Shown: positions 1 to 64,000 of the stretch, piece after piece
How the letters are laid out: each line of letters opens with the position of its first letter
Numbering within the stretch: position 1 is the stretch's first letter
From: Azoarcus sp. L1K30
GTDB taxonomy: Bacteria; Pseudomonadota; Gammaproteobacteria; Burkholderiales; Rhodocyclaceae
Reading direction: 5' to 3'
Length of the DNA stretch: 64,000 bases
NCBI RefSeq assembly: GCF_018122735.1
Contig: NZ_JAGRRD010000001.1
Location: 3,267,190-3,331,189, forward strand
Made by a program: the position numbers and the translations under genes
The notes under the pieces: generated by a model
What the model saw: the letters and a program-made list of their open reading frames with translations, nothing else
Database searches by the model: none
Told to the model about the DNA's origin: nothing

Positions 1-300
1 ACCGCCATCGGGCGCGCTGACCTCGCCGCCACAGGTGTTGCGGACAATTGCCGGGCTGGCAAACGTCACGCCCGCCGGCAGGGTGTTGGCAAACGCCACC
101 GACGTAAGTGGGGCCACACCGCCATTCTGGATGGTGAACGTTAACAGGGTGGCCGTACCGGGCGCCACCGTGGAGGGCGCAAAAACCTGGGTAAACGCAG
201 CCAGCGCCGGCTGGGCGAACGCCGTCGCTGTCACAGTCACGAAGCAGGCAAGCCAACGGACAAGCGAACCACCGATGCGCAAGTCGAAACGGGCCGACAT
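1..300 (-). CDS. Secreted repeat-domain protein, N-terminal part (runs off the window)
   Basis: The minus strand reads from an ATG at 298-300 to the window edge without a stop, giving 100 residues. The first 34 or so residues look like a Sec signal peptide ending in AQPALA. What follows (FTQVFAPSTVAPGTATLLTF, then an NTLPAGVTFA segment) resembles the beta-sandwich DUF11-like repeats common in large secreted bacterial proteins, many of which end in IPTL-CTERM sorting tails. It starts 5 bp after the stop of the upstream tail-fibre-like gene, so the two probably share a transcript. The C-terminus is not visible, so cell-surface anchoring cannot be judged. Confidence 0.7.
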   Translation of the reverse strand, partial: MSARFDLRIGGSLVRWLACFVTVTATAFAQPALAAFTQVFAPSTVAPGTATLLTFTIQNGGVAPLTSVAFANTLPAGVTFASPAIVRNTCGGEVSAPDGG

Positions 301-305
301 CTCGT

Positions 306-1154
306 TCAGTCCTGTTGACGGATCTGCAGCCGCGCCTGCAACGCCTCGATCTGCTCCTGCTGCTTGACGGTGTATAAGGTGAGCTCCTCGACCTTCTTGA
401 GCAACTTCAGCTGCAACTCGGTCATGTTCAGCCCGTCGCGCTCGATCTCCGCAGCAGACGGAATGCCGGGCAGATGCCCGTTGGTCTTGATGAAGTCATG
501 GACGTTCGTCAATGGCGGCAGCACGTAGCTGCTTGCGAACACGTAGTCGGGAACCGTGTTAGCCGGAATACTCGACGCGATCACGGAGCCGCCAAGGCTG
601 AGATTTCCGTTCGTATCCAGCCGCATCCGGAGCTTGCCATTGAAGGCAACACTCAGACCCGCTTCATTGGCCTGGATATCCCACACCGCCGGCGTGAAGC
701 CGCCAGAACCGTTCTGTTCGAGCCGGATCGCCGGCGCATTTGCACCGCTCACATGAACACGCTTCTGTGGCGCATTCGTCCCCAGGCCAAGGTCGCCCGT
801 CGACGACACGAAGACGCTATAGCTTGGCGCGCCGCCCATCAGTGTGAATATTTCCCGTGTGGCGGTAACGTCCTCCACAGAGAAGCGGTTACGCCCGCCA
901 TTGGTCGAATCATTGGCCACCAGCTCCCAGTCCGTACTCGGAAACGAGCCACTGCTGCTGGTATCGACGAACCTGACGCGGGTATTGTTTTCCTTCAGCC
1001 TCAGGGTTTCGAAACTGAACACCTCACCGAGAGCGCAATCCATCCCGACACACTGACTGCCCTGAATGATCGAATCGTCTGCAACCACGTTGTCTGCACG
1101 GGCAGAAAACGGCAAGGCGAGAACCAGAGCGGCGACGAAGATGCGATTTTTCAT
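306..1154 (-). CDS. Secreted tail-fibre-domain-like protein with C-terminal coiled coil
   Basis: 282 residues. I chose the ATG at 1154 because it opens a clear signal peptide (MKNRIFVAALVLALPFSARA); a longer in-frame reading upstream has no signal. The middle contains a GDLGLGTNAPQKRVHVSG segment, typical of proteins with phage tail-fibre-like beta-structured repeats. The C-terminal 70 residues (HDFIKTNGHLPGIPSA followed by a heptad-like Leu/Gln-rich helix) look like the trimerising or chaperone-like end seen in secreted tail-fibre-domain proteins. It probably folds as a trimer outside the cell. Function is unknown. It lies directly upstream of the secreted protein that runs off the left edge. 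Confidence 0.75.
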   Translation of the reverse strand: MKNRIFVAALVLALPFSARADNVVADDSIIQGSQCVGMDCALGEVFSFETLRLKENNTRVRFVDTSSSGSFPSTDWELVANDSTNGGRNRFSVEDVTATREIFTLMGGAPSYSVFVSSTGDLGLGTNAPQKRVHVSGANAPAIRLEQNGSGGFTPAVWDIQANEAGLSVAFNGKLRMRLDTNGNLSLGGSVIASSIPANTVPDYVFASSYVLPPLTNVHDFIKTNGHLPGIPSAAEIERDGLNMTELQLKLLKKVEELTLYTVKQQEQIEALQARLQIRQQD

Positions 1155-1385
1155 TTGATCAATCCTGGCGTGACTGTCGGGAGCCGGCTCGGTGGCATCG
1201 CCACATGCACAAAACGAAGGGGCGCTCGCGCAGCCGGCACATCTGCGCAAAAAGTCTAACAGAGAAACACTCTGTAACATGCTCGCGCTATCGCAGCGCC
1301 TTCGGGGCGCCTGCCGCAATGCAAGCCATAAGCCGACAATCGCACCTCGATTGATGCATCCGCTGTGCTACCCGGGCAACGCTGA

Positions 1386-1574
1386 CATACGTGGCGCAAG
1401 CGCTATGGCGCCATGAACCCTGATGAGGTCAAGCAACTGCGGCAGCTGGAGTCAGAGAATGCGCGGCTCACGACGATGCTGGCCGAGCGGAGTCTGGAGA
1501 TTTACGTGATGAAGCAGATCGCGGCAAAAAAGGGAGCACCTGCGCACGCCGAGCGCAGGTGCTTTACGCAGTGA
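1386..1574 (+). pseudogene. IS3-family transposase OrfA remnant
   Basis: The frame reads HTWRKRYGAMNPDEV, then a QLESENARL leucine-zipper stretch and AERSLEIYVMKQIAAKK. This is the C-terminal half of an IS3-type OrfA (helix-turn-helix end plus leucine zipper). There is no N-terminal HTH and no OrfB follows. Homology to OrfA appears to stop at the AAKK residues, about 1533; the remaining codons run through the terminator hairpin of the neighbouring methyltransferase gene. It is a relic of an old insertion and is not expected to make a functional protein. Confidence 0.7.
1526..1562 (-). terminator. Rho-independent terminator of the methyltransferase gene
   Basis: A perfect 10-bp stem (1536-1545 paired with 1553-1562) with a 7-nt loop is followed on the minus strand by a run of six T (A-run at 1526-1531 on the plus strand). 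It lies about 35 bp past the stop of the methyltransferase gene, in the right orientation. Confidence 0.85.
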
Positions 1575-1595
1575 GGCGAGGCGTTTCGCGGCACC

Positions 1596-2210
1596 TCAGG
1601 GTTTGCGGCAATACATCATGAAGATCGGGTAGTTCCGCGCCGACGTGCCTTCACCACGCGTCATCCGGAACACGGTGGAGAATGCCACCTCGGTAAAACC
1701 CGCCTCTTGCGCAAGGCGCCCCAGATGCGCGCGCTCGAAGCCGTTGTGGCCATCGAAGCCGACGCCGTGAAATGAACCATCTTCGGCGTCCAGATCGGCG
1801 ATGCACAGCTGCCCGCCCGGCTCGAGCAGTGCATTCAGGTCCTGAAGCAGCCGTGCCGTATCGGACACGTGGTGCGCCGTCATCAAGGAATAGATCAGGT
1901 TGAAACGCTGACTTGGCAGCGGATCGGCAGCCAGGTCAAGACGCAGGGTTCGCATGTTGTCGAACCTGCCGTCGACGATCTTGCGCTCGGCAACCGCCAG
2001 CATGCCCTCCGAACTGTCCATCAGGGTCAGCTGTCCCACGCCGGGCTGCAGGAAGAAGCTCAGCAGTCCGGTACCGCTGCCAAACTCCATGGCTCGGGTT
2101 TGACGTGAAAGCGGCACGCGCGAACGGATGGCCTCGGCAACGGCCGCCGCACGCGCGACCTTGACCGGGTCGGCATCCCAGGTCGCGGCCTTGGCATCAA
2201 ATTGGCTCAT
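1596..2210 (-). CDS. Class I SAM-dependent methyltransferase
   Basis: 204 residues, the usual length of a minimal Rossmann-fold methyltransferase. Motif I is visible as MEFGSGTGLLSFFL near residue 42, followed by the acidic LMDSSEGML motif II and a motif IV region (LLEPGGQLCIADLDAEDGSFH). The N-terminus (MSQFDAKAATWDADPVKVAR) is typical of UbiE/MenG-like small methyltransferases of unassigned substrate. It is a single gene flanked by terminator hairpins on both sides. The substrate cannot be deduced from sequence or context. Confidence 0.85.
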   Translation of the reverse strand: MSQFDAKAATWDADPVKVARAAAVAEAIRSRVPLSRQTRAMEFGSGTGLLSFFLQPGVGQLTLMDSSEGMLAVAERKIVDGRFDNMRTLRLDLAADPLPSQRFNLIYSLMTAHHVSDTARLLQDLNALLEPGGQLCIADLDAEDGSFHGVGFDGHNGFERAHLGRLAQEAGFTEVAFSTVFRMTRGEGTSARNYPIFMMYCRKP

Positions 2211-2302
2211 GATTGGTGATCATCCTCGCAGGCAATCAAGCGCATCATATTCCCTGCCTGCGCGCCGCAGCCAAGCCCGTGCATGGGCAGCAGCCGGACA
2301 AG

Positions 2303-2349
2303 CGGCTGAATCCGCCCCCTTCCGCAGGAAATGGCGCCGGATTCAGCCG
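2303..2349. terminator. Inverted repeat, probable terminator after the autotransporter gene
   Basis: A 12-bp perfect inverted repeat (CGGCTGAATCCG at 2303-2314 and its complement at 2338-2349) surrounds 23 nt. It lies 16 bp beyond the minus-strand stop of the HAF autotransporter. There is no strong T tract, so termination is inferred from position and stem strength. Confidence 0.5.
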
Positions 2350-2364
2350 GGTTTGAAGCCACGC

Positions 2365-4458
2365 TCAGAACGCCATCTGCCAGCCTGCAGACAGCCAGAA
2401 GCTCGGCGCTTCGCCCTTGGTCGTGGCATTGAGCATCAGCGAGCCCTTGCCGCCGCCCATCGTGCCTTCCACACCCACGCCTGCACGCAACCAGTCCTGC
2501 TTGTAATCGGTACCGGCAAAATCAAAATCGAACAAGCCGACAATCACCCCCGACGTGCGATCGCCCTTGCCCTCGAATCGATGCGCCGCTTCGAGCACGC
2601 CCAGCAGCTTCACGCTGCCAGCAAGCGGCCTGGCCGCATTGACGCCGACCCGCAGTTCGGTGGCCGCGTCGGTGCGCGCATCGAAATGGGCCGGGAAACC
2701 ACCACCGGTCTCGGTGTAGGCATCGAGCTTCGCCTCGGTGTAGCTCAGATCGACGTAGGGCGAGAAATCTGCGCCACCCACACGATAGGCATTGTCCCAG
2801 TCGAGTCGGGCGCGCAGGCCCCAGGCGTCGACATCGGGCGTCCCCACCGAACTGCTTTGCACACCCGCATTCTGATACCCGCGGCGGATGTCACTATCGC
2901 CCCAGTACCCGTAGCCGCCGATGGTTGCCCACAGACTGTCACTCACCGGCATCAGCGCTTCGGCCAGCAGGTAGGTTCCGTCGCTGCGCACACGACCGTT
3001 CAGCGTCAGCTCCTGTTTCGCCCAGCTCTGACCCAGCGACACGTTCAGCTGCAGCGGCCCGAAGTTGTAGCCGAGCCCTGCCTCGGCCAGGCCGAGGTCG
3101 CCGTCACGCGTGCCGTGATTGTCCGTGCCCCAGTCGCCGACGAGCCAGAAGGCCTTCTGCCCCGCCGCCACACGTCGCGATAGGGGCCGGCTGTTGGCAC
3201 CGTTGAACACCGTGCCCGCGGTCGACAATGCCGCGTTGGCACCGGTCGCCGCAGCGCCGAGGCTGGTTCGAAGGTCATCTACTGCAACCAGGCCACTTGC
3301 CCCGCGGGCAATGAATGCACGTTGGTTGGTGTTTCGGTTGGTCAACTGCCCAACCACGATACTGCCATCCTGGTTGGTTGCGGTGGCTTGATATGTAATG
3401 TCCTCGGGAACAACCACACCGCTGTCGCGCAGCCAATCCTCGACCGTCTGCATGCCTGTGGCTTCGGTCCAACGCATGGCCCTGTAGTCTCTGACATTGC
3501 CGTTCACCGTAAATACGTATCCAACGATGACGCGCCCGTCTCCTGATATGCCGTATGCAGCCGACTCGACTCCTCCGTCGATGACACCCAGACTTTGCAG
3601 GCCGCCTGCCTGCGTCCAGCGAAATGCCTTGTTCGCATTGCCGAACGCTCCATCGTCCGAAGTTCCGACAATAACCGTGCCATCCGCCGAAACACCATAT
3701 GCGATTGAACTGAAGCCGCCGTTGATGACGCCCAGATTGATCATCCCTTCCGCCTGTGTCCATCGAAATGCACGTGCGTCGGATTGCCCGACAATGACCG
3801 TTCCGTCGGCGGAAACCGCTCTTGCTTCAGAATTGGCGAAAGCGCTACCGAGCGTCCCCAGATCGACCATTCCACCCGTCTCAGTCCAGCGAAACGCCTT
3901 CCACGCAGATGAACCAAGAGCGGCACCAACAACAACAGTTCCATCCGCGCTGACTCCGTAGGCCAACGATCGGGTACTACCATCCAGCGTTCCGAGTCTT
4001 GTCATCCCTGTTGATTCAGTCCATCGGAAAGCGACCCAACTCTTATATGGATAGGCGTGCTCAGCAACGGCGAGATCTTCTGAATTCCCGACAATCGTCT
4101 TTCCGTCAGCACTGACCGCACTCGCGTAGGAACTCCCACCAGTACCACCAAGCGTTCCGAGTGCTACCAATCCCTCGGATTCAGTCCAACGATAAGCGAC
4201 GGGTTCGTATCTGTAAGCCCACCAAGCCTCCTCGAGGTGTGATTCCTTTGTAATCGTGACAGCAACTACAGTCCCATCTCCAGAGATTCCGGAAGCAATT
4301 GATGACGATCCCCATGGCGTCACGCCGAACTCATGAATCCCCGGCTCTACGGCGTAAACACCTTCCACGGCCAATGCGGCTGACACTGCCAGCGCGATCC
4401 GAAGCATGCTCGGCCCGGACTTGGTTCCGGATACCACAGGCACGTTGATCCGTTTCAT
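2365..4458 (-). CDS. HAF-repeat autotransporter
   Basis: 697 residues. An extended signal peptide (first 36 residues, hydrophobic core LRIALAVSAALAVEGVYA) leads into a passenger made of repeated units with the pattern G-x-SADG-x-x-IVG followed by AFRWT and G-M-x-x-LGTL, the extracellular HAF repeat. At least six copies occur between residues 40 and 370. The last 270 residues alternate hydrophobic and polar residues and end in SAGWQMAF, the terminal aromatic signature of an autotransporter beta-barrel inserted by the Bam complex. It is therefore a type V secreted surface protein with a beta-propeller-like passenger. Its ligand is unknown. It is monocistronic, with a terminator-like repeat downstream. 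Confidence 0.88.
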   Translation of the reverse strand: MKRINVPVVSGTKSGPSMLRIALAVSAALAVEGVYAVEPGIHEFGVTPWGSSSIASGISGDGTVVAVTITKESHLEEAWWAYRYEPVAYRWTESEGLVALGTLGGTGGSSYASAVSADGKTIVGNSEDLAVAEHAYPYKSWVAFRWTESTGMTRLGTLDGSTRSLAYGVSADGTVVVGAALGSSAWKAFRWTETGGMVDLGTLGSAFANSEARAVSADGTVIVGQSDARAFRWTQAEGMINLGVINGGFSSIAYGVSADGTVIVGTSDDGAFGNANKAFRWTQAGGLQSLGVIDGGVESAAYGISGDGRVIVGYVFTVNGNVRDYRAMRWTEATGMQTVEDWLRDSGVVVPEDITYQATATNQDGSIVVGQLTNRNTNQRAFIARGASGLVAVDDLRTSLGAAATGANAALSTAGTVFNGANSRPLSRRVAAGQKAFWLVGDWGTDNHGTRDGDLGLAEAGLGYNFGPLQLNVSLGQSWAKQELTLNGRVRSDGTYLLAEALMPVSDSLWATIGGYGYWGDSDIRRGYQNAGVQSSSVGTPDVDAWGLRARLDWDNAYRVGGADFSPYVDLSYTEAKLDAYTETGGGFPAHFDARTDAATELRVGVNAARPLAGSVKLLGVLEAAHRFEGKGDRTSGVIVGLFDFDFAGTDYKQDWLRAGVGVEGTMGGGKGSLMLNATTKGEAPSFWLSAGWQMAF

Positions 4459-4603
4459 TCTGAAACTCCCTGTTTAGCGGAACGCCGTTGACCTCAACGA
4501 CATTACAATATGCCAAAAGAGATAATTTTAAGTGAATTTTCATATAACGCTAAGCAGCATGGTGTTCGTATCATCCCTACGCACGCGCCGGAAACGCAAC
4601 TTT

Positions 4604-5866
4604 TCAGCTTGCAGTCAGGTGATCCGGGCGCATCCGAATCAGCAATGCGCCGATCGCCGTGATCGTGGCCAACGCGGTCACCCCCGTCCAGCCCCACTGC
4701 GACTGCATGACGCTGCCCAGTGCCGAGCCGATGGCCATGCCGATGAACATGCCCACCACCAATACCGCGTTGACGCGACTGCGCGCACCGGGATCGATGC
4801 CATAGACGATTGTCTGGTGCGCGATCAGGCTGGCCTGGATGCCGAGATCGAAGCCAACGGCGCAAAGTACGAGAAGCCATAGAGCGGCCTGCGGCGGCAT
4901 CAGCGGCAGCAAGGCCATTGCCGCAAACGACATCGCGGCAATGCCGGCGCCCAGGCGCGTCACCACCTGCGGACCGCGGCGGTCGGCAAAGCGGCCTGCA
5001 AGCGGCGCAGCCAGGGCGCCGGCCGCGCCTGCCAGACCGAACGCGCCGGCCGCCGCACTGCCCAGGTAAAACGGTGCGGCGTGCAACATCACCGCCAACG
5101 TGGACCAGAAGGCGCTGAATCCGACAGAAAGCAGCGCTTGCGCCAGGGTGGCGCGACGCAAGGCGCGGTGACGCTTCCACAGGCTGGCCAGGGAACCGAG
5201 CAAGGCCGCGTAGGGCAAGTCGGTAGTGGGCCTGAAGCGGGGCAGACCGCGCCACACGGCCACGCCGATGAGCGCCACGTTGACGGCGGCCGCAATGAAC
5301 ATGCTGCGCCAGCCGAAATGCTCTGCGACGAAGCCGCTCACCACACGCGACAGCAGGATACCGAGCAGCAGACCGGTCATCACGGTGCCGACCACTTTGC
5401 CACGATGGGCGTCGGGTGCGAGGGTGGCGGCGGCGGGCACCACGTCCTGCGCCATGGTTGCCGCCAGGCCGATGCCAAGACTGGCAAGCAGCAGCAGGCC
5501 GATGGATGGCGCAGTGCCCGCCAGCAACAGGGCAAGGACCAGCATCGCGGACTTGATCAGGATGATGCTGCGCCGATCGAAGCGGTCGCCCAGCGGTGCC
5601 AGCAGAAGGATGCCCAGCGCGTAACCCAGCTGGGTGAGTGTCGGCACCAGCCCGATCATTCGATCGGAGGCGCCAATATCCGCCCCCAGTATGCCGAGCA
5701 TGGGCTGGCTGTAATACAGGGCCGCAACGGCAAAGCCCGTCGCCGAGGCAAGCAGAAGCACCAATGACGCGGGCAGGCCTGAAACGGCGCCTGCAGCAGC
5801 CTGCAACTGAGGCGGAATGGCGGCACCGGCCAGGTCCGCCGTATTCGTATTCTGTATGTTGGACAT
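4604..5866 (-). CDS. MFS transporter, drug/metabolite efflux type
   Basis: 420 residues with about twelve hydrophobic segments. The ATG at 5866 was chosen because the sequence upstream is not MFS-like and the start leads into a soluble N-terminus followed by TM1. The MFS signature between TM2 and TM3 is visible as LAPLGDRFDRRSIIL. It is divergent from the LysR gene at 5964, with 97 bp between the starts, the classic arrangement for a LysR-controlled exporter. The substrate is not apparent. It could belong with the arsenic genes further on, but it does not look like ArsB, Acr3 or an obvious ArsJ. Confidence 0.85.
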   Translation of the reverse strand: MSNIQNTNTADLAGAAIPPQLQAAAGAVSGLPASLVLLLASATGFAVAALYYSQPMLGILGADIGASDRMIGLVPTLTQLGYALGILLLAPLGDRFDRRSIILIKSAMLVLALLLAGTAPSIGLLLLASLGIGLAATMAQDVVPAAATLAPDAHRGKVVGTVMTGLLLGILLSRVVSGFVAEHFGWRSMFIAAAVNVALIGVAVWRGLPRFRPTTDLPYAALLGSLASLWKRHRALRRATLAQALLSVGFSAFWSTLAVMLHAAPFYLGSAAAGAFGLAGAAGALAAPLAGRFADRRGPQVVTRLGAGIAAMSFAAMALLPLMPPQAALWLLVLCAVGFDLGIQASLIAHQTIVYGIDPGARSRVNAVLVVGMFIGMAIGSALGSVMQSQWGWTGVTALATITAIGALLIRMRPDHLTAS

Positions 5867-5963
5867 GATCTCTAATCCGGTCTGAATTCCATGCCTCGAG
5901 TCTGCACAGCACAGGATTAAAGGGGTAGTGCCATGACTTGCACATTTGTTATACATTCGACGC

Positions 5964-6929
5964 ATGCAAGGAAGCCGCCCTCCACCCGCACTCACAGCAT
6001 CCGGATCGACCGATCGCATCGAGTTGATGCAGACCTTCGTGCGCATCGTCGAGGCCGGCAGCCTCTCCGCCGCCGCCGCACAACTGGGCACGACGCAGCC
6101 CACCATCAGTCGCCGTCTGCAGGCGCTCGAACGTTCACTGGGCCTGCGCCTGCTGCAACGCTCGACCCACGTGATGCGCCTCACGGTGGATGGCGAACGC
6201 TGTTTCGAACGCGCCAAGGCGCTGCTGGCCAGTTGGGCCGCATTCGAATCGGATCTGCGCGGCGCGAACGAAGAGCCGGAGGGCATCCTGCGTGTCGTCG
6301 CACCCCATGCATTCGGCCAGGAACGATTCGTCAGACCGCTGGCCGACTTCCTCCACCGCCATCCCAGGGTCAGCGTCGAATGGCTGCTGCACGACGATAT
6401 CCGGGATTTCATCGCCGCCGGCATCGACTGCGCCATCCAGGTCGGTGAAGTGCGTGATCCGGCACTGGTGGCGATCAAGCTGTCGGAAATCCCGCGCATC
6501 GTAGCCGCCGCCCCCTCGGTGCTGGCTGACGGGCCGCGACCCGAGCAGGCAGCGGACCTCGCCTGTCTGCCCTGGCTGGCGCTGCGCACCTTCTACCGCA
6601 ACGAGATATCGCTGACCCATGCACGAACGGGCAAGACCGAGCGTATCGCGATCAGTCCACGCGTCAGCACCGACAGCCTGTATGCACTGCGCAGCGCGGC
6701 ACTGATGGGTCTGGGCGTGTGCGTGGGCTCGGCATGGCTGCTGGCCGACGACATTGCACGGGGCGACCTGCTGCATCTGGCCCCGGAATGGCAGGCGGCG
6801 CCACTGCCGATCTATCTTGTCTACCCCTATGCGCGCTTCTATCCGGCACGGCTGCGTCAGTTCGTCGACACCATACGGGCGGCGATGCCGTCGGTGATGA
6901 ACGGCGCCGGGATCGACACACAATACTGA
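5964..6929 (+). CDS. LysR-family transcriptional regulator
   Basis: About 321 residues. The N-terminal winged HTH is clear: RIELMQTFVRIVEAGSLSA, then QLGTTQPTISRRLQALE. It is followed by the two-lobed effector-binding domain (RVVAPHAFGQE, IDCAIQVGEV). The ATG at 5964 gives a 21-residue lead before the HTH; an ATG at 6027 would fit family length equally well. It is divergent from the MFS gene, so it most probably senses the MFS substrate and controls both genes from the shared 97-bp gap. arsC starts 73 bp after its stop, so a role in arsenic control is possible, though most ars operons use ArsR. Confidence 0.85.
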   Translation: MQGSRPPPALTASGSTDRIELMQTFVRIVEAGSLSAAAAQLGTTQPTISRRLQALERSLGLRLLQRSTHVMRLTVDGERCFERAKALLASWAAFESDLRGANEEPEGILRVVAPHAFGQERFVRPLADFLHRHPRVSVEWLLHDDIRDFIAAGIDCAIQVGEVRDPALVAIKLSEIPRIVAAAPSVLADGPRPEQAADLACLPWLALRTFYRNEISLTHARTGKTERIAISPRVSTDSLYALRSAALMGLGVCVGSAWLLADDIARGDLLHLAPEWQAAPLPIYLVYPYARFYPARLRQFVDTIRAAMPSVMNGAGIDTQY

Positions 6930-7002
6930 ATCAGGCCGACAATACCGCCCGCGCCAGCGCGCAGAGCGCCCTGGCGCCCTCCTCGATCAAGGAAAACCCG
7001 AC

Positions 7003-7398
7003 ATGACCGACGTCACCATCTTTCACAATCCCCGCTGCGGCACCTCGCGCAACACACTGGCCATGATCCGCGAACGGGGCATCGAGCCACAGGTGGTCGA
7101 GTACCTGAAGTCGCCGCCGACGAAAGCACGTCTCACCGAACTGATCGCGGCCAGCGGGCTGCCGGTGCGCGAGCTGATACGCAGCAAGGAGGCCGTTTTC
7201 GCCGAGTTGGGCCTGGCCGACCCGAAGCTCGGCGACGACGCCCTCATCGACGCGATGGTCGCTCATCCGATCCTGATCAACCGCCCCGTCGTCGTCACCC
7301 CGCTCGGCACCCGGCTATGCCGTCCGGCCGAGCTCGTGCTCGGGATTCTGCCGGACACGACGCCTCGCACCGTCGATCCGGAGCCGACAGATGCCTGA
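7003..7398 (+). CDS. arsC: Glutaredoxin-dependent arsenate reductase
   Basis: 131 residues, standard for the ArsC/Spx thioredoxin-fold family. The catalytic cysteine lies in [13 protein letters not shown] (Cys12), and the arginines that bind arsenate are present in the C-terminal half ([18 protein letters not shown]). It reduces arsenate to arsenite in the cytoplasm using glutathione and glutaredoxin. It overlaps arsH by 8 bp, so the two are translationally coupled. No arsenite efflux pump or ArsR gene is in view, so export must be encoded elsewhere or by the nearby MFS protein. Confidence 0.92.
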
Positions 7399-8113
7399 TG
7401 CGCTGAGCGACATGCCCAATCTCGAGGCGGACCTGTTTCGACTGCCGGACCCGGCCCGACTCCACCCGGCACCCGCATCGACCCATGCCCCGCGCATCCT
7501 GCTGCTCTATGGATCGCTGCGCAAACGCGCATTCAGCCGCCTGGTGGTGGAAGAGGCCGCACGCCTGCTGCAGGCCATGGGCGCCGACACCCGCATCTTC
7601 AACCCGAGCGGCCTGCCGCTGCCGGATGACGCCCCCGACGACCACTCCAAGGTGGTCGAACTGCGCGAACTGACGCAATGGGCAGAAGGCATGGTGTGGT
7701 GCTCGCCGGAACGCCATGGCGCCATGACCGGCATCATGAAGGCCCAGATCGACTGGATCCCGCTGGCGATGGGTGCAGTGCGCCCCACCCAGGGCAAGAC
7801 GCTGGCGGTAATGCAGGTGAGCGGCGGCTCGCAGTCGTTCAATGCGGTCAACCAGATGCGGGTGCTCGGACGCTGGATGCGGATGCTGACCATCCCCAAC
7901 CAGTCATCGGTGGCGAAGGCCTTTCTCGAATTCGACGACCAGGACCGCATGAAGCCGTCACCCTACTACGATCGCATCGTCGACGTGATGGAGGAGTTGG
8001 TCAAATTCACCCTGATGACACGGGATGCCGCAGACTATCTTGTCGACCGCTACAGCGAACGCAAGGAGAGTGCGGAGGCGCTCTCGCGACGGGTCAATCA
8101 AGGCGCGATCTGA
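7391..8113 (+). CDS. arsH: ArsH, NADPH-dependent FMN reductase (organoarsenical resistance)
   Basis: 240 residues. A proline-rich 30-residue N-terminus precedes the flavodoxin-like fold with the FMN-phosphate loop [11 protein letters not shown]. The family-specific segments [20 protein letters not shown] and [16 protein letters not shown] are present. ArsH oxidises trivalent methylated arsenicals and can reduce other acceptors using NADPH. It is the second gene of an arsC-arsH pair and converges on the MDR reductase gene 50 bp downstream. Confidence 0.92.
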
Positions 8114-8163
8114 ATTCGACCGACCAAGCCCTGAAGTCATGCGGCGACCTCGAACCGGCTGGT

Positions 8164-9201
8164 TCAGCTGTCGCTCAAGCGCACCAGCAACTTGCCCCGA
8201 TTGCCACCGTTGAACAACAGCCTGAGCGACGGAAAGGCCTGCTCGATGCCCTCCACCACATGGGCCTGGTACTTGAGCCGGCCGGCCTGGAACCAGCGGG
8301 TGAGGTCGCGCTGGCAGCGCTGCTGCTCGGCGCCGCCGAGGAAGTCGAAGACCACGAAACCTTCCATGCGGGCGCGGCGCATCAGCAGCATGAAATGGTT
8401 CTTCACGCCGTAGAGGGCGTCCGGGTCCTCGATGTTGTCGTAGTCGGAGATGCCGCCGCAGATCACCACCCGCGCGCCCATGGCCAGATGCGCCAGGGCG
8501 GCGTCGAGGATGGGCCCGCCGACGTTGTCGAAGAAGATGTCCACGCCGTCCGGGCAGGTGCAGCCGATGGCCTCCAGCACGTTCTCGGCCTTGTAGTCGA
8601 TGGCCGCGTCGAAGCCGAAGTCCTCGATGAGCTGGCGGCACTTCTCCGGTCCGCCGGCGATGCCCACCACGCGGCAGCCGGCGATCCTGGCGATCTGCCC
8701 GGCCGGGACGCCGGTGGCCCCGGCGGCGCCGGAGATCAGCACCGTCTCGCCCGGCCGTGGCTGGCCCTTGAGCAGCAGGCCGTAATAGGCGGTGTGAGCG
8801 TTCATGGCCAGGGCGCAGATGGACGCTTCGAGCGACACCTCGGTCGGCGCCGGCATCTTCATCATGAAGGCGGTGCGGTCGGGGTTGATGATCGAGTACT
8901 GCGCCCATTGCATCAGGCCGTAGGCGATGTCGCCCTCCTGCCAGCCGGGCGCACGGGACTTGTCCACCACACCGATGATGAAGCCGCGCATGGGGTCGCC
9001 GAGCGGGATCGGCGGCAGGTAGGTGTAGCGCGGCGACAGCCACACCCGGTTGGTGGGGTCGAGGGAGAGATACACCCCGCGCACCCGGATCTCGCCCTCG
9101 CCGGGCTCCGGCATGGGCTGCTCGCGCAGCACCAGGTTGTCGTCGCTCATGGGCCCGTCGGCATGGCGGTTCATCGCCCACAGCGTGTTCGTTTGCGTCA
9201 T
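8164..9201 (-). CDS. Zinc-independent MDR oxidoreductase (CurA/PTGR-like)
   Basis: 345 residues. The start at 9201 (MTQTNTLWAMNRHADG) has a purine-rich ribosome site (GGAG) upstream. The fold is a zinc-free medium-chain dehydrogenase/reductase: the substrate domain carries YLSLDPTNRVWL and the Rossmann loop is ISGAAGATGVPAGQIA. It belongs to the group of prostaglandin reductase, curcumin reductase and other NADPH-dependent alkenal/one reductases. As the last gene of the Apc-like operon it could reduce an alpha,beta-unsaturated ketone on the way to the carboxylase substrate; this role is inferred from position only. Confidence 0.82.
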   Translation of the reverse strand: MTQTNTLWAMNRHADGPMSDDNLVLREQPMPEPGEGEIRVRGVYLSLDPTNRVWLSPRYTYLPPIPLGDPMRGFIIGVVDKSRAPGWQEGDIAYGLMQWAQYSIINPDRTAFMMKMPAPTEVSLEASICALAMNAHTAYYGLLLKGQPRPGETVLISGAAGATGVPAGQIARIAGCRVVGIAGGPEKCRQLIEDFGFDAAIDYKAENVLEAIGCTCPDGVDIFFDNVGGPILDAALAHLAMGARVVICGGISDYDNIEDPDALYGVKNHFMLLMRRARMEGFVVFDFLGGAEQQRCQRDLTRWFQAGRLKYQAHVVEGIEQAFPSLRLLFNGGNRGKLLVRLSDS

Positions 9202-9232
9202 GTCTCCTGCTCCTTCTGTTTTTGTCGACGGG

Positions 9233-11230
9233 CTAAAGCGTGTAGTCCGGGCAGTCGCGCGCGAAGGCGATGTAGTCGTCGAGCGCGGCCGGGTTGGCCA
9301 TTGCGTCCCGGTTCGCCGCCTTCGCCACCGGCACGCCCATGAGCAGCTTGCGCACCGGCACCTCCATCTTCTTGCCCGTGAGGGTGTAGGGAATCCGCTC
9401 CATGGCGTAGATGCGATCGGGCACATGGCGCGGGGAGTACTCGCTGCGCAGGCGCGCGCAGATGCGTTGTTCCATGGCCTCGTCCAGTGCCACGCCGGGT
9501 TCCAGTTTCACGAACAGGGGCATGAAGAAGCGCCCGCCCGACAGGTCGAGGCACACGATCAGGCTGTCCGCCACGCCTTCGATCGCCTCCACGCAGCGAT
9601 AGATGTCCGCCGTGCCGATTCTGACCCCGAAGCGGTTGAGCGTCGAGTCCGAGCGGCCATAGATGTAGCAGCCGCCGCGCGCGTTGATCTTCAGGTAATC
9701 CCCGTGGCGCCACAGGCCGGGGTACACCTCGAAGTAGGATTCCCGGTAGCGCACGTCGCCCGCGTCGTTCCAGAAACAGAGCGGCATCGATGGCATGGGC
9801 TGGCACACCACCAGTTCGCCCACCTCGTCCACCACCGGTTCGCCGGCATCGTTCAGGGACTTCACATCCGCGCCCAGCATGCGGGTCTGGATCTCGCCGG
9901 CGTACACCGGCAGGGTCGGCGAGGCACCGACAAAACCGGTGGCCACATCGGTGCCACCGCTCTGGGAGGTGAGCCACAGGTCGGGGTTGATGTTCTCGTA
10001 GCACCACACCATGGACTCGGGCGTCACCGGCGAGCCGCCCAGCAGGATGCCCTCGATGCGCGACAGGTCGTAGGTTTCGCGCGGATGGATGCCGCCCTTG
10101 GCCATCATGCCCACATAGGTGGGGCTGGCGCCGAAGAAGGTGGTGCCGGTGTCGGCGGCCATGCGCCACAGCACGTCCGGGTCCGGGTGGGCGGGGTTGC
10201 CGTCGTAAAGCACCGCCGCGGCACCCGACAGCAGCGAACCGACCACGATGTTCCACATCACCCAGCCGGTGGTGCTGTAGAAGAACATCACCCCGCCGGG
10301 CTTGAGGTTGAAGTGGAAGTGCGAGAGCTTGAGCATCTCCAGCGTGATGCCGCCATGCCCGTGCACGATGGGCTTGGGCAGGCCGGTGGTGCCCGAGGAA
10401 TAGACGATCCACAGGGGATGCTCGAAGGGCGTGGGCGCGAATTCGAAGCCGGGCACATCCGCCCCGTCCCGCACCACGTCCGGCCACAGGGCAACGCGCA
10501 CGCCCGGGGTCGCCGCCGGGCCGGGGTCGTCCGGATTCAGGTAGGGCAGGCAGACGATGGTCTCCAGCGTCGGCAGGCTGGCGGCGATCTCGCGGGATTC
10601 GGGCCGGCGGTCGAAGTCCTTGCCGCCGTAGCGGTAGCCGTCGATGGTGAACAGCACCTTGGGGCGGATCTGCACGAAGCGGTCGAGCACGCTCTTGACG
10701 CCGAAATCCGGCGAGCAGCTCGACCAGATCGCCCCCACCGCCGCCGTGGCCAGCATCGCCACCGCCGCCTGCGGGGTGTTGGGCAGATAGGACACCACCC
10801 GGTCGCCCTGCTCCACCCCGGTCTCGCGCAGCCAGGTGGCCAGGCAGCGCACCTGACGGGCCAGTTCGTCCCAACTCATGTGCTGCAGCGGAGCGAGCTC
10901 CGACAGGTGATGCAGGGCCACCTCGCCCGGCCGCGCCTGGCGCAGCAGCTGCTCGGTGAAGTTCAGCTGCGCGCCGGGAAACCAGCGCGCGCCCGGCATC
11001 ACCGGGTTCTCCAGCACCGCCCGGTAAGGGGTCGGTGAGCTGATGCCGAAGTAGTCCCACAGGGCTTCCCAGAACGCCGCCACATCCTTCACCGACCAGG
11101 CCCACAGGGCCGGGTAATCGGCGCAGTCCACCCCGCGCGCGCGCCGCAGCCAGTCGATGAACGCCGTCACGTTCGAATCGCGGGCGAAGGCCTCGCTCGG
11201 CGTCCACAGCAGATCGCCTTCATTGACCAT
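9233..11230 (-). CDS. Acetoacetyl-CoA-synthetase-like (beta-keto acid) CoA ligase
   Basis: 665 residues, the length of the acetoacetyl-CoA synthetase branch of the ANL superfamily. The ATG at 11230 opens MVNEGDLLWTPSEAF. The AMP-binding P-loop is YSSGTTGLPK, the A5 region is SQSGGTDVATGF, and the A8 hinge is GRSDSTLNRFGVRIG. The C-terminal lysine needed for adenylation is in LTGKKMEVPVRK. In the Aromatoleum acetophenone pathway a benzoylacetate-CoA ligase follows the carboxylase, and this gene holds the same place. Its substrate is therefore probably the beta-keto acid made by the Apc-like enzyme (inference). A general acetoacetate ligase is the alternative. Confidence 0.85.
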   Translation of the reverse strand: MVNEGDLLWTPSEAFARDSNVTAFIDWLRRARGVDCADYPALWAWSVKDVAAFWEALWDYFGISSPTPYRAVLENPVMPGARWFPGAQLNFTEQLLRQARPGEVALHHLSELAPLQHMSWDELARQVRCLATWLRETGVEQGDRVVSYLPNTPQAAVAMLATAAVGAIWSSCSPDFGVKSVLDRFVQIRPKVLFTIDGYRYGGKDFDRRPESREIAASLPTLETIVCLPYLNPDDPGPAATPGVRVALWPDVVRDGADVPGFEFAPTPFEHPLWIVYSSGTTGLPKPIVHGHGGITLEMLKLSHFHFNLKPGGVMFFYSTTGWVMWNIVVGSLLSGAAAVLYDGNPAHPDPDVLWRMAADTGTTFFGASPTYVGMMAKGGIHPRETYDLSRIEGILLGGSPVTPESMVWCYENINPDLWLTSQSGGTDVATGFVGASPTLPVYAGEIQTRMLGADVKSLNDAGEPVVDEVGELVVCQPMPSMPLCFWNDAGDVRYRESYFEVYPGLWRHGDYLKINARGGCYIYGRSDSTLNRFGVRIGTADIYRCVEAIEGVADSLIVCLDLSGGRFFMPLFVKLEPGVALDEAMEQRICARLRSEYSPRHVPDRIYAMERIPYTLTGKKMEVPVRKLLMGVPVAKAANRDAMANPAALDDYIAFARDCPDYTL

Positions 11231-11259
11231 GTCGCGTCTCCACTCTCGTTGTTGTTCTG

Positions 11260-12078
11260 TCAGGTGGCGGTCCAGCCGCCATCCACCGGCAGCTCCACGC
11301 CGGTGATCCAGGACGACGCCTCTGAAGCCAGGAAGCGCACCGCATGGGCAATGTCCGCCGGCTCGCCCATGCGCCCGATGGGATGGGCGTGCAGGAAGGC
11401 GGCACGCACCTCGTCCAGCGACGCGGTGCCGCCGGACAGGGCCTGGTTCTTGTGCAGGAAGGAATCGGCCATCTGGCTGGCGACCACGCCCGGATGGATG
11501 GAATTGCAGCGGATGCCGTAGCCGAGGCGGCCGCACTCGACCGCCACGTCCTTGGTAATCAGGCGCACCGCGCCCTTGCTGGCGCCATAGGCCGACAACC
11601 AGGGCACCCCGACGAGGCCGGCCACCGAGGACATGTTGATGATCGAGCCACCCCGCCCGGCCGCGCCGCCGGGCCGCATCGCGGTCACCGCCTGTTTGCA
11701 GCCGAGGAAGACGCCGTCCACATTGATGGTCATGAGGCGGCGGAAGTCATCGAGATCCACCTCGGTGATCGCCCCCATGATCTCGATGCCGGCGTTGTTC
11801 ACCAGCACGTCGAGGCCGCCGAAGCTGTCGACGGTGGCCGCGACGGCGGCCTCCCAGTCGGCTTCGCGGGTCACGTCGAGCGACAGGTAGTCGGCCTTTG
11901 CGCCGCTGGCGCGCAGCGTCGCGGCGGTGTCGTGGCCGATGTCGTCGAGCACATCGGTGAGCATCACCCGCGCACCGGCAGCGGCCAGGTGGCGGGCGCA
12001 TTCGGCGCCGATGCCGCGCGCCGCGCCGGTGATCAGCGCGACCTTGCCGTCGAGGCGGAAGGGATCGGCGGCGCTCAT
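11260..12078 (-). CDS. Short-chain dehydrogenase/reductase (secondary alcohol dehydrogenase candidate)
   Basis: 272 residues, a classical SDR. It has the TGAARGIGAE NAD-binding glycine motif near residue 17, the NNAGIEIMG strand, the catalytic Ser region (NMSSVAGLVG), the YGASKGAV active-site Tyr/Lys pair, and the C-terminal SSWITGVELPVDGGWTA. Its start overlaps the stop of the ApcE-like gene by 4 bp (ATGA), so they are co-translated. In the EbN1 acetophenone pathway an SDR (phenylethanol dehydrogenase) supplies the ketone, and this gene is the natural candidate for that step. Substrate specificity cannot be read from the sequence. Confidence 0.87.
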   Translation of the reverse strand: MSAADPFRLDGKVALITGAARGIGAECARHLAAAGARVMLTDVLDDIGHDTAATLRASGAKADYLSLDVTREADWEAAVAATVDSFGGLDVLVNNAGIEIMGAITEVDLDDFRRLMTINVDGVFLGCKQAVTAMRPGGAAGRGGSIINMSSVAGLVGVPWLSAYGASKGAVRLITKDVAVECGRLGYGIRCNSIHPGVVASQMADSFLHKNQALSGGTASLDEVRAAFLHAHPIGRMGEPADIAHAVRFLASEASSWITGVELPVDGGWTAT

Positions 12079-12956
12079 GCGGACACCTCCGCCAGTTCGG
12101 CCTGGCCTTCGCGACGGCGCAGCACGGCGAGACGATCGAGCACGGTCTCGGGCACCGCGTCGGCCGGGATCACGCCCTGGTAGAGCCGGGCATTCGCGGG
12201 CGCGAGCGCCTCGCCCCCGGCCATCCAGAAGACCTCGGGCACGCGTGCCTCGCGGCTGCCGGCGGGCGCGATCAGCACATCGAGCGCACCGGCCTCATGC
12301 ACCGGCAGCAGGCCGGCCGGATCGAGCAGGCCGATGGCCCAGCGGAAGTGCCGGCAGGTCTTGAACACCGATTCGTACAGGGCCAGATCCTCGCCACTGC
12401 GGGCGCCGTCGTCGGGCGACTCGCACAGCAGCACCAGGTCGACACCCGCCGTGGCGAACTCGCCCAAAAAATTGGCGACATACACCGCCGCGCCATCGAT
12501 CTCGTCCGGGTCGCTCGCCACCTCTGCCGCCATCGGCTCGCCATGGGCCACGGCGTAGGCGGCGGCCAGCCACTGGCGTGGCGAGGGCAGCACCAGCGCC
12601 AGCGGACGCTCGCCGTCGGCGGCGCGCAACGGCCCCAGCAGGGCGGACACCGCCTGACGCAGGCCGGCGTCCTCGAGCAGGCGGCGCAGCGGGTAGGCCG
12701 GCCGCTTCTTCTCGCCCAGGGCGCTCGACAAGGCTGGATTGGCCCGCAGCAGCGCCTCGGCGATGCGCGCCACCGGGACCGTGATCACGTCGGAGCCCAG
12801 CAGGCCCTGGGCCTTGCCGTGGAAGGCGGCGAAGGCCGCCTCGTCGAGCCAGGGAATGCCGGCGGCGCCGGCCAGTTTGGCCCCGGCGTAGTCGTAGAAA
12901 TCCAGCCACACCAGCGGCTCGCCGCCGGCCAGCCGATTCATGAAAGCAGTCTGCAT
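12075..12956 (-). CDS. apcE: Acetophenone-carboxylase-type epsilon subunit
   Basis: 293 residues with no common catalytic motif visible. The N-terminus (FMNRLAGGEPLVWLDFYDYAGAK) is followed by an Ala/Leu-rich alpha/beta protein. Length, and position after the hydantoinase-B-like subunit, match the fifth (about 34 kDa) subunit of acetophenone carboxylase, which is needed for activity together with the four-subunit core. I recognise it mainly by this context and size. It is co-translated with the SDR downstream through a 4-bp overlap and lies 24 bp after the ApcD-like gene. Confidence 0.7.
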   Translation of the reverse strand: MQTAFMNRLAGGEPLVWLDFYDYAGAKLAGAAGIPWLDEAAFAAFHGKAQGLLGSDVITVPVARIAEALLRANPALSSALGEKKRPAYPLRRLLEDAGLRQAVSALLGPLRAADGERPLALVLPSPRQWLAAAYAVAHGEPMAAEVASDPDEIDGAAVYVANFLGEFATAGVDLVLLCESPDDGARSGEDLALYESVFKTCRHFRWAIGLLDPAGLLPVHEAGALDVLIAPAGSREARVPEVFWMAGGEALAPANARLYQGVIPADAVPETVLDRLAVLRRREGQAELAEVSA

Positions 12957-12980
12957 CGGAGTCCTCCCGCAGGATATCGG

Positions 12981-15248
12981 TCAGCCACGCCCGGCCGTCG
13001 CGGCGGCCAGTTGCGCTTCGAGTTCGGCGATGCGCACATCCTTGGGGTTGGGCATCATCACGCCGGTCACCGCGCCACGCGCCATCACCACCCGGCCGGC
13101 GCCCTGGCCCGCGTAGATGCGGGTGGGGTCGTCCCAGCTACCGTAGTAGGGCAGGTCCTCGGGCGGCTCCGCGCGCACCCACTCGGCCACGAACTGGTCG
13201 AAGGGCTTGCCCCGGCGCTTGCGCGCCTCGCGCTCGGCGGCGCGGGCGGCGCGGGTGGCTTCCACATCGAGCACCAGCGAGTCCTCGTCGTACACCACGT
13301 GGTAGAGCGCGCGGGCGGTCTCGTGGGAGATGAGGTCTTCCTCCAGGTCACGGATGACCAGGTTCGGGTCGCGGTCGAGCACGTCGCCGTAACCGGCGCC
13401 CGCGCCCTGGCAGATCATGTAGACCTCGCCCTCCTGCACCGGCTCGAAGGTCATCCCCATGTCGTAGGCGCCGTACTTGGCACCGGGGATGGCCTGCTCG
13501 TTCATGAGCTCGACCAGGTCGAACTTGAAGCTGCGCGGATCGGTCTTGAGGGTGTCGAAGACGTTCACCTCGCGGATCTTGCACAAGGTGTAGACCGGCG
13601 AGGCGTAACCGCCGAAGAGCCCGTAGGCGCTCGGATGCAGCGAGCCGGTGCCGCCGGTCATGAAGCCCCAGAAGCCGGCGTCGCGGCTGGTGATGAGCTG
13701 CTCGTAGCCGAGGCCGCCGCGGTACTTGCCGAAGCCGACCCGGTCCTTGGTCAGGTGCTGGGCCACCAGGCGCAGCACCGGCAGTTCCTCCTCGATCAGC
13801 TCCTGCTCGCCGGTGTCGCACATGTAGCCGAAGCACGGCGACACCGCATGCTCGCCGTCGCGGTTCTCGCGTGCGCCGCCGCCGTTGCCGTTGATGTCGG
13901 CGCAGAAATTGCCGGTCACCTCGCCATGCTGGGTCACCCCGCCGTAGATGAAGGTGTAGGGCTGGTTGAAGTGGGAGGAGTAGATCGCGGTGTAGCGCGT
14001 GGGGCAGCTGTACATGAACTTCGCCAGCGCGATGGTCGGCAGGGTGAAGGACTTGAACAGCGGGATCAGGCTCATGCAGTTGGGCGCGTCGAAGGACGAG
14101 TCCAGCAGCGAGTTCTCGTCCGAGAGCACCTCCACCGCCGAGAAGCAGGCCATGTTGTGCGGCAGGTCCGGCCAGATGTAGAGCAGGTAGGCCGTGGCGA
14201 TGCAGGTCTTGAGCGAGGCGACGGTGGTGTTGATGGAGCGGTTCACGAACTCCGGGCTGGAGCCGCGCACATCCAGGATCATGCGCTCGCCCTTCACGGT
14301 GACCGTGAGGTTGTACTTGATGAGCACGTTCTCGCGCAGGGTGCCGTCGATGAAGGCATGGGTGCGCACGGTGCCGTCGGGCATCTCGCGGATGCGGCGG
14401 CGCACCTCGATGTCCACATCCTCGATGTTCTTGCGCAGGCAGGCGATCAGGTTCTCCTTGCCATACTCGGCGATCACCGCGCGGATGCGCTCGATCAGGC
14501 GCAGGCAGGCATGCAGCTTGACCTTCACGTCCTCGTACTGGAGCTTGGGATCGCGCACCGAGTTCTGCAGGAAGGTGAGCAGGTCGCGCCTCACCTGGTA
14601 GTTCTCGACGATGCGGAAGGGCGGCATCTTGAGCCCCTCGTCCCACTTGCTCTCGGCCGCCGCCGGCATGCCGCCGGGCTCGCAGGCGCCGTTCTCGCCC
14701 TCGTGGATGGTGGAGGACACCCAGCAGATCACCTCTCCCTCGTGGAACACCGGCATGATCATGCTCTGGTCGGTGTTGTGGATGTTGCCGTAGCGCGAGT
14801 CGTTGTGGATGAAGCCGTCGCCGTCGTGCAGGCCCACGGTGGGGTCCTTGGCCCAGTACTTGGCGATGAACTTGAGCGGGTAGTGGCACACGCCCGAGAA
14901 CACCACCACGCCTTTCGGGCTGATCGACGACAGGTCGCCGGTGGCGGTGTAGACCGCGGTCACCAGGTCGCCCCATTTGGCGCCCGGCGCGGTGCCCATC
15001 TGCTCGACCATGTCGTAGGTCTCGTCCAGCGCCGCATGCAGCCGGCCGCGCACCAGGTTGAGCGCGTGGGGGTCGAGCTCACCCTGCAGCAGCTCGTCCT
15101 CGATGGCGCTGCGCGGGCCGATGGTGTGGTCGCGCATGATCGCCGGGTCGGGTCCGTAGAACAGCGAGTGCTCATCCAGGAAGGTGTTCAGCAGGGCCTG
15201 CTCGTCGGCGCTCAGGGCGTCTTTCATTTGCTTGTCGGTATGTCCCAT
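12981..15248 (-). CDS. apcD: Ketone carboxylase, hydantoinase-B-like subunit
   Basis: 755 residues of the HyuB/acetone-carboxylase alpha family. Features typical of the family are HEGENGACEPGGMPA near residue 175, a long central region with GRENRDGEHAV-like glycine-rich stretches (GNGGGARENRDGEHA), and PHNMACFSAVEV. In acetophenone carboxylase this subunit forms the carboxylation site where phosphoenol ketone and carboxyphosphate-derived CO2 meet. It follows the ApcC-like subunit by 33 bp in the same operon. The gene is slightly longer than many HyuB proteins because of a charged C-terminal tail ending in AELEAQLAAATAGRG, probably a short coiled coil. Confidence 0.87.
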   Translation of the reverse strand: MGHTDKQMKDALSADEQALLNTFLDEHSLFYGPDPAIMRDHTIGPRSAIEDELLQGELDPHALNLVRGRLHAALDETYDMVEQMGTAPGAKWGDLVTAVYTATGDLSSISPKGVVVFSGVCHYPLKFIAKYWAKDPTVGLHDGDGFIHNDSRYGNIHNTDQSMIMPVFHEGEVICWVSSTIHEGENGACEPGGMPAAAESKWDEGLKMPPFRIVENYQVRRDLLTFLQNSVRDPKLQYEDVKVKLHACLRLIERIRAVIAEYGKENLIACLRKNIEDVDIEVRRRIREMPDGTVRTHAFIDGTLRENVLIKYNLTVTVKGERMILDVRGSSPEFVNRSINTTVASLKTCIATAYLLYIWPDLPHNMACFSAVEVLSDENSLLDSSFDAPNCMSLIPLFKSFTLPTIALAKFMYSCPTRYTAIYSSHFNQPYTFIYGGVTQHGEVTGNFCADINGNGGGARENRDGEHAVSPCFGYMCDTGEQELIEEELPVLRLVAQHLTKDRVGFGKYRGGLGYEQLITSRDAGFWGFMTGGTGSLHPSAYGLFGGYASPVYTLCKIREVNVFDTLKTDPRSFKFDLVELMNEQAIPGAKYGAYDMGMTFEPVQEGEVYMICQGAGAGYGDVLDRDPNLVIRDLEEDLISHETARALYHVVYDEDSLVLDVEATRAARAAEREARKRRGKPFDQFVAEWVRAEPPEDLPYYGSWDDPTRIYAGQGAGRVVMARGAVTGVMMPNPKDVRIAELEAQLAAATAGRG

Positions 15249-15281
15249 ATCGGTCTCCGCGAATGGCTTGTCTGGGGGGCG

Positions 15282-17417
15282 TCAGCCGGCGAGCTGGTTG
15301 AACCACACGGCGCCCTGGCCGGCGGCCCGGAACTGCCAGCCGGGCTCGACCAGGTAGGTGGTGGCCGGGGTCACGACGATGGCCGGCCCCTCGATGCGGG
15401 TGCCGTCGGCCAGCGCCGAGTCGTCGTAGATGGGCGTATCTACCGCGCCCTCGATGCCGACGAAGTGGCACTCGCGACGCCCTACCGGCGCGCCCGGTGC
15501 CTTGTCCGGCCCGGTCGGCTTGATGCCGGCGAAGCGCACGGTCTCCAGCTCCACGTAGGCGCACACCCGGATGGTGTTGATGCGCACGCCGGCTTCCGGC
15601 GCCTGGCTGCCGGCCCCGAAGCGGTCGCCGTAGCGGGTGTGGAACTGCTCCATGAGCTTGAGCACGTCGGCCAGGCTGGCGAGGCGGTTGAGGTCGGTGA
15701 CCACGGCGGTCTCGACCCGCTGGTTGCCGTAGCGCATGTCCAGCTCCAGCCGGTAGCGGATGTCCTCGGCGCGCATGCCCTGGCGCGTCAGGTCTTCACG
15801 GCCGCGGCTTTCCAGGTCGGCAACGATCTCGTTGAAGCGGGCGTAGTCGCTGAACATCTGCTTGCGGTTCGAATCGAACAGCACCATGAACACCGAGGAT
15901 TCATGGATGTGCATCTGGTGCATGTTGCCGGCACCGCAGGCCGAGAACACCGAACTGTAGGGCGGCGCGAGGATGGCGCCGATGCCCAGGCTGCGGGCGA
16001 TACCGCAGGCGTGCAGCGGGCCGTTGCCGCCGTAGGCCAGCATGGTGAACTGGCCGGGGTCGTAGCCGCGGGCACGCAGCTCGGCGGCCATGCCGTTGGC
16101 CATGTTGGCGTCCACCGTCTGCTTGATGAGCTTGCACACCTCGATGGTGTCCAGGTCCAGCTCGTCGCACAGGGTGTCCTCGATGGCCCGTTTGGCCCGC
16201 CGCGGGTTGAGCTTGATCTTGCCGCCGGCGTAGTTCTCCGGGTCGAGGTAGCCGAGCAGCAGGTCGGTGTCGGTGACCGTGGGCTTGAGGCCGCCGCGGT
16301 CGTAGCTGGCCGGGCCGGGATCGGAGCCCGCGCTTTCGGGGCCGACCTTGACCGTGTGGTACATGCGGTCGTAGCTGGCCACCGAGCCGCCACCGGCGCC
16401 CAGGGTGACCAGGTGCACCATGGGCACGCTGACCATCCAGCGCTCGATCACCGGGTTGAAGTCGTAGTGCTTGACCCCGCCCTCGACCACGATGCCGATG
16501 TCGAAGCTGGTGCCGCCCATGTCGGTGGCCACCACGTTGCCCAGGCCCGCTTCCATGGCCAGATGTTCCGAGGCCGCCACGCCCGACACCGGGCCGGAAT
16601 GCACCGTCTGCAGCGCGTCGGTGGAGTTGAGCTGGGCCATGCCGCCGGAGTTGTGCACCACCAGCATCGGCCGCTGGTAGCCGGAATTACGCAGGTTCAG
16701 TTCCAGCGTGCCGAGGCCGTGGTACATGACCTTGTGCAGAAAGGCATCCATGATCGCCGACATGCCGCGCACATACTCGCCCTTGCGCCCCGCCACCTGG
16801 TGGGAGAGCACGATGGGCAGCGCACCGAGCATGTGGGCGGGGTATTCCTCGAGGAAGATCTCGCGCACCCGCAACTCATGGGCGGGGTTCACCACGCTGT
16901 TGGCGAGCATCACCACCAGCGCTTCGGCGCCCTTGTCCACCAGCTCGCGCAGCTGCAGGCGCAGGTCGTCCTCGTCGATGTCCATCACCACCGCGCCCTT
17001 GTAGTCGATGCGCTCGCGCACCTGGCGGATCATGGGGATGGGCACCAGCGGATCGGGCCGCGCGGCGTTGGGGACGTCCATCTGCCGGCTGATGTCCAGA
17101 CCCTCGCCATAGCCGCGCCCACGCGAGATGGGCAGCACGCTCTTGAAGCCGGCGGTGACCAGCACCGCCACCTTGGGGCCACGCCGTTCGATCAGCGCAT
17201 TGGTGCCCAGGGTGGTGGCGTAGCGCACCGAGTCCACCTCGGAGAGCAGGGCTTCGCGATCGACCCCGAGGTCGCCGCAGGCGTAGTCGAGGGCCTCGTT
17301 GAAGCCCAGCGCCAGGTTGTGATGCGTGGTCAGCGCCTTGCGCTGCACATAGTTGCCGTCCCACACGACGAAGCAGTCGGTGAAGGTGCCACCGATGTCT
17401 ACAGCCACCCGTTTCAT
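15282..17417 (-). CDS. apcC: Ketone carboxylase, hydantoinase-A-like ATPase subunit (larger)
   Basis: 711 residues of the HyuA/oxoprolinase fold (actin-like ATPase). The N-terminal phosphate loop is MKRVAVDIGGTFTDCFVV, and the second nucleotide site is VVATDMGGTSFDIGIV. A GAGGGSVASYDRM segment and an AYGGNGPLHACGIA segment are the expected family signatures. In the acetophenone enzyme two different HyuA-like subunits share the core and use two ATP per carboxylation to phosphorylate ketone and bicarbonate. This is the larger of the two here. It lies 22 bp after the small zinc subunit gene. Confidence 0.88.
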   Translation of the reverse strand: MKRVAVDIGGTFTDCFVVWDGNYVQRKALTTHHNLALGFNEALDYACGDLGVDREALLSEVDSVRYATTLGTNALIERRGPKVAVLVTAGFKSVLPISRGRGYGEGLDISRQMDVPNAARPDPLVPIPMIRQVRERIDYKGAVVMDIDEDDLRLQLRELVDKGAEALVVMLANSVVNPAHELRVREIFLEEYPAHMLGALPIVLSHQVAGRKGEYVRGMSAIMDAFLHKVMYHGLGTLELNLRNSGYQRPMLVVHNSGGMAQLNSTDALQTVHSGPVSGVAASEHLAMEAGLGNVVATDMGGTSFDIGIVVEGGVKHYDFNPVIERWMVSVPMVHLVTLGAGGGSVASYDRMYHTVKVGPESAGSDPGPASYDRGGLKPTVTDTDLLLGYLDPENYAGGKIKLNPRRAKRAIEDTLCDELDLDTIEVCKLIKQTVDANMANGMAAELRARGYDPGQFTMLAYGGNGPLHACGIARSLGIGAILAPPYSSVFSACGAGNMHQMHIHESSVFMVLFDSNRKQMFSDYARFNEIVADLESRGREDLTRQGMRAEDIRYRLELDMRYGNQRVETAVVTDLNRLASLADVLKLMEQFHTRYGDRFGAGSQAPEAGVRINTIRVCAYVELETVRFAGIKPTGPDKAPGAPVGRRECHFVGIEGAVDTPIYDDSALADGTRIEGPAIVVTPATTYLVEPGWQFRAAGQGAVWFNQLAG

Positions 17418-17439
17418 GTTTTGGATTCCTCGTCAGTGC

Positions 17440-17850
17440 TCAATGGGCGTGGGTGTGGCGCAGCTGCTTGATGCGCTCGTCGTCGTCCGGGATCTCGCGA
17501 ACCGCCGGGGCGGGCCGGTCCTTCCATTGCGCCCTCAGCGCGTCGATGTCGAACTCCATGTCATGCAGCGGCGGGTGGCCGGGCACGGTGTATTCGGTCT
17601 CGACCATCGTTCCGCAGGAGGGGCAGTAGTATTCGAGCAACGCGCACCACGCCGGGTCCGGCGCGAAGCTGCGCTGGTACTTGGTGGTGTCGAGCAGCGG
17701 CTTGTGGATCTCGCGCGGGTTGCGGTCATACACCAGCAGGCCCTTCTTGTAGTTCTCGCGGGCGCTCTGGATCAAATGGCCGCAGCAACGGCATTCCCAC
17801 ATCTCGCGATCGAGGTCGATCGCCAGGTATTCGGTCATCGGTATTTTCAT
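17440..17850 (-). CDS. apcB: Ketone carboxylase small zinc subunit
   Basis: 136 residues. Cysteines at 20, 22 and 23 (WECRCCGHL) and at 76 and 79 (YYCPSCGTM) form a likely zinc-ribbon site, as in the gamma subunit of acetone carboxylase and the 15-kDa acetophenone carboxylase subunit. It is cytoplasmic, basic in the middle and acidic at the end. It sits between the two hydantoinase-A-like genes, the order seen in the acetophenone carboxylase operon (70, 15, large, large, 34 kDa). Confidence 0.85.
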   Translation of the reverse strand: MKIPMTEYLAIDLDREMWECRCCGHLIQSARENYKKGLLVYDRNPREIHKPLLDTTKYQRSFAPDPAWCALLEYYCPSCGTMVETEYTVPGHPPLHDMEFDIDALRAQWKDRPAPAVREIPDDDERIKQLRHTHAH

Positions 17851-17885
17851 TGTGTGTCTCCTCGGAATTCGGCGTGGCGTGTGCG

Positions 17886-19820
17886 CTAGTCGGCCTTTTC
17901 GAGCACCAGGTCCATGCCGCCGGCAAAGCGGTAGCGCCAGCCGGCCGGCACCCGGCAGGTGAAGAAGTCTTCCTCGATGACGGCCGGCCCCGACCCGGTG
18001 GCACCGGCCGCGTTGTCGGCGATGCGCACCAGGGGAATGTCGCGGGCGTCGTCACCGGGCAGGCACACCCGGCGGGTACCCGCCGCCACCGCGTCGCTGG
18101 CCGTGCCGACATCGACCGGCTCGAAAGCCACATGCTCGATGGGCTTGGTCACGCGCATGGACACCGTCAGGTGTTCGCCGGCCGTCAGATGGACGTCCGG
18201 CGCCTGGCCGGGTCGATAGGCCAGCGGATGTGCTTCACCCGCGGCATCGACCCGCAGCAGCGACACCGCCTGCTCGCATTCCTCAAGCTCGAAGCCCTCG
18301 GCGTACATGTCGCGGCGGGCACGCTCGAGCAGGCTCGCCACCAGCGCGTCCAGCCCGGCCATATCGCCCTCGGGCACCACCGCCTCGTAGTGATGGGCGA
18401 TGTCGCTGAAGCCCAGGCCGAAGGCGCTGAACACCGCCGCCAGCGCCGGCACGATCACCTTGCGCACGCCCAGCCGGTCGGCCACGTCGCAGATCAGCAG
18501 CGGACCGCCGCCGCCGAAGGCGGCCAGCGTGGTGTCCGGCGTGATGTCGGTGAAACGGCGGATGCTGTCGGCCACCTTGTCCACCCAGGCCCACTCCATG
18601 GCGGCGAGGGCGTCGGGCATGGGCAGCCCGAGGGCGCCGGCCACGTTTTCATTGATGGCCGCCTCGGCGCGGCCGGTGTCGAGGGTGAGCTCGCCACCAA
18701 AATAGGATTTCGGATCGAGAATGCCGGTGAGCAGGCACACATCGGTGATGCAGGCGAGCTTGCCACCAAGCCCGAAACAGGCCGGGCCCGGCTGGGCGCC
18801 GACACTCTCCGGCCCGACCTTGATGCGCCCGTCCTCGGCGCGGATGATCGAGCCGCCGCCGACGCCGACGCTGACCACATCCACCAGCGGCAGGCTGATC
18901 TCCACCGACTCCACCGCGCCACGCCGGCGGCTGCGTAAGGCGTCATGCTCGACCAGGCCGATGTCGGTGGTGGTGCCGCCCACGTCGACGGTCACCAGCC
19001 GTGCCGCGCCATGCTGGGCGGCCAGCGCCCGGGCGCCTTCCATGCCGCCGCGCGGCCCGGAGCTGTAGGTCTTGAGCGCCACCGTCTTGGCCACCCGCGC
19101 CGAATCGCCGTCGTTACGGAAGATCAGCAGCGGGGTCTTGAAGCGGTGCTCGCGCAGGATGTTCTCGGCGTGATAGAGGAAGGTCTCCATGGCCGGATGC
19201 AGGAAGGCGTTGAAGGCCGCCGTCCAGATCCGCCGGGCGTCGTCCAGGTCGCTGCCGATCTCGTGCGAAAAAAGCACCGGGATCGCCCCGAGCAAGTGGG
19301 AGGGGAACTTGCGCAGGATGATCCGGCGAATCCGTTTTTCCTGGTCTTCATGGTCGGGCCCGAGGGCGCCGATCACCAGCCGGTTGGCGCCGGCCGAGGC
19401 CAGCGCATTGACCACCCGCACCACCTCGGCCTCGAAGGCCGCGCCCTCCAGCGACAGGTCGATGGCTTCCAGGCGCTGGTCGAACAGGGCCTCGAACATC
19501 TCCTCGCCGCCCGGCGACTGGCGCAGGACGTCACCCGGCGTGCCGGCCGGCAAGGCCAGCCCGAGCCGCGGACCCTTGCGCTCGACCAGCGCGTTGGTGC
19601 CCTGGGTGGTGGAGTAGCGGATGTAGTCGGTCGTGCGCAGCAGTTCGACGACGTTCTCGTCGCCGTAGATCTCCCGGGACGCCTTCTTGAGCCCTTCGAA
19701 GAAGCACTTGCTCAGGTCGTAGGGCGTGGTCAGGGTCTTGGTGCGGAAGATGGTGTTGCCTTCGACGACCACGATGTCGGTCAGCGTGCCGCCGTTGTCG
19801 ATATTGATGAGTTTTCCCAC
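17886..19820 (-). CDS. apcA: Ketone carboxylase, hydantoinase-A-like ATPase subunit (first gene)
   Basis: 644 residues, starting with GTG at 19820 behind a GAGGTG ribosome site. The N-terminal loop reads MGKLINIDNGGTLTDIVVV: the usual DIGGT is changed to DNGGT, as one would expect in the divergent HyuA-like subunit of acetophenone carboxylase. The second site LVTVDVGGTTTDIGLV and FGGGGPLLICDVADRL are intact. It is the first gene of the operon and faces the divergent MalT-type regulator 271 bp away. Together with the next four genes it should form the ATP-dependent ketone carboxylase core plus epsilon subunit. Substrate could be acetophenone or another hydrophobic ketone. Confidence 0.87.
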   Translation of the reverse strand: MGKLINIDNGGTLTDIVVVEGNTIFRTKTLTTPYDLSKCFFEGLKKASREIYGDENVVELLRTTDYIRYSTTQGTNALVERKGPRLGLALPAGTPGDVLRQSPGGEEMFEALFDQRLEAIDLSLEGAAFEAEVVRVVNALASAGANRLVIGALGPDHEDQEKRIRRIILRKFPSHLLGAIPVLFSHEIGSDLDDARRIWTAAFNAFLHPAMETFLYHAENILREHRFKTPLLIFRNDGDSARVAKTVALKTYSSGPRGGMEGARALAAQHGAARLVTVDVGGTTTDIGLVEHDALRSRRRGAVESVEISLPLVDVVSVGVGGGSIIRAEDGRIKVGPESVGAQPGPACFGLGGKLACITDVCLLTGILDPKSYFGGELTLDTGRAEAAINENVAGALGLPMPDALAAMEWAWVDKVADSIRRFTDITPDTTLAAFGGGGPLLICDVADRLGVRKVIVPALAAVFSAFGLGFSDIAHHYEAVVPEGDMAGLDALVASLLERARRDMYAEGFELEECEQAVSLLRVDAAGEAHPLAYRPGQAPDVHLTAGEHLTVSMRVTKPIEHVAFEPVDVGTASDAVAAGTRRVCLPGDDARDIPLVRIADNAAGATGSGPAVIEEDFFTCRVPAGWRYRFAGGMDLVLEKAD

Positions 19821-20091
19821 GTACGCACCTCTGTAACGGGGTTGATGGAGAGCGATTCGATGGATGCATTGTTTTGGAATCCGCCCCCTGCCACATCGTT
19901 AATAGGGATGATTTTTGGCCGTCGCGGGATACCCACAATGGACGACGCATTGCCACGGGAATCGGGGTAAAAGTAGGCTTCGGCGTGCCATGCGCCGGGG
20001 CGGCGATATACTCCAAAAGACGAGGTACGCACGCACCCGCCACGACCCGGCCCAGCCGGATCGATATAAGAAAAGACGTGAGGAGACAGCT
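19821..20091. promoter_or_regulatory. Divergent control region between the carboxylase operon and its MalT-type regulator
   Basis: 271 bp between the GTG of apcA-like (leftward) and the GTG of the regulator (rightward). It is somewhat less GC-rich in the part near 19850-19920. It must hold the promoter of the carboxylase operon and probably the operator of the regulator. I see no perfect MalT-type box or sigma-54 element. An AGGAGA ribosome site at 20081-20086 fixes the regulator start. Confidence 0.55.
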
Positions 20092-22827
20092 GTGAATCGG
20101 GACCCGGAAATCGAGGTGAGCGCCAAGCCCGCACGGATCAGGCTGAGTGCGGCCAAGCTCAGCCCACCGACACTGACCCCCAATTCGGTGGCGCGCACGG
20201 CGCCGATCCCGGACCTGATCCAGTCCCACATCAAGCTGGCGCTGTTCCACGCACCGGCCGGCTTCGGCAAGACCACCGCCATGCTGCAGTGGGTGGAACG
20301 GGCCCGCGCCTCGGGCATCGGCACCGGCTGGGTCACCCTCGATGCGCAGGACAACGACGCCAGCCGCTTCCTGAGCTACCTGGTCGCCGCCCTCGACGCC
20401 TGCGGCGGCGAGAACCGCCGGGACGCCGCACCGGGTTCCCTGTTCGACTCCCAGACCGCGCCGCTGGGCGCGCTGCTCGACGCGGTGGACCGGCTCTCGG
20501 CCGAGGGCGTGGATTTCGCCCTCTTTCTGGACGACTTCGAGACCATCACCAATGGCGCCATCCACGAGATCGTGCGCCAGTTCATCGACCACCTGCCCGC
20601 CGGCAGCCAGCTGGTGATCGGCAGCCGCGCCACCCCGCCGCTGGGGCTGGGCAAGCTGCGCGCCCGCGAGCAGCTGGTGGAAGTGGGCGCCGACCTGCTG
20701 CGCTTCTCCCTCGACGAGGCCCGCCACTACCTCACCGGCGTGCGCCAGCTGAACATCAGCGACCGGGATGTGGCCGAGCTGCACCGCTGCACCGAGGGCT
20801 GGGCCACCGCCATCCAGCTCGCCTCATTGTTCCTCGACGGCCAGCGCGACATCGGCGCCTTCATCCGCGGCTTCAGCGGCGATCAGGCCGCCATCGCCGA
20901 CTACCTGGCCGAGGACGTGTTCAACCGCCAGAGCGAACCGGTGCAGGACTTCCTGCTCAAGACCAGCATCCTGGGCAACCTCAACCCCGAGATCTGCAAC
21001 GCCCTCACCGGCCGCCAGGACGGCGCCGTGATGCTCGAGCAGATCGAGCGCGCCAACCTGTTCCTGGTGTCGCTGGACAGCGCGCGCATGGCCTACCGCT
21101 ACCACAATCTGTTCGCGGATTTCCTGCGCAGCCACCTGTTGCGCCGCCATCCCGCCCAGGTGGCCGAGCTGCACAACCGCGCCGCCGCCTGGTACGAAAC
21201 CGAGGGCGTGCTCACCACCGCGCTGGAACATGCCCTGGCCGCCGGCAACATGCACCTGGCCGCCACCCTGCTCGACCGGGTCGCCGAAACCCTGATCTAC
21301 GAAGGCCGGGTCGCCACCCTCATCCGCCAGGTGGAGGCGCTACCCAAGCAGCACCTCGACGGCCTGCTCAAGGTGCGCCTGTCCTACGCCTGGGCGCTCA
21401 CCTTCGCCCATCGCTACCAGGAGGCGAAGCTGGTGCTCGCCAGCCTGGAGCAGAACAAGACCCGGCTCGACGAACGCTCCCGCGACGGCATCCTCACCCT
21501 CGGCCCCTGCGTGCTGCTGTGGTCCGACCGCATCGACGAATGCCTGGTGATCGCCGCCGAGAACCTGCCCAAGCTCTCGGGGCGGGACGACTTCTCCCAT
21601 GGCGCGCTGCTCAACATCTACGCCATGTGTCTGAGCATCGAAGGCAACTTCGGCCAGGCCCGCGAGATGCTCGGCACCGCCAAGCGGCGCATGGCCCGGG
21701 CCAACAGCGACTACGGCCTGGTCTACGCCGACTGCATCGACGGCATCATCAGCTTCACCCAGGGCCGGCTGCGCGCCGCGCTGGCGCAGTTCGAGACCGT
21801 CTATCGCTATGCCAGCCAGCGCTCGCGCTATTCCAGCGCCAGCGCGGTGGCCGCGGTGTACCTGGCCGAGGCCTGGTACGAGGAAAACAACGTCGACGCG
21901 GCCGAGGACATCCTGCGCGAGTACCTGCTGCTGATCCGTCAGACCGGCCTGCCCGACCACATCATCGTCGCTCACCGCCTGCTCAGCCGCATCGAAGCCC
22001 GGCGCGGCAGCCTCGACGAAGCCCAGTACCAGCTCAGCGAAATGGAACGCCTCGGCCTGTCACGCGGTTCCGGCCGGGTGGTGGGCGGCGCGCGACTTGA
22101 GCGGGCGCGCATCGCCATGATGCTGGGCGACCTCAACCTGGCCGCCAGCATCATCCGCCAGGAGGAAGTGGACCTCGGCTGGCGGAGCTCGGTGAGCGGC
22201 CGGCCGCCGGCCAACGAGCTCGACGACATCCGCCTGCATGCGATCCGGCTCAAACTCATGCAGCGCGCCGGTGGCGAAGCCATCGTGCTGCTGCAGCGCG
22301 AATTCGACCTGCTCGACAAGGCCGGCGGCATGAGCCGGCGCCGGCTGCTGGCCACCCTGCTGCTGGCCCGGGCGCAGCAGCTCACCGGCGACCTCGCCGC
22401 CGCGCGCCGCCATCTGACCGAGGTGCTGCGCTTCGCCGCAGAGGAAGACCTGCAACGCACCCTGCTCGACGAGGACTACCTGCTCGTCGGCCTGTTCGAC
22501 GAACTGGGCCCGACCCTCGACCCCCAAGCCGGCCCGGCCGCCACCTTCCTCAACCGGCTACGCGGCCGCCCGGCCCCCACTAACGCGCCGCGACCGGACA
22601 ACGTGGACACGCCCGTGGTGCCGGACGAAGGCGTGGACGCCCTCACCCAGCGCGAAATGCAGATCCTGTCACTGGTGGCCGAAGGCCTGTCGAACCGGGA
22701 GATGGCCAACAAGCTGTTCCTCTCCGAAGCCACCGTGAAGACCCACATGCGCAACATCAACTCGAAGCTCGCGGTCCACAGCCGCACCCAGGCCATCGCC
22801 CTGGCGCGGAGCCGGCAGCTGATCTAG
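20092..22827 (+). CDS. MalT-type LuxR-family ATP-dependent transcriptional regulator
   Basis: 911 residues, the typical size of large LuxR/MalT regulators. I chose the GTG at 20092 because AGGAGA lies 5 nt upstream; the longer reading adds an unlikely Arg/His-rich lead. The STAND-type P-loop is [16 protein letters not shown] near residue 57, with a Walker B-like ALFLDDFE. The middle (350-800) is TPR-like helical repeats that bind inducer. The C-terminus (from [17 protein letters not shown]) is a LuxR HTH with [11 protein letters not shown]. It is transcribed divergently from the ketone carboxylase operon and most likely activates it in response to a substrate-derived inducer. AcoK and AlkS are related activators of catabolic genes. 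Confidence 0.88.
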
Positions 22828-23072
22828 TCGTGCCCCGTGACGTAAGCGGCGAGACGATCCGCCAAGCGTGACTCAGAAAGGTGAGATCTCTGCCCGGGTA
22901 GAGACCCTTGTACGCTATCGGCGCCTACCGGCCAGCTGCTGCCGCTCGATGATTCCTGAAAGCCACCATCTAAACGGCCGCTTGACTCTCAACCTTGCCG
23001 TAAAGCCTACTCCAGCTATTACTCTTCTGAATAGATGGGCCGAGCTATCAACTTCTCCGCATCACCCTTCTA

Positions 23073-26000
23073 TTATTTAGGCGGATGCTTGCGTCGATTT
23101 CTATTAAGTTTAAACCCTTCAGGGACGGGCTTAAACGAATCCCCATTTTCCGGCCAGCGTTTGGCTCGACTTTGAAATGCACGTAAAGAGTCAATATCCA
23201 GCGTGGCAGCTATAACAAAATCGTTATCTCCACCGCGCACTCGTGCAATGTCCCGCACAAAGGATTCTTTTGCAGGGGAGCGTACACGGCTGTCACCGTA
23301 TTTCCGGTTATTAACCAGAATGGTGTAGGCATGCACATCCAATGCAGCGGATTCAATCAGCGAAGCAAAAGTCTCCAAGTCTTGGTTCCAACTCAGCACC
23401 ATTAATGCATCTACTTTCCCTTGAAACCTCACTCGGGCTTTGCTGTTTTGTAGCTCTGAACAGACCATCACTCCAAAATGAACATTGTTGTGCACATATA
23501 TTGGCTTGCTGCGTTGTCCTTGTAACCTAGACACAGCCCAGTGCTTGCCAAATTTTGCGGTCAACTCCTTGTCTTCGCCAACCGCTGGTTCCAGTTTGGG
23601 CTGCCAAATCTTTACTGTAGCCGGGTAGCCTAGCCGGTTATCAGTTAGTACCAGGCAGGCCTCACTCAGTAGTTGGCTATCCTCAAAGTGGCGGTACTCG
23701 GTTCCGGCAATTAGGCTTATACCTAAGGCGTTCAGCCTTGCTGCCACGCTATCTATCCATTTCAAAGGAATAGAGAGCTCCGGGAATACTAGGTAGTCAG
23801 GGCGAGGCTTAAGCCGAATAGCTTGGTTGACCAATTCGGAAATGCGCTGATACCTCTCACGAGATAAGTTTGGTCTATTGCTGGCCATTGCACCCCAATC
23901 TTTATCCTCTGTTTTGAGGTTGGTCAGTGCAATAGTTATCCTACTTTTTCGGTCAGTGCCAATCCGAACGTATATGCGTGACCTTGGGATATTCGGCATG
24001 TCGTTGCCATCCTGCTCTGTGGCAAGCAGAGTTGGCTTTATCCATACACCCCGAAGTGCCTGAGTGTATTGAGCCCATATTATCGAAGGCTTTTCTTGCC
24101 AACGCTTTCCGTCTACTCTTGGCAACCCTACACACTCCGGAGCAAGCTCCGATATTTCAGCAGGTGTGAGAGGACGAGTAGGAAAAAGATAGGGTAAAAC
24201 ACTTTCGTTCTTATGTTTCTCACGTTCAACTGCAGCAAGCCGGCTGAGACGGGTTGATTTCAAGAACCCTTTCAGTGCATCGGTATTTAATAGTTGCGAG
24301 GATTCCATCAGTTTGAGAATATGACTCTCCTTCTTACCTTGATGCTTCTCCATAAGCTGACCAGCAGATATGCTATGCAAGATGCGCTTATAAGGTTCTT
24401 TGGCAAGATCGGCCATGGCAACTAACGGAGCTTTCCGATAAAAATCCTCTGATCCAAATCGAAAATTGAGTAAGGATTCAACTTCAAGTAGGCTATCAAA
24501 AATTCCCTTCAAAAACAGCTCTGCTAGCCGCTGCTCTTTCTTTGAGCGCCGACCGAAAAATAATCGATTCGGGTCGTAATGGCGGGACGCTGCGTCAATA
24601 AATAGCCAAGTCAGAGTGCCTTTAACCATAGGCCATAAATTTTCCCCTGCCTTGGTGACAACACCGTTCACCGCGATAGGTTTTCCCTTGGGTATTGCTG
24701 TCGCCAATTGCTGCAAAGAATGGTATGCGCGTAATGCTATTTGTTCAGCCTGCAGCCATTCATTCAGGCTGATTGCAAAACCCAACAAACGGGGCAAGTA
24801 GGTAAAGTGAGCAAATAAGTTGTCTGGACGAAGTATGTGATTGTGAGCGAATTGATAAAACTCCTCGCGCTGCTCATGCCATTCTTGCGCAGGGAGATCT
24901 CGAGCCAGTGTCTCTACATGCCGTAGTTGTAACGACCAACTCAAACGGCGAATGGTCAAGCCATCGGCGCGACGTAAGGTATCTGCACTTTCGCCAACGG
25001 TGCCCGCTGCCGATAACACTCGGGCGGCAGTAGAGTCGTCAAGTTGATCAGGTGAGGGCATAAGTCTGTGCTCGCTAGACAGTTCACTAATCTCCTTCTC
25101 AATGCTGTCCAGCAGGTCGAGCCCCGCGCGACCTTGAAGCAAAAACATTTTCTGTTTGTCAGATTGCAGTTTTATCTGCGTTTTGCCTTGGAAATCCTTC
25201 CCCTGTTGTATCTGCCAAATTTTGTCATTAGCATTTCCCTCTTGAGAAACGACTTTTTTGCCCATTCTATCCTTCAAATACAGCATGAACTGCTGACTAT
25301 CGTTGATAGTCTTCGTGTCACGCAGTACCAAAAACATATCGTCCACATAGCGGCCATAATGGATTGGCGCAATGCGTTCTTTGATCAGCCTGTCCCAACG
25401 AGATAGCAATACATTAGAAATAATTCGGCTCGCAGTTAGGCCGATAACAAGTCCACCGGGAATTGCGGCTATCCCCGACGTAACCTTTCTTGAAAATTTG
25501 CCAGCCCCCTCGGACCAATGTTTGAGAAATTTAGCAAGATCTCTAGTGAATTTTTGCTCTTCATCACTTAGAGCAAGTCCTAGCTCCTCGTGAAGGACCG
25601 CTGAGGCCAAAGCCATTGGGTCGATAAAATGGTAATAACTTTTTAAATCTAACGAGACAGCGATAATTTCTCGGCCTTGCTCAAGCTCACCCCGAATAGC
25701 GTTAAGACCATCATTGCGCCACTTTTGATAGGGTTGAAAGTACGGTACAAATGAGCCTACAGCGCTAATATGAAAAGGCTTCTCGTCTGCCTCGCTAAAT
25801 AGCTCGTCGTCACGAATGCGTCTTAACCTAGCGCCGTAGCAACTAGTGGCTAGCTTAGCGTCAAAGCGATGCCCAACGGTATTGATCCATAATGCAGATA
25901 AAATATGCGTATCTACAGGGAAATCGCCAACCACTCGAAATTCCGGAACGATCTTGTTGTGTTCAAGCAGATGTACCACTGTGCGATCAGGATTTGAGAA

Positions 26001-26291
26001 GTGAACATGGCCATTTGCAGGCAAATTCTTCTTAGGCTTGTTGGACAGCTTTTTCGGAAGGAGACGAAAATCGCCCAGCAGTCTTTCATTACCTGAAAAT
26101 CCCTTGTCTTGATGCAGGTACTCAAGTAATTTTTTTAGATTAGCGAGTAAATCTCGTTCATAGTCTGCAAATTTTATGGCCGCTGGAAAGGTATTTTCAA
26201 AAAAACAATCAGCCTTAGCCTTTCGGTAGGCCACCAACAGATCTTCGAGCGTGATATCTTCCCAACCAGTAAACGTTGCTTGATAGCCCAT
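23073..26291 (-). CDS. Reverse transcriptase-nitrilase fusion (DRT type 1 / UG1 class anti-phage RT)
   Basis: 1072 residues in AT-richer DNA than its neighbours. The N-terminal half is a reverse transcriptase: motif A AVSLDLKSYYHFID (Asp215), motif B IPGGLVIGLTASRIISN (277-293), and motif C YVDD (Tyr315-Asp318), all catalytic Asp present. A helical linker follows. The C-terminal 260 residues are a nitrilase fold with the complete Glu-Lys-Cys triad: Glu838 in FPELSIP, Lys899 in WQPKLEP, Cys944 in GVMVCSEL. Unknown Group 1 RTs fused to a nitrilase domain are the single-gene defence systems called DRT type 1, which act against phage; the mechanism and nitrilase substrate are not settled. ATG at 26291 has AAAGGGA upstream. 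No group II intron RNA, retron msr/msd or CRISPR genes are nearby. Confidence 0.9.
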   Translation of the reverse strand: MGYQATFTGWEDITLEDLLVAYRKAKADCFFENTFPAAIKFADYERDLLANLKKLLEYLHQDKGFSGNERLLGDFRLLPKKLSNKPKKNLPANGHVHFSNPDRTVVHLLEHNKIVPEFRVVGDFPVDTHILSALWINTVGHRFDAKLATSCYGARLRRIRDDELFSEADEKPFHISAVGSFVPYFQPYQKWRNDGLNAIRGELEQGREIIAVSLDLKSYYHFIDPMALASAVLHEELGLALSDEEQKFTRDLAKFLKHWSEGAGKFSRKVTSGIAAIPGGLVIGLTASRIISNVLLSRWDRLIKERIAPIHYGRYVDDMFLVLRDTKTINDSQQFMLYLKDRMGKKVVSQEGNANDKIWQIQQGKDFQGKTQIKLQSDKQKMFLLQGRAGLDLLDSIEKEISELSSEHRLMPSPDQLDDSTAARVLSAAGTVGESADTLRRADGLTIRRLSWSLQLRHVETLARDLPAQEWHEQREEFYQFAHNHILRPDNLFAHFTYLPRLLGFAISLNEWLQAEQIALRAYHSLQQLATAIPKGKPIAVNGVVTKAGENLWPMVKGTLTWLFIDAASRHYDPNRLFFGRRSKKEQRLAELFLKGIFDSLLEVESLLNFRFGSEDFYRKAPLVAMADLAKEPYKRILHSISAGQLMEKHQGKKESHILKLMESSQLLNTDALKGFLKSTRLSRLAAVEREKHKNESVLPYLFPTRPLTPAEISELAPECVGLPRVDGKRWQEKPSIIWAQYTQALRGVWIKPTLLATEQDGNDMPNIPRSRIYVRIGTDRKSRITIALTNLKTEDKDWGAMASNRPNLSRERYQRISELVNQAIRLKPRPDYLVFPELSIPLKWIDSVAARLNALGISLIAGTEYRHFEDSQLLSEACLVLTDNRLGYPATVKIWQPKLEPAVGEDKELTAKFGKHWAVSRLQGQRSKPIYVHNNVHFGVMVCSELQNSKARVRFQGKVDALMVLSWNQDLETFASLIESAALDVHAYTILVNNRKYGDSRVRSPAKESFVRDIARVRGGDNDFVIAATLDIDSLRAFQSRAKRWPENGDSFKPVPEGFKLNRNRRKHPPK

Positions 26292-26608
26292 TGTGGTCCC
26301 TTTTAATTCTGCTGATGGCAGGCCATTATTAGCTTGAAATACCAGTCTCCAGGCTAATGATTGGTTTATTCTATCGCTTTTGGTTATCTAAATGCGACCC
26401 CGGTGGATTTTTTGTTGGCTGCAATTATCACCAACGGGTGCTTTTCGTAGATAGTTGCCATGCTAGCACATTGGATTAACCGGCATATTTGGCAGAGGAG
26501 CGAAGTTGCCTGAGTGACTGCCGCACTCAAGAATTTGCCGCTGATTTGTCGTCTGGTTGGATGTCTCTTATGGGTCGATGGCTGCCGCAAAGAGCCACAC
26601 TACCTAGC
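26292..26608. other. AT-richer leader region upstream of the RT gene
   Basis: 317 bp with no convincing gene. It precedes the reverse transcriptase on the minus strand, so it should hold its promoter and perhaps a structured leader or non-coding RNA. A 6-bp inverted repeat (ATTAGC at 26328-26333 with GCTAAT at 26353-26358) and a GTTGG/CCAAC pair around 26413-26435 are visible, both weak. A TAATAA hexamer (minus strand) near the first repeat could serve as a -10 box. Confidence 0.35.
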
Positions 26609-26632
26609 AAAAAGGGCTCCAGAGGGAGCCCT
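26609..26632 (-). terminator. Rho-independent terminator, minus strand, beyond the broken CaiB gene
   Basis: An 8-bp perfect stem (AGGGCTCC at 26613-26620, GGAGCCCT at 26625-26632) with AGAG loop is followed on the minus strand by a T run (A-run 26609-26613). It lies about 70 bp past the end of the CaiB remnant, as expected for the original end of that transcript. It also insulates the RT gene from read-through. Confidence 0.8.
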
Positions 26633-26699
26633 TCAACGTCTTTCTCATCGCCCGTGGCAAGAAATCTCACTTATCTGGCACAGATCGCATCATTTATGG

Positions 26700-27047
26700 C
26701 ACCAGAAACCCCAGTTCGCGAAGAATTGCAGCGGTATCTGCGCCCGGGCTTGGTACCTCCCCGCCCACCGCGCCCGGCGTGCGGCTGAAGCGTGGTGCTG
26801 GCGCGGGCTGGTAGATGCCGTCGACCTCGATGAAGGCCTTGCGCGCCCGGTTGTGCGGATGGTCTGACGCCTCGTCCAGCGACAGCACCGGCGCCACGCA
26901 GGGATCACCGCGCTCGAACAACGCGCACCAGTCCTAACGCGTGCGGGTAGCGAAGATCGCTTCGAGCCGGGCGTGCAGGGCTAGCCAGCGGGCCGGGTCG
27001 TACTGGGCCTGCCAGTCGGCATCGTCCAGCCCCAGCACCTCGCCCAG
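26700..27047 (-). pseudogene. CaiB/racemase-like CoA-transferase remnant (C-terminal third, with nonsense codon)
   Basis: The minus strand encodes FERGDPCVAPVLSLDEA, then HNRARKAFIEVDG, SRTPGAVGG and DTAAILRELG. This closely matches the last third of the intact CaiB-like protein encoded at 30868-32028. An in-frame TAG replaces the Glu codon in the TRTREDW segment, and homology stops abruptly near 27047, where a REP-like repeat begins. The nucleotide match is clear but far from identical, so this is an old paralogue or decayed copy and not a fresh duplication. Its terminator survives downstream. Confidence 0.85.
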
Positions 27048-27052
27048 TAAGC

Positions 27053-27139
27053 GTAGCCCGGACAAGGCCCGAAGGGCCGCCTCCGGGAATCATCGGTTGA
27101 GCAGTCAGCCATCCCGGATTCCGCTTCGCTGCATCCGGG
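27053..27139. repeat. Paired REP-like palindromic repeats
   Basis: Two imperfect palindromes lie 25 bp apart: 27053-27088 (CCCGGA ... TCCGGG with an internal GGCCCGAAGGGCC stem) and 27113-27139 (CCCGGAT ... ATCCGGG around a CGCTTCGCTG core). Both have the form of extragenic REP/BIME units common in proteobacteria. They begin exactly at the truncation point of the CaiB remnant. Confidence 0.65.
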
Positions 27140-27546
27140 CTATGGAACGAGCGGCAATGGGGCCGACGGCGACTAGAGCGCAGATCGGATTCGGGTCTAG
27201 CGTTGTTGCATTCAACATCCCGTCGCTGGCTGACGATGAGACCACGTGGGTACGCTCCTCCGGCGAGGGAAGTAAGTCCGCCCTGACCCCGACGTCGGCG
27301 CGCGGGTTTTGGTCTGCCGCTGACGAAGCAGCGTCCTTCGACTTCGCCTGCCCACAATACCTCTGAGCGCAACCATCTGTGGCCTCGGCTCCGGCCTATG
27401 CATCTCGGGTCTTGCATCGACCGGGAGCTCAAGGCAATATGACGTGACTATTTATTTCAACGTCATTGATTGATACTCGACCATCGGCAGGGAATCATCA
27501 CTTAATTGAAATTCCTGCACTCACCCAGAACACACGGGAAAGACAC
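27140..27546. other. Intergenic stretch without recognisable gene
   Basis: About 400 bp. GC-rich to about 27440, then AT-richer toward the lipoprotein gene. Short open frames exist on both strands but none resembles a known protein or has a ribosome site. The change in composition near 27440 may mark a junction between two acquired segments. The promoter of the lipoprotein operon should lie in the last 100 bp. Confidence 0.4.
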
Positions 27547-28074
27547 ATGAGAAAGCTACTGATACCCGCACTTGCATTGATGCTATTGACATCATGCGCG
27601 TCGCGCGGCACAACCGCATTATTCTTTAGCCCCACGTTTAGAGCCAACATCCCCGAAAGCGAAATGATCGGAGGCACCATCTTTCAATCGGAAGAGCTTT
27701 CCTTGAAGACCGCAGCAGGACGGTCAATATCTGGCAAGACAATATCCAACGCAACCGAGGAACTGCCCGGCGATTTCGATATCCATGAATATCCAAAATA
27801 TCTGCTTGGTGTACTGGAAATTCCGGCCAACCTGCCTAGCAGCAAGAATTTCTCGTCATCGAGAATGGAAATTGACCACACATACGGGATAGAGAATCTA
27901 AGAATATTGGAAGACAGTCGCTCAATTTCCTATCTGTTATGCAGATCGGAGTCTTGCTTGGCTTTTGTCGTCAGCAGATCTTTCCATGATCACATTCTTA
28001 CCATCCACTCAGATGGCTACAGCGAAGCGGAATTCACGAGCTTTATAAGGGGAAACGTTGATGTTAAGCGCTGA
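27547..28074 (+). CDS. Small lipoprotein of unknown function
   Basis: 175 residues. The ATG at 27547 follows GGGAAAG and opens a lipoprotein signal (MRKLLIPALALMLLTSC, lipobox LTSC, Cys17). The mature part is polar with a few hydrophobic strands and a central HEYPKYLLGVLEIP segment; I recognise no family. Codon use is clearly AT-richer than the surrounding chromosome, indicating horizontal acquisition. It overlaps the next small gene by 14 bp, so the two form a coupled operon. It sits just upstream of the IS91-like element and may be cargo of it. Confidence 0.7.
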   Translation: MRKLLIPALALMLLTSCASRGTTALFFSPTFRANIPESEMIGGTIFQSEELSLKTAAGRSISGKTISNATEELPGDFDIHEYPKYLLGVLEIPANLPSSKNFSSSRMEIDHTYGIENLRILEDSRSISYLLCRSESCLAFVVSRSFHDHILTIHSDGYSEAEFTSFIRGNVDVKR

Positions 28075-28330
28075 CGAACAAGACCAACTTTACGTGTTAA
28101 TTACTTCGATTATCGGGGAAGATCAGACTATCAAGAGTCACAAGCCGATCTTCAACGAAACGACCGTTGACGTTGTGGAGGAAATGGTTGAAGCAAGCAT
28201 CCAGTGCAATACAAACATGAGGAAGCTAATCACCGAGCTTGTTGGGGGAGCGTCCGTTCTTACCAGAGGCTGGCTCAAGAGGCTGTTGAAGACAACGAAA
28301 AAATCGCTGTCCAAAATTGAGTTGAACTAA
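28061..28330 (+). CDS. Small acidic hypothetical protein coupled to the lipoprotein
   Basis: 89 residues, ATG at 28061 with AAGGGGAAA upstream inside the lipoprotein gene; a TTG immediately before could also be used. The protein starts with an acidic helix (ADEQDQLYVLITSIIGEDQ) and ends with a basic region (GWLKRLLKTTKKSLSKIE). There is no signal peptide or known domain. Its base composition matches the lipoprotein gene. The pair might be a lipoprotein with a cytoplasmic partner, but there is no direct evidence for function. Confidence 0.6.
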   Translation: MLSADEQDQLYVLITSIIGEDQTIKSHKPIFNETTVDVVEEMVEASIQCNTNMRKLITELVGGASVLTRGWLKRLLKTTKKSLSKIELN

Positions 28331-28438
28331 ACCGCTACGCGGTGGCCGCTTACTCGCCGAGCATCGCATTTCCCATGAAATGCTGGCGCACGACCTACCT
28401 TGAAACCGGGGATGTCCCCGACTTCAAGGAGAAGTGTC

Positions 28439-29287
28439 ATGACCCCGTTACGTCAGCAGATGATCGACGCGATGGTGCTGCGCGGCTTGGCCGGGCGCAC
28501 GCAGGAGAGCTACGTTGCGGTGGTAGCGCAGTTGGCGAGCTACTACCACTGCAGTCCGGACCGACTCGATGCGGCGCAGGTCAAGGCGTGGCTGCTGCAC
28601 CGGATCACTGAGCGCCACCTCGCCTACGCGACGGTCAATCAGGCGGTCTGCGCAATCAAGTTCTTCTTCGGCACGGTGCTTGGGCGCGAGGCCGAGGCGA
28701 TCTCGATTCCCTATGCTCACACGCCGCAGCGCCAACCCGAGATCCTGTCGCGCGAGGAACTGGCGCGGTTGTTTGAGGCCGCTGGTAATCTGCGCTCGCG
28801 CACCTTGCTGATGACCACCTACGCAGCCGGGCTGCGGGTCTCCGAAGTCTGTGCGCTGCGTGTGGGTGACATCGACAGCGCGCCCGACCGTATGTGCATC
28901 CGGGTGGTGGCAGGCAAGGGAGGTAAGGATCGCTACACGTTGCTCACCCCCAGCCTGCTCGAGGCGCTGCGCCTCTACTGGCGGATCTGCAAGCCCCGGC
29001 AGTGGCTGTTTCCCCGTGTCTCGGATGCCACCCGATCGTTTGACATCAGCAGCGCGCAGCGCGCCTACCATCGCGCCCGCGAACGGGCAGGCATACAGAA
29101 GCGCGGCGGCATTCACGGGCTGCGCCATGCCTTCGCCACCCACCTGCTCGAGGCCGGTGTCGATCTGGCGACGCTCGCCAAACTGCTCGGGCACGGCCAC
29201 CTGTCGACCACTCAGCGCTACCTGCACTTGGCGCGCCCCGGGGCGGTGGCCCTGGAGAGTCCGCTCGATCTGCTCGGCCGGCTGTGA
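28439..29287 (+). CDS. Tyrosine recombinase/integrase of the IS91-like element
   Basis: 282 residues. ATG at 28439 follows AAGGAG; a CGGGGATGTCCCCG hairpin lies just upstream. The N-terminal SAM-like domain (RTQESYVAVVAQLASYYH) is followed by the catalytic domain: first Arg in YAAGLRVSEVCALRVGD, then HGLRHAFATHLLEAG (His-x-x-Arg), the LLGHGHLSTTQRY box and the nucleophilic Tyr in TTQRYLHLAR. All catalytic residues are present, so it is probably active. It resembles XerC/IntI-like integrases. In this class of element its role in transposition or multimer resolution is not established. Confidence 0.9.
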   Translation: MTPLRQQMIDAMVLRGLAGRTQESYVAVVAQLASYYHCSPDRLDAAQVKAWLLHRITERHLAYATVNQAVCAIKFFFGTVLGREAEAISIPYAHTPQRQPEILSREELARLFEAAGNLRSRTLLMTTYAAGLRVSEVCALRVGDIDSAPDRMCIRVVAGKGGKDRYTLLTPSLLEALRLYWRICKPRQWLFPRVSDATRSFDISSAQRAYHRARERAGIQKRGGIHGLRHAFATHLLEAGVDLATLAKLLGHGHLSTTQRYLHLARPGAVALESPLDLLGRL

Positions 29288-29299
29288 GGCGCAGCCGCC

Positions 29300-30460
29300 A
29301 TGGTGCGGCCCACGCTGGCGGGGATTCTGCGCGAGCACGGTCGCGCCTACCGACAAACCCACACGCTGTCGGCAGCCCAGGCGCGCGCCTGGCGGGCCAT
29401 TGTCGATTGCCGCACCGCTGCGCTCGGCGGGGTGCGCGAACGCTGCGATGCGTGCGGGGCCGAGCGTCACGTCTATCGCTCCTGTGGCAACCGGCATTGC
29501 CCACAGTGCCAGACCCGGGCCAAGGAAGCGTGGCGCGCTGCGCGCCTGCGCGAACTTCTCCCGGTGCCCTACGCCCACTGGGTGTTCACCTTGCCCCATG
29601 CCCTGAACCCACTCGCCGCCCGCCACCCACGCTGGCTCTTCGATGCCTTGTTCCGCTGTGTATCAGCGACTCTGCTCGAACTGGCGAGCAATCCCCGCTG
29701 GCTCGGGGCCACGCCAGCCTTCAGCCTGGTGCTGCACACCTGGACGCAGGAACTGCACACGCACCTGCATGTGCACGCGCTCGTTGCCTGCGGCGGACTC
29801 GATGACGAGGGGCAGTGGCACGCGCCAGGCCGTGGCAAAGGCTTCCTGTTTCCGGTGCAGGTCGCTTCGCGGGTGTTTCGCGCCAAGTTTCTTGATGCGC
29901 TCGACCAGGCGCGGCGCAGCGCCCGGATTCCGGCTGATCCACAAACCGAGCCCCCTGCATGGCAGGCCCGCCGCCGCGCGTTGCTTGCGCATGACTGGGT
30001 GGTCTATGCCAAACCACCGCCGGGCGGGCCGGCCCAGGTGCTCGACTATCTGGCGCGCTACACGCATCGGGTGGCAATCTCAAACGAGCGCATCCTCGGC
30101 TGCGATCACGAACAGGTGCGAATCCGGGCACGGGATAACCGCAGCGGGGGCAAGCGCACGGTCACGCTGCCCACAGCCGAGTTCATCAGCCGTTTCCTGC
30201 ATCACGTGCTGCCCCCCGGTTTCAAGCGCATCCGCCACTACGGACTGCTTGCCGCCAACCACAAGCGGTCGCACCTCGCGGCCGCGCGTGCGGCCCTGGA
30301 GATGCCCGAGCCGCAACCGACCGCAATTGAAGCGGCCGAAGCCTTCTTCGCCCGCGTCGGTGGTCACGACCCGTGCCGCTGTGCGCACTGTGAGCACGGG
30401 CACTGGCGCACCATTGCCACGTTGGCGCCGACGCCCCGCTGTCGCGCCGGGCCATCATGA
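29300..30460 (+). CDS. tnpA: IS91-family rolling-circle transposase
   Basis: 386 residues. An N-terminal zinc-finger region has CDACGAERHVYRSCGNRHCPQC. The HUH motif is HTHLHVHALV near residue 155, and the paired catalytic tyrosines lie in DYLARYTHRVAISN. A basic C-terminal part (RIRHYGLLAANHKRSHL) completes the family pattern. It nicks DNA and moves one strand by a rolling-circle process, which can pick up neighbouring DNA. It begins 12 bp after the recombinase stop. No frameshift is seen. Confidence 0.92.
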   Translation: MVRPTLAGILREHGRAYRQTHTLSAAQARAWRAIVDCRTAALGGVRERCDACGAERHVYRSCGNRHCPQCQTRAKEAWRAARLRELLPVPYAHWVFTLPHALNPLAARHPRWLFDALFRCVSATLLELASNPRWLGATPAFSLVLHTWTQELHTHLHVHALVACGGLDDEGQWHAPGRGKGFLFPVQVASRVFRAKFLDALDQARRSARIPADPQTEPPAWQARRRALLAHDWVVYAKPPPGGPAQVLDYLARYTHRVAISNERILGCDHEQVRIRARDNRSGGKRTVTLPTAEFISRFLHHVLPPGFKRIRHYGLLAANHKRSHLAAARAALEMPEPQPTAIEAAEAFFARVGGHDPCRCAHCEHGHWRTIATLAPTPRCRAGPS

Positions 30461-30867
30461 CGCGGATCTACTTCAATGCAACCACGACCAACGGCGACCG
30501 ATGTCGGCCGCCCAAGACCCCTTGCGCGCCCTCTCCGGAGAGCGTGCTGAAACGCCCCAAAAGCAGCGCCTCTCCGCGTGCAATTCGCCTGGTGTCTGCC
30601 ACGCATGCATGGCACAGTCGCCGATCGACGCCGTCAGACTACAACCATGGTGATTCACGCTACCCACTACGCATGAGCCGGGCGTAGAATCCCCAGTGTC
30701 ACCGCCGTGCCGGCGGTTCAGTCCAACAAGGTTTATCCCTCGCGACATGCTCATCGACGCCGAATACGCTTGCGTGCCGCGTGGGATAAACCCTATTCGT
30801 TAAATGGCTACGGATGCCTGGCTGCTACCAAAGCTCGGTGGAAATCTGCAATTCTTATCAGCACCAT
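30461..30867. other. Non-coding right flank of the IS91-like element and 3' flank of caiB-like gene
   Basis: 407 bp with no gene. The first part probably contains the element terminus. The last 70 bp belong to the downstream flank of the CaiB-like gene. There is no T-rich terminator hairpin directly after the caiB stop, in contrast to the decayed copy at 26700. Confidence 0.45.
30729..30792. repeat. Inverted repeat near the right end of the IS91-like element
   Basis: GGTTTATCCC at 30729-30738 is matched by its complement GGGATAAACC at 30783-30792, enclosing 44 bp. It could form a cruciform or hairpin at the element end, or be a transcription stop. It lies 270 bp after the transposase stop. 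Confidence 0.5.
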
Positions 30868-32028
30868 TTAGCGAACCCTCGGCGTCACCTTTTTTGGCTC
30901 CCGACACCCCAGTTCGCGAAGGATCGCGGCAGTGTCCGCGCCCGGCGCCGGCACCGCACCGCCCACCGCGCCCGGCGTGCGACTGAAGCGCGGGGCCGGG
31001 GCCGGCTGGGAGATGCCGTCCACTTCGATGAAAGCCTTGCGCGCCCGGTTGTGCGGATGGTCCGGCGCCTCATCGAGCGAGAGCACCGGCGCGACGCAGG
31101 CGTCGCTGCCCTCGAACAGGGCACACCAGTCCTCCCGCGTGCGGGTGGCGAAGATCGCTTCGAGCCGGGCATGCAGGCTCGGCCAGCGGGCCGGGTCGTA
31201 TTGCGCCTGCCAGTCGGCATCGTCCAGGCTCAGCAGCTCGCCCAGGGCGCGGTAGAACGGCGGCTCGATGGGACCGAGCGACAGCCAAAAGCCGTCGGCG
31301 CAGCGATACACGTTGTAGAAATGCGCCTCGCCGCCGAGCACGTTGTTCCGCTGCAACAGTCCGGCCGCATTGGCGCCATGGATGAGCGCGCCGAGTACGG
31401 CGGCGCCGTCGGTGATGGCGGCGTCCACCACCTGGCCGGTGCCGGAGCGCTGCGCTTCGAGCAGCGCACTCACGACGCCGAAGGCCAGGAACATGGCGCC
31501 GCCGGCCATGTCGCCGACGATGGTCGGCGGTACCCAGGGTTCGCCGTCCGCGCCCTTGCGGCCCAGGTCGAGCAGGCCGCTCAGGGCCACGTAGTTGATG
31601 TCATGGCCGGCCGATTGCGCCAGCGGTCCGGTCTGGCCCCAGCCGGTCATGCGGCCGTAGACCAGTTTCGGGTTGCGCGCGAGGCACACGTCCGGCCCCA
31701 GGCCGAGCCGTTCCATCACGCCGGGGCGGAAGCCCTCGGTGAGTGCGTCCGCGGTGTCGATGAGCGCCAGGACCGTGTCGATGGCGGCCGGGTCCTTGAG
31801 GTCGAGCGCGAGGGAGCGCTTGCCGCGATGGGTGACGGTGAAGCGGCCCAGGTCGAGCAGCGTGGGTTTGGCGGACGGGTCGATGGTGCGGGGCCGTTCC
31901 ACCAGGATCACCTCGGCGCCCATGTCGGCGAGCATCATGCCGCAGAAGGGCGCCGGGCCGATGCCGGCGAACTCCACCACCCGCAGGCCGGCCAGTGGCC
32001 CCTGCCGCGTCGGCTTACTGGCGTTCAT
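30868..32028 (-). CDS. CaiB/BaiF family CoA transferase or alpha-methylacyl-CoA racemase
   Basis: 386 residues. The N-terminal motif (LAGLRVVEFAGIGPAPFCGMM) and the RNPKLVYGRMTGWGQTGPLA segment, with GHDINYVALSGLL, are closest to alpha-methylacyl-CoA racemases of the CaiB family; the catalytic Asp is in GDMAGGAMFL. A racemase would prepare methyl-branched acyl-CoA for an S-specific acyl-CoA dehydrogenase. It is the last gene of the nine-gene operon and overlaps the thiolase gene by 14 bp. The C-terminal tail REPKKVTPRVR differs from the decayed copy and may be altered by the nearby insertion. Confidence 0.85.
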   Translation of the reverse strand: MNASKPTRQGPLAGLRVVEFAGIGPAPFCGMMLADMGAEVILVERPRTIDPSAKPTLLDLGRFTVTHRGKRSLALDLKDPAAIDTVLALIDTADALTEGFRPGVMERLGLGPDVCLARNPKLVYGRMTGWGQTGPLAQSAGHDINYVALSGLLDLGRKGADGEPWVPPTIVGDMAGGAMFLAFGVVSALLEAQRSGTGQVVDAAITDGAAVLGALIHGANAAGLLQRNNVLGGEAHFYNVYRCADGFWLSLGPIEPPFYRALGELLSLDDADWQAQYDPARWPSLHARLEAIFATRTREDWCALFEGSDACVAPVLSLDEAPDHPHNRARKAFIEVDGISQPAPAPRFSRTPGAVGGAVPAPGADTAAILRELGCREPKKVTPRVR

Positions 32029-33196
32029 ACAGGGTCACCACGCAGGCGCCGCCGAGGCCGAGGTTGTGCTGCAGGCCGAGTCGGGCGCCCTCAACCTGGG
32101 TCGGGCCGGCGGTGCCGCGCAACTGCCGGGTTAGCTCGTAACATTGGGCCAGCCCGGTGGCGCCGAGCGGATGCCCCTTGGACAGCAGACCGCCGGAGGG
32201 ATTGGTGACCACCGCGCCGCCGTAGGTGTTGTCGCCGTCCATCACGAAGCGCTCGCCCTCGCCCACCGGGCACAGGCCGAGGCCTTCGTAGGTGATGAGC
32301 TCGTTGTGGGCGAAGCAGTCGTGCAGCTCGCACACGTCGATGTCGTCGGGGCCGATGCCGGCCTGGTTGTAGACGGCTTGCGCGGCCTCACGGGTCATGC
32401 CGGCACCGACCAGTTCGATCATGCTGCGATCCTCGAAGGTGCCGGGGCGGTCGGTGGTCATGGCCTGGGCGGCGATCGCCACCCGGGTGTCGATGCCGTG
32501 TCGGCGGGCGAAGTCCGCCGACACCAGGATCGCCGCCGCGCCGCCGCAGGTCGGCGGGCAGGCCATCATGCGGGTCATCACGCCGGGCCACACGGGCACG
32601 TCGTTCATCACCTCTTCGGTGCTCACCACCTTGCGGAACAGGGCCAGCGGGTTGTTGGCGGCATGGCGGCTGGCCTTGGCGCGGATGGCGGCGAAGGTGT
32701 CCATGCGGGTACCGTAGCGCTGCATGTGCTCGCGCCCGGCGCCGCCGAAGTAGCGCAGCGCCAGCGGCAGCTCCTCGTCCACCAGCTCGCCGCACAAGGC
32801 CTCGAAGCGGGTGAAGGGCGAGGGCCGGTCGGTGTATTTCTCCACGATGGCCCCCGGCGCCATCTGCTCGAAACCGACCGCCAGCGCGCACTCGGCGATG
32901 CCATGCTCGATGGCCTGGCGCGCCAGGTACAGCGCGGTCGAGCCAGTGGAGCAGTTGTTGTTCACATTGACCACCGGGATACCGCTCATGCCCACCTTGT
33001 AGATAGCCAGCTGGCCGGCGGTGGAGTCGCCATACACATAGCCGGCGTAGGCCTGCTGCACCTGGCCGTAGTCGAGCCCGGCGTCCGCGAGCGCGAGTCG
33101 GATGGCCGCCGCGCCGAGATGGTCGTAGCTGTCACTGGCGCCGGGTTTGGAGAAGGGCACCATGCCCACGCCGGCGACGATTACCTTGGATGCCAT
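32015..33196 (-). CDS. Thiolase-like lipid-transfer protein (SCP-x type)
   Basis: 393 residues of the SCP2-associated thiolase group. The nucleophilic Cys is in VNNNCSTGSTALYLA near residue 87, followed by VGFEQMAPG, CELHDCFAHNE and the C-terminal GHPLGATGLAQCYEL. These enzymes cleave branched or bulky beta-keto acyl-CoA (for example steroid side chains). It overlaps the CaiB-like gene downstream and follows the acyl-CoA dehydrogenase gene by 15 bp. With the ligase of the first operon it could cleave the beta-keto acyl-CoA formed after ketone carboxylation. Confidence 0.85.
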   Translation of the reverse strand: MASKVIVAGVGMVPFSKPGASDSYDHLGAAAIRLALADAGLDYGQVQQAYAGYVYGDSTAGQLAIYKVGMSGIPVVNVNNNCSTGSTALYLARQAIEHGIAECALAVGFEQMAPGAIVEKYTDRPSPFTRFEALCGELVDEELPLALRYFGGAGREHMQRYGTRMDTFAAIRAKASRHAANNPLALFRKVVSTEEVMNDVPVWPGVMTRMMACPPTCGGAAAILVSADFARRHGIDTRVAIAAQAMTTDRPGTFEDRSMIELVGAGMTREAAQAVYNQAGIGPDDIDVCELHDCFAHNELITYEGLGLCPVGEGERFVMDGDNTYGGAVVTNPSGGLLSKGHPLGATGLAQCYELTRQLRGTAGPTQVEGARLGLQHNLGLGGACVVTLYERQ

Positions 33197-33211
33197 GACA
33201 TTGCTCCTGTT

Positions 33212-34360
33212 TCAGTCTTCGACAACGGCTCGACCGATCACCATGCGCTGGATATCGCTCGTACCTTCGTAGATTTGGGTGACCCGTACATCGCGGTAGA
33301 TGCGCTCGACGGGGAAGTCGGTGGTGTAACCATAGCCGCCATGGATCTGTATCGCTGCCGACGCCACCTGCTCGGCCATCTCGGAAGCGAACAACTTCGC
33401 CATCGAGGCTTCCTTGAGGCAGGGTTTACCGGCGTCCTTGAGACTGGCCGCATGCCACACCAGCTGGCGCGCAGCCTCGAGCTGGGTGGCCATGTCGGCG
33501 AGCCGGAACAGCACCGCCTGATGCTCGACGATGGGCACGCCGAATGTCTCGCGCTCGCGGGCGTAGCGAATCGCGGCCTCATGTGCGGCGCGGGCCATGC
33601 CTACCGCCTGGGCCGCAATGCCGATGCGTCCGGCCTCGAGGTTGGACAGCGCGATGCGATAGCCGTCACCCTCGGCACCAACGATGGCATCGACGGGCAC
33701 CCGGCAATCATCGAACAGAATCTGCACCGTGTCCGAGGCATGCTGCCCCATTTTCTGTTCGGTACGCGCAACCACGTAACCCGGCGTATCGGTCGGCACG
33801 AGAAAGCATGACAGCCCCTTCTTGCCTCCGGCCGGATCGGTCACGGCGACGACAATGGCCACTTCGGCATGACTGCCGGTGGTGATGAACTGCTTGGTGC
33901 CCTTGATCACCCAGTGATCGCCCTCACTGTCCGTCACCCGCACCGCCGAGGTCCGGATTGCCGAGGCATCCGAACCCACATGCGGTTCCGTCAGGCAGAA
34001 GCAGCCGAGCCACTCCCCGCTGGCAAGCTTGCGCAGGTAGCTGTCCTTTTGCGCCTCACTGCCGAAGGCGAGCGGAATGCCGCAAGCAAGCGAGTTCTGC
34101 ACGCACACGATGCTCGAGGTTGCCCCATGTCCGGCCGCAACCTCCTCGATCGCAACCACCAGCGACAGGTAGTCCAGCCCCGCGCCCCCCCACTGCTCCG
34201 GCACCGTCACACCGAGTACGCCGAGCTCACCAAGGTCGGTCAATACTTCGCGCGGAAAAATGCGCTCACGCTCCCAGCGCGCCGCGTTGGGCGCCAGTTC
34301 GGTTGTCGCATAACGACGCAGCACCTCGCGCAGCATGTCCTGCTCCTCATTCAACAACAT
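33212..34360 (-). CDS. Acyl-CoA dehydrogenase
   Basis: 382 residues, full-length FAD-dependent acyl-CoA dehydrogenase. Signatures are CFCLTEPHVGSDASAIRT (FAD/substrate loop), WVIKGTKQFITTGSHAEV, and the C-terminal IYRDVRVTQIYEGTSDIQ, where the Glu of YEGTSD is the catalytic base of the short/medium-chain type. It oxidises acyl-CoA to the 2-enoyl-CoA and passes electrons to ETF. It is 12 bp from the upstream thiolase gene. No enoyl-CoA hydratase or hydroxyacyl-CoA dehydrogenase is in this operon, so these steps must be encoded elsewhere. Confidence 0.92.
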   Translation of the reverse strand: MLLNEEQDMLREVLRRYATTELAPNAARWERERIFPREVLTDLGELGVLGVTVPEQWGGAGLDYLSLVVAIEEVAAGHGATSSIVCVQNSLACGIPLAFGSEAQKDSYLRKLASGEWLGCFCLTEPHVGSDASAIRTSAVRVTDSEGDHWVIKGTKQFITTGSHAEVAIVVAVTDPAGGKKGLSCFLVPTDTPGYVVARTEQKMGQHASDTVQILFDDCRVPVDAIVGAEGDGYRIALSNLEAGRIGIAAQAVGMARAAHEAAIRYARERETFGVPIVEHQAVLFRLADMATQLEAARQLVWHAASLKDAGKPCLKEASMAKLFASEMAEQVASAAIQIHGGYGYTTDFPVERIYRDVRVTQIYEGTSDIQRMVIGRAVVED

Positions 34361-34372
34361 GGTGCTCCTCCC

Positions 34373-35554
34373 TCAGGGAATCTCGATGGCCATGGCGGTG
34401 GCTTCGCCGCCGCCGATACACAGGGCGGCGATGCCGCGTTTGAGGCCGCGCTGGCGCAGGGCGTGGATGAGCGTCACCAGCAGGCGGGCACCGGTGGCGC
34501 CGATGGGATGACCCATGGCGCAGGCGCCGCCGAGCACGTTCACCTTCTGTGCCGGCAGAGCCAGGGCGTCCATGGCCAGCAGGGTCACCACGGCGAAGGC
34601 CTCGTTAATCTCGAACAGGTCCACCTCGCCCGCCGACCAGCCCGCCTTGGCGAGCACCCGCTCGATGGCCGGGATGGGCGCGCTGGGAAAGTCGCCGGGC
34701 GCGGCGGCGACCCCGGCGCTGGCGACGATGCGGGCGATGGGCGTGAGGCCCCGCTGGCGGGCAGCGTCCGCGCCCGCCAGCACCAGCGCGGCGGCCCCGT
34801 CGGAGATGGACGAGGCGTTGGCGGCGGTGACCGTGCCGCCGGCGCGGAAGGCCGGTTTCACGGTAGCGATCTTGGCCAGCTCGCAGCGGCCGGGGGTTTC
34901 GTCGGTGTCGATCGTGATCTCGCCCTTGCGGCTGGGCACCGTCACCGGCGCGATCTCGGCAGCGAAGGCGCCCTCGACGATGGCCGTCTGCGCCCGGCGT
35001 ACCGACTCGGCGGCAAAGGCGTCCTGGCGGTCGCGGCCGATGCCGGCGGCCTCGGCGGCCAGATCGGCGTAATGGCCCATGAGCTGGCCTTCGTAGGCGT
35101 CCTCCAGACCGTCATGGAACATGTGGTCGAGCACTTGCCCATGGCCCAGTCGGTAGCCGGCGCGGGCCTTGGTGAGCAGGTAGGGCGCGTTGCTCATGGA
35201 TTCCATGCCGCCGGCCACGCCGAACGCAGCATGGCCGGCGAGGATGGCGTCGTGCACCTGCAGGGCGGCCTTCATGCCCGAGCCGCACATCTTGCTCACG
35301 GTGGAGCACGGCACCGTGGCGGGCAAGCCGGCGCCGAGCACCGCCTGGCGCGCGGGCGCCTGACGCAGGCCGCCGAACAGGCAGCAGCCCATCACCGCCT
35401 CGTCGATGTCGGTGCCAGCGAGGCCGGATTGCTCGATAGCGGCGGCGATGGCGGTGGCGCCCAGTTGCGGGGCGGTGAGCCCGGCCAGGGCGCCCTGGAA
35501 GGCGCCGATCGGCGTGCGCCGGGCGCCGAGAATGACGATGGAGGATTCGGACAT
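34373..35554 (-). CDS. Acetyl-CoA C-acyltransferase (thiolase)
   Basis: 393 residues of the classical thiolase family. The first active-site Cys is in VSKMCGSGMKAAL near residue 89, and the His and second Cys are in CAMGHPIGATGARLL and AALCIGGGEATAM. It cleaves 3-ketoacyl-CoA to acetyl-CoA and a shortened acyl-CoA. This second thiolase in the same operon as the SCP-x-type enzyme suggests two distinct chain-cleavage steps. It follows the DUF1329 gene by 39 bp. Confidence 0.92.
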   Translation of the reverse strand: MSESSIVILGARRTPIGAFQGALAGLTAPQLGATAIAAAIEQSGLAGTDIDEAVMGCCLFGGLRQAPARQAVLGAGLPATVPCSTVSKMCGSGMKAALQVHDAILAGHAAFGVAGGMESMSNAPYLLTKARAGYRLGHGQVLDHMFHDGLEDAYEGQLMGHYADLAAEAAGIGRDRQDAFAAESVRRAQTAIVEGAFAAEIAPVTVPSRKGEITIDTDETPGRCELAKIATVKPAFRAGGTVTAANASSISDGAAALVLAGADAARQRGLTPIARIVASAGVAAAPGDFPSAPIPAIERVLAKAGWSAGEVDLFEINEAFAVVTLLAMDALALPAQKVNVLGGACAMGHPIGATGARLLVTLIHALRQRGLKRGIAALCIGGGEATAMAIEIP

Positions 35555-35593
35555 TAGGTTCTCGCTAGGGAAGGTCTCGGAGGAAAGCCACGC

Positions 35594-36973
35594 TCAGCGC
35601 CCCAGGCGCTGGATCGCGGCGGTGGTCAAGTAGCGTTCGAGGATGGACGGGTCGTTCACCCGCATGTGCTCGCCCCCGGGCAATGCGCGCACCTGCTCGA
35701 TGCGGGTCATGCGCCCGGTCTGCACATTGCAGGCATGCACGGTGGACCAGGACCAGTAGGGATGGCGGCCATCCATCACCCGCGCCTCGCCGTCCTCGTA
35801 CACCGAATAGGCGCCGTCGAAGAAGCGGAAGGGCTGACCACGGCGGTCGTAGGAGGTCATGGCCAGCGGCAGCAGGGTGCGGGCGTCGAACCACACCCGC
35901 TTGCGGCTGACCGGTGCGCGCGGATAGCCGGTAGGCTCGGCGTCGATCACGATCACCTCGGGCACCAGCTCGACCGTGGTGTCCCAGAAGCGGTTGTGCT
36001 GCGGGCCGCCATGGGTGGCGTGTTCCCAGTCGGGATGACGCGCATTCCAGCCGCCGGACACGGCGCCGAGGAAGGGGCCGCGCCCCACCACCCGGTAGTT
36101 GCCCCAGGTCAGGAAGGGGTCGCCCGCCGCCCAGGCGTCGGAGAGATACAACTCCGAGCCCGGATTGAGCGGCTCGAAACGCTGGTTGGTGGGAAAGCGC
36201 CGCACCCGTTTAAAGGCCGGCAGATAGCCGTACAGCTCGGGAAAGCGCGACTGATCGTAGGGCCAGATGTTGAGGTAGGCCGTGCCCTGGATGTCGCCGG
36301 GCTCGACGAAGAACACCGACTGCAGGCGCAGGGTGTCGGTCATGTCCGGCAGGTAGGGGTGGGGGTCGAGGCTGGCACGCGCCACGGTGGACATCTCGGC
36401 CCAGCCGCTGGCGTACTGGTAGAGCACGGTGCCGTCCACGTCCAGGTCGTACTCGCGGCTCACATAGAGCGCGGCGTCATGGCGGCCCCAGCTCAGGGTG
36501 TGGGCGGCGAACACCTCGAGCGCGGTCGTCGGCTCGGGGAAGGGATTGCCGCCGATCCAGGGCTGGCCGTCGCGGGTCACCACGTTGCCGCCCGCATCGA
36601 AGCGGGCCTGGCCGCGATGACGCAGGCTGGCCTCCAGGTACTCGGGCGGGTTGAGTTTGAACAGGTCGGTCGTGGTCGGCGCCAGGCGCAATCGGCGGCC
36701 CTCATGAGCGATCTGGTGATGGCGCACCGGGTCGAGCAGATCCTGCACCAGCGCGACGTTGTCCGCCATGATGGTGTGGCCCGGCGCGAGCTTGCCGCCG
36801 GTGTATTCCTCGATCGAGACCAGTTCGTCCGGATAGGCCGCCGCGATGGAGCCTGTGCGCCACAGGGCCGACCAGGCCGAGCCGAACACGCCGGCACGCA
36901 ACAGCCCCCGGGCGCTGTTGGCCAGGAAGGTGCGGCGCGCCTGCGCCCGGCTGTGGCATCCGGTGACACTCAT
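35594..36973 (-). CDS. DUF1329 periplasmic protein (first paralogue)
   Basis: 459 residues with a twin-Arg-like start (ARRTFLANSARGLLRAG) and hydrophobic stretch, so it is probably exported. The family pattern includes YPDELVSIEEYTGGKL, QPWIGGNPFPEP, LSWGRHDAALYVSREYD and PTNQRFEPLNPGSELYLSDAWAAGD. DUF1329 proteins have a LolB-like fold and are nearly always encoded with DUF1302 outer-membrane proteins and MMPL/RND transporters in degradation clusters for hydrophobic compounds. A carrier role across the periplasm is inferred. A second copy lies at 39857. Confidence 0.85.
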   Translation of the reverse strand: MSVTGCHSRAQARRTFLANSARGLLRAGVFGSAWSALWRTGSIAAAYPDELVSIEEYTGGKLAPGHTIMADNVALVQDLLDPVRHHQIAHEGRRLRLAPTTTDLFKLNPPEYLEASLRHRGQARFDAGGNVVTRDGQPWIGGNPFPEPTTALEVFAAHTLSWGRHDAALYVSREYDLDVDGTVLYQYASGWAEMSTVARASLDPHPYLPDMTDTLRLQSVFFVEPGDIQGTAYLNIWPYDQSRFPELYGYLPAFKRVRRFPTNQRFEPLNPGSELYLSDAWAAGDPFLTWGNYRVVGRGPFLGAVSGGWNARHPDWEHATHGGPQHNRFWDTTVELVPEVIVIDAEPTGYPRAPVSRKRVWFDARTLLPLAMTSYDRRGQPFRFFDGAYSVYEDGEARVMDGRHPYWSWSTVHACNVQTGRMTRIEQVRALPGGEHMRVNDPSILERYLTTAAIQRLGR

Positions 36974-37046
36974 CGGGGGAATCCAGGTTCAGGAATAAAG
37001 CCGGCGCCGCGTCGCGCGCGACGCCGGAAAAGAGCGGTGGGGCCGC

Positions 37047-38828
37047 TCAGAAGGAGACGGTGGCGCGGGCGAACACCTCGTTGGCGTACTCCAGGCCCTG
37101 CGCAAAGTTGCGGTTGTCCTGGGCGCCGTAGCTCTCGATCACGTTGGCGTAGACATCGAGCTGGAAGTCCTTGTTGGGCTTCCACTTCACGCCCGGTTGA
37201 ATCAGCCAGCCGCCCTTGAGGTCGGTGAGCACCGTCAGGTCGAAGCGCCATGCCAGGGTCGGTGAGGGTTGCTGCAAGGCAAAGGCCACGGCATTGAAAC
37301 CCCCGCTCTGCCCTCTTGGTCGTTCGCCTGCCACGTTATCGACGCCCACCAGCGAGCGGCCGAACAGGTCGCTGGCCGATTTGTGCAGCCACTGCGCCAC
37401 CATGTAAGTCGCCGGAATCGCGTTGCTGAACTTGTGGTACTTCTCGAAGATGAAGGCGAACTGGGTCTCGTCCTCTTCGATATAGCGACGCGACAGGGTG
37501 GGATTGGTAAATTTCTTGTCCGGCGTGTAGGACAGCTCGAAGCGACCGATCAACTGATCCATGAGCGTGTCCGGTTCGCCCTCGAACACGTGGTTGATGC
37601 CGAAACCGACCACTGTCTCGCGCGGATACTCGCGCGCAAGATGGCCGCGCAAGCTGCCGGTGGTGAAGAAGGTATCGAGAATGCAACCGCCTGATGCCTG
37701 GTCGACCCGGATCGCGCCCACCGCCGAGGAGGGCGCGCCACAGCCGGCAGCCACCGCATTGGCGCCCAGTGCGACCGTGTCCGGAAACTCGTTGAGCGCG
37801 GTCTCCAGTGCGCCGAGACCGTCGAGCCGGGTGGCTGCAGCGTAGTCGAACCATTCCGCGGCACTGAATACGCCGCTATTGCTGCCGCCCTGGAAGGCGG
37901 AACCCGGCAGGGTGCCGGCGCCCTTGGCCAGCGTCCATTTATAGACGCCGTCGGGATTATTCCGGTTCACCGCAAATGCATGGATGTCGAAGGCACCCAA
38001 GGTCCCCTTTACGCGGGCACCCAGATTCCAGTTATTGCGAGCGTCATCGAACCCCTGGCGCTCCTGGATCGTGAATTGGGCGGGAATCGGGTTGTAGGGC
38101 GAGTTCTGGCCGGGCAGGAGCGACGCCTGGAATTTCTGCGCAAATCCTTCGACTTCCCAATCGTCGGTCACCCGGTAGCTGCCGCGAATGCCGAGGGCGG
38201 GCACCCGCGAGTCGGCATACTCTTCCGCAGCAACACCGAGCACCGAGTGGCGGCGGAGGTCGAGACCATTGGGCACATCCGAGACACGGAAGAACAGCGC
38301 CTCGCCCCAGGCGATCTGCTGATTGCCGAAGCGCAACCACAAGGGCCCCTGGCTGTAGTCGGCATAGGCAACCGGAAGATCGAGCATCCACTGCCTGCCG
38401 TTGGCTTCCAGGGGCGTGCCCTTGGTGCTCGCGTAGAGTTTCTGCTCGAAGGTATTGCGCTTGTCGAACGCGTCGTCCACCTGGCCGATCTCGTCGGCAA
38501 TGCCGCGCAGCTTGAAGTGCGCAGACCAGTTGTCGGAGAGTCTGCCATCCAGGTTCAACTCGATCCGGGTCTGGAAGACGTTGAAGGTGTTGTCCTCGGT
38601 GTGCGAGGCCGGGCGCGTGATACTGCCGCCGAACAGGCCGGTGTTGGGCACGGTGACGCCGTTGTAGGTGTTGCCCTGTTGATTGTTGATGTTGCTGTCG
38701 CCCGAGGTCTTCACCGCCACTTCCTGGCGGACGAAGCCGGACACCGACCAGTCGGCGGCAAGCGCCACCCCGGGTCCCGACAGGCATGCTGCAGCCATCG
38801 CGCTTGTTGCCATCATTCTGGTATTCAC
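37047..38828 (-). CDS. DUF1302 outer-membrane protein
   Basis: 593 residues. Signal peptide (first 25 residues, ends GVALA) then a long beta-rich protein ending in YANEVFARATVSF, the terminal aromatic pattern of an outer-membrane barrel. The N-terminal GFVRQEVAVKTSG and GSLRG/DNWSAHFKL segments fit the DUF1302 family. These are thought to act as channels for hydrophobic substrates, in partnership with DUF1329 and RND proteins. It lies between the two DUF1329 genes on the same transcript. Confidence 0.85.
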   Translation of the reverse strand: MNTRMMATSAMAAACLSGPGVALAADWSVSGFVRQEVAVKTSGDSNINNQQGNTYNGVTVPNTGLFGGSITRPASHTEDNTFNVFQTRIELNLDGRLSDNWSAHFKLRGIADEIGQVDDAFDKRNTFEQKLYASTKGTPLEANGRQWMLDLPVAYADYSQGPLWLRFGNQQIAWGEALFFRVSDVPNGLDLRRHSVLGVAAEEYADSRVPALGIRGSYRVTDDWEVEGFAQKFQASLLPGQNSPYNPIPAQFTIQERQGFDDARNNWNLGARVKGTLGAFDIHAFAVNRNNPDGVYKWTLAKGAGTLPGSAFQGGSNSGVFSAAEWFDYAAATRLDGLGALETALNEFPDTVALGANAVAAGCGAPSSAVGAIRVDQASGGCILDTFFTTGSLRGHLAREYPRETVVGFGINHVFEGEPDTLMDQLIGRFELSYTPDKKFTNPTLSRRYIEEDETQFAFIFEKYHKFSNAIPATYMVAQWLHKSASDLFGRSLVGVDNVAGERPRGQSGGFNAVAFALQQPSPTLAWRFDLTVLTDLKGGWLIQPGVKWKPNKDFQLDVYANVIESYGAQDNRNFAQGLEYANEVFARATVSF

Positions 38829-38867
38829 CTTGGTGCCTCCTCTATGCGTTCTCTTGTTTTCGAGTGT

Positions 38868-39839
38868 CTAGCGCTGAATCGAAAGAATCGTGCCGCCCGA
38901 GCCGACCACCACCACATGGGCCGCACCGTCGGCGTCCCGCGTGCCGGTCACGGCGAGGTGCCAGCCGGCGCGCGCCGGTGCCGATGACGCGGCTCGCCAG
39001 CTATCGCCGCCGTTGTCGGAAAACAGAATGGTGTAGATGCCCGCCGCGACCACGCCGCCACCCGGTTGTGCCCACACGCTGGTCAGGATGGCCTTGGTGC
39101 CGCTGGGCAGTTCCGTCCAGCGGGCGCCATCGTCACTCGACCGCAGGATCACGCCCTCCTGGCCGACGGCATACAGGTGGCCGTCGTCGGTGAGCGCCAG
39201 CCCGAACAGCGAGCGTCGCCCCTTGTGCAGCGCCTGCCAGCTCGCCCCGCCGTCATGCGAGCGGATGACCAGCTCGAACTCCCCCACCAGCGTCACTTCA
39301 CCGGCCGCATCCACGTGAACGTCGTAGAGATGCGGCTCGGCCCAGTCGCCGGTCAGCGCTTCCCAATCCAGCGTGAGCGCCGCCCACGTCTTGCCCCAGT
39401 CGCGGGTCTGCAGCACCGTGCCGAAACCGCCCACCGCGTAGCCGGTGCCGCTGGCATTGACAGCCACCGCCAGCAGACGCGCATCGGTGGGCACCTCGGC
39501 GCGCTGCCAGTGCTCGCAGTCGGCGGCATACACGATCACGCCCTGCTGACCGCCGGCAATGCAGCGGCCCGCCTTGCGGGTGACCGCGAGCAGGGCGATA
39601 TCGGTGGGCGATTTCTCCTGGCGCTGCCAGGTGTGGCCGCCGTCGGCGCTGCGCACCACCATGCCGAAATCGCCGACGGCGATCAGGTCCCGGCCTTCGC
39701 CGCCGAGCGCATACAGGGTGTCGTGGGACACACCGCTGAACACGGTATCCGGTGTGGACACCTCGCCTCCGAGCGCCGGGCCGCAGAGCGCGGCCAGAAA
39801 CGCCAGGGCGAGACGACGGGCGTGGCGGCTCAGATCCAT
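38868..39839 (-). CDS. YCF48/BNR-repeat periplasmic protein
   Basis: 323 residues with a signal peptide (first 25 residues, core LALAFLAALCGPALG). The mature part is built from repeated blades with the pattern G-x-VLQTRDWGKTW, IRSHDGGASWQAL and LRSSDDGARWTEL, the Asp-box/YCF48 beta-propeller. Members of this family occur beside DUF1302/DUF1329/RND genes and probably help assemble or stabilise the transporter complex, by analogy to the photosystem II assembly factor. It sits between the DUF1302 and the second DUF1329 gene. Confidence 0.82.
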   Translation of the reverse strand: MDLSRHARRLALAFLAALCGPALGGEVSTPDTVFSGVSHDTLYALGGEGRDLIAVGDFGMVVRSADGGHTWQRQEKSPTDIALLAVTRKAGRCIAGGQQGVIVYAADCEHWQRAEVPTDARLLAVAVNASGTGYAVGGFGTVLQTRDWGKTWAALTLDWEALTGDWAEPHLYDVHVDAAGEVTLVGEFELVIRSHDGGASWQALHKGRRSLFGLALTDDGHLYAVGQEGVILRSSDDGARWTELPSGTKAILTSVWAQPGGGVVAAGIYTILFSDNGGDSWRAASSAPARAGWHLAVTGTRDADGAAHVVVVGSGGTILSIQR

Positions 39840-39856
39840 GACCGTATCCTTCCCGC

Positions 39857-41227
39857 TCAGGCGCCGAGGCGCCGGATGGCCTGAGCCGTCATGTACTTCT
39901 CGTACAGGCCGTCGATGTTGCGGCCAGAGGCGATGCCGCCGACGATGGACTTGACCTGGTTGAAGCGCGACATGCGGTTGGTCTGCACGTCATGGCTGTG
40001 CACGCCGGTCCACGTCCAGGTAGTGTGCTTGCCGGTCATGTCGCGATGCGGGCCCTTCTCGTACAGGCTGTAGGCCGGCTCGAAACTCTTGAACAGTTCG
40101 CCGCGACGATCGTAGGTGTGGCAGCCGATGTAGATCATGTTGCGGGCGTCGATGAAGACCCGCTTCTTGCCCACCGGTGCGCGCGGATAGCCCACCGGCT
40201 CGGCCTCGACGATGAGCACCTCGGGGCACAGCTCCATGGCTGTCTCGGAGAAGGTCTTGCCCGCCGGGCCGCCATGCACCGGCGGCTCCCAGTTGGGATG
40301 CTCCGGGTGCCAGTTGTCGGACACCGCCGCGAGCATGGGCCTGCGCTCGATGAGCTTGAAGTTGCCCCAGGTGAGCATCGGATCGCCCGCCGCCCAGGCG
40401 TCGGACAGGTACACCGTGATGCCCGCCACCAGCGGCTCGAAACGCTGGTTGGTGGGGAACTTGCGCACCCGCTTGAAGGCCGGGATGTAGCCGACCAGAT
40501 CCGGGAACTTGCGCTGGTCGGCATACCAGGTGCTCAGGTAGGCGGTGCCCTTCACGTCGTTGGGCCCGGTGAACAACACGGTCTGGTAGCGCAGCTTGTC
40601 CTCGTGGCCGGCCAGGTAGGGGCTCTCAACGCCGACCCGGCCGATGGTGTTTTCCTCCACCCAGGCGAAGTCGTACTGGTAGCCGATCTCCCCGTCCGGG
40701 CCGATGTCCCAGTCGCGAATGGCGTACAGCGCATTGTTGTGGCGGCCCCAGCTCATGGTGATGTTGGCGAAGGCCTCGATGCCGGTCTGCGCATTCGGGA
40801 AGGGGTTGCCGCCGATCCAGGGCTGACCGTCCGCGGTGACCACGTTGCCATCCGCGTCGAGTTTGGCCTTGCCGTTGTTGCGCAGGGTGGCCTCGAGATA
40901 ATCGGCCGGGAACAGGCGGGTGATGTCGGTGGTGGTGGGCACGATGCGGATGCGCCGCCCCATCTCCTTCACTTCCTTGTAGGCGATCGGCGTGAGCAGG
41001 TCCTTGACCGTCTCCACGTTGTCGGCGGTGATCACATCCCCGGTCTTGATCTTGCCCTTGGTGTAGGCCTCGATCGACAGCAGCTCCTCCGGATAGGCCT
41101 TGGTGATGTCGCCGGCGCGGGCGATCAGCGGCCACAGCGGCGTGAGGATGCCGGCGCCGGCCAGGGCGCCGGCCTTGCCGAGGAAAGCGCGTCGGGCGAA
41201 GTCGAAGTCGTATTTCCGGATATGCAT
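39857..41227 (-). CDS. DUF1329 periplasmic protein (second paralogue)
   Basis: 456 residues. The N-terminus has FARRAFLGKAGALAGAGILT, a twin-Arg-like export signal. It shares with the first paralogue the blocks YPEELLSIEAYTKGK, QPWIGGNPFP, SWGRHNNALY and PTNQRFEPL plus AWAAGDPMLTWGN, but it is clearly diverged, so the two probably have separate partners. It is the second gene of the operon, 45 bp after the RND transporter. The likely role is to shuttle a lipophilic substrate between the outer-membrane DUF1302 protein and the RND protein. Confidence 0.85.
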   Translation of the reverse strand: MHIRKYDFDFARRAFLGKAGALAGAGILTPLWPLIARAGDITKAYPEELLSIEAYTKGKIKTGDVITADNVETVKDLLTPIAYKEVKEMGRRIRIVPTTTDITRLFPADYLEATLRNNGKAKLDADGNVVTADGQPWIGGNPFPNAQTGIEAFANITMSWGRHNNALYAIRDWDIGPDGEIGYQYDFAWVEENTIGRVGVESPYLAGHEDKLRYQTVLFTGPNDVKGTAYLSTWYADQRKFPDLVGYIPAFKRVRKFPTNQRFEPLVAGITVYLSDAWAAGDPMLTWGNFKLIERRPMLAAVSDNWHPEHPNWEPPVHGGPAGKTFSETAMELCPEVLIVEAEPVGYPRAPVGKKRVFIDARNMIYIGCHTYDRRGELFKSFEPAYSLYEKGPHRDMTGKHTTWTWTGVHSHDVQTNRMSRFNQVKSIVGGIASGRNIDGLYEKYMTAQAIRRLGA

Positions 41228-41272
41228 GGTGTGGCCTCCTGGATCGGTGTTGTTATGTGCGTGGTTGGGACA

Positions 41273-43693
41273 TCACAGCCCCGAGGGCGCCGTGGCGGGA
41301 CGCGGCACCAACGAGTCGTCCAGCGATTCGGACAGCGCGTGATGTTCGGCCGAGACGAAACGCGGCCGGAAGAGATAGAGCAGCAGCGGCACCAGCAGCA
41401 GTGCCAGGATCATGTTGATGGTCATCACCACGATCAGCAGCAGGCCCATGTCGGAAAGGAACTTGAGCTCCGACAGCACATACCAGGGCAGGATGCCGAT
41501 GGTCATGAGCAGGGCGGTGAAGAGGATGGCCTTGCCGCAGGTGAGCAGCGCGGCGGTGATGGCATCGCCCATGTGCTTGGCGTCGCGATACTCCTCGCAG
41601 ATGCGGCTGACCATGTAGATGCCGTAGTCGATGCCCACGCCGATGCCGATCGCCAGAATCGGCAGGCTGTTCACATCCAGCCCCATGCCCATGAGCACCA
41701 TGTAGGCGGTGAGCAGCGCGTTGGCCAGGTTCACCGGCACCAGCAGCACCAGGGCCGCGGCCACCGAGCGATAGGCGATGGAGCAGCCGATGCCGATGAT
41801 CAGGTTGAGCCCGGCGAGGATGTACCACTGGTAGGTGTCGACGGTGTCGTTGATCGACTGCTGCAGCGCGATCGAGCCCGAGGCCAGGCGGATGCGGAAG
41901 GTGTCATGCTCCGGCCCCACGGCGGCGATGCACTGACGCGCATCGGCCAGCGCCGCGTCCACGGTCGCCTGCTTGTTGTTGGGATACCAGAGCGACACGG
42001 TGGCGTTCTTCTGCTCGAAGTCGGCCACATGCAGGAAGGCCTTAGGGCTGGTGCCCATCATCAGCGCATTGGCCGCCGCCGATACCGCCGCGTCGTCGCG
42101 ATCGAGCGGCATCCACTTGGGGTTGCCGCCGTTGAACAGACGGTTGGCCTCGGGCGCGTAGTCGGCGAAGGACAGGGTCGCGGTGGGCGGATGGGGCTGG
42201 CGTTCCAGGCAGCGCTGCAGGGCGCGCATGGCGATGAGGGTGTCGGCCTGGCGCACGATGCGCCCTTCCTTGCCCTCGAAGATCACCTCCAGCGACATCA
42301 CCCCCGGGAAGTGGGCGTTGATGTCGCGCACCGCGGTGTTGAAGGCCGAGTCCTCGCGCAGCAGGTTGCTGCCCTCCACCGGGTTGCCCACCTGGATCTT
42401 CGTCATCAGTCCCAGCGCGAGCACCGCCACCACGGCGAAACCAATCGCCGACAGCTTGGCCAGGCGGCCGGTGCTCAGGCGCCCCAGGTTGCCGAGCACG
42501 ACTTCGAGCAGGCGATGGACGATGCCGGCGTCCTTGGAGGAGCCGACCAGCTTGTCGAGGTTCTTCGGCGCCGGTAGCAGGCTCAGCAGCACCGGTGTGA
42601 GGATCACGCTGGTGGGCACCAGCATCAGCGCCCAGAAACCAGTAAACAGGGCGAAGCGCTCCATGGCCGGAATCGGCGCCAGGCCCACCAGCAACAGGCC
42701 GCAGGCATCGGTGAAGATGCCCAGCGTGCCCGGCGCCACCATCACCGCCAGCGACAGTTCCGCCGCCTTGCGCTTGTCGCCGTATTCGCGCAGCAGTTCG
42801 TAATAGCGCTCGGCAGCCTGCACCGAATGGCTGAAGGAGCGCGCGATCAGCAGCAGCGGCACCACCATCAGCAGCGGCTCGACCGGATGGCCGATCCAGC
42901 CCACGAAGCCGAAACCCCAGATCGCCGAGATGGTGCTCACGATCACCGGCGTGAGCACGCCTGCAGTGTTGCGCATTACCAGCAAGAGGCACAGGAACAT
43001 CAGCCCCAGGGTGACGGCGAAGATCTTCACCGTGTCGCCGCCGAAGTGATAGACCCAGCCGGTCAGCGTCGGCCAGCCGGCCACATGGATCTCGTGCTGC
43101 GCATCGCTGTGCTTCTTGACCAGCGCCTGCACCTGGTCGAAGACCGTGCCGTAATCCACCAGCCGCTCGATGAAGGTGGCGTTGATAAGCGCGGCAGTGC
43201 CGTCGGCCGACACCAGGAAGGTGCGCGCGAAGGGCGACTCGCCCACCCGGCGGCGGATCTCCGCCAGTTCCTTGGGCGTGGTCGGCGGCGTGTCGTCCAT
43301 GATCGGGTTGGAGTAGATGCCGTCGGCGGTCAGCGTGGTGTAGCGCGCCTTGGCGGTGGCGATCGACACGATCTGGTCGTGATCCACCCCCGGCACCAGG
43401 TCGATGTCGCGGGAGATGGCGTTGATCTTCGCCATGGTTTCGGCGCTGTAGATGTCCTGCCCGTCGGTGCGCTTGACCATGATGGTCACGGTCAGCGGAT
43501 TGCCGAAGTTGGGGTGGTCGATGTAGGCCTGGACGAAGGGATGGGTGCGCGGAAAGAGATCCGAAAAGATGGTTCTTGCCTCGACACGGAACAGCCCGTA
43601 GCCGAATACCAGGGAGATGAGCAACGCGACGCCGATGGTGCGCCAGCCATTGCGCACCGCCATCCGCGCCACCTTGTGTCGGATCGTTTCCAA
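41273..43693 (-). CDS. RND/MMPL-family transporter
   Basis: About 806 residues. I prefer a TTG start at 43693 because GGAGACA lies 8 nt upstream on the minus strand and the protein then begins METIRHKVARMAVRNGW just before TM1. A longer reading to 43762 adds an implausible Cys/Arg-rich lead. It has two halves, each with one TM, a large periplasmic domain and five TMs; ILAIGIGVGIDYGIYMVSR is the MMPL/SSD-type TM4 motif. These lone RND proteins, without MFP or TolC partners, accompany DUF1302/DUF1329 in steroid, terpene and alkane gene clusters. First gene of the operon. Confidence 0.87.
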   Translation of the reverse strand: METIRHKVARMAVRNGWRTIGVALLISLVFGYGLFRVEARTIFSDLFPRTHPFVQAYIDHPNFGNPLTVTIMVKRTDGQDIYSAETMAKINAISRDIDLVPGVDHDQIVSIATAKARYTTLTADGIYSNPIMDDTPPTTPKELAEIRRRVGESPFARTFLVSADGTAALINATFIERLVDYGTVFDQVQALVKKHSDAQHEIHVAGWPTLTGWVYHFGGDTVKIFAVTLGLMFLCLLLVMRNTAGVLTPVIVSTISAIWGFGFVGWIGHPVEPLLMVVPLLLIARSFSHSVQAAERYYELLREYGDKRKAAELSLAVMVAPGTLGIFTDACGLLLVGLAPIPAMERFALFTGFWALMLVPTSVILTPVLLSLLPAPKNLDKLVGSSKDAGIVHRLLEVVLGNLGRLSTGRLAKLSAIGFAVVAVLALGLMTKIQVGNPVEGSNLLREDSAFNTAVRDINAHFPGVMSLEVIFEGKEGRIVRQADTLIAMRALQRCLERQPHPPTATLSFADYAPEANRLFNGGNPKWMPLDRDDAAVSAAANALMMGTSPKAFLHVADFEQKNATVSLWYPNNKQATVDAALADARQCIAAVGPEHDTFRIRLASGSIALQQSINDTVDTYQWYILAGLNLIIGIGCSIAYRSVAAALVLLVPVNLANALLTAYMVLMGMGLDVNSLPILAIGIGVGIDYGIYMVSRICEEYRDAKHMGDAITAALLTCGKAILFTALLMTIGILPWYVLSELKFLSDMGLLLIVVMTINMILALLLVPLLLYLFRPRFVSAEHHALSESLDDSLVPRPATAPSGL

Positions 43694-44249
43694 GAAATTG
43701 TCTCCAGTCACCGTTTGCCGGTACGGCTTGCCTTGCCGCCCCGCGTGGCACACCACGCGCAAGCCGACAGGTCACCGCTTTTCGTTAGCGTCGACAATAG
43801 AAATCCGGGCGCGGACGGTCATAGTCCGAAGGAGGTATTCGGGTAGGTATTTTTCCGCGCCGGTCGGATAGACGGCTTGGTAGACGAGTCGTGATCGGCG
43901 TCATTGCGGTTCGACGCGTCGCCTTGCGCTTGAACGGGCTCAGCCCCTCGTCACGACGCTTGGACGGCCTCACCAATGACGCTATGCTTGCCCGGCGGCC
44001 CCGGTGCAAGCGTGCCCCGGCCACTGCCGGAGCACGTCAGGCAATGGCCGCGGCCGACGGCAAGCGCGCCGGGCAGCAGGCAGACCCGAAGCGGGAAATC
44101 CAGGATACGACGTAGAAGGTCCATGCGTTGTCGCGCGAGATCTTGCGCGGGAGTACCAAGGCAGCGGGTGCATTCGGCGCCCGGCTCGAGACCATATGAT
44201 GAAGGTGGGCACCAAGAACAATGGACATCATGATGCGCGTGTCTGAGCA
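43694..44249. other. Long divergent intergenic region between the RND operon and the FUSC gene
   Basis: 556 bp without a supportable gene; the open frames here lack ribosome sites and known motifs. It must contain the promoter of the nine-gene operon (leftward) and of the FUSC gene (rightward). A 17-bp palindrome at 43826-43842 is the most obvious candidate operator. Confidence 0.5.
43826..43842. promoter_or_regulatory. Candidate operator palindrome upstream of the RND operon
   Basis: CCGAA-N7-TTCGG, a perfect 5-bp inverted repeat with a 7-bp centre, 133 bp upstream of the preferred RND start. Its spacing suits a dimeric HTH regulator. No regulator gene is adjacent, so the identity of the binder is unknown. 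Confidence 0.35.
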
Positions 44250-45362
44250 ATGAAACATCGATCTGGACTGGAAGGCCTGAAATCGAGGATTGCCGAGGAG
44301 TTTCGCCAACTGCTCGCGATCACTCCCAGCAACCGCCTGTGGCAAATGCCCTTTGCGGCGGCGCTCGCATCGGGCCTGCCGCTGCTGATCGGCGCGTACT
44401 TCGGGCGCATGGACTTCGGCCTGATCTCGTCGCTGGGCGGAATGGTGTTTCTCTACCTGCCGGGCTCTCCGCTGTCGCATCGCATGGTGTGGTTGATGGC
44501 ATGCGGTTTCGGCATGACTGCATGTTATGCGCTGGGCGTGATGAGCCACTTCTTTCCGCCACTGATGATGTGGGTGCTGAGCTTCATTGCCGTGCTGGCC
44601 ACGATGGTAGGCCGCTTCTACGGCCTGGGGCCACCGGGCAGCCTGTTCTTCGTGCTTGCCACCGCCATCGGCGCCTACTCGCCCGGCGTTGTCACAGAGA
44701 TTCCGCTCAAGGTCGGGCTGTTCGTGATGGGCAGCCTGCTCGCGTGCCTGATCGCATTCTTTTACAGCCTGTACACGCTGCGACTGCAGCCGCCAACGCC
44801 GGTAAAGCCACTGCCGCCGCCCACGTTCGACTATGTGATATTCGATTCGGTCGTGATCGGTGCCTTCGTCGGCATCTCGCTGGCACTGGCGCAGGTGCTG
44901 CAACTGGAGCGCCCCTACTGGGTGCCGGTAAGCTGCATTGCCGTCATTCAGGGCATGTCCCTGCGCGCCGTGTGGACCAAACAGGTGCATCGCATCGTCG
45001 GCACCGGCATCGGTCTGTTGCTGGCGTGGGGCGTGCTGATGCTGCCGCTGGACAACTGGAGCGTGTCGCTGATGATGATGGCGCTGGCGTTCGTGATCGA
45101 GACCGCTGTGGTACGCCATTACGGCTTTGCCGTTATCTTCATCACCCCGCTCACCATCCTGCTGGCCGAGGCCGCCACGTTGGGGCACGGCTCGCCTGCG
45201 GAACTGATCCATTCGCGCTTCATCGATACCATCCTGGGCTGCGTAGTGGGCCTTGTCGGCGGCGTCTGTCTGCACAGCCCGCGCTTCAGGGCAGTGGTGG
45301 GTGCCCAGTTGCGACGCCTGACCCCCTCACGGTTGATGCGGGGGGAAGGGGCCGAACCCTAG
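44250..45362 (+). CDS. FUSC-family inner membrane protein
   Basis: 370 residues with about ten hydrophobic segments in two groups and a short cytosolic loop (SLYTLRLQPPTPVKPLPPPTF) between them. This matches the FUSC family (fusaric acid and aromatic acid efflux, AaeB-like), although without the long cytosolic domain of full-length AaeB. No membrane-fusion partner gene is adjacent. It could export aromatic or other weak acids. Its stop overlaps the stop of the hydrolase gene on the other strand by 4 bp, so the two genes converge. Confidence 0.82.
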   Translation: MKHRSGLEGLKSRIAEEFRQLLAITPSNRLWQMPFAAALASGLPLLIGAYFGRMDFGLISSLGGMVFLYLPGSPLSHRMVWLMACGFGMTACYALGVMSHFFPPLMMWVLSFIAVLATMVGRFYGLGPPGSLFFVLATAIGAYSPGVVTEIPLKVGLFVMGSLLACLIAFFYSLYTLRLQPPTPVKPLPPPTFDYVIFDSVVIGAFVGISLALAQVLQLERPYWVPVSCIAVIQGMSLRAVWTKQVHRIVGTGIGLLLAWGVLMLPLDNWSVSLMMMALAFVIETAVVRHYGFAVIFITPLTILLAEAATLGHGSPAELIHSRFIDTILGCVVGLVGGVCLHSPRFRAVVGAQLRRLTPSRLMRGEGAEP

Positions 45363-46516
45363 CTCAGCCGGTACATGTTGCGGCCGATATCGAACTTCAG
45401 ACCGGATTCGGCAAATTCGCCATTCAAGGCCTCGTCGAAGAACTGCTTCACCTGCGGATTCTTCACCGGATCGCCCTCGAAGTACGCATGCTCGCTGCCC
45501 ACATGAGGCTGGTTGGTGAAATCGACATACACCGCCTGGCGCGAATCGAGCTTGTACGGGTAGTGGCCCAGGCGCGCCAGTTGCTGCTCGCCGACCTTCA
45601 TGCGTGAAGCGAGCAGGGCGCTGTCACGTTCGTTGATGGTGATGAAGATGCGGCCCCGGCACTGGATGCGGTCCACCCACTCGGCGTGGTTCTCGTTGTT
45701 GGCATCGGCCGCCACCATGACCACGTTGTCGAACAGCAGGCGATTGCCGCGATATACCGTCGACTTGAGCAGTTGCTTGAACAGATAGTTGCCCATGCTG
45801 TGCAGCATCATGCTGACGCTGAAAGGGCACCATTTCTGCGACTCTCTGGTGAAGAAATTGTCCCATTGCTCGGCGTCGATGAGGCCGGGCTTGTCCTTGT
45901 TGGCGTAGCGCGCGTTGGCCAGCGCCTCGACCCGCTGCACATGCTCTTCGTGGATCCGGTTGAGAATGTCCTCCAGTTTGCCCAGACAGCGATCGAAGGC
46001 ACCGGTCGACGCCAATGCATCGCGCTTGTCACTGAGGTAGCTGACCACGCCTTTCACGCCGCCACCATTGGCGGGCCAGGTGAAGGGCAGCACTTCGACC
46101 CCGTAGAGTTGCTCGAGTTGTTCGGCGCGATCGAGCACAGCCTCGACGTTGTTGTTGAAGCCATGCACGAAAAACACCAGGTTGCGGCCCTTCGACTTGG
46201 CCTTGCCTTTGGGCTTTTCCTTTCCGCCGAGCATCCTCGGGTTGACCCGTTCGACGATACGGCGGGCCACGTAGGCACTGGCATACAGGGGTTTCCTGTC
46301 ACCGGTATCCGGGTCAATCTCGTGTGTCAGCCCGACCTCGGCCGCCATCTCGTCGGTAATCTCGTCGGGCAGGATACGAATCCGCCACTGGCTCCCGTCG
46401 CGCACCGCCTCGGCAAGACGCAGCTCGTTGGGTCCGCGGGCGTTGGCATACGGCTTGAACGCGTCCTTGACGGTCGTCTTGGTTTCGTCGACTTCGCGAT
46501 TGGTGACGATGAACAT
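45359..46516 (-). CDS. Alpha/beta-hydrolase-like protein (DUF900-type)
   Basis: 385 residues. The core has RNLVFFVHGFNNNVEAVLDRA, the oxyanion/HGF motif of the alpha/beta hydrolase DUF900 group, then LPFTWPANGGG and a DAIASTGAFDRCL-like helix. The expected nucleophile region is SVSMMLHSMGNYLFKQLL (His-Ser-Met-Gly-Asn), with the acid near VVMVAADANNE and a late His. A serine hydrolase activity is therefore likely; substrate is unknown. No signal peptide. It is separated by 155 bp from cowN downstream of it in map order (upstream on its strand). Confidence 0.8.
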   Translation of the reverse strand: MFIVTNREVDETKTTVKDAFKPYANARGPNELRLAEAVRDGSQWRIRILPDEITDEMAAEVGLTHEIDPDTGDRKPLYASAYVARRIVERVNPRMLGGKEKPKGKAKSKGRNLVFFVHGFNNNVEAVLDRAEQLEQLYGVEVLPFTWPANGGGVKGVVSYLSDKRDALASTGAFDRCLGKLEDILNRIHEEHVQRVEALANARYANKDKPGLIDAEQWDNFFTRESQKWCPFSVSMMLHSMGNYLFKQLLKSTVYRGNRLLFDNVVMVAADANNENHAEWVDRIQCRGRIFITINERDSALLASRMKVGEQQLARLGHYPYKLDSRQAVYVDFTNQPHVGSEHAYFEGDPVKNPQVKQFFDEALNGEFAESGLKFDIGRNMYRLS

Positions 46517-46671
46517 GATCGGACTCCCCGGGACTGCTGTCCTGTTCTTTTGCGCCCTACCCGCTCGCGACGCGCCCGCACAGCCTCACGCGCCGACCCC
46601 GCCATCACCTCAATGGCATGTCTCTGCACTATAGCCGAGCACCGCGCACGTTCAAGGCCGACGACTTGCCG

Positions 46672-46977
46672 TCAAAAGCACTGCTCTTCAAGCTGTTCCA
46701 GCAGTTCAAGCGCTTCATGATCGTGATGACGCTCGAACAGTTCGCGCACCGGGTTGACGAAGCTCGCGAGCAGCAGCAGGTCGTCACAACGCACGCCGCT
46801 GGTGGCCACGCGGCGTTCCTTCAACAGATCGAGCAGGGCCTGCTCATCAGGATCTTCGCTACGCAGGCGTAGCAATAGTTCCATCACGCGATGGGCATTG
46901 CCGTCGCAGTCAATCCCCTTGAAGCTGACATAGCGATCGGGTTGAGGAATACGGCAGGAAATCGGGTCGGTGCTCAT
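46672..46977 (-). CDS. cowN: CowN, protects nitrogenase from carbon monoxide
   Basis: 101 residues. The start at 46977 (MSTDPISCRIPQPDRYVSF) matches the family N-terminus. Diagnostic segments are DRYVSFKGIDCDGNAHRVM near residue 13, DDLLLLASFVNPVRELFE and the acidic end ALELLEQLEEQC. CowN binds nitrogenase and sustains N2 fixation when CO is present; in Rhodospirillum its expression depends on the CO sensors CooA and RcoM. A Crp/Fnr protein resembling CooA is encoded 2.6 kb away, and a CooA-like box lies just upstream of the gene. No nif genes are in view. Confidence 0.88.
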   Translation of the reverse strand: MSTDPISCRIPQPDRYVSFKGIDCDGNAHRVMELLLRLRSEDPDEQALLDLLKERRVATSGVRCDDLLLLASFVNPVRELFERHHDHEALELLEQLEEQCF

Positions 46978-47038
46978 GACAGTCCGGTCGAGGAGGTTGC
47001 ACAAGCGCACATCATCGCGGTCCTTCGCCACGGTTGTC

Positions 47039-47054
47039 TGTCGCGTAGACGACG
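47039..47054. promoter_or_regulatory. CooA-like (or NifA-like) binding site upstream of cowN
   Basis: TGTCG-CGTAGA-CGACG lies 62-77 bp upstream of the cowN ATG. It matches the CooA half-site pattern TGTCR-N6-YGACA at nine of ten positions. It also matches the NifA pattern TGT-N10-ACA except for the last base. No sigma-54 -24/-12 element with correct spacing is seen between it and cowN, which favours the Crp/Fnr-type reading. Confidence 0.5.
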
Positions 47055-47100
47055 AAACTTGCGACGAGTCGGCGGACAACAACAGGCCATCGTGGGCGGC

Positions 47101-48429
47101 TTACACGGGCGCGACCTTTCCGACGCGCCAGAACCGGCCAATGATCGGCTTGACGCTGACGCCATGGAAAATGATCGACAGCGTCACCACGACCAGCGTC
47201 AATTGGATGAGTTCCAGTGCCACGGACTGCGGCAGACCGTGCTGAATGGCATACATGAGGTAATACAGCGATCCGATACCGCGCACCCCGAACCATCCTG
47301 AAAGCGCTCTGATCCGCCACGGGGTGCGGGTTCCGATCAAGCCGATGAAGACACTGAGCGGACGCGCGACGAGAAACAGGAACAGTGCAAGACCGACCGC
47401 GCGCACGCTCCAGGAATTGACGAACAGGGTACCGCCGACCAGCAGGATCAGCACGACTTCGGAGAGGCGCTCGAGATATTCCTTGAACGCCAGCGCACCA
47501 CCGCTGATCCCGGCGCCGTGGGCATTGTGTTCCGCCTCGTGTTCCGTCTCGCCAAGGCCAGGCTGGGCCGCTTCGCGGACGGGTTCGGGCACAGCCGCGA
47601 CGACGCCGGTCTCGTTCGCGAGCCGGTATTCGGTCTGGCGCAAGGCGACGGCAGCAAAGAAAACTGCCAGAAAACCCCAGGCATTCGCCATGACGCAAAC
47701 GCCATACACCACGCCAATCAGTCCGAGCCCGAGGAAATCGTCCATCAGCCCATACGCGGGCCAACGTTTGCGCAACGCGTGCCCCGCCCGCGCCAGGGCC
47801 GTCCCGCCGGCTACACCGATCGCCAGCGCTGCGGCCGTCGCCCACAGCACGTCCATCAGCACCCAGCGCAATCCCGTGTCGCCGAGATCATGCAGGCCGA
47901 GCAGACCCAGACCGAGAACGACAAAGGGAAATGCACTGCCGTCGTTCATGCCGGCTTCGCAGGTGAGTGCAAAGCGCAGGCGATCCCGGTCTCCCGGATG
48001 ACGAATCTGCACCTCGGTCGCCAGCACCGGGTCGGTCGGCGCCACGATGGCACCAAGCAGGATGGCTGCGCCAATCTGCATGCCGAGAACGTAGTACGCG
48101 AATGCAGCCACCATCCCGACGGTCAGCGCCATCGACAGCGTAGCGAGCAGAATCGGCACACGCCAGCGCGGCAGGCTGAACGGCACCGGCATCTTCACCC
48201 CTGCGGCAAACAGCGAGATAAGTGCCGCAACCTCGGTCAGCACCTCCAGCAAAGCGGACTGCTTGAGCGGGTTGAAATGAAACAGTCCGAGTATGGTCGG
48301 CCCAACGGTGACGCCCACTGCCAGATAGACGATGGCGGAAGTCACCGGGAGGCGCTTGAGCAGGGCCGAGGTCAGACCCATCGCCAGCAGCAGCGAGCCG
48401 ACGAGCAGAATCCAGGAAGCATTAGACAT
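47101..48429 (-). CDS. CPA1-type cation/proton antiporter
   Basis: 442 residues with about twelve TMs. ATG at 48429 opens MSNASWILLVGSLLLAMGL; the sequence further upstream is not membrane-like. Ion-binding motifs are LLGAIVAPTDPVLATEVQI (the TDP motif of NhaP-type CPA1 antiporters) and CEAGMNDGSAFPFV (the ND motif). A hydrophilic Glu/His-rich loop (LGETEHEAEHNAHG) sits in the middle. It should exchange Na+ or K+ for H+ at the inner membrane for pH and salt homeostasis. cowN follows 123 bp downstream but has its own candidate control site. Confidence 0.88.
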   Translation of the reverse strand: MSNASWILLVGSLLLAMGLTSALLKRLPVTSAIVYLAVGVTVGPTILGLFHFNPLKQSALLEVLTEVAALISLFAAGVKMPVPFSLPRWRVPILLATLSMALTVGMVAAFAYYVLGMQIGAAILLGAIVAPTDPVLATEVQIRHPGDRDRLRFALTCEAGMNDGSAFPFVVLGLGLLGLHDLGDTGLRWVLMDVLWATAAALAIGVAGGTALARAGHALRKRWPAYGLMDDFLGLGLIGVVYGVCVMANAWGFLAVFFAAVALRQTEYRLANETGVVAAVPEPVREAAQPGLGETEHEAEHNAHGAGISGGALAFKEYLERLSEVVLILLVGGTLFVNSWSVRAVGLALFLFLVARPLSVFIGLIGTRTPWRIRALSGWFGVRGIGSLYYLMYAIQHGLPQSVALELIQLTLVVVTLSIIFHGVSVKPIIGRFWRVGKVAPV

Positions 48430-48756
48430 GGTTTGGCACTTTTCAATGAGAGCACTCGCCCCGCGTGGTGAAAGGTGCCGTACATGTGGCGCCCGGCAAC
48501 ACGCGGGACAGCGCGAGTATTGCGCAAATCCATGCGCAGCCGCGCGACCGTTTCCATCGGTTACGCTTGCGGTACGCAATGGCGTCGGAATCGCATACCG
48601 TTCCACTCCATGCCCCAGAAAGCCGCAGGCACTCTTGCGTGACGCCCCGCCACTCCAGCGTGCACAGGCGCTCCGGCAAGCTGCTGCCCCTATTCCGGCC
48701 GGTAAACGGACAAGGCCCCATCCTGCGGGGCCTTGTCTTGTGGATGAGCGTTGATC
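48430..48756. other. Intergenic region between the antiporter and phasin genes
   Basis: 327 bp without a supportable gene. The right part holds the phasin terminator and the left part the antiporter promoter. I see nothing else definite in it. Confidence 0.5.
48710..48736. terminator. Terminator hairpin after the phasin gene
   Basis: A perfect 10-bp stem (ACAAGGCCCC at 48710-48719 with GGGGCCTTGT at 48727-48736) and 7-nt loop, 20 bp past the phasin stop on the minus strand. The T tract is poor in both directions, but stem strength and position support termination. Confidence 0.65.
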
Positions 48757-49236
48757 TTATGCCGTTTTCTTCGCCTTCACCTCGATGGAGTCGCTCAGCT
48801 TCTCCGTCATTTCAGTCGCTGCCTTGACGCCGGCAGCGGTCATGTCGCTGACCTGCTGAGTGGCCTTCTTCACCATGTCGAGCACCGGCGCCATCGCCGC
48901 AACGTTGTCACCCAACGAGGACATTTGCTCGTTCATGATCTTGGCAAACATCATTTGCATGTCCTTTGACACTTCCTGGACATCGCGCACGTATTTCATC
49001 ATCTGCTCGCTTACCTTCTCGCCCAATGGCGCGGTCAGCGTCTTCAGGTCATCCGCATCCTTGACTTTGGCATACGACTGCGTCAGCGCAACACCCTCTT
49101 CAACGAAGGAACGAGCAGCCGCCAGATTGAGGGCCGTCAGACGCTCCAGACTCGTCAGTGTGACTTCCGACAACTTCGCGGCGGCCTCGATATTGCTCTT
49201 CAGTGCGTCGGTTTGTGCATTTGCAAACTTTGTCAT
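48757..49236 (-). CDS. phaP: Phasin, PHA granule-associated protein
   Basis: 159 residues. ATG at 49236 with GAGGAAGAAC upstream. The sequence is almost wholly amphipathic helix: KFANAQTDALKSNIEAA, SLERLTALNLAAARSFVEEG, then a long middle helix and the Lys/Ala-rich end VKAATEMTEKLSDSIEVKAKK. This is the pattern of Phasin_2-type proteins that coat polyhydroxyalkanoate granules and control their size. It is monocistronic with its own terminator and an upstream palindrome overlapping a -10 box, as expected for a gene repressed when no PHA is present. Confidence 0.92.
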   Translation of the reverse strand: MTKFANAQTDALKSNIEAAAKLSEVTLTSLERLTALNLAAARSFVEEGVALTQSYAKVKDADDLKTLTAPLGEKVSEQMMKYVRDVQEVSKDMQMMFAKIMNEQMSSLGDNVAAMAPVLDMVKKATQQVSDMTAAGVKAATEMTEKLSDSIEVKAKKTA

Positions 49237-49598
49237 GGTGTTCTTCCTCTTCAGTGCTCGTGAGTGGATATAGCAGGAACGAAAGCGACGCCCCACCCGA
49301 TGCCTTCGCATCGCCGTGCCGCCAACCGCTTGCTGTGACGCAGCACGTATCTGTCAGTGTGGCGCCAGAATCGCAGGAGTCAAATTATATTTGCGTGAAT
49401 CTCACGCAGTATTGCAAGCGAATGATTCCCCGTGCAGAAGACATAATAAGTCATTGTTTAATAATGCCTGTAAAGTCATTATTGCATGCGATCGTTTCAG
49501 TCATTTCTGCGTCGGTTCGAACCCTGAATCACCTATATCGACAAATTCGTTTGTCATTGCTGCGACGCGATACCGCATCCTATTCAGTGCGCTGAAAC
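49237..49598. other. Phasin upstream region and 3' flank of the Crp/Fnr gene
   Basis: 362 bp, AT-richer in the middle (49380-49560). It carries the phasin promoter and operator. An 8-bp direct repeat AAGTCATT occurs at about 49447 and 49474. No gene is evident. Confidence 0.5.
49384..49408 (-). promoter_or_regulatory. Phasin promoter -10 box and adjoining palindromic operator
   Basis: On the minus strand a perfect TATAAT (49384-49389) lies directly beside TGCGTGA-N3-TCACGCA (49392-49408), a 7-bp perfect inverted repeat. The repeat falls between -10 and -35, where a repressor would block RNA polymerase. PhaR is the usual phasin repressor and binds TGC/GCA-containing sites, so it is the natural candidate (inference). 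The implied 5' leader is about 140 nt. Confidence 0.5.
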
Positions 49599-50291
49599 CT
49601 AAGGCCTTCTCCCTTCATCGGACGACCACTGTTCGAGCGCACCGAGGCGGTGCACGCGGAGGCAATGCCGACCACGGCGTTCGAGAATGCCGCGCCTCAC
49701 CATCGCACTCATGTGTGCAGAGACGGTCTGACGCGTCGTGCCAAGCAACAGCGCGACGTCGCCCAGCGAAAGGCTGAGCGGCACCAGCCAACCATCACCG
49801 TCGGAACAACCCCGCTGCCGGGTGGTCTCGACCAGATAGCCGGCAAGACGTGCGCCGACGTCCTGCAGCGACAGACGCTCGATACGACGGATCACATCGT
49901 TGAGCAGTTTGCCCAACGCACGCATCAGGAAGGGCGTGAGCCCGGGTTGCGCTGCCATGCGTTCGGCAAACCGCCGCGTATCCATGGCAATGATGGCACT
50001 CGTCCCCATGCTGGATAGATAGGCCGGGGTATGCGTACTGAAGATATCACCCGGTTCGAGAATGGAGAGTGTCAGTTCGCGCTCATCGCTTGCGACGTAG
50101 GCACGCACCCTGCCCGCAACCACGATGAATACGCGATCGACGGCACTCTCCGGCGTGGCAATGAGTTGTCCCTTGCCATACTGGATGCGCTGGAAACCGT
50201 CGATGAAATTACGCCCCGACTCGGCATTCAGAAAAGCCAGGAAACCGGGCGCCGCCGATGCGTCAGGCGCGGGGCGAGAATGGTCTTGCAT
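49599..50291 (-). CDS. Crp/Fnr-family regulator resembling the CO sensor CooA
   Basis: 230 residues. The cyclic-nucleotide-type beta roll contains RVFIVVAGRVRAYVASDERELTLSIL and GDIFSTHTPAYL. Aligned by eye to Rhodospirillum CooA (GDMFCMHSG), His87 here matches the heme ligand His77 and Ser85 replaces Cys75. There are no FNR-type Fe-S cysteines and the CRP cAMP-binding Arg/Ser pattern is absent. The HTH recognition helix TTRQTVSAHMSAM shares the RQT-x-S pattern with CooA (SSRQTTS). A CO- or redox-sensing role is inferred, supported by cowN nearby. Other Crp/Fnr subfamilies, such as DNR, remain possible. Confidence 0.72.
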   Translation of the reverse strand: MQDHSRPAPDASAAPGFLAFLNAESGRNFIDGFQRIQYGKGQLIATPESAVDRVFIVVAGRVRAYVASDERELTLSILEPGDIFSTHTPAYLSSMGTSAIIAMDTRRFAERMAAQPGLTPFLMRALGKLLNDVIRRIERLSLQDVGARLAGYLVETTRQRGCSDGDGWLVPLSLSLGDVALLLGTTRQTVSAHMSAMVRRGILERRGRHCLRVHRLGALEQWSSDEGRRP

Positions 50292-50421
50292 GACTTCCCG
50301 TCACAATGTTCATGGTTCGTGAAAGGCCGATTATGCCTTGGCAGCCACACTTCATCCCCCCGTTTCCAACTTCGCCGTATCGATCGTCGCGCGTCGCCCG
50401 CTAGGTGCAGTCTCCCCGCCT

Positions 50422-50437
50422 TGTCGCAAACGAGACA
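50422..50437. promoter_or_regulatory. NifA-type upstream activator site (also CooA-like box)
   Basis: TGTCG-CAAACG-AGACA. It is a full match to the NifA site TGT-N10-ACA and a nine-of-ten match to TGTCR-N6-YGACA. It lies about 45-60 bp upstream of the candidate sigma-54 promoter at 50481, within the distance range for NifA activation, in the gap between the Crp/Fnr gene and the AAA ATPase gene. Confidence 0.5.
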
Positions 50438-50480
50438 GCAGATCCAGCGCCGTTTTACTTTAATTTCAATAATTTGAAAC

Positions 50481-50496
50481 TGGTACGCCAATTGCA
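50481..50496 (+). promoter_or_regulatory. Candidate sigma-54 promoter of the AAA ATPase gene
   Basis: TGGTAC-GCCAA-TTGCA has GG and GC separated by exactly 10 nt, matching the TGGYAC-N5-TTGCA -24/-12 consensus. The predicted start would be near 50507, giving a short leader to the GTG at 50544. Confidence 0.65.
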
Positions 50497-50543
50497 GACA
50501 TGTTCCTCAAGGGTAGTCGGACCCAGTTACCGGAGATGGACCA

Positions 50544-52241
50544 GTGAAACTGCAGATTGAACGCGCGGTGGCCGATGCGATGTGCGCGCGCTTCCCGGCC
50601 TGGCACGGCTATCGTGAACAGCTGAAGATCTCGAGCCGCATGGAAGTGCCGATCGACGCGCTCGATGCGGAACGCCTGACCGTCCTCATCGGGCTCTACC
50701 GCGAACAACCCGCCAGCGGCGCCAGGGTGGCGATGCTTGACGCCATGAATGCGCTGTTCGACACCCAGGCGCCCGCGTTCCACGAAACCGACATCGAAGC
50801 CATGGTCCCGGCACTGGTCGCCTGGCTTGCACAAGGCGAGCGCGGCTGGCTGTTTCATGTCGATGGCTCGGGAATCGTCAAGCCACACGTGGTATCGCGC
50901 ATCGACTACACACCCGCGGGCACCGAGGAGCGCGCCCGCATCGTGCTCGACCTGAAAGCCAACAGTTGCGGCAAGGTCGTGCACAGCAACCTCTTCATCG
51001 GCGAACGCGAGCTGGCGGGGCGCAATATCGCGCAGATTCTTGCGGCAAAGGGCTACCTGCGTGAGACCCCGGCGCTGATCGCCGCCTACGATGAAGGCCT
51101 GGCCCGTTATCACGCCTGGCGTGGAGAATATTCGGCGCAGTTTTCCGGCACCGGCCTGGGCCTGCTGGCCGAGGACCCGACTGCAACCCATCGCAATACC
51201 GACTGGTCGCGCAAGAACTCGGTGGTACTGTCGACCAGCGGCCAGGCCGCGCGCCTGGTCAACGACGAGGCCATCCTGCTCAACCGCGAGCTCACGCTGG
51301 AAATCAGCGGCAACCTGCTCACCCAGTTGCTCAAGCGTGCCGACCGCAATGCGGTGTTCTCGCGCGAGACCGAACGCCGACTCGCCGATCTCGCCGAAAC
51401 CATGCCCACCCGGCTCTTCACCCAGGTGCCGATCCACGGCTACGTGCTGCTCTACCACCTTGAACTGCACCACCACGTCTGGGTCCATGTCGATCAGCTG
51501 AGCCCCTATCGCTACCGGCCCGAGTTGAAGGACAAGCTGGTGCTGCCGCCCGAGCAGGTGGACCTGATCGACATCCTGACCGCGGAAATGGACATGCTGA
51601 TGGACGACATCGTCGAGGGCAAGTCCGGCGGCACCACGGTGCTGTGCACCGGGCCTGCCGGTGTGGGCAAGACGCTGACGGCCGAGGTGTATGCGGAGAT
51701 CATCCAGCGTCCCTTGTACCGGGTGCATTCCGGTCAGCTCGGGCTCGACGTCGCGGCAATGGAAAAGACCTTGCGCGAAGCCCTGATCCGCGCCCAGCGC
51801 TGGGGCGCAGTCATGCTGATCGACGAGGCCGATGTCTACATCCGCCGCCGCGACGACCAGTTGGCCACCAACGCCGTCGTGGGCGTGTTCCTGCGCGTGC
51901 TGGAGTACTTCAATGGCCTGCTGTTCCTCACCACCAACCGCATGGACGACATCGACGAGGCCATCGTCTCACGCTGCATCGCGATGATCCGGTATGCGGC
52001 GCCTTCAGAGGCCGAGCGTCAACGGATCTGGGGCGTAATGGCTGCGCAGTTCGGTCTGAACATGGGAGAAGGCATGCCCGCAACACTGGCAAGGCGATTT
52101 CCCCAAGTCACCGGCCGTGACATCAAGGGCCTGGCCAAGCTGGTGGCGAAGTACTGCACGCACAAGGCCGTCGAGCCCGACCTGCCGGTGTTCGAGCGCT
52201 GTGCAATCTTCCGCGGCATGAACCTGACCCCGGGTGGCTGA
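50544..52241 (+). CDS. AAA-family ATPase, possibly sigma-54/NifA controlled
   Basis: 565 residues, GTG start with GGAGATGG upstream. The N-terminal 340 residues are alpha/beta and match no family I can name. The AAA domain follows: Walker A CTGPAGVGKTLTAEVYA near residue 370, Walker B AVMLIDEADVYIRRR, sensor 1 LLFLTTNRMDDID and the arginine-finger region EAIVSRCIAMIRY. It resembles stand-alone FtsH/Bcs1-like ATPases that remodel proteins. No protease domain is present. The promoter suggests expression under nitrogen limitation, so it may act as a chaperone-like factor in nitrogen fixation (inference). It is divergent from the CooA-like regulator. Confidence 0.82.
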   Translation: MKLQIERAVADAMCARFPAWHGYREQLKISSRMEVPIDALDAERLTVLIGLYREQPASGARVAMLDAMNALFDTQAPAFHETDIEAMVPALVAWLAQGERGWLFHVDGSGIVKPHVVSRIDYTPAGTEERARIVLDLKANSCGKVVHSNLFIGERELAGRNIAQILAAKGYLRETPALIAAYDEGLARYHAWRGEYSAQFSGTGLGLLAEDPTATHRNTDWSRKNSVVLSTSGQAARLVNDEAILLNRELTLEISGNLLTQLLKRADRNAVFSRETERRLADLAETMPTRLFTQVPIHGYVLLYHLELHHHVWVHVDQLSPYRYRPELKDKLVLPPEQVDLIDILTAEMDMLMDDIVEGKSGGTTVLCTGPAGVGKTLTAEVYAEIIQRPLYRVHSGQLGLDVAAMEKTLREALIRAQRWGAVMLIDEADVYIRRRDDQLATNAVVGVFLRVLEYFNGLLFLTTNRMDDIDEAIVSRCIAMIRYAAPSEAERQRIWGVMAAQFGLNMGEGMPATLARRFPQVTGRDIKGLAKLVAKYCTHKAVEPDLPVFERCAIFRGMNLTPGG

Positions 52242-52284
52242 CCTGGCGTGTCCCGCGCCCGACCCGGCCTCACTCTAGCCGCGG

Positions 52285-54192
52285 CTAGAACTGCTTCACC
52301 TGATTCAACTCATAAGCGTTCTTCTTCTCCGATCCGGATTCCCACGGCTGCTTGCCGATATGATGAACGTTGATTGAATCCAGGAATGCGGTCCGGAAAC
52401 CCATAGCCGTAAAGCGGTCTGCGAATTCCTTCTCGAAATGGCCACCGCCTTCGTCATAGCGGCCGATCGACCGGATCTTGTCCACGAGACTCAGCGAAGG
52501 ATGCAGGGAATAGTTTGGCCACCAGGCATTGGTCCGCGATCCCGGCGGCATCGCCTTGAGGTAGGCGTCGAAAGACTCCGGCGGCACGTACTCATGCATC
52601 ACGTACCGGCTTCCATCCTGCGAAATCGTCCTCGATTCACCGCCGGTGAGGGTGATATGTGCCGGTATCAGACCGTAATTCCGATTGAACAGCACCTGGG
52701 CGATGGCTGGATCATCGTGCAGGATAGCGAGCATCCGGGCGAAAAAACGGTCCTTCACCACGAACTGCCAGTCGTCTTCGAGAGCAAGCCAGTAAGGCGT
52801 ATCGATGCGGTCCAGCAGCATGTTCATGCTTCTGGCGTGGCCCTTCTCCGATGCATCCTTCAGAACAAACTCGAAGAACGGGTAGAGTCGAGCCATCTCG
52901 GCGCGGTCTGCCTCGCTGGACCCATCGTCAATACAAATCCAGCGACGAATCCGGTCCACATCCTCACAGCAGTTCAGGAACGAGTTGACGGTCACCTTGA
53001 ACAAGTCGAGACGACGGCAACTGGTAATGGTGAAGGTTACATCGCCGTCCTGTTCGGTCCGGCTCGCCAGCGCATGCACGATGTGCTCGGGGTAGGCGCC
53101 GGTTCCTTGCGGTACATGGGGCGCGGAGTATTCGCGGTTCTTCTCGATTCGGACCCTGTCCGTCTCCGTCAGGTCGGATCGCCGCAGGATGTCGGAACAG
53201 AGATCGTAACTCTCCTGATATCTGCCTTCGTAAAAAGCGCAAATCGAGACCTCGTCTGCCAGACGCCAGTTGAAGGTCTCGACCTCGACGAACAGGCGAT
53301 CGCTCGTCCGGCATCCGGTCTCCAAGGCTCGTCGCCCAAAAAGATAACCCAGGCCGAAATCGCTACATGCTCTGTAATAACAGCAGATTCGATACAGCGG
53401 CTCAATCCGGTGCTTTCGAAACGACCATGCCTTGAGATACGCGTCCAGGGCCTCGGGCCATCGCTTCATGGACTCCAGCAGCACACCGCACTGGTACAGA
53501 CTGAAAAAGACCTCTTCGTCCCATCCACCCATCGCCGCACGATGCCGATAGGCCTCGAGTGCCTTCTTCGGCTCCTTCGCATCGCGCCAGCTCTGTGCAA
53601 GATAGAAGGCATAGCGGGTGTTACCGGGTTCCTTCTTCAAGGCTGCAGCCAGAATGGCGGCATCCTTGCGGTAAGTAAGCGGGTCGCGGCTCCGAGCGCC
53701 TTCATGGCGCCGGTCTACCCACGGCCCCTGCAATTCCGACGATACGGATTCCGGGGTCGAGACCAGGTACTCGTGGAGCACGCCAACCCAGCGCCAGGCC
53801 AGCCTGTCGGCCACCAGCAGACGCAAGCGGTATTCCGTGTTGGCGCTCCTGATCAGCAGATCATAGGCGTCGACGGTCAGCGCGGGCCAGTGCCACCCCT
53901 CCCGCGGCGCATGAAAAATGTTGTCCGCATCCATGATCAGGATGTAATCGGCCTTACCCCTGGCCAGTTCGATCGCCTCCGTCCGATTGTGGCCAAAATC
54001 GACCCACTTACGGTGATGCAACTCGCCGGGGATGCCCTTCAGCGTCGCCTGGATCTTTGCCGGCGTGTCGTCGGTGGAGCCGGTGTCGACGATCACCCAG
54101 TAATCAATGTGATCCTTCACCGATGCGAGACAGCGGTCGATCACCGCGGACTCGTTCCGGACGATCATGTTCAGACAGATCGCGGGTTTCAA
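52285..54192 (-). CDS. Two-domain glycosyltransferase with TPR-like linker
   Basis: 635 residues. The N-terminal GT2 domain (GT-A fold) starts MKPAICLNMIVRNESAVIDR and has WVIVDTGSTDDT and the DxD motif in LIMDADNIFHA. A middle region of paired helices (TRYAFYLAQSWRDAKEPKKALEA) is TPR-like. A second GT-A-like domain follows from about residue 385: FTITSCRRLDLFKVTVNSFL, ICIDDGSSEADR, and LALEDDWQFV, a second metal-binding acidic motif. Two catalytic domains in one chain suggest sequential addition of two sugars. The gene lies downstream of a collagen-like protein gene on the same strand. Confidence 0.83.
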   Translation of the reverse strand: MKPAICLNMIVRNESAVIDRCLASVKDHIDYWVIVDTGSTDDTPAKIQATLKGIPGELHHRKWVDFGHNRTEAIELARGKADYILIMDADNIFHAPREGWHWPALTVDAYDLLIRSANTEYRLRLLVADRLAWRWVGVLHEYLVSTPESVSSELQGPWVDRRHEGARSRDPLTYRKDAAILAAALKKEPGNTRYAFYLAQSWRDAKEPKKALEAYRHRAAMGGWDEEVFFSLYQCGVLLESMKRWPEALDAYLKAWSFRKHRIEPLYRICCYYRACSDFGLGYLFGRRALETGCRTSDRLFVEVETFNWRLADEVSICAFYEGRYQESYDLCSDILRRSDLTETDRVRIEKNREYSAPHVPQGTGAYPEHIVHALASRTEQDGDVTFTITSCRRLDLFKVTVNSFLNCCEDVDRIRRWICIDDGSSEADRAEMARLYPFFEFVLKDASEKGHARSMNMLLDRIDTPYWLALEDDWQFVVKDRFFARMLAILHDDPAIAQVLFNRNYGLIPAHITLTGGESRTISQDGSRYVMHEYVPPESFDAYLKAMPPGSRTNAWWPNYSLHPSLSLVDKIRSIGRYDEGGGHFEKEFADRFTAMGFRTAFLDSINVHHIGKQPWESGSEKKNAYELNQVKQF

Positions 54193-54386
54193 CTCAATAC
54201 TTCCTGCTCGTGATCAGTACGCTCCAACATCATGACGACGTACGGCAGACAAGTGCCATGCGCAAATCCTGTGCACCCAATTTACCGGTCTACCAGACAC
54301 CGAGAGACCGAACTCTAGCAGCCGGTTGCCAGAAGGCCGCAATCCACCCACGCTGGATGGATAACGGCCGTCCGTATCGAGCACAA

Positions 54387-55259
54387 TTACTGGAGCTGCA
54401 AAATCGTAAATCGGGCCCCTTGACCCGGGGGACCAGAAAGCGTAATCGCTACGGCACTGTTGTTTCGCAACGTGAGCACGTCCCCAGCATTAAGATTCAT
54501 CATCGCCGTGTTGTTGAGTACATCGGTACCAGTCAACAGATCGATGCTCGTACTTGGGTCAACAGTACCATTCACGGCAACTGCAATTGCCGCGCCGATT
54601 CCGGCTGTATAGCTCACACCGTAATCGACCTTGTAGGTCGCGGTAGCCGCGACAGTTAGCGTTGTAGTCGCAGCGGTATGGGTTACTCCAGACAAGGGGC
54701 CGTTGTTCGAAAACGCTACATCGGCACCACCAACAACGATATCCGAGCCAATTTGGTATACATAACCAAAGGTTCCTCCCATACCTGCAGGCCCGGTGGG
54801 ACCTGTCGGCCCGGTATCGCCCGTGGGCCCGGTATCGCCCGTGGGCCCGGTATCACCCGTCGGTCCCGTAGGACCGGTGGGTCCCGCAGACCCCACCGGT
54901 CCCTGAATACCCTGTGTTCCCTGAATACCTTGAGGTCCCGTGGGTCCGGTTGGCCCCGTAGGCCCGGTCGGTCCGGTCGGCCCCACGCCCACACCACCGG
55001 CACAAGGCCCCAATACGCCACTGGCATCGAAACAGGTCAGATTGTTATTGGCCGTTGCGGTGGGCAAACCGGGAATGCTGACCACCCCCCCTTCACTGAC
55101 GCGGAAGCGGTCCGACGAATCGGCATTGTTACGCACCGAGAAGCCGTCGCCGGAAGGAGGAACAACAGTGACATCGGCCGCATTCACCGCGCCAACCTGA
55201 GACAGGAAGCCGAGAATCAGTGCGGAACACAGGCGGGAAGGGCAACGGGAAAAAGTCAT
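54387..55259 (-). CDS. Collagen-like surface protein with BclA-like C-terminal head
   Basis: 290 residues. Signal peptide in the first 27 residues. Residues 91-160 are about 22 Gly-x-y triplets, mainly GPT, GDT and GIQ, the collagen triple-helix pattern. The C-terminal 125 residues ([43 protein letters not shown]) resemble the C1q/TNF-like trimeric head of Bacillus BclA. The short N-terminal part ([16 protein letters not shown]) is typical of tail-fibre-like bacterial proteins. It should form a trimeric stalk-and-head outside the cell. The many Thr residues in GPT triplets are possible O-glycosylation sites. The two-domain glycosyltransferase gene is 194 bp downstream. Confidence 0.88.
54808..54861. 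repeat. Three tandem 18-bp repeats inside the collagen-like gene
   Basis: An 18-bp unit (GGCCCGGTATCGCCCGTG) occurs three times in a row at 54808-54825, 54826-54843 and 54844-54861, the last with one base change. Each adds two collagen triplets (GDTGPT). Such repeats readily change copy number, so the stalk length may vary among strains. Confidence 0.85.
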
Positions 55260-55314
55260 CGTGGAAAACTCCGTTCAATCTGTCTGTTTGGTATGCGCTA
55301 TTGCAGTGCTGGTA

Positions 55315-55998
55315 TCAGATCGCCACGCGTCGGCGAATCAAGGGTACGACCGCCATGAGCATGGCCAGAATCGCCAGCGCCCATGCGTTCAGCGTGGGAA
55401 TCGCCGTGGTGCTTGCGGGCGCTCCGATAAAGACGTTTCCGCTGACATTCGCGTTCGATCGAACCACGGTCGCACCCGGGCCGAGCAGGATGGTCGCGGG
55501 CGAACCCGAAGAGGACACGACGGAAATCGGCTGCCCGACCGTCCCCTGCAACGTCAGCGTGCCGTTCACGGTAATGCTGCTACCGGAAGGAATCACATAG
55601 GTATGACCCGACGTACTGGACAGGGTCAGGTTGTTGAACACTGTCGAACCGGTCAGCGCACTGCTGCCCGACGCACAACCATCGGTCAACACGACCGTCC
55701 CGCTGCCGGGGACGAACGTACCGAGGTTATTCCAGTCACCGCTCAGGGTAATTGAACCACTCCCGCCATTGAGCACGCCCGTAGCGTCGATTCCCACGGT
55801 CAGACCCTGCGTCACCGATCCGCTATTGACGTTCATCGCGCCCTGCACAAGCAGATCCGTACAGGCGAGATTCATACTCCCACCCGGCGGAACGCTCACG
55901 CTTCCCCCCACGGGCACGGTCACCTGCGCAAAAGCCTGCATGGAGAAAGCAAAGAGCAATGACGCCCCGATTTTGAGAAGCGGACGAACGGTCATCAA
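55315..55998 (-). CDS. IPTL-CTERM sorted secreted protein
   Basis: 227 residues. Signal peptide MMTVRPLLKIGASLLFAFSMQAFA, then a beta-rich region with repeated V-x-G-x-LTL patterns like a small beta-helix. The C-terminus is the IPTL-CTERM tripartite tail: IPTLNAWALAILAMLMAVVPL followed by RRR. This tail is predicted to be processed by an exosortase-like or archaeosortase-like enzyme and anchors or releases proteins at the outer surface. No sortase gene is in view. It is 55 bp upstream of the collagen-like gene on the same strand. Confidence 0.85.
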   Translation of the reverse strand: MMTVRPLLKIGASLLFAFSMQAFAQVTVPVGGSVSVPPGGSMNLACTDLLVQGAMNVNSGSVTQGLTVGIDATGVLNGGSGSITLSGDWNNLGTFVPGSGTVVLTDGCASGSSALTGSTVFNNLTLSSTSGHTYVIPSGSSITVNGTLTLQGTVGQPISVVSSSGSPATILLGPGATVVRSNANVSGNVFIGAPASTTAIPTLNAWALAILAMLMAVVPLIRRRVAI

Positions 55999-56252
55999 TT
56001 ACCTCTGGTCGAATCGATCATATGCGCCAAGCACAACCCCGTGTTTTCCCGGACAACCGCAAATGATTTACTGATGAATTTACTTATTTCGATTAGTAAC
56101 ATGGCCCGACCAATATTGTCACCAATTATTTCTTCGGCGCAGCAGGCTCCTGGAGCAGACATCTTGCGTACGGTGCGCGCAGGTCAATGCCCCGACACTC
56201 GTGCGCCTTACAAACCGGTATGCTTGACGGTAAAAACCAACTGGAGACCCCG

Positions 56253-56684
56253 ATGAGCAAGCTTCGCCCCGAAATCACACTCGATCTTCTCAAACAACGC
56301 GGCAGTGAATACCTTCCAGGTTATCTCGGCATCGAAATCCTGAGCATCGACCAGGGGGTGCTGACGAGCCGGATGCCGGTGAAGCAGCTCCACTTCGCGC
56401 CGAACAGGTTTCTCCATGCAGCCAGCATCGTCGCGCTGGCGGATACCACCTGCGGCTACGGCACGATCGCACACCTGCCCGAGGGCGCCGAATCCTTCAC
56501 CACCATCGAACTGAAAAGCAACCATCTGGGTACCGTACGCGACGGCAGCATCGCCTGCGTCGCCACGGCACAGCACCTCGGGCGCAGCACGCAGGTGTGG
56601 GACGCCATCGTCACCGACGAGGCCAGCGGCCGCAAGCTTGCGTTGTTCCGCTGCTCGCAGATGATCCTGTGGCCGAAGGGCTGA
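56253..56684 (+). CDS. PaaI-type hotdog thioesterase
   Basis: 143 residues. ATG at 56253 with CTGGAGA upstream. The hotdog fold is evident: LPGYLGIEILSIDQGVL, HFAPNRFLHAASIVALADT (central helix with the catalytic region), TTIELKSNHLGTVRDGSI and WDAIVTDEASGRKLALFRCS. It should hydrolyse acyl- or aryl-CoA thioesters in the cytoplasm. The usual Asn/Gly before HG in PaaI (HGG) is here LHAAS, so the catalytic group is somewhat atypical. The small membrane protein gene starts 53 bp later. Confidence 0.85.
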   Translation: MSKLRPEITLDLLKQRGSEYLPGYLGIEILSIDQGVLTSRMPVKQLHFAPNRFLHAASIVALADTTCGYGTIAHLPEGAESFTTIELKSNHLGTVRDGSIACVATAQHLGRSTQVWDAIVTDEASGRKLALFRCSQMILWPKG

Positions 56685-56737
56685 ACGCGGCCCATACTGA
56701 CATGCTGGACAAGGAAATCGAGCTTCGGGAGCCTGTC

Positions 56738-57076
56738 ATGAAACACCACCTATTCGGCCGACATGCGGCTGTGCTTGCACTGGCAGCGGCAATGCTGGCG
56801 TTCTCACCCGCCCATGCACAGAACAGGGAGCCGGTCAGCGGTGACCGCGCCACCGACATGGCCGTCGATCTGGTCGTGGTGCGGCCGCTCGGCATCGTTG
56901 CGACGGTGATCGGTACCGCGGGTTTCATCCTCGCACTGCCGTTCACATTGCCCACGGGCAGCACCGGCGATACCGCACACGAATGGATCGGCGCACCGCT
57001 GGAGTACACCTTCAACCGTCCGCTGGGCAACTTCGACACCTGCGGCGCGGATCGCCACCCCTGCGGCAAACGCTGA
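56738..57076 (+). CDS. Small exported membrane-associated protein
   Basis: 112 residues. ATG at 56738 with GGGAG upstream. It has a signal peptide (MKHHLFGRHAAVLALAAAMLAFSPAHA), then a single hydrophobic segment (VVVRPLGIVATVIGTAGFILALPF) and a Gly/Thr-rich end with two cysteines (FDTCGADRHPCGKR) that may form a disulfide. Such small proteins are widespread in betaproteobacteria with no assigned role. It lies between the thioesterase and a LysR gene on the same strand. Confidence 0.7.
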   Translation: MKHHLFGRHAAVLALAAAMLAFSPAHAQNREPVSGDRATDMAVDLVVVRPLGIVATVIGTAGFILALPFTLPTGSTGDTAHEWIGAPLEYTFNRPLGNFDTCGADRHPCGKR

Positions 57077-57166
57077 CGGGGAGAGACCAGGGCAACTGCG
57101 CCTCGCGCAAGCGCCCCCTCCGCCGGCACGCGACCATCGCCCTCGGCCATCACCAAAAGTGCCACC

Positions 57167-58048
57167 ATGCAATTGCCGCCGCTCCAGTCGATTATCGCGT
57201 TCGAGGCTGCCGCGCAAAGTGGCAGCTTTCTGGCCGCTGCCGACAGACTGAACCTGACCCCCTCTGCCGTCAGCCACCGGATCAAGGCGCTGGAAACCTG
57301 GCTGGGGGTGAAGCTGTTCGCGCGCCACCATCGTCAGGTCACGCTGACCGCCGAAGGTCTGGACTATCTGGCCGAGGTGCAGCACGCGCTGGGTCGAATC
57401 GAGGCGGCCAGTGCCCGCCTGCGCGGCGCCAGCAAGCACGAGTTGCGGCTGTCGGTGGCACCCGCATTGGGGGCAAAGTGGTTTGTCAGTCGGCTTGCGG
57501 AATACCGCGACCAGCATCCGGAGATCAGCTTCGTGCTGTCCACCGCATCGACCCTGGCCCCGGTGGCTGCCGGCAGGGCCGATCTTGGCGTGTGTTACGG
57601 CGAACCGCCGTGGGCAGGTCTGGAAGCTTACGAACTGCGGCGCGAAACCGTGTTTCCGGTGTGTAGCCCGGCGCTTGCCGCGCACCTCGGTACGCCGGCC
57701 GATCCGGCCCGGCTCGCCACCTTGCCGTTGTTGCGCCACCCGCTGCTCGAGTGGAAATCGTGGTTTGCCGCCGCCGGCATCGACTACGCCGAACCCGTCG
57801 AGGGCATGTTGTTCGAGGATGCGATGATGATGCTCGAAGCGGCCGCAGCGGGCGTCGGCGTGGCGCTGACCGTCGGCCTGCTTGCGCGCAGCTATCTGGC
57901 CGACGGCAGTCTGGTCAGGCCATTTTCACCGCATGCCGAAGGCAAGGGCTTCTATGCCGTGCTGCGCCCGGAAGCCTACGAACAGCATTGGGTGCGACAT
58001 TTCGTGCGCTGGCTGCAGGGTCGCGCGCGCAGCGAAACACCGGATTGA
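57167..58048 (+). CDS. LysR-family regulator, GcvA-like
   Basis: 293 residues. The HTH has FEAAAQSGSFLAAADRLNLTPSAVSHRIKAL, and the effector domain starts near residue 90 (LRLSVAPALGAKWFVSRLAEYR), typical for GcvA-type members. It is followed by a perfect 14-bp hairpin. The aminotransferase gene 257 bp downstream has its own ribosome site and probably its own promoter. The target is unknown. Confidence 0.87.
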   Translation: MQLPPLQSIIAFEAAAQSGSFLAAADRLNLTPSAVSHRIKALETWLGVKLFARHHRQVTLTAEGLDYLAEVQHALGRIEAASARLRGASKHELRLSVAPALGAKWFVSRLAEYRDQHPEISFVLSTASTLAPVAAGRADLGVCYGEPPWAGLEAYELRRETVFPVCSPALAAHLGTPADPARLATLPLLRHPLLEWKSWFAAAGIDYAEPVEGMLFEDAMMMLEAAAAGVGVALTVGLLARSYLADGSLVRPFSPHAEGKGFYAVLRPEAYEQHWVRHFVRWLQGRARSETPD

Positions 58049-58055
58049 ACCCCAG

Positions 58056-58086
58056 CACTTCGAGTGAACTTCGTTCACTCGAAGTG
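58056..58086 (+). terminator. Strong hairpin terminator after the LysR gene
   Basis: A perfect 14-bp stem (CACTTCGAGTGAAC at 58056-58069 paired with 58073-58086) with a 3-nt loop, 7 bp past the LysR stop. A mixed T-rich stretch (GTTTTCGTTT) follows after 7 nt. Confidence 0.75.
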
Positions 58087-58305
58087 CCCGCGTTTTCGTT
58101 TGAGGCGCCGCGCCGCCCGCGGCAATCTGCGCATACCCGCCTCACTCGATCACCACACGGCCACGCACCCATCCGTGTCATGCCGCCGAAACCGACAGCC
58201 GTTTCTCCACGTGGATCGAACACACCGCCATCACCGGTGTGCAGCTGCGCTCCCCGCCCATTCGGCGCGGAGCGCTCTTATCTTCGATCACACAAGGAGC
58301 ACGAC

Positions 58306-59229
58306 ATGAGCATGGAAGACCGCGACGGCTGGATCTGGATGGACGGGCACTGGCGGCCCTGGCGCGATGCGAAGGTGCATGCGATGACCCACACCCTGCA
58401 CTACGGCCTGGGCTGCTTCGAGGGCATCCGCGCCTACGCCACCGCCGACGGCCCGGCCGTCTTTCGCCTCAACGACCATATCGAACGCCTTTTCGACTCT
58501 GCCCACATTCTCGGGCTGGAGATGCCCTTCGGTCGCGACGCCTTGCGCACCGCCTGCTGCGAGGCGATCAGCCGCAACGGCCTGACCAGCGCCTACATCC
58601 GTCCGCTGGTCTTCCTTGGCGCCGAGAAAGCGGGGATCGATCCCGCGGGCGCAGCAGTTCATGTGATGGTCGCGGCCTGGGTGATGAACGCCTATCTCGG
58701 CGACAAGGGCATGGAACGCGGCATCCGGGTGAAGGTGGCGAGCTTTGCGCGCCACCATGTGAATGTGCAGATGTGTCGTGCCAAATCGGTGTCGACCTAT
58801 ACCAACTCCATCCTTGCCTGCCGCGAAGCGCGTGCCGAAGGCTACGACGAGGCACTGCTGCTCGACACCGACGGCTTCGTCGCCGAAGGGCCGGGCGAGA
58901 ACGTGTTCGTGGTGAAGCGCGGGGTGATCTGGGAGCCCGAGATCACCTCGGCACTGGATGGCATCACCCGCCGCACGATCCACGCGCTGGCGCAGGAGGC
59001 CGGCTACGAGATCCGCGCCCGCCGCATCACCCGCGACGAACTCTATGTGGCGGACGAGGTGTTCTTCACCGGCACCGCAGCCGAAGTCACCCCGGTGGTG
59101 GAGGTCGACCGCCGCCGTGTGGGCAGCGGTCAGCCAGGTCCGGTAACCCGCGAACTGCAACGACGCTTCTTTGCCGCCGTGCGCGGAGAAGACAGGGATC
59201 ATGCCGAGTGGCTGACCCGGATCCGCTAA
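58306..59229 (+). CDS. ilvE: Branched-chain amino acid aminotransferase
   Basis: 307 residues, class IV PLP aminotransferase. ATG at 58306 with AAGGAG 7 nt upstream. Motifs are THTLHYGLGCFEGIRAY, the PLP lysine region CRAKSVSTYTNSILA, YDEALLLDTDGFVAEGPGEN and FFTGTAAEVTPV. It transfers the amino group between glutamate and branched-chain 2-oxo acids in Leu/Ile/Val metabolism. The residues after the PLP Lys (SVSTY) differ from the common xGGNY, so substrate range may differ. Monocistronic. Confidence 0.9.
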   Translation: MSMEDRDGWIWMDGHWRPWRDAKVHAMTHTLHYGLGCFEGIRAYATADGPAVFRLNDHIERLFDSAHILGLEMPFGRDALRTACCEAISRNGLTSAYIRPLVFLGAEKAGIDPAGAAVHVMVAAWVMNAYLGDKGMERGIRVKVASFARHHVNVQMCRAKSVSTYTNSILACREARAEGYDEALLLDTDGFVAEGPGENVFVVKRGVIWEPEITSALDGITRRTIHALAQEAGYEIRARRITRDELYVADEVFFTGTAAEVTPVVEVDRRRVGSGQPGPVTRELQRRFFAAVRGEDRDHAEWLTRIR

Positions 59230-59295
59230 AAATGGCGTGCCGCCGGACTACTGCGTCCCCGTTCCGGCGGCACCTCCATGTAAACCAGGCAGGTA

Positions 59296-60039
59296 TCAGG
59301 GCCAGAACTTTCCGCAGAAACCCAAGTAGCGATAGGGCAGACCCGGCACGGCCGGTTCTGTTCCCAAGGGCTCCAAGGTCACAGCCAAACGGGAAACGTT
59401 CGCCAACAGCGCCTCGGCCGTGCCATCCAGCGCAATACTGCCCTGACTGCCAGCGGGCAAGGGGCCGATCGCGACAGCTGCACTGCCATCGGCGGGCAAG
59501 CCCCAGAGATAGAAGACCTGGCCTTCAGGCGGCGTCTCAGGTTTGACGAACTTGAAGTCGGCACTGCGGCCATGACGCAAGCTGCTGACCAGCAGGCCGG
59601 CACCCCCTGCTTCGTTTGCCAGCACGCCAACATAGCTTGGCGGCAACTGGGTCTTGCCAGCAGCGCTCAATGCCGGCGACTGCGATCCGCCACGACCCAA
59701 GTCAGGGATAAGCTGGCCACCGACGAAACCAACCATTACACCGACCGCGGCCCAGCCAAGCGCAGGGCGCAGCAGCCGGTCGAACCAGCGTACCGCCCGT
59801 GCAGGTGCGGTCAATTCCAGACGTTGATCAATGGCCTTCCACACCGTCACGCTTGGAGTGACAGGTTCAAGCGTCAGCGCAAGCGGCGCCAGACGGATCT
59901 GGGCATCGTCCACCAGCGCCTGCAGGCCCACATCGTCTCGCAGCAAACGCTTGAAGCGGGAACGAACGAGCGGACTCAAGGAACCCAACGCATAGGCTGA
60001 AGCCAGCTGCCTGCGTAACTCGGGATTGTCATATCGCAT
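59296..60039 (-). CDS. Anti-sigma factor, RskA-type
   Basis: 247 residues. N-terminal cytosolic anti-sigma domain (MRYDNPELRRQLASAYALGSLS, RFKRLLRDDVGLQALVDD), one TM (LGWAAVGVMVGFVGGQL near residue 95) and a periplasmic RskA domain with FVKPETPPEGQVFYLWGLP. It should bind and hold the ECF sigma factor encoded 3 bp upstream and release it on a signal at the envelope. No zinc-binding HxxxCxxC motif is seen. Last gene of the CsgG-like operon. Confidence 0.88.
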   Translation of the reverse strand: MRYDNPELRRQLASAYALGSLSPLVRSRFKRLLRDDVGLQALVDDAQIRLAPLALTLEPVTPSVTVWKAIDQRLELTAPARAVRWFDRLLRPALGWAAVGVMVGFVGGQLIPDLGRGGSQSPALSAAGKTQLPPSYVGVLANEAGGAGLLVSSLRHGRSADFKFVKPETPPEGQVFYLWGLPADGSAAVAIGPLPAGSQGSIALDGTAEALLANVSRLAVTLEPLGTEPAVPGLPYRYLGFCGKFWP

Positions 60040-60042
60040 GGA

Positions 60043-60609
60043 TCAGGCTTCCATGCAGCGTTGCAGACGCTGAAGACTGCGCCGAATCCACGCCTTGACC
60101 GTTCCCACCGGCTGAGCCAGCCGCACAGCGAGATCGCGATGCGTCAGGCCGTCGAAGTAGGCCAGCATTATTGCTTGACGCGGCGCGGCTTCAAGTTGGT
60201 CGATGCAGTGGCTCAGGCGCTTGTCTTCGCACTGCTGAAGAAGAGATTCCTCAGGCGTCAGACCATCACTCGCCACATCCACCGTGCGCGTTTCACCGTC
60301 ACCATCGGTCACTTCAAACGGTAAGTGGTTGGGGCGCGAGCGGCCAATATCCAGTGCCTTGTTGCGCACCAGCGTCGCGAGCCAGGCCATCGCTGGCGCG
60401 CGATGCGCTTGATAGCGGCCAGCGTGGTGCCAGAGCGCGACGAAGGCTTCCTGCAGTGCGTCTTCTGCAAGTGCGCGCTCGCCCCCGAGCAGACGCAACG
60501 CTATCGGATACAGGCGCGCGGCACTCGCGTCATAGACCGCACGCAACGCAACGCGATCGCCGAGCGCCACGCGCCCGATGAGGACTTCGAGCGCAATGCC
60601 CGAGTTCAC
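60043..60609 (-). CDS. ECF RNA polymerase sigma factor
   Basis: 188 residues. Region 2 has LLGGERALAEDALQEAFVALW, and region 4 has QAIMLAYFDGLTHRDLAVRL followed by PVGTVKAWIRRSLQRL. It belongs to the ECF group paired with RskA-like anti-sigma factors. Its ATG overlaps the stop of the CsgG-like gene by 4 bp (ATGA), so it is translated with the export genes. This suggests an autoregulated surface-response unit. Confidence 0.9.
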   Translation of the reverse strand: MNSGIALEVLIGRVALGDRVALRAVYDASAARLYPIALRLLGGERALAEDALQEAFVALWHHAGRYQAHRAPAMAWLATLVRNKALDIGRSRPNHLPFEVTDGDGETRTVDVASDGLTPEESLLQQCEDKRLSHCIDQLEAAPRQAIMLAYFDGLTHRDLAVRLAQPVGTVKAWIRRSLQRLQRCMEA

Positions 60610-62105
60610 TTCGCCGCAGCCCGCCCAAGCTGACGGCTGGCAACCGCCACCGGTTCGCGCGCCACCGCTTCAAGCATGGACTGCACATCGGAGAATTCAC
60701 GAACCTTGTTCAGATCCTGGAAATCACCCCACCGCAAAGCAGCCGGAATATCGTTGTAAATCTCTCGCGGCGCCGCAAAACAAGCTACCGGTACGGTGCC
60801 GCTCTCACCCGGGATCAGCTTGAATCCCTGACGCCCAGGCAGCAGAAGGGGTTGCCCCGGCTCGATGCGCGGATCGCTGACGAAGCGGTTGGGAAAGATG
60901 CGCTGCAGCTTGCCGCCGGCCGTGCGCGCATAGCAGTACACATAGGCCGGTGCGCTACTGCTGACACTGAAGCCGAGCCCCTCACCGGCACCTTGTTCAA
61001 CCGCATCCAACGCCAGGGCAATACGCGCGGCCGGCGCTTGCGCGGCGGGCAGCACATCACGCGCAGCAACCGCCGGCGGGTTGGGGAAGGGACCTTCGAG
61101 GAAAACCGTAAAGAAGGCCAGATCGACAGCAGGCGTATCGCCCATGCCCAGTGCGGCGCGATAGCTGCTTACCGCCTGACGCAGCGCTGGCGTCACGTTG
61201 CCATCGGCCGGACCATCATAAAAGCCGCGATTGCGCAGTTGGGTCTGGAAATAGGCCGTCAGCTCGCCGCCGCGCTCCATGCCGACGAACCAGTCCTCGA
61301 TTTCTTCGCGCACCTCCGGATTACGCGCATCGGCGCCAAGGCACTGCCAGTAGGGCAACTTGAGCAGCCGGCCGAAGAGCTCGACGGACGACAATTCGAC
61401 CATGTTGCGCAAGGCCTGGGCCGTGCCGTCGGTACGCTGGAAGGAGGTACTGAAATTGATGCCGATCTTGGAGAAAGTGGCCTGAGCATCGAGCGCATCG
61501 CCTTCCTTGACGATGGTCGTCAGGTTCTTTGACACGACCCCCGGAATGAGGGTCAGGCGTGTCGTGTCGGCCAGTGCCACATCGAGCCCAAGTACATTGA
61601 ACTGGCGACTGGTTGAGGCACCGGCACCGAGCAGGTTGCCGAGCGACACACCTCCATCGGCCTGACGTTTGAGCACACCTTCGTCAAGCTGGCTGATCGA
61701 CCCCCGCAGATTGAACTGGGGCACGACGGCGAAGGCGGTGCGCTTTTGCGCATTGGCCAGAAACGCCACGGCATTGTTCGCATCCTGCCCGAAAGCGCTG
61801 ACCTCGATGGCACGGCTGCGGCGGGTCTGATCCGACAGCGCCGACATCATCATGTCGCGCGTACCGGCACTGACCTTGCGCGTGCTGTCGGAAAGATCCT
61901 CGAGCACCACGCTCACGTCTCGCACACCGTAGGAGATATACAGCTTGTCCATGCAGCGCAGGGCGTCGGAAAAATTGGTGACGTTCCGTTGCGGCAGTGT
62001 TTGCGGTGGCGCAACTGCGGCAAGCACATCATCCTTTTTAGGCGGAAGCGATGTACATGCGCTAAGTGCGAGAAGCGCAAGAAGCCAGATCGGTTTTTGG
62101 GTCAT
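60606..62105 (-). CDS. CsgG-like lipoprotein with peptidoglycan-binding and DUF4384 domains
   Basis: 499 residues. Lipoprotein signal MTQKPIWLLALLALSAC (lipobox LSAC, Cys17). Residues 45-260 resemble CsgG, the curli export channel: VSVVLEDLSDSTRKVSAGTRDMMMSAL, FNLRGSISQLDEG, LGLDVALADTTRLTLIPG and MVELSSVELFGRLLKL. A peptidoglycan-binding-like stretch follows (RNRGFYDGPADGNVTPALRQ), then a C-terminal DUF4384-like domain (APAYVYCYARTAGGKLQRIFPN). The protein may form an outer-membrane pore with extra periplasmic domains. It lies between the secreted repeat proteins and the ECF sigma gene on one transcript. Confidence 0.78.
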   Translation of the reverse strand: MTQKPIWLLALLALSACTSLPPKKDDVLAAVAPPQTLPQRNVTNFSDALRCMDKLYISYGVRDVSVVLEDLSDSTRKVSAGTRDMMMSALSDQTRRSRAIEVSAFGQDANNAVAFLANAQKRTAFAVVPQFNLRGSISQLDEGVLKRQADGGVSLGNLLGAGASTSRQFNVLGLDVALADTTRLTLIPGVVSKNLTTIVKEGDALDAQATFSKIGINFSTSFQRTDGTAQALRNMVELSSVELFGRLLKLPYWQCLGADARNPEVREEIEDWFVGMERGGELTAYFQTQLRNRGFYDGPADGNVTPALRQAVSSYRAALGMGDTPAVDLAFFTVFLEGPFPNPPAVAARDVLPAAQAPAARIALALDAVEQGAGEGLGFSVSSSAPAYVYCYARTAGGKLQRIFPNRFVSDPRIEPGQPLLLPGRQGFKLIPGESGTVPVACFAAPREIYNDIPAALRWGDFQDLNKVREFSDVQSMLEAVAREPVAVASRQLGRAAAK

Positions 62106-62133
62106 GGAATGAGCGCAGAAAAGGGATGATGGA

Positions 62134-62460
62134 TCAGCGGCAGTTGTTACCCGCCTGAATGATATCGCCGGTAATGATCACCGTCGTCTCGCGCTTGGCC
62201 GACGTACCGATTTTCTTGTCGTCCTCAAACACGTTTCCGACTGCGATCGTGCACCCATTGTCAAAGGTCGTGAGCCCTCCCCCGCCACTTGAACCCGGTG
62301 ACTCGCCATCAAGGCGGGCGCGTGCACGATCTGAAGCACGCGCTGCCTGCTCGCTCTTCGCGCGTGCAATACGGGCATTCACGTCGTCGGGAATGTCCGG
62401 TGTTCCGGCGAACACCGGCGTCACTACGAACATCATCGACAGACACATACGCCGGAGCAT
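62134..62460 (-). CDS. Small secreted protein of the CsgG-like operon
   Basis: 108 residues. I chose ATG 62460, which opens a signal peptide (MLRRMCLSMMFVVTPVFA). The mature part has a charged Ala/Arg helix (RIARAKSEQAARASDRARARL), a Gly/Ser linker and a C-terminal beta-rich part (GCTIAVGNVFEDDKKIG, TVIITGDIIQAGNNC) with two cysteines. No family is recognised. By position it could be an accessory or chaperone for the repeat protein, like CsgE/F/H in curli, but sequence similarity to those is not visible. Its start lies 22 bp beyond the stop of the repeat protein gene. Confidence 0.65.
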   Translation of the reverse strand: MLRRMCLSMMFVVTPVFAGTPDIPDDVNARIARAKSEQAARASDRARARLDGESPGSSGGGGLTTFDNGCTIAVGNVFEDDKKIGTSAKRETTVIITGDIIQAGNNCR

Positions 62461-62482
62461 GGCCGCGGACGCCTTCCCGCGC

Positions 62483-63811
62483 CTATTGCGCACCTTCGAC
62501 TCCACCCACCAGAACACGCTGGGCTCCACCACTGGAACCCTGTGCGGTCTGGCGAACATCGCCTGTCACCGTCACGTTGGTGGAGACATTGCCGCCATTG
62601 GCATTGCGCACACTGCCAAGATTGATGGACTGAACGCTATTGCCGACAGCCGTTGCCGACTGGCTCAGATCACCCGTCACTTCAGCCCGCGTGTTCACGA
62701 CTGCTGCTGTATTCTCGGCACTGCCGATCGAGATGTTCTGCGACGTGTTGACCGAGTTGGTCGCATCTTGCGTAATGGCGCCGCTGCTGGCCGCTTCGGT
62801 AACTGCCTGCGTGCGAGAACCGTCCACGCTGCCCACCGACAATCGTTGCTGAACATTGCGATTACCGGACTGGCTCTGGCTGATCGCACCGGCAGTCGTC
62901 GCATTCGTCTGAATATTGCCTCGCGAATTCGTCGCACTGCCCACCTCAACCCGCTGACTGTTACCCTCAGACGGCGCCCCACCGCCGGCCGTCTGGGTAA
63001 CCGACCCGAGCACGTTACCGTTGGTTCTGGCCTCGAGCGGCGAGCCACCACGCACACTTCCAACCTCGATCCGCTGCTCGACGATACTGTCGGCAGACTG
63101 CGTCACCGCACCGCTCACCGTACCGCGAGACAACACACTGCCAGCCGCATCCACGTTGTTCACTGCGCCAACACCGAGTGACTGAACACCCGCCCCTGTC
63201 GCACCCCTGACTTGTGTAACACCCCCGCTCACGCTACCGCGAGCATTGACGCTCGACGCCTGGCTGCCTGAAATGCTGCCGACTTCGACACTTTGCGCAT
63301 TGGCCGAAGTGCCGCGGATACTCCCGCTACTGGACTGGATGACGCCTGCGCCGGTGATTTCACCACGGGTGGTGGCTGCACCCACGTCCGAGCCCACCAG
63401 ACTTCCGGCACCCACTCGCTGATCCACCGCTGCAGCACCGGTCGCACTCTGCACCACATCAGCCGCAATACCGCCGTCGAGTGTCGCGCTGTTGGCACGC
63501 GTGCCACCTTCCACACCGGCCACCGACACAGACTGGGTCGCGGCACCCGGACCTGTCTGCGTCTGCTGAACATTACCTGTCAGCGAACCGCGCGTACTCA
63601 GATTGTTCACGCCATTGGCCGGCGTTCCGCCCCCCTGGCTTGCCGGGGCCGACCCCACGGCCGACCCGGAGGGCCTCTGCACAACGGGCAACTGCACCTT
63701 TTCGGTAGTAACCAGCGTGTTGGAAACACCATCCTTCACGGTTTGCGCAAAAAGCGGCGTGCACGCGAGACTCAACATGGCGATCAGCAGGGGGCGGGGG
63801 GTGCTTTTCAT
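62483..63811 (-). CDS. Secreted ten-repeat protein, amyloid/beta-solenoid-like
   Basis: 442 residues. ATG at 63811 begins a signal peptide (MKSTPRPLLIAMLSLACTPLFA). After a 45-residue lead, residues 69-442 consist of ten imperfect repeats of 34-41 residues with the pattern RG-x-V-x-G-x-V-x-Q-(S/T)-x-x-G ... Q-x-(V/I)-x-V-G-S-V. They are rich in Gly, Ser, Asn, Gln, Thr and Val, with few charges and no cysteines. The regular Gln and Asn spacing recalls curlin-type amyloid repeats, but the unit is longer (about 37 versus 22). It is the first gene of the operon with the CsgG-like channel. The assembled structure is inferred. Confidence 0.78.
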   Translation of the reverse strand: MKSTPRPLLIAMLSLACTPLFAQTVKDGVSNTLVTTEKVQLPVVQRPSGSAVGSAPASQGGGTPANGVNNLSTRGSLTGNVQQTQTGPGAATQSVSVAGVEGGTRANSATLDGGIAADVVQSATGAAAVDQRVGAGSLVGSDVGAATTRGEITGAGVIQSSSGSIRGTSANAQSVEVGSISGSQASSVNARGSVSGGVTQVRGATGAGVQSLGVGAVNNVDAAGSVLSRGTVSGAVTQSADSIVEQRIEVGSVRGGSPLEARTNGNVLGSVTQTAGGGAPSEGNSQRVEVGSATNSRGNIQTNATTAGAISQSQSGNRNVQQRLSVGSVDGSRTQAVTEAASSGAITQDATNSVNTSQNISIGSAENTAAVVNTRAEVTGDLSQSATAVGNSVQSINLGSVRNANGGNVSTNVTVTGDVRQTAQGSSGGAQRVLVGGVEGAQ

Positions 63812-63943
63812 GATCAATTCTCCAGTTTCGGGGGCGCGGACGGGTACCGCTTGGAGATACTTCGTTCCGTATCCTAGTTTGGATGCACCCCGGGTGGAAT
63901 TTATTTCTTCGACCACTCGAAAATCCGCCCCCAACGCCTCCGA

Positions 63944-64000
63944 TCAGGGGTAGAGACCCCGCTCGGCACGGGCTTCGAGCACGCGGTGGCAGGCGATGAT
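63944..64000 (-). CDS. C-terminal end of a gene running off the right edge
   Basis: The minus strand at the right edge reads IIACHRVLEARAERGLYP then TGA, with C or G in nearly all third positions, so it is likely the end of a real gene. It is 132 bp upstream of the repeat-protein start on the same strand. The fragment is too short to identify. Confidence 0.45.
   Translation of the reverse strand: MIACHRVLEARAERGLYP

Follow-up and report, generated by a model that had tools for sequence, protein, structure and literature searches.

A probable CsgG/HfaB-type export locus for a predicted β-helical repeat protein in Azoarcus sp. L1K30

Studied members of the CsgG superfamily export proteins, and the described systems closest to the locus reported here are curli and the holdfast anchor HfaABD of Caulobacter. 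The curlin repeat has about 23 residues and two strands (PMC10192328, excerpt), and the arrival of HfaA and HfaD at the cell surface depends on HfaB (PMC6707917, excerpt). We analysed a 64,000-nucleotide stretch of Azoarcus sp. L1K30 DNA (the window) and found a set of five minus-strand genes at 59296-63811, with every open reading frame (ORF) at the position given in the original prediction. Export signals could be recognised by eye on all three module proteins (repeat, small and exporter). The features are:

62483-63811, minus strand: repeat gene, encoding a secreted ten-repeat protein of 442 residues (ORF list, repeat analysis, AlphaFold2 model, orthologues)
62134-62460, minus strand: small gene, encoding a secreted protein of 108 residues, with the ATG at 62460 as preferred start (orthologues, family searches)
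60606-62105, minus strand: exporter gene, encoding an exporter-like lipoprotein of 499 residues (domain scans, profile comparison)
60043-60609, minus strand: ECF sigma factor gene, product with cysteines at 127, 135 and 185 (ORF list, Pfam and NCBIfam domains)
59296-60039, minus strand: anti-sigma factor gene, product with an RskA_C domain (ORF list, Pfam and NCBIfam domains)
63861-63887, minus strand: candidate ECF promoter block with the pattern TGCATCCAAAC-N11-ACGAA, which begins 76 bases ahead of the repeat gene

The ORF list also offers a longer form of the small gene that reaches 62559 and overlaps the repeat gene. A 4-base overlap, GTGA (60606-60609), joins the exporter and sigma genes, and by ORF coordinates three bases lie between the sigma and anti-sigma genes. 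Elsewhere in the window, a glycosyltransferase-like ORF occupies 52285-54192.

The exporter and its relation to CsgG and HfaB

The exporter carries a lipobox read by eye (L-S-A-C, residues 14-17), a CsgG/HfaB-like N-terminal half, a sub-threshold peptidoglycan-binding region (286-321) and DUF4384 (374-446). DUF4384 scored above its Pfam cut-off (E 4.2e-11), and the peptidoglycan-binding match reached 20.1 bits, under the 23-bit cut-off. Pfam CsgG (PF03783) matched neither the exporter nor anything else in the window's own genome, and the NCBIfam HfaB model gave 18.7 bits (E 7.7e-4), short of its 300-bit cut-off. In profile comparison, the mature N-terminal half scored 95.5 against HfaB (probability 98.0%), with a maximum of 20.2 among 60 column-shuffled controls. 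It scored 49.4 against CsgG (shuffled maximum 24.0), using a profile built from 19 loci with weak HfaB-model matches, among whose genomes PF03783 was checked in 3 and curlin repeats in 12. Two unrelated families scored 20.8 and 13.5 against the exporter profile. The HfaB test is a rerun in which the mature regions were trimmed and 60 shuffles and these two families served as controls; with the untrimmed HfaB alignment one of five column shuffles had reached 99.1%, which may be due to gap columns.

The exporter profile also matched solved CsgG chains (E 0.042-0.19, profile positions 133-201), and a 44% identical exporter in genome G554 contains a PF03783 match below cut-off (E 0.0086). PF03783 matched in three of 11 exporter-bearing genomes (G699, G407 and G479), each time elsewhere than in the exporter. 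The lipobox cysteine is absent from distant exporter relatives (L027-L030), and OmpA-like proteins lie near several relatives. An AlphaFold2 model of the exporter built from six sequences was unusable (pLDDT 41.8). By profile, the N-terminal half appears to be a remote member of the CsgG superfamily, closer to HfaB than to CsgG; to the HfaB family itself it is a relative and not a member. The protein had been predicted to be a CsgG-like lipoprotein with extra domains; profiles support the superfamily link, DUF4384 stands, and the peptidoglycan-binding match is sub-threshold.

Curlin repeats (PF07012) were found in none of 11 exporter-bearing genomes and in all 12 comparison genomes, and CsgE and CsgF were each found in 0 of 11 and in 3 of 3; the window's own genome had no match to any of these three. 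The earlier claim that curli partners are not recognisable extends to the 11 exporter-bearing genomes. Plain curli membership was rejected on these results and on the failure of PF03783 to match the exporter, and an assignment of the window repeats as curlin was likewise rejected (profile score 7.0, shuffles up to 9.3). Like curli, the locus pairs a CsgG-superfamily exporter (by profile) with a secreted repeat protein bearing regularly spaced Gln, and its small partner may be nucleator-like. Unlike curli, its repeats are about 37 residues long with three predicted strands, and its exporter has 499 residues as against 262-285 for CsgG chains.

The repeat protein and its small partner

The repeat protein consists of a signal peptide (by eye), a stretch of low model confidence up to residue 66 and, as originally described, ten repeats, which measure 35-41 residues and share a mean mutual identity of 32% (range 19-43%). 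Two columns of the repeat hold Gln in every one of the ten copies, and the 20 Gln so defined are invariant in five orthologues; of the remaining positions 76 of 356 are invariant, and of the remaining Gln 1 of 9. These 20 positions were chosen once the invariant orthologue columns were known, and the repeat alignment shows that they coincide with the two all-Gln columns. Four of the five orthologues are 43-47% identical to the window protein.

AlphaFold2 predicted a β-helix over residues 67-442 with 30 strands, three per repeat (mean pLDDT 79.6, pTM 0.78; 218 residues at 90 or above and 136 at 70-90). The original prediction would have fallen with a disordered repeat protein that never accompanies the channel gene; the model is ordered, and the genes co-occur. 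For near-perfect repeats AlphaFold2 can yield confident yet unrealistic β-solenoids (PMC11795689, excerpt); the paper reports no such bias for AlphaFold3. All 61 matches from a Foldseek search with the repeat model had E above 0.001, the best being Pontibacter CsgA (E 0.31), and single-protein PDB sequence searches gave nothing useful. The repeat protein is predicted to be a ten-turn β-helix in which the two invariant Gln per repeat would make two ladders, and these paired Gln may resemble the curlin core (PMC10192328, excerpt).

The small protein is 61-69% identical to the window copy in four orthologous loci. Its C-terminal motif, C-x-I-x-V-G-N ... T-T-V-I-I-x-G-D-I-I-Q-x-x-N-N-C, looks like one repeat closed by two cysteines. 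In profile comparison with the window repeat unit it scored 11.5 against 9.9 for shuffles, a borderline result (E 0.04) from a cleaner rerun of a comparison that had given E 0.0015; against a second repeat class, described below, it scored 10.0, below the shuffled 11.1. Neither the repeat nor the small protein of the window had a Pfam or NCBIfam match above curated cut-offs, nor did their relatives in two scans of ten proteins each; some of these gave sub-threshold matches, the nearest being DUF3853 (22.0 versus 22.1 bits).

Recurrence of the gene set and of the sigma pair

The co-encoding of exporter, repeat and small proteins, noted originally in the window, was borne out by a gene-neighbourhood survey: the three genes recur, with their order kept, in L036, L037, L038, L040 and L101, and the set is found in Accumulibacter, Rhodoferax and Curvibacter. 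Exporters of window-type loci group in a single clade with 95/95 support, and a secreted repeat partner is usual within the close exporter clade. Among 399 sampled genomes the repeat protein was found in two, beside the exporter both times, and the small protein in 12, where all ten hits with E of 2.3e-10 or lower sit at most 1.4 kb from an exporter gene; absences in the genome searches are not proof, because the best few candidates per genome were scored. A single-sequence contig scan for relatives reached close relatives only. A second class of repeat is encoded upstream of the exporter in eight further loci, from other genomes within the order. Profile comparison relates the two classes, with a score of 23.8 where 20 shuffles reached at most 12.3; a comparison of single units, from a flawed alignment, was weak (11.4, shuffled controls up to 10.5). 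One locus, L110, has the exporter and sigma pair and is without the repeat and small genes.

Pfam placed RskA_C (PF10099, E 4.5e-12) in the anti-sigma protein and sigma regions 2 and 4 above cut-off in the sigma factor. The pair is present in two of six close loci and one distant locus; the order exporter, sigma, anti-sigma also occurs in L036 and L110, and the pair was not found in L037, L038 or L040, nor downstream in L039. The pair is thus an accessory and not a fixed part of the module; the coupling noted originally is seen in the window as the GTGA overlap between exporter and sigma genes. Like SigK-RskA (ECF18/19) pairs, the window has an RskA_C anti-sigma adjoining an ECF factor, whose cysteines fall near SigK-RskA positions 133 and 183 by residue number, unaligned (PMC7509140, excerpt); unlike those, the pair here closes an exporter operon.

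The candidate promoter block is shared with L036, where the sigma pair is present, and was not found in L037, L038 or L040, which are without the pair. An 11-base word is common to the upstream regions of the window and L036, and 2 of 300 mononucleotide shuffles reached the same. A shorter form of the pattern is not specific, with 72 genome matches versus 17 for a reversed control, and across the studied loci the pattern was found 8 times (the window site counted twice) versus 10.2 expected by simulation. What marks the block as a putative promoter is its position together with the shared 11-base word.

Proposed assembly and alternatives

Together our results suggest that the locus probably codes for the export and assembly, by a CsgG/HfaB-type system, of a surface β-solenoid, either a fibre or an adhesin. 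It combines a probable exporter with a ten-repeat protein that has a predicted β-helix and two rows of Gln, so its product may be a cell-surface structure of a new kind. In this model the lipoprotein would oligomerise to form a pore in the outer membrane, with its C-terminal region tethering it to the cell wall, and the repeat protein would cross the pore unfolded and wind into a β-helix outside, there stacking to form a fibre or adhesive layer on the surface, or decorating one. The small protein might stay at the pore, acting as a nucleator, a cap or an anchor. In Azoarcus sp. L1K30 and Accumulibacter, the ECF/RskA pair at the operon end may turn the operon on via the promoter before the repeat gene. 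A bolder version, which we offer tentatively as a possibility, is a third branch of the CsgG superfamily besides curli and the holdfast anchor, with a wall-tethered pore, a fibre of wide three-sided β-helices locked by two Gln ladders, a small disulphide-closed single-repeat starter and, in some hosts, its own envelope-signal sigma factor. Among the matches listed in open-licence literature on CsgG, DUF4384, HfaB and the holdfast anchor, curli in Betaproteobacteria and Accumulibacter amyloid, the module is undescribed.

The exporter's higher profile score with HfaB than with CsgG would also suit an anchor of the HfaABD kind, in which the exporter would place a short β-helical protein, together with the small one, on the outer membrane, where they would retain exopolysaccharide without forming a long fibre. 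Caulobacter HfaABD likewise joins a CsgG-type outer-membrane lipoprotein to small and large secreted proteins: in HfaB loci, with ORFs read by eye, one small and one large low-complexity repeat protein adjoin the exporter, and the dependence of HfaA and HfaD on HfaB points the same way. However, equating the repeat protein with HfaD and the small protein with HfaA lacks clear profile support. The former scored 20.4, barely above the shuffled maximum of 19.8, against two hand-assigned HfaD-like sequences, and the latter 13.6, barely above 13.2, against five hand-assigned HfaA-like sequences. None of the five operon genes looks like a polysaccharide gene when the ORF list is read by eye, and the gene order differs. 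Unlike HfaB, whose model (NF037935) has 264 positions in a comparison by model length, the window exporter extends into peptidoglycan-binding-like and DUF4384 regions, and an ECF/anti-sigma pair may follow window-type exporters. We regard such an anchor as somewhat unlikely.

In predicted fold class the repeat protein resembles the β-helix adhesins (EtpA, Vag8 and the filamentous haemagglutinin secretion domain), and the β-helix proteins in the structure-match list are for the most part stand-alone adhesins or enzymes rather than fibres. The secretion routes of EtpA, Vag8 and filamentous haemagglutinin differ from the one proposed here, and we know of no paired Gln ladder in these three. A purely monomeric role for the repeat protein, as a commonplace secreted adhesin or matrix component with a β-helix, seems unlikely. 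Known β-helix proteins match as a fold class only, with no significant Foldseek match, and the paired Gln here may resemble those of the curlin core (PMC10192328, excerpt). In a very unlikely reading, the exporter-like lipoprotein forms no pore and acts instead in the periplasm, bound to the wall, in a structural or sensory role, with the repeat and small proteins as periplasmic envelope scaffolding read by the RskA/ECF pair. The peptidoglycan-binding-like and DUF4384 regions in its C-terminal half, the loss of the lipobox from some relatives and the OmpA-like neighbours of several others would fit, but the N-terminal half joins by profile a superfamily in which the studied members are protein exporters (for HfaB, PMC6707917, excerpt), and exporters of the close clade usually have a secreted repeat partner.

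The export-and-assembly system that we favour is overlooked by the CsgG, CsgE, CsgF and curlin models, all four of which are negative in its own genome. With a three-strand repeat, as against the two strands of curlin, it is a natural case in which to ask whether a Gln-ladder β-solenoid polymerises. If our reading is true, CsgG-type export has been reused beyond what curli and holdfast anchors show, and Accumulibacter, Rhodoferax and Curvibacter would have an unrecognised surface protein system.

The operon and its exporter

Five consecutive genes on the minus strand, identified by ORF reading, make up the operon.

First gene within 63811-59296, minus strand: secreted ten-repeat protein, 442 residues
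Start taken at 62460, minus strand: small secreted protein, 108 residues
Third gene within 63811-59296, minus strand: lipoprotein (the exporter), 499 residues
Fourth gene within 63811-59296, minus strand: ECF sigma factor (Pfam sigma regions 2 and 4)
Last gene within 63811-59296, minus strand: anti-sigma factor (Pfam RskA_C)

The exporter and sigma genes overlap by GTGA. The lipoprotein contains DUF4384 and a sub-threshold Pfam match to a peptidoglycan-binding domain, and a profile of 18 exporter relatives matched an L,D-transpeptidase in its wall-binding region at E 0.0012. Scanning the window proteins with Pfam and NCBIfam gave no name to the repeat or small protein. Two further surface-type proteins are encoded near the operon on the same strand: 54387-55259 specifies a collagen-like protein that has a BclA_C domain, and 55315-55998 one with an IPTL-CTERM sorting signal. 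G+C is clearly lower at 24001-28000 (0.47-0.53, versus 0.58-0.71 in most of the window).

The Pfam CsgG model had no match anywhere in the window's own genome, and NCBIfam returned a weak HfaB match for the exporter. From HfaB-model matches in 299 genomes of the phylum, we built an HfaB profile (ten strong loci, five above cut-off) and a CsgG-like profile (19 weak loci), and compared both with the exporter N-terminal half after removing signal peptides. The exporter scored 95.5 against the HfaB profile and 49.4 against the CsgG-like profile (maxima of 60 column shuffles, 20.2 and 24.0), with two unrelated families at 20.8 and 13.5 and the HfaB versus CsgG-like comparison, our yardstick, at 151. 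With the 18-relative profile, CsgG chains of known structure matched at E values between 0.042 and 0.19, and Pfam CsgG touched the exporter of another sampled genome (G554), 44% identical to the window's, at E 0.0086. Based on these scores and matches, the exporter is, at the level of sequence, a remote CsgG-superfamily member on the HfaB side. Its structure prediction, at a mean pLDDT of 41.8, was too poor to show a fold. The exporter relatives L027-L030 have signal peptides that carry no lipobox cysteine, whereas the window exporter has one.

By the features tested (Pfam CsgG, curlin repeats, CsgE and CsgF) the operon does not class as a curli system, nor does it class as HfaABD by the NCBIfam cut-off; HfaB is the nearest known relative found here. 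An earlier study takes non-specific CsgG hits as a sign of a larger family and reports two curli systems in Betaproteobacteria (PMC3521004).

Recurrence of the module

A genome-contig scan with the exporter sequence found five loci 73-76% identical to it.

L036: Accumulibacter
L037 and L038: two Rhodoferax
L040: Curvibacter
L039: truncated betaproteobacterial contig

The order repeat, small, exporter is kept in all four close loci with upstream sequence (L036, L037, L038 and L040). Among the window and close loci, only the window and L036 carry the sigma/anti-sigma pair 3' of the exporter; in L037 and L040 the gene after the exporter ends, by reading, in a PEP-CTERM-like stretch.

Three profile searches covered 399 genomes of the order, the identity of the genome sets being judged from handles. 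The exporter profile matched in 21 genomes, the small-protein profile in 12 and the repeat-protein profile in 2 (G000 and G699), each repeat match adjoining an exporter. The ten small-protein matches of E 2.3e-10 or lower are each no more than 1.4 kb from an exporter gene; for the remaining two, at E 8.8e-4 and 0.0027, the genome gave no exporter match. Of the 21 genomes matched by the exporter profile, 10 thus also gave a small-protein match.

In Accumulibacter, the stretch just upstream of the module (L036:2940-5181) contains a transposase-like gene with its ATP-binding partner, which by reading are IS21-type. Flanking genes differ among the window, L036 and L038, as would be compatible with horizontal spread.

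Repeat classes and the exporter tree

Proteins built of a second repeat class lie upstream of exporters roughly 38-46% identical. The repeats are 30-35 residues long, follow the pattern xxQxQSGxxNxQxMxIGN and scored 23.8 by profile against the window class with two unit copies each (maximum of 20 shuffles, 12.3). Across 36 exporter loci, a small-protein profile matched immediately upstream of the exporter, no more than 1.3 kb away, in 20; a further 4 had the match about 2.4-2.8 kb downstream of it. Of the 24 loci, 12 had not contributed to the profile. The repeat profile matched upstream in 14, all of which except L102 had contributed to it, and an ECF factor was present in 8, six of them contributors to the ECF profile. 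One locus, L110, orders exporter, sigma and anti-sigma as in the window; the scan found neither repeat nor small gene there. Another, L105, encodes a second QSG-class protein downstream of the exporter (10826-12001; 391 residues, 12 profile hits), with an ECF factor next.

In a tree of 33 exporters (L109 left out), window-type loci formed one clade (7 rows, support 95/95) and second-class loci sat in an adjacent group (8 rows, L023 included, 97/97). Repeat class thus follows the exporter.

Neighbours of distant exporter genes (L024-L030, L111 and L020) include, varying by locus, OmpA-like proteins, a conserved roughly 300-residue HExxH protein and small secreted proteins with C-terminal cysteines; L020 has an annotated adenylate/guanylate cyclase near the exporter gene. 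Directly 3' of two remote exporter genes are a 703-residue protein with Q-N-I-G-type repeats (L032:9781-11892) and a 1010-residue protein (L031:9022-12054), both bearing C-x-x-I-G-N-I-G and then Cys near the C-terminus.

Possible regulation and proposed mode of action

In the window and L036 the repeat gene is preceded by a common block, TGCATCCAAAC followed after an 11-base gap by ACGAA, beginning 76 and 88 bases, respectively, before the start codon; 2 of 300 shuffles reached the shared 11-base word. For L037, L038 and L040, which have no sigma pair, no more than 8 bases upstream are in common. This candidate promoter block, from two loci, is suggestive, a shorter promoter pattern being common across the window's genome.

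Across 22 small-protein sequences the C-terminus largely conserves one pattern: Cys, then a short [IV]-x-[IV]-G-[NST] segment, a linker, V-x-V-x-x-[GK]-[DEP]-[VI]-[IV]-[NQ], and Cys at the end. L105 and L112 are among those that deviate. It looks like a single repeat closed by two cysteines, on a borderline profile comparison. By analogy, we infer that the system would work like curli or the holdfast anchor, with an outer-membrane exporter and dedicated repeat substrates, in which the small protein may be a nucleator, cap or anchor.
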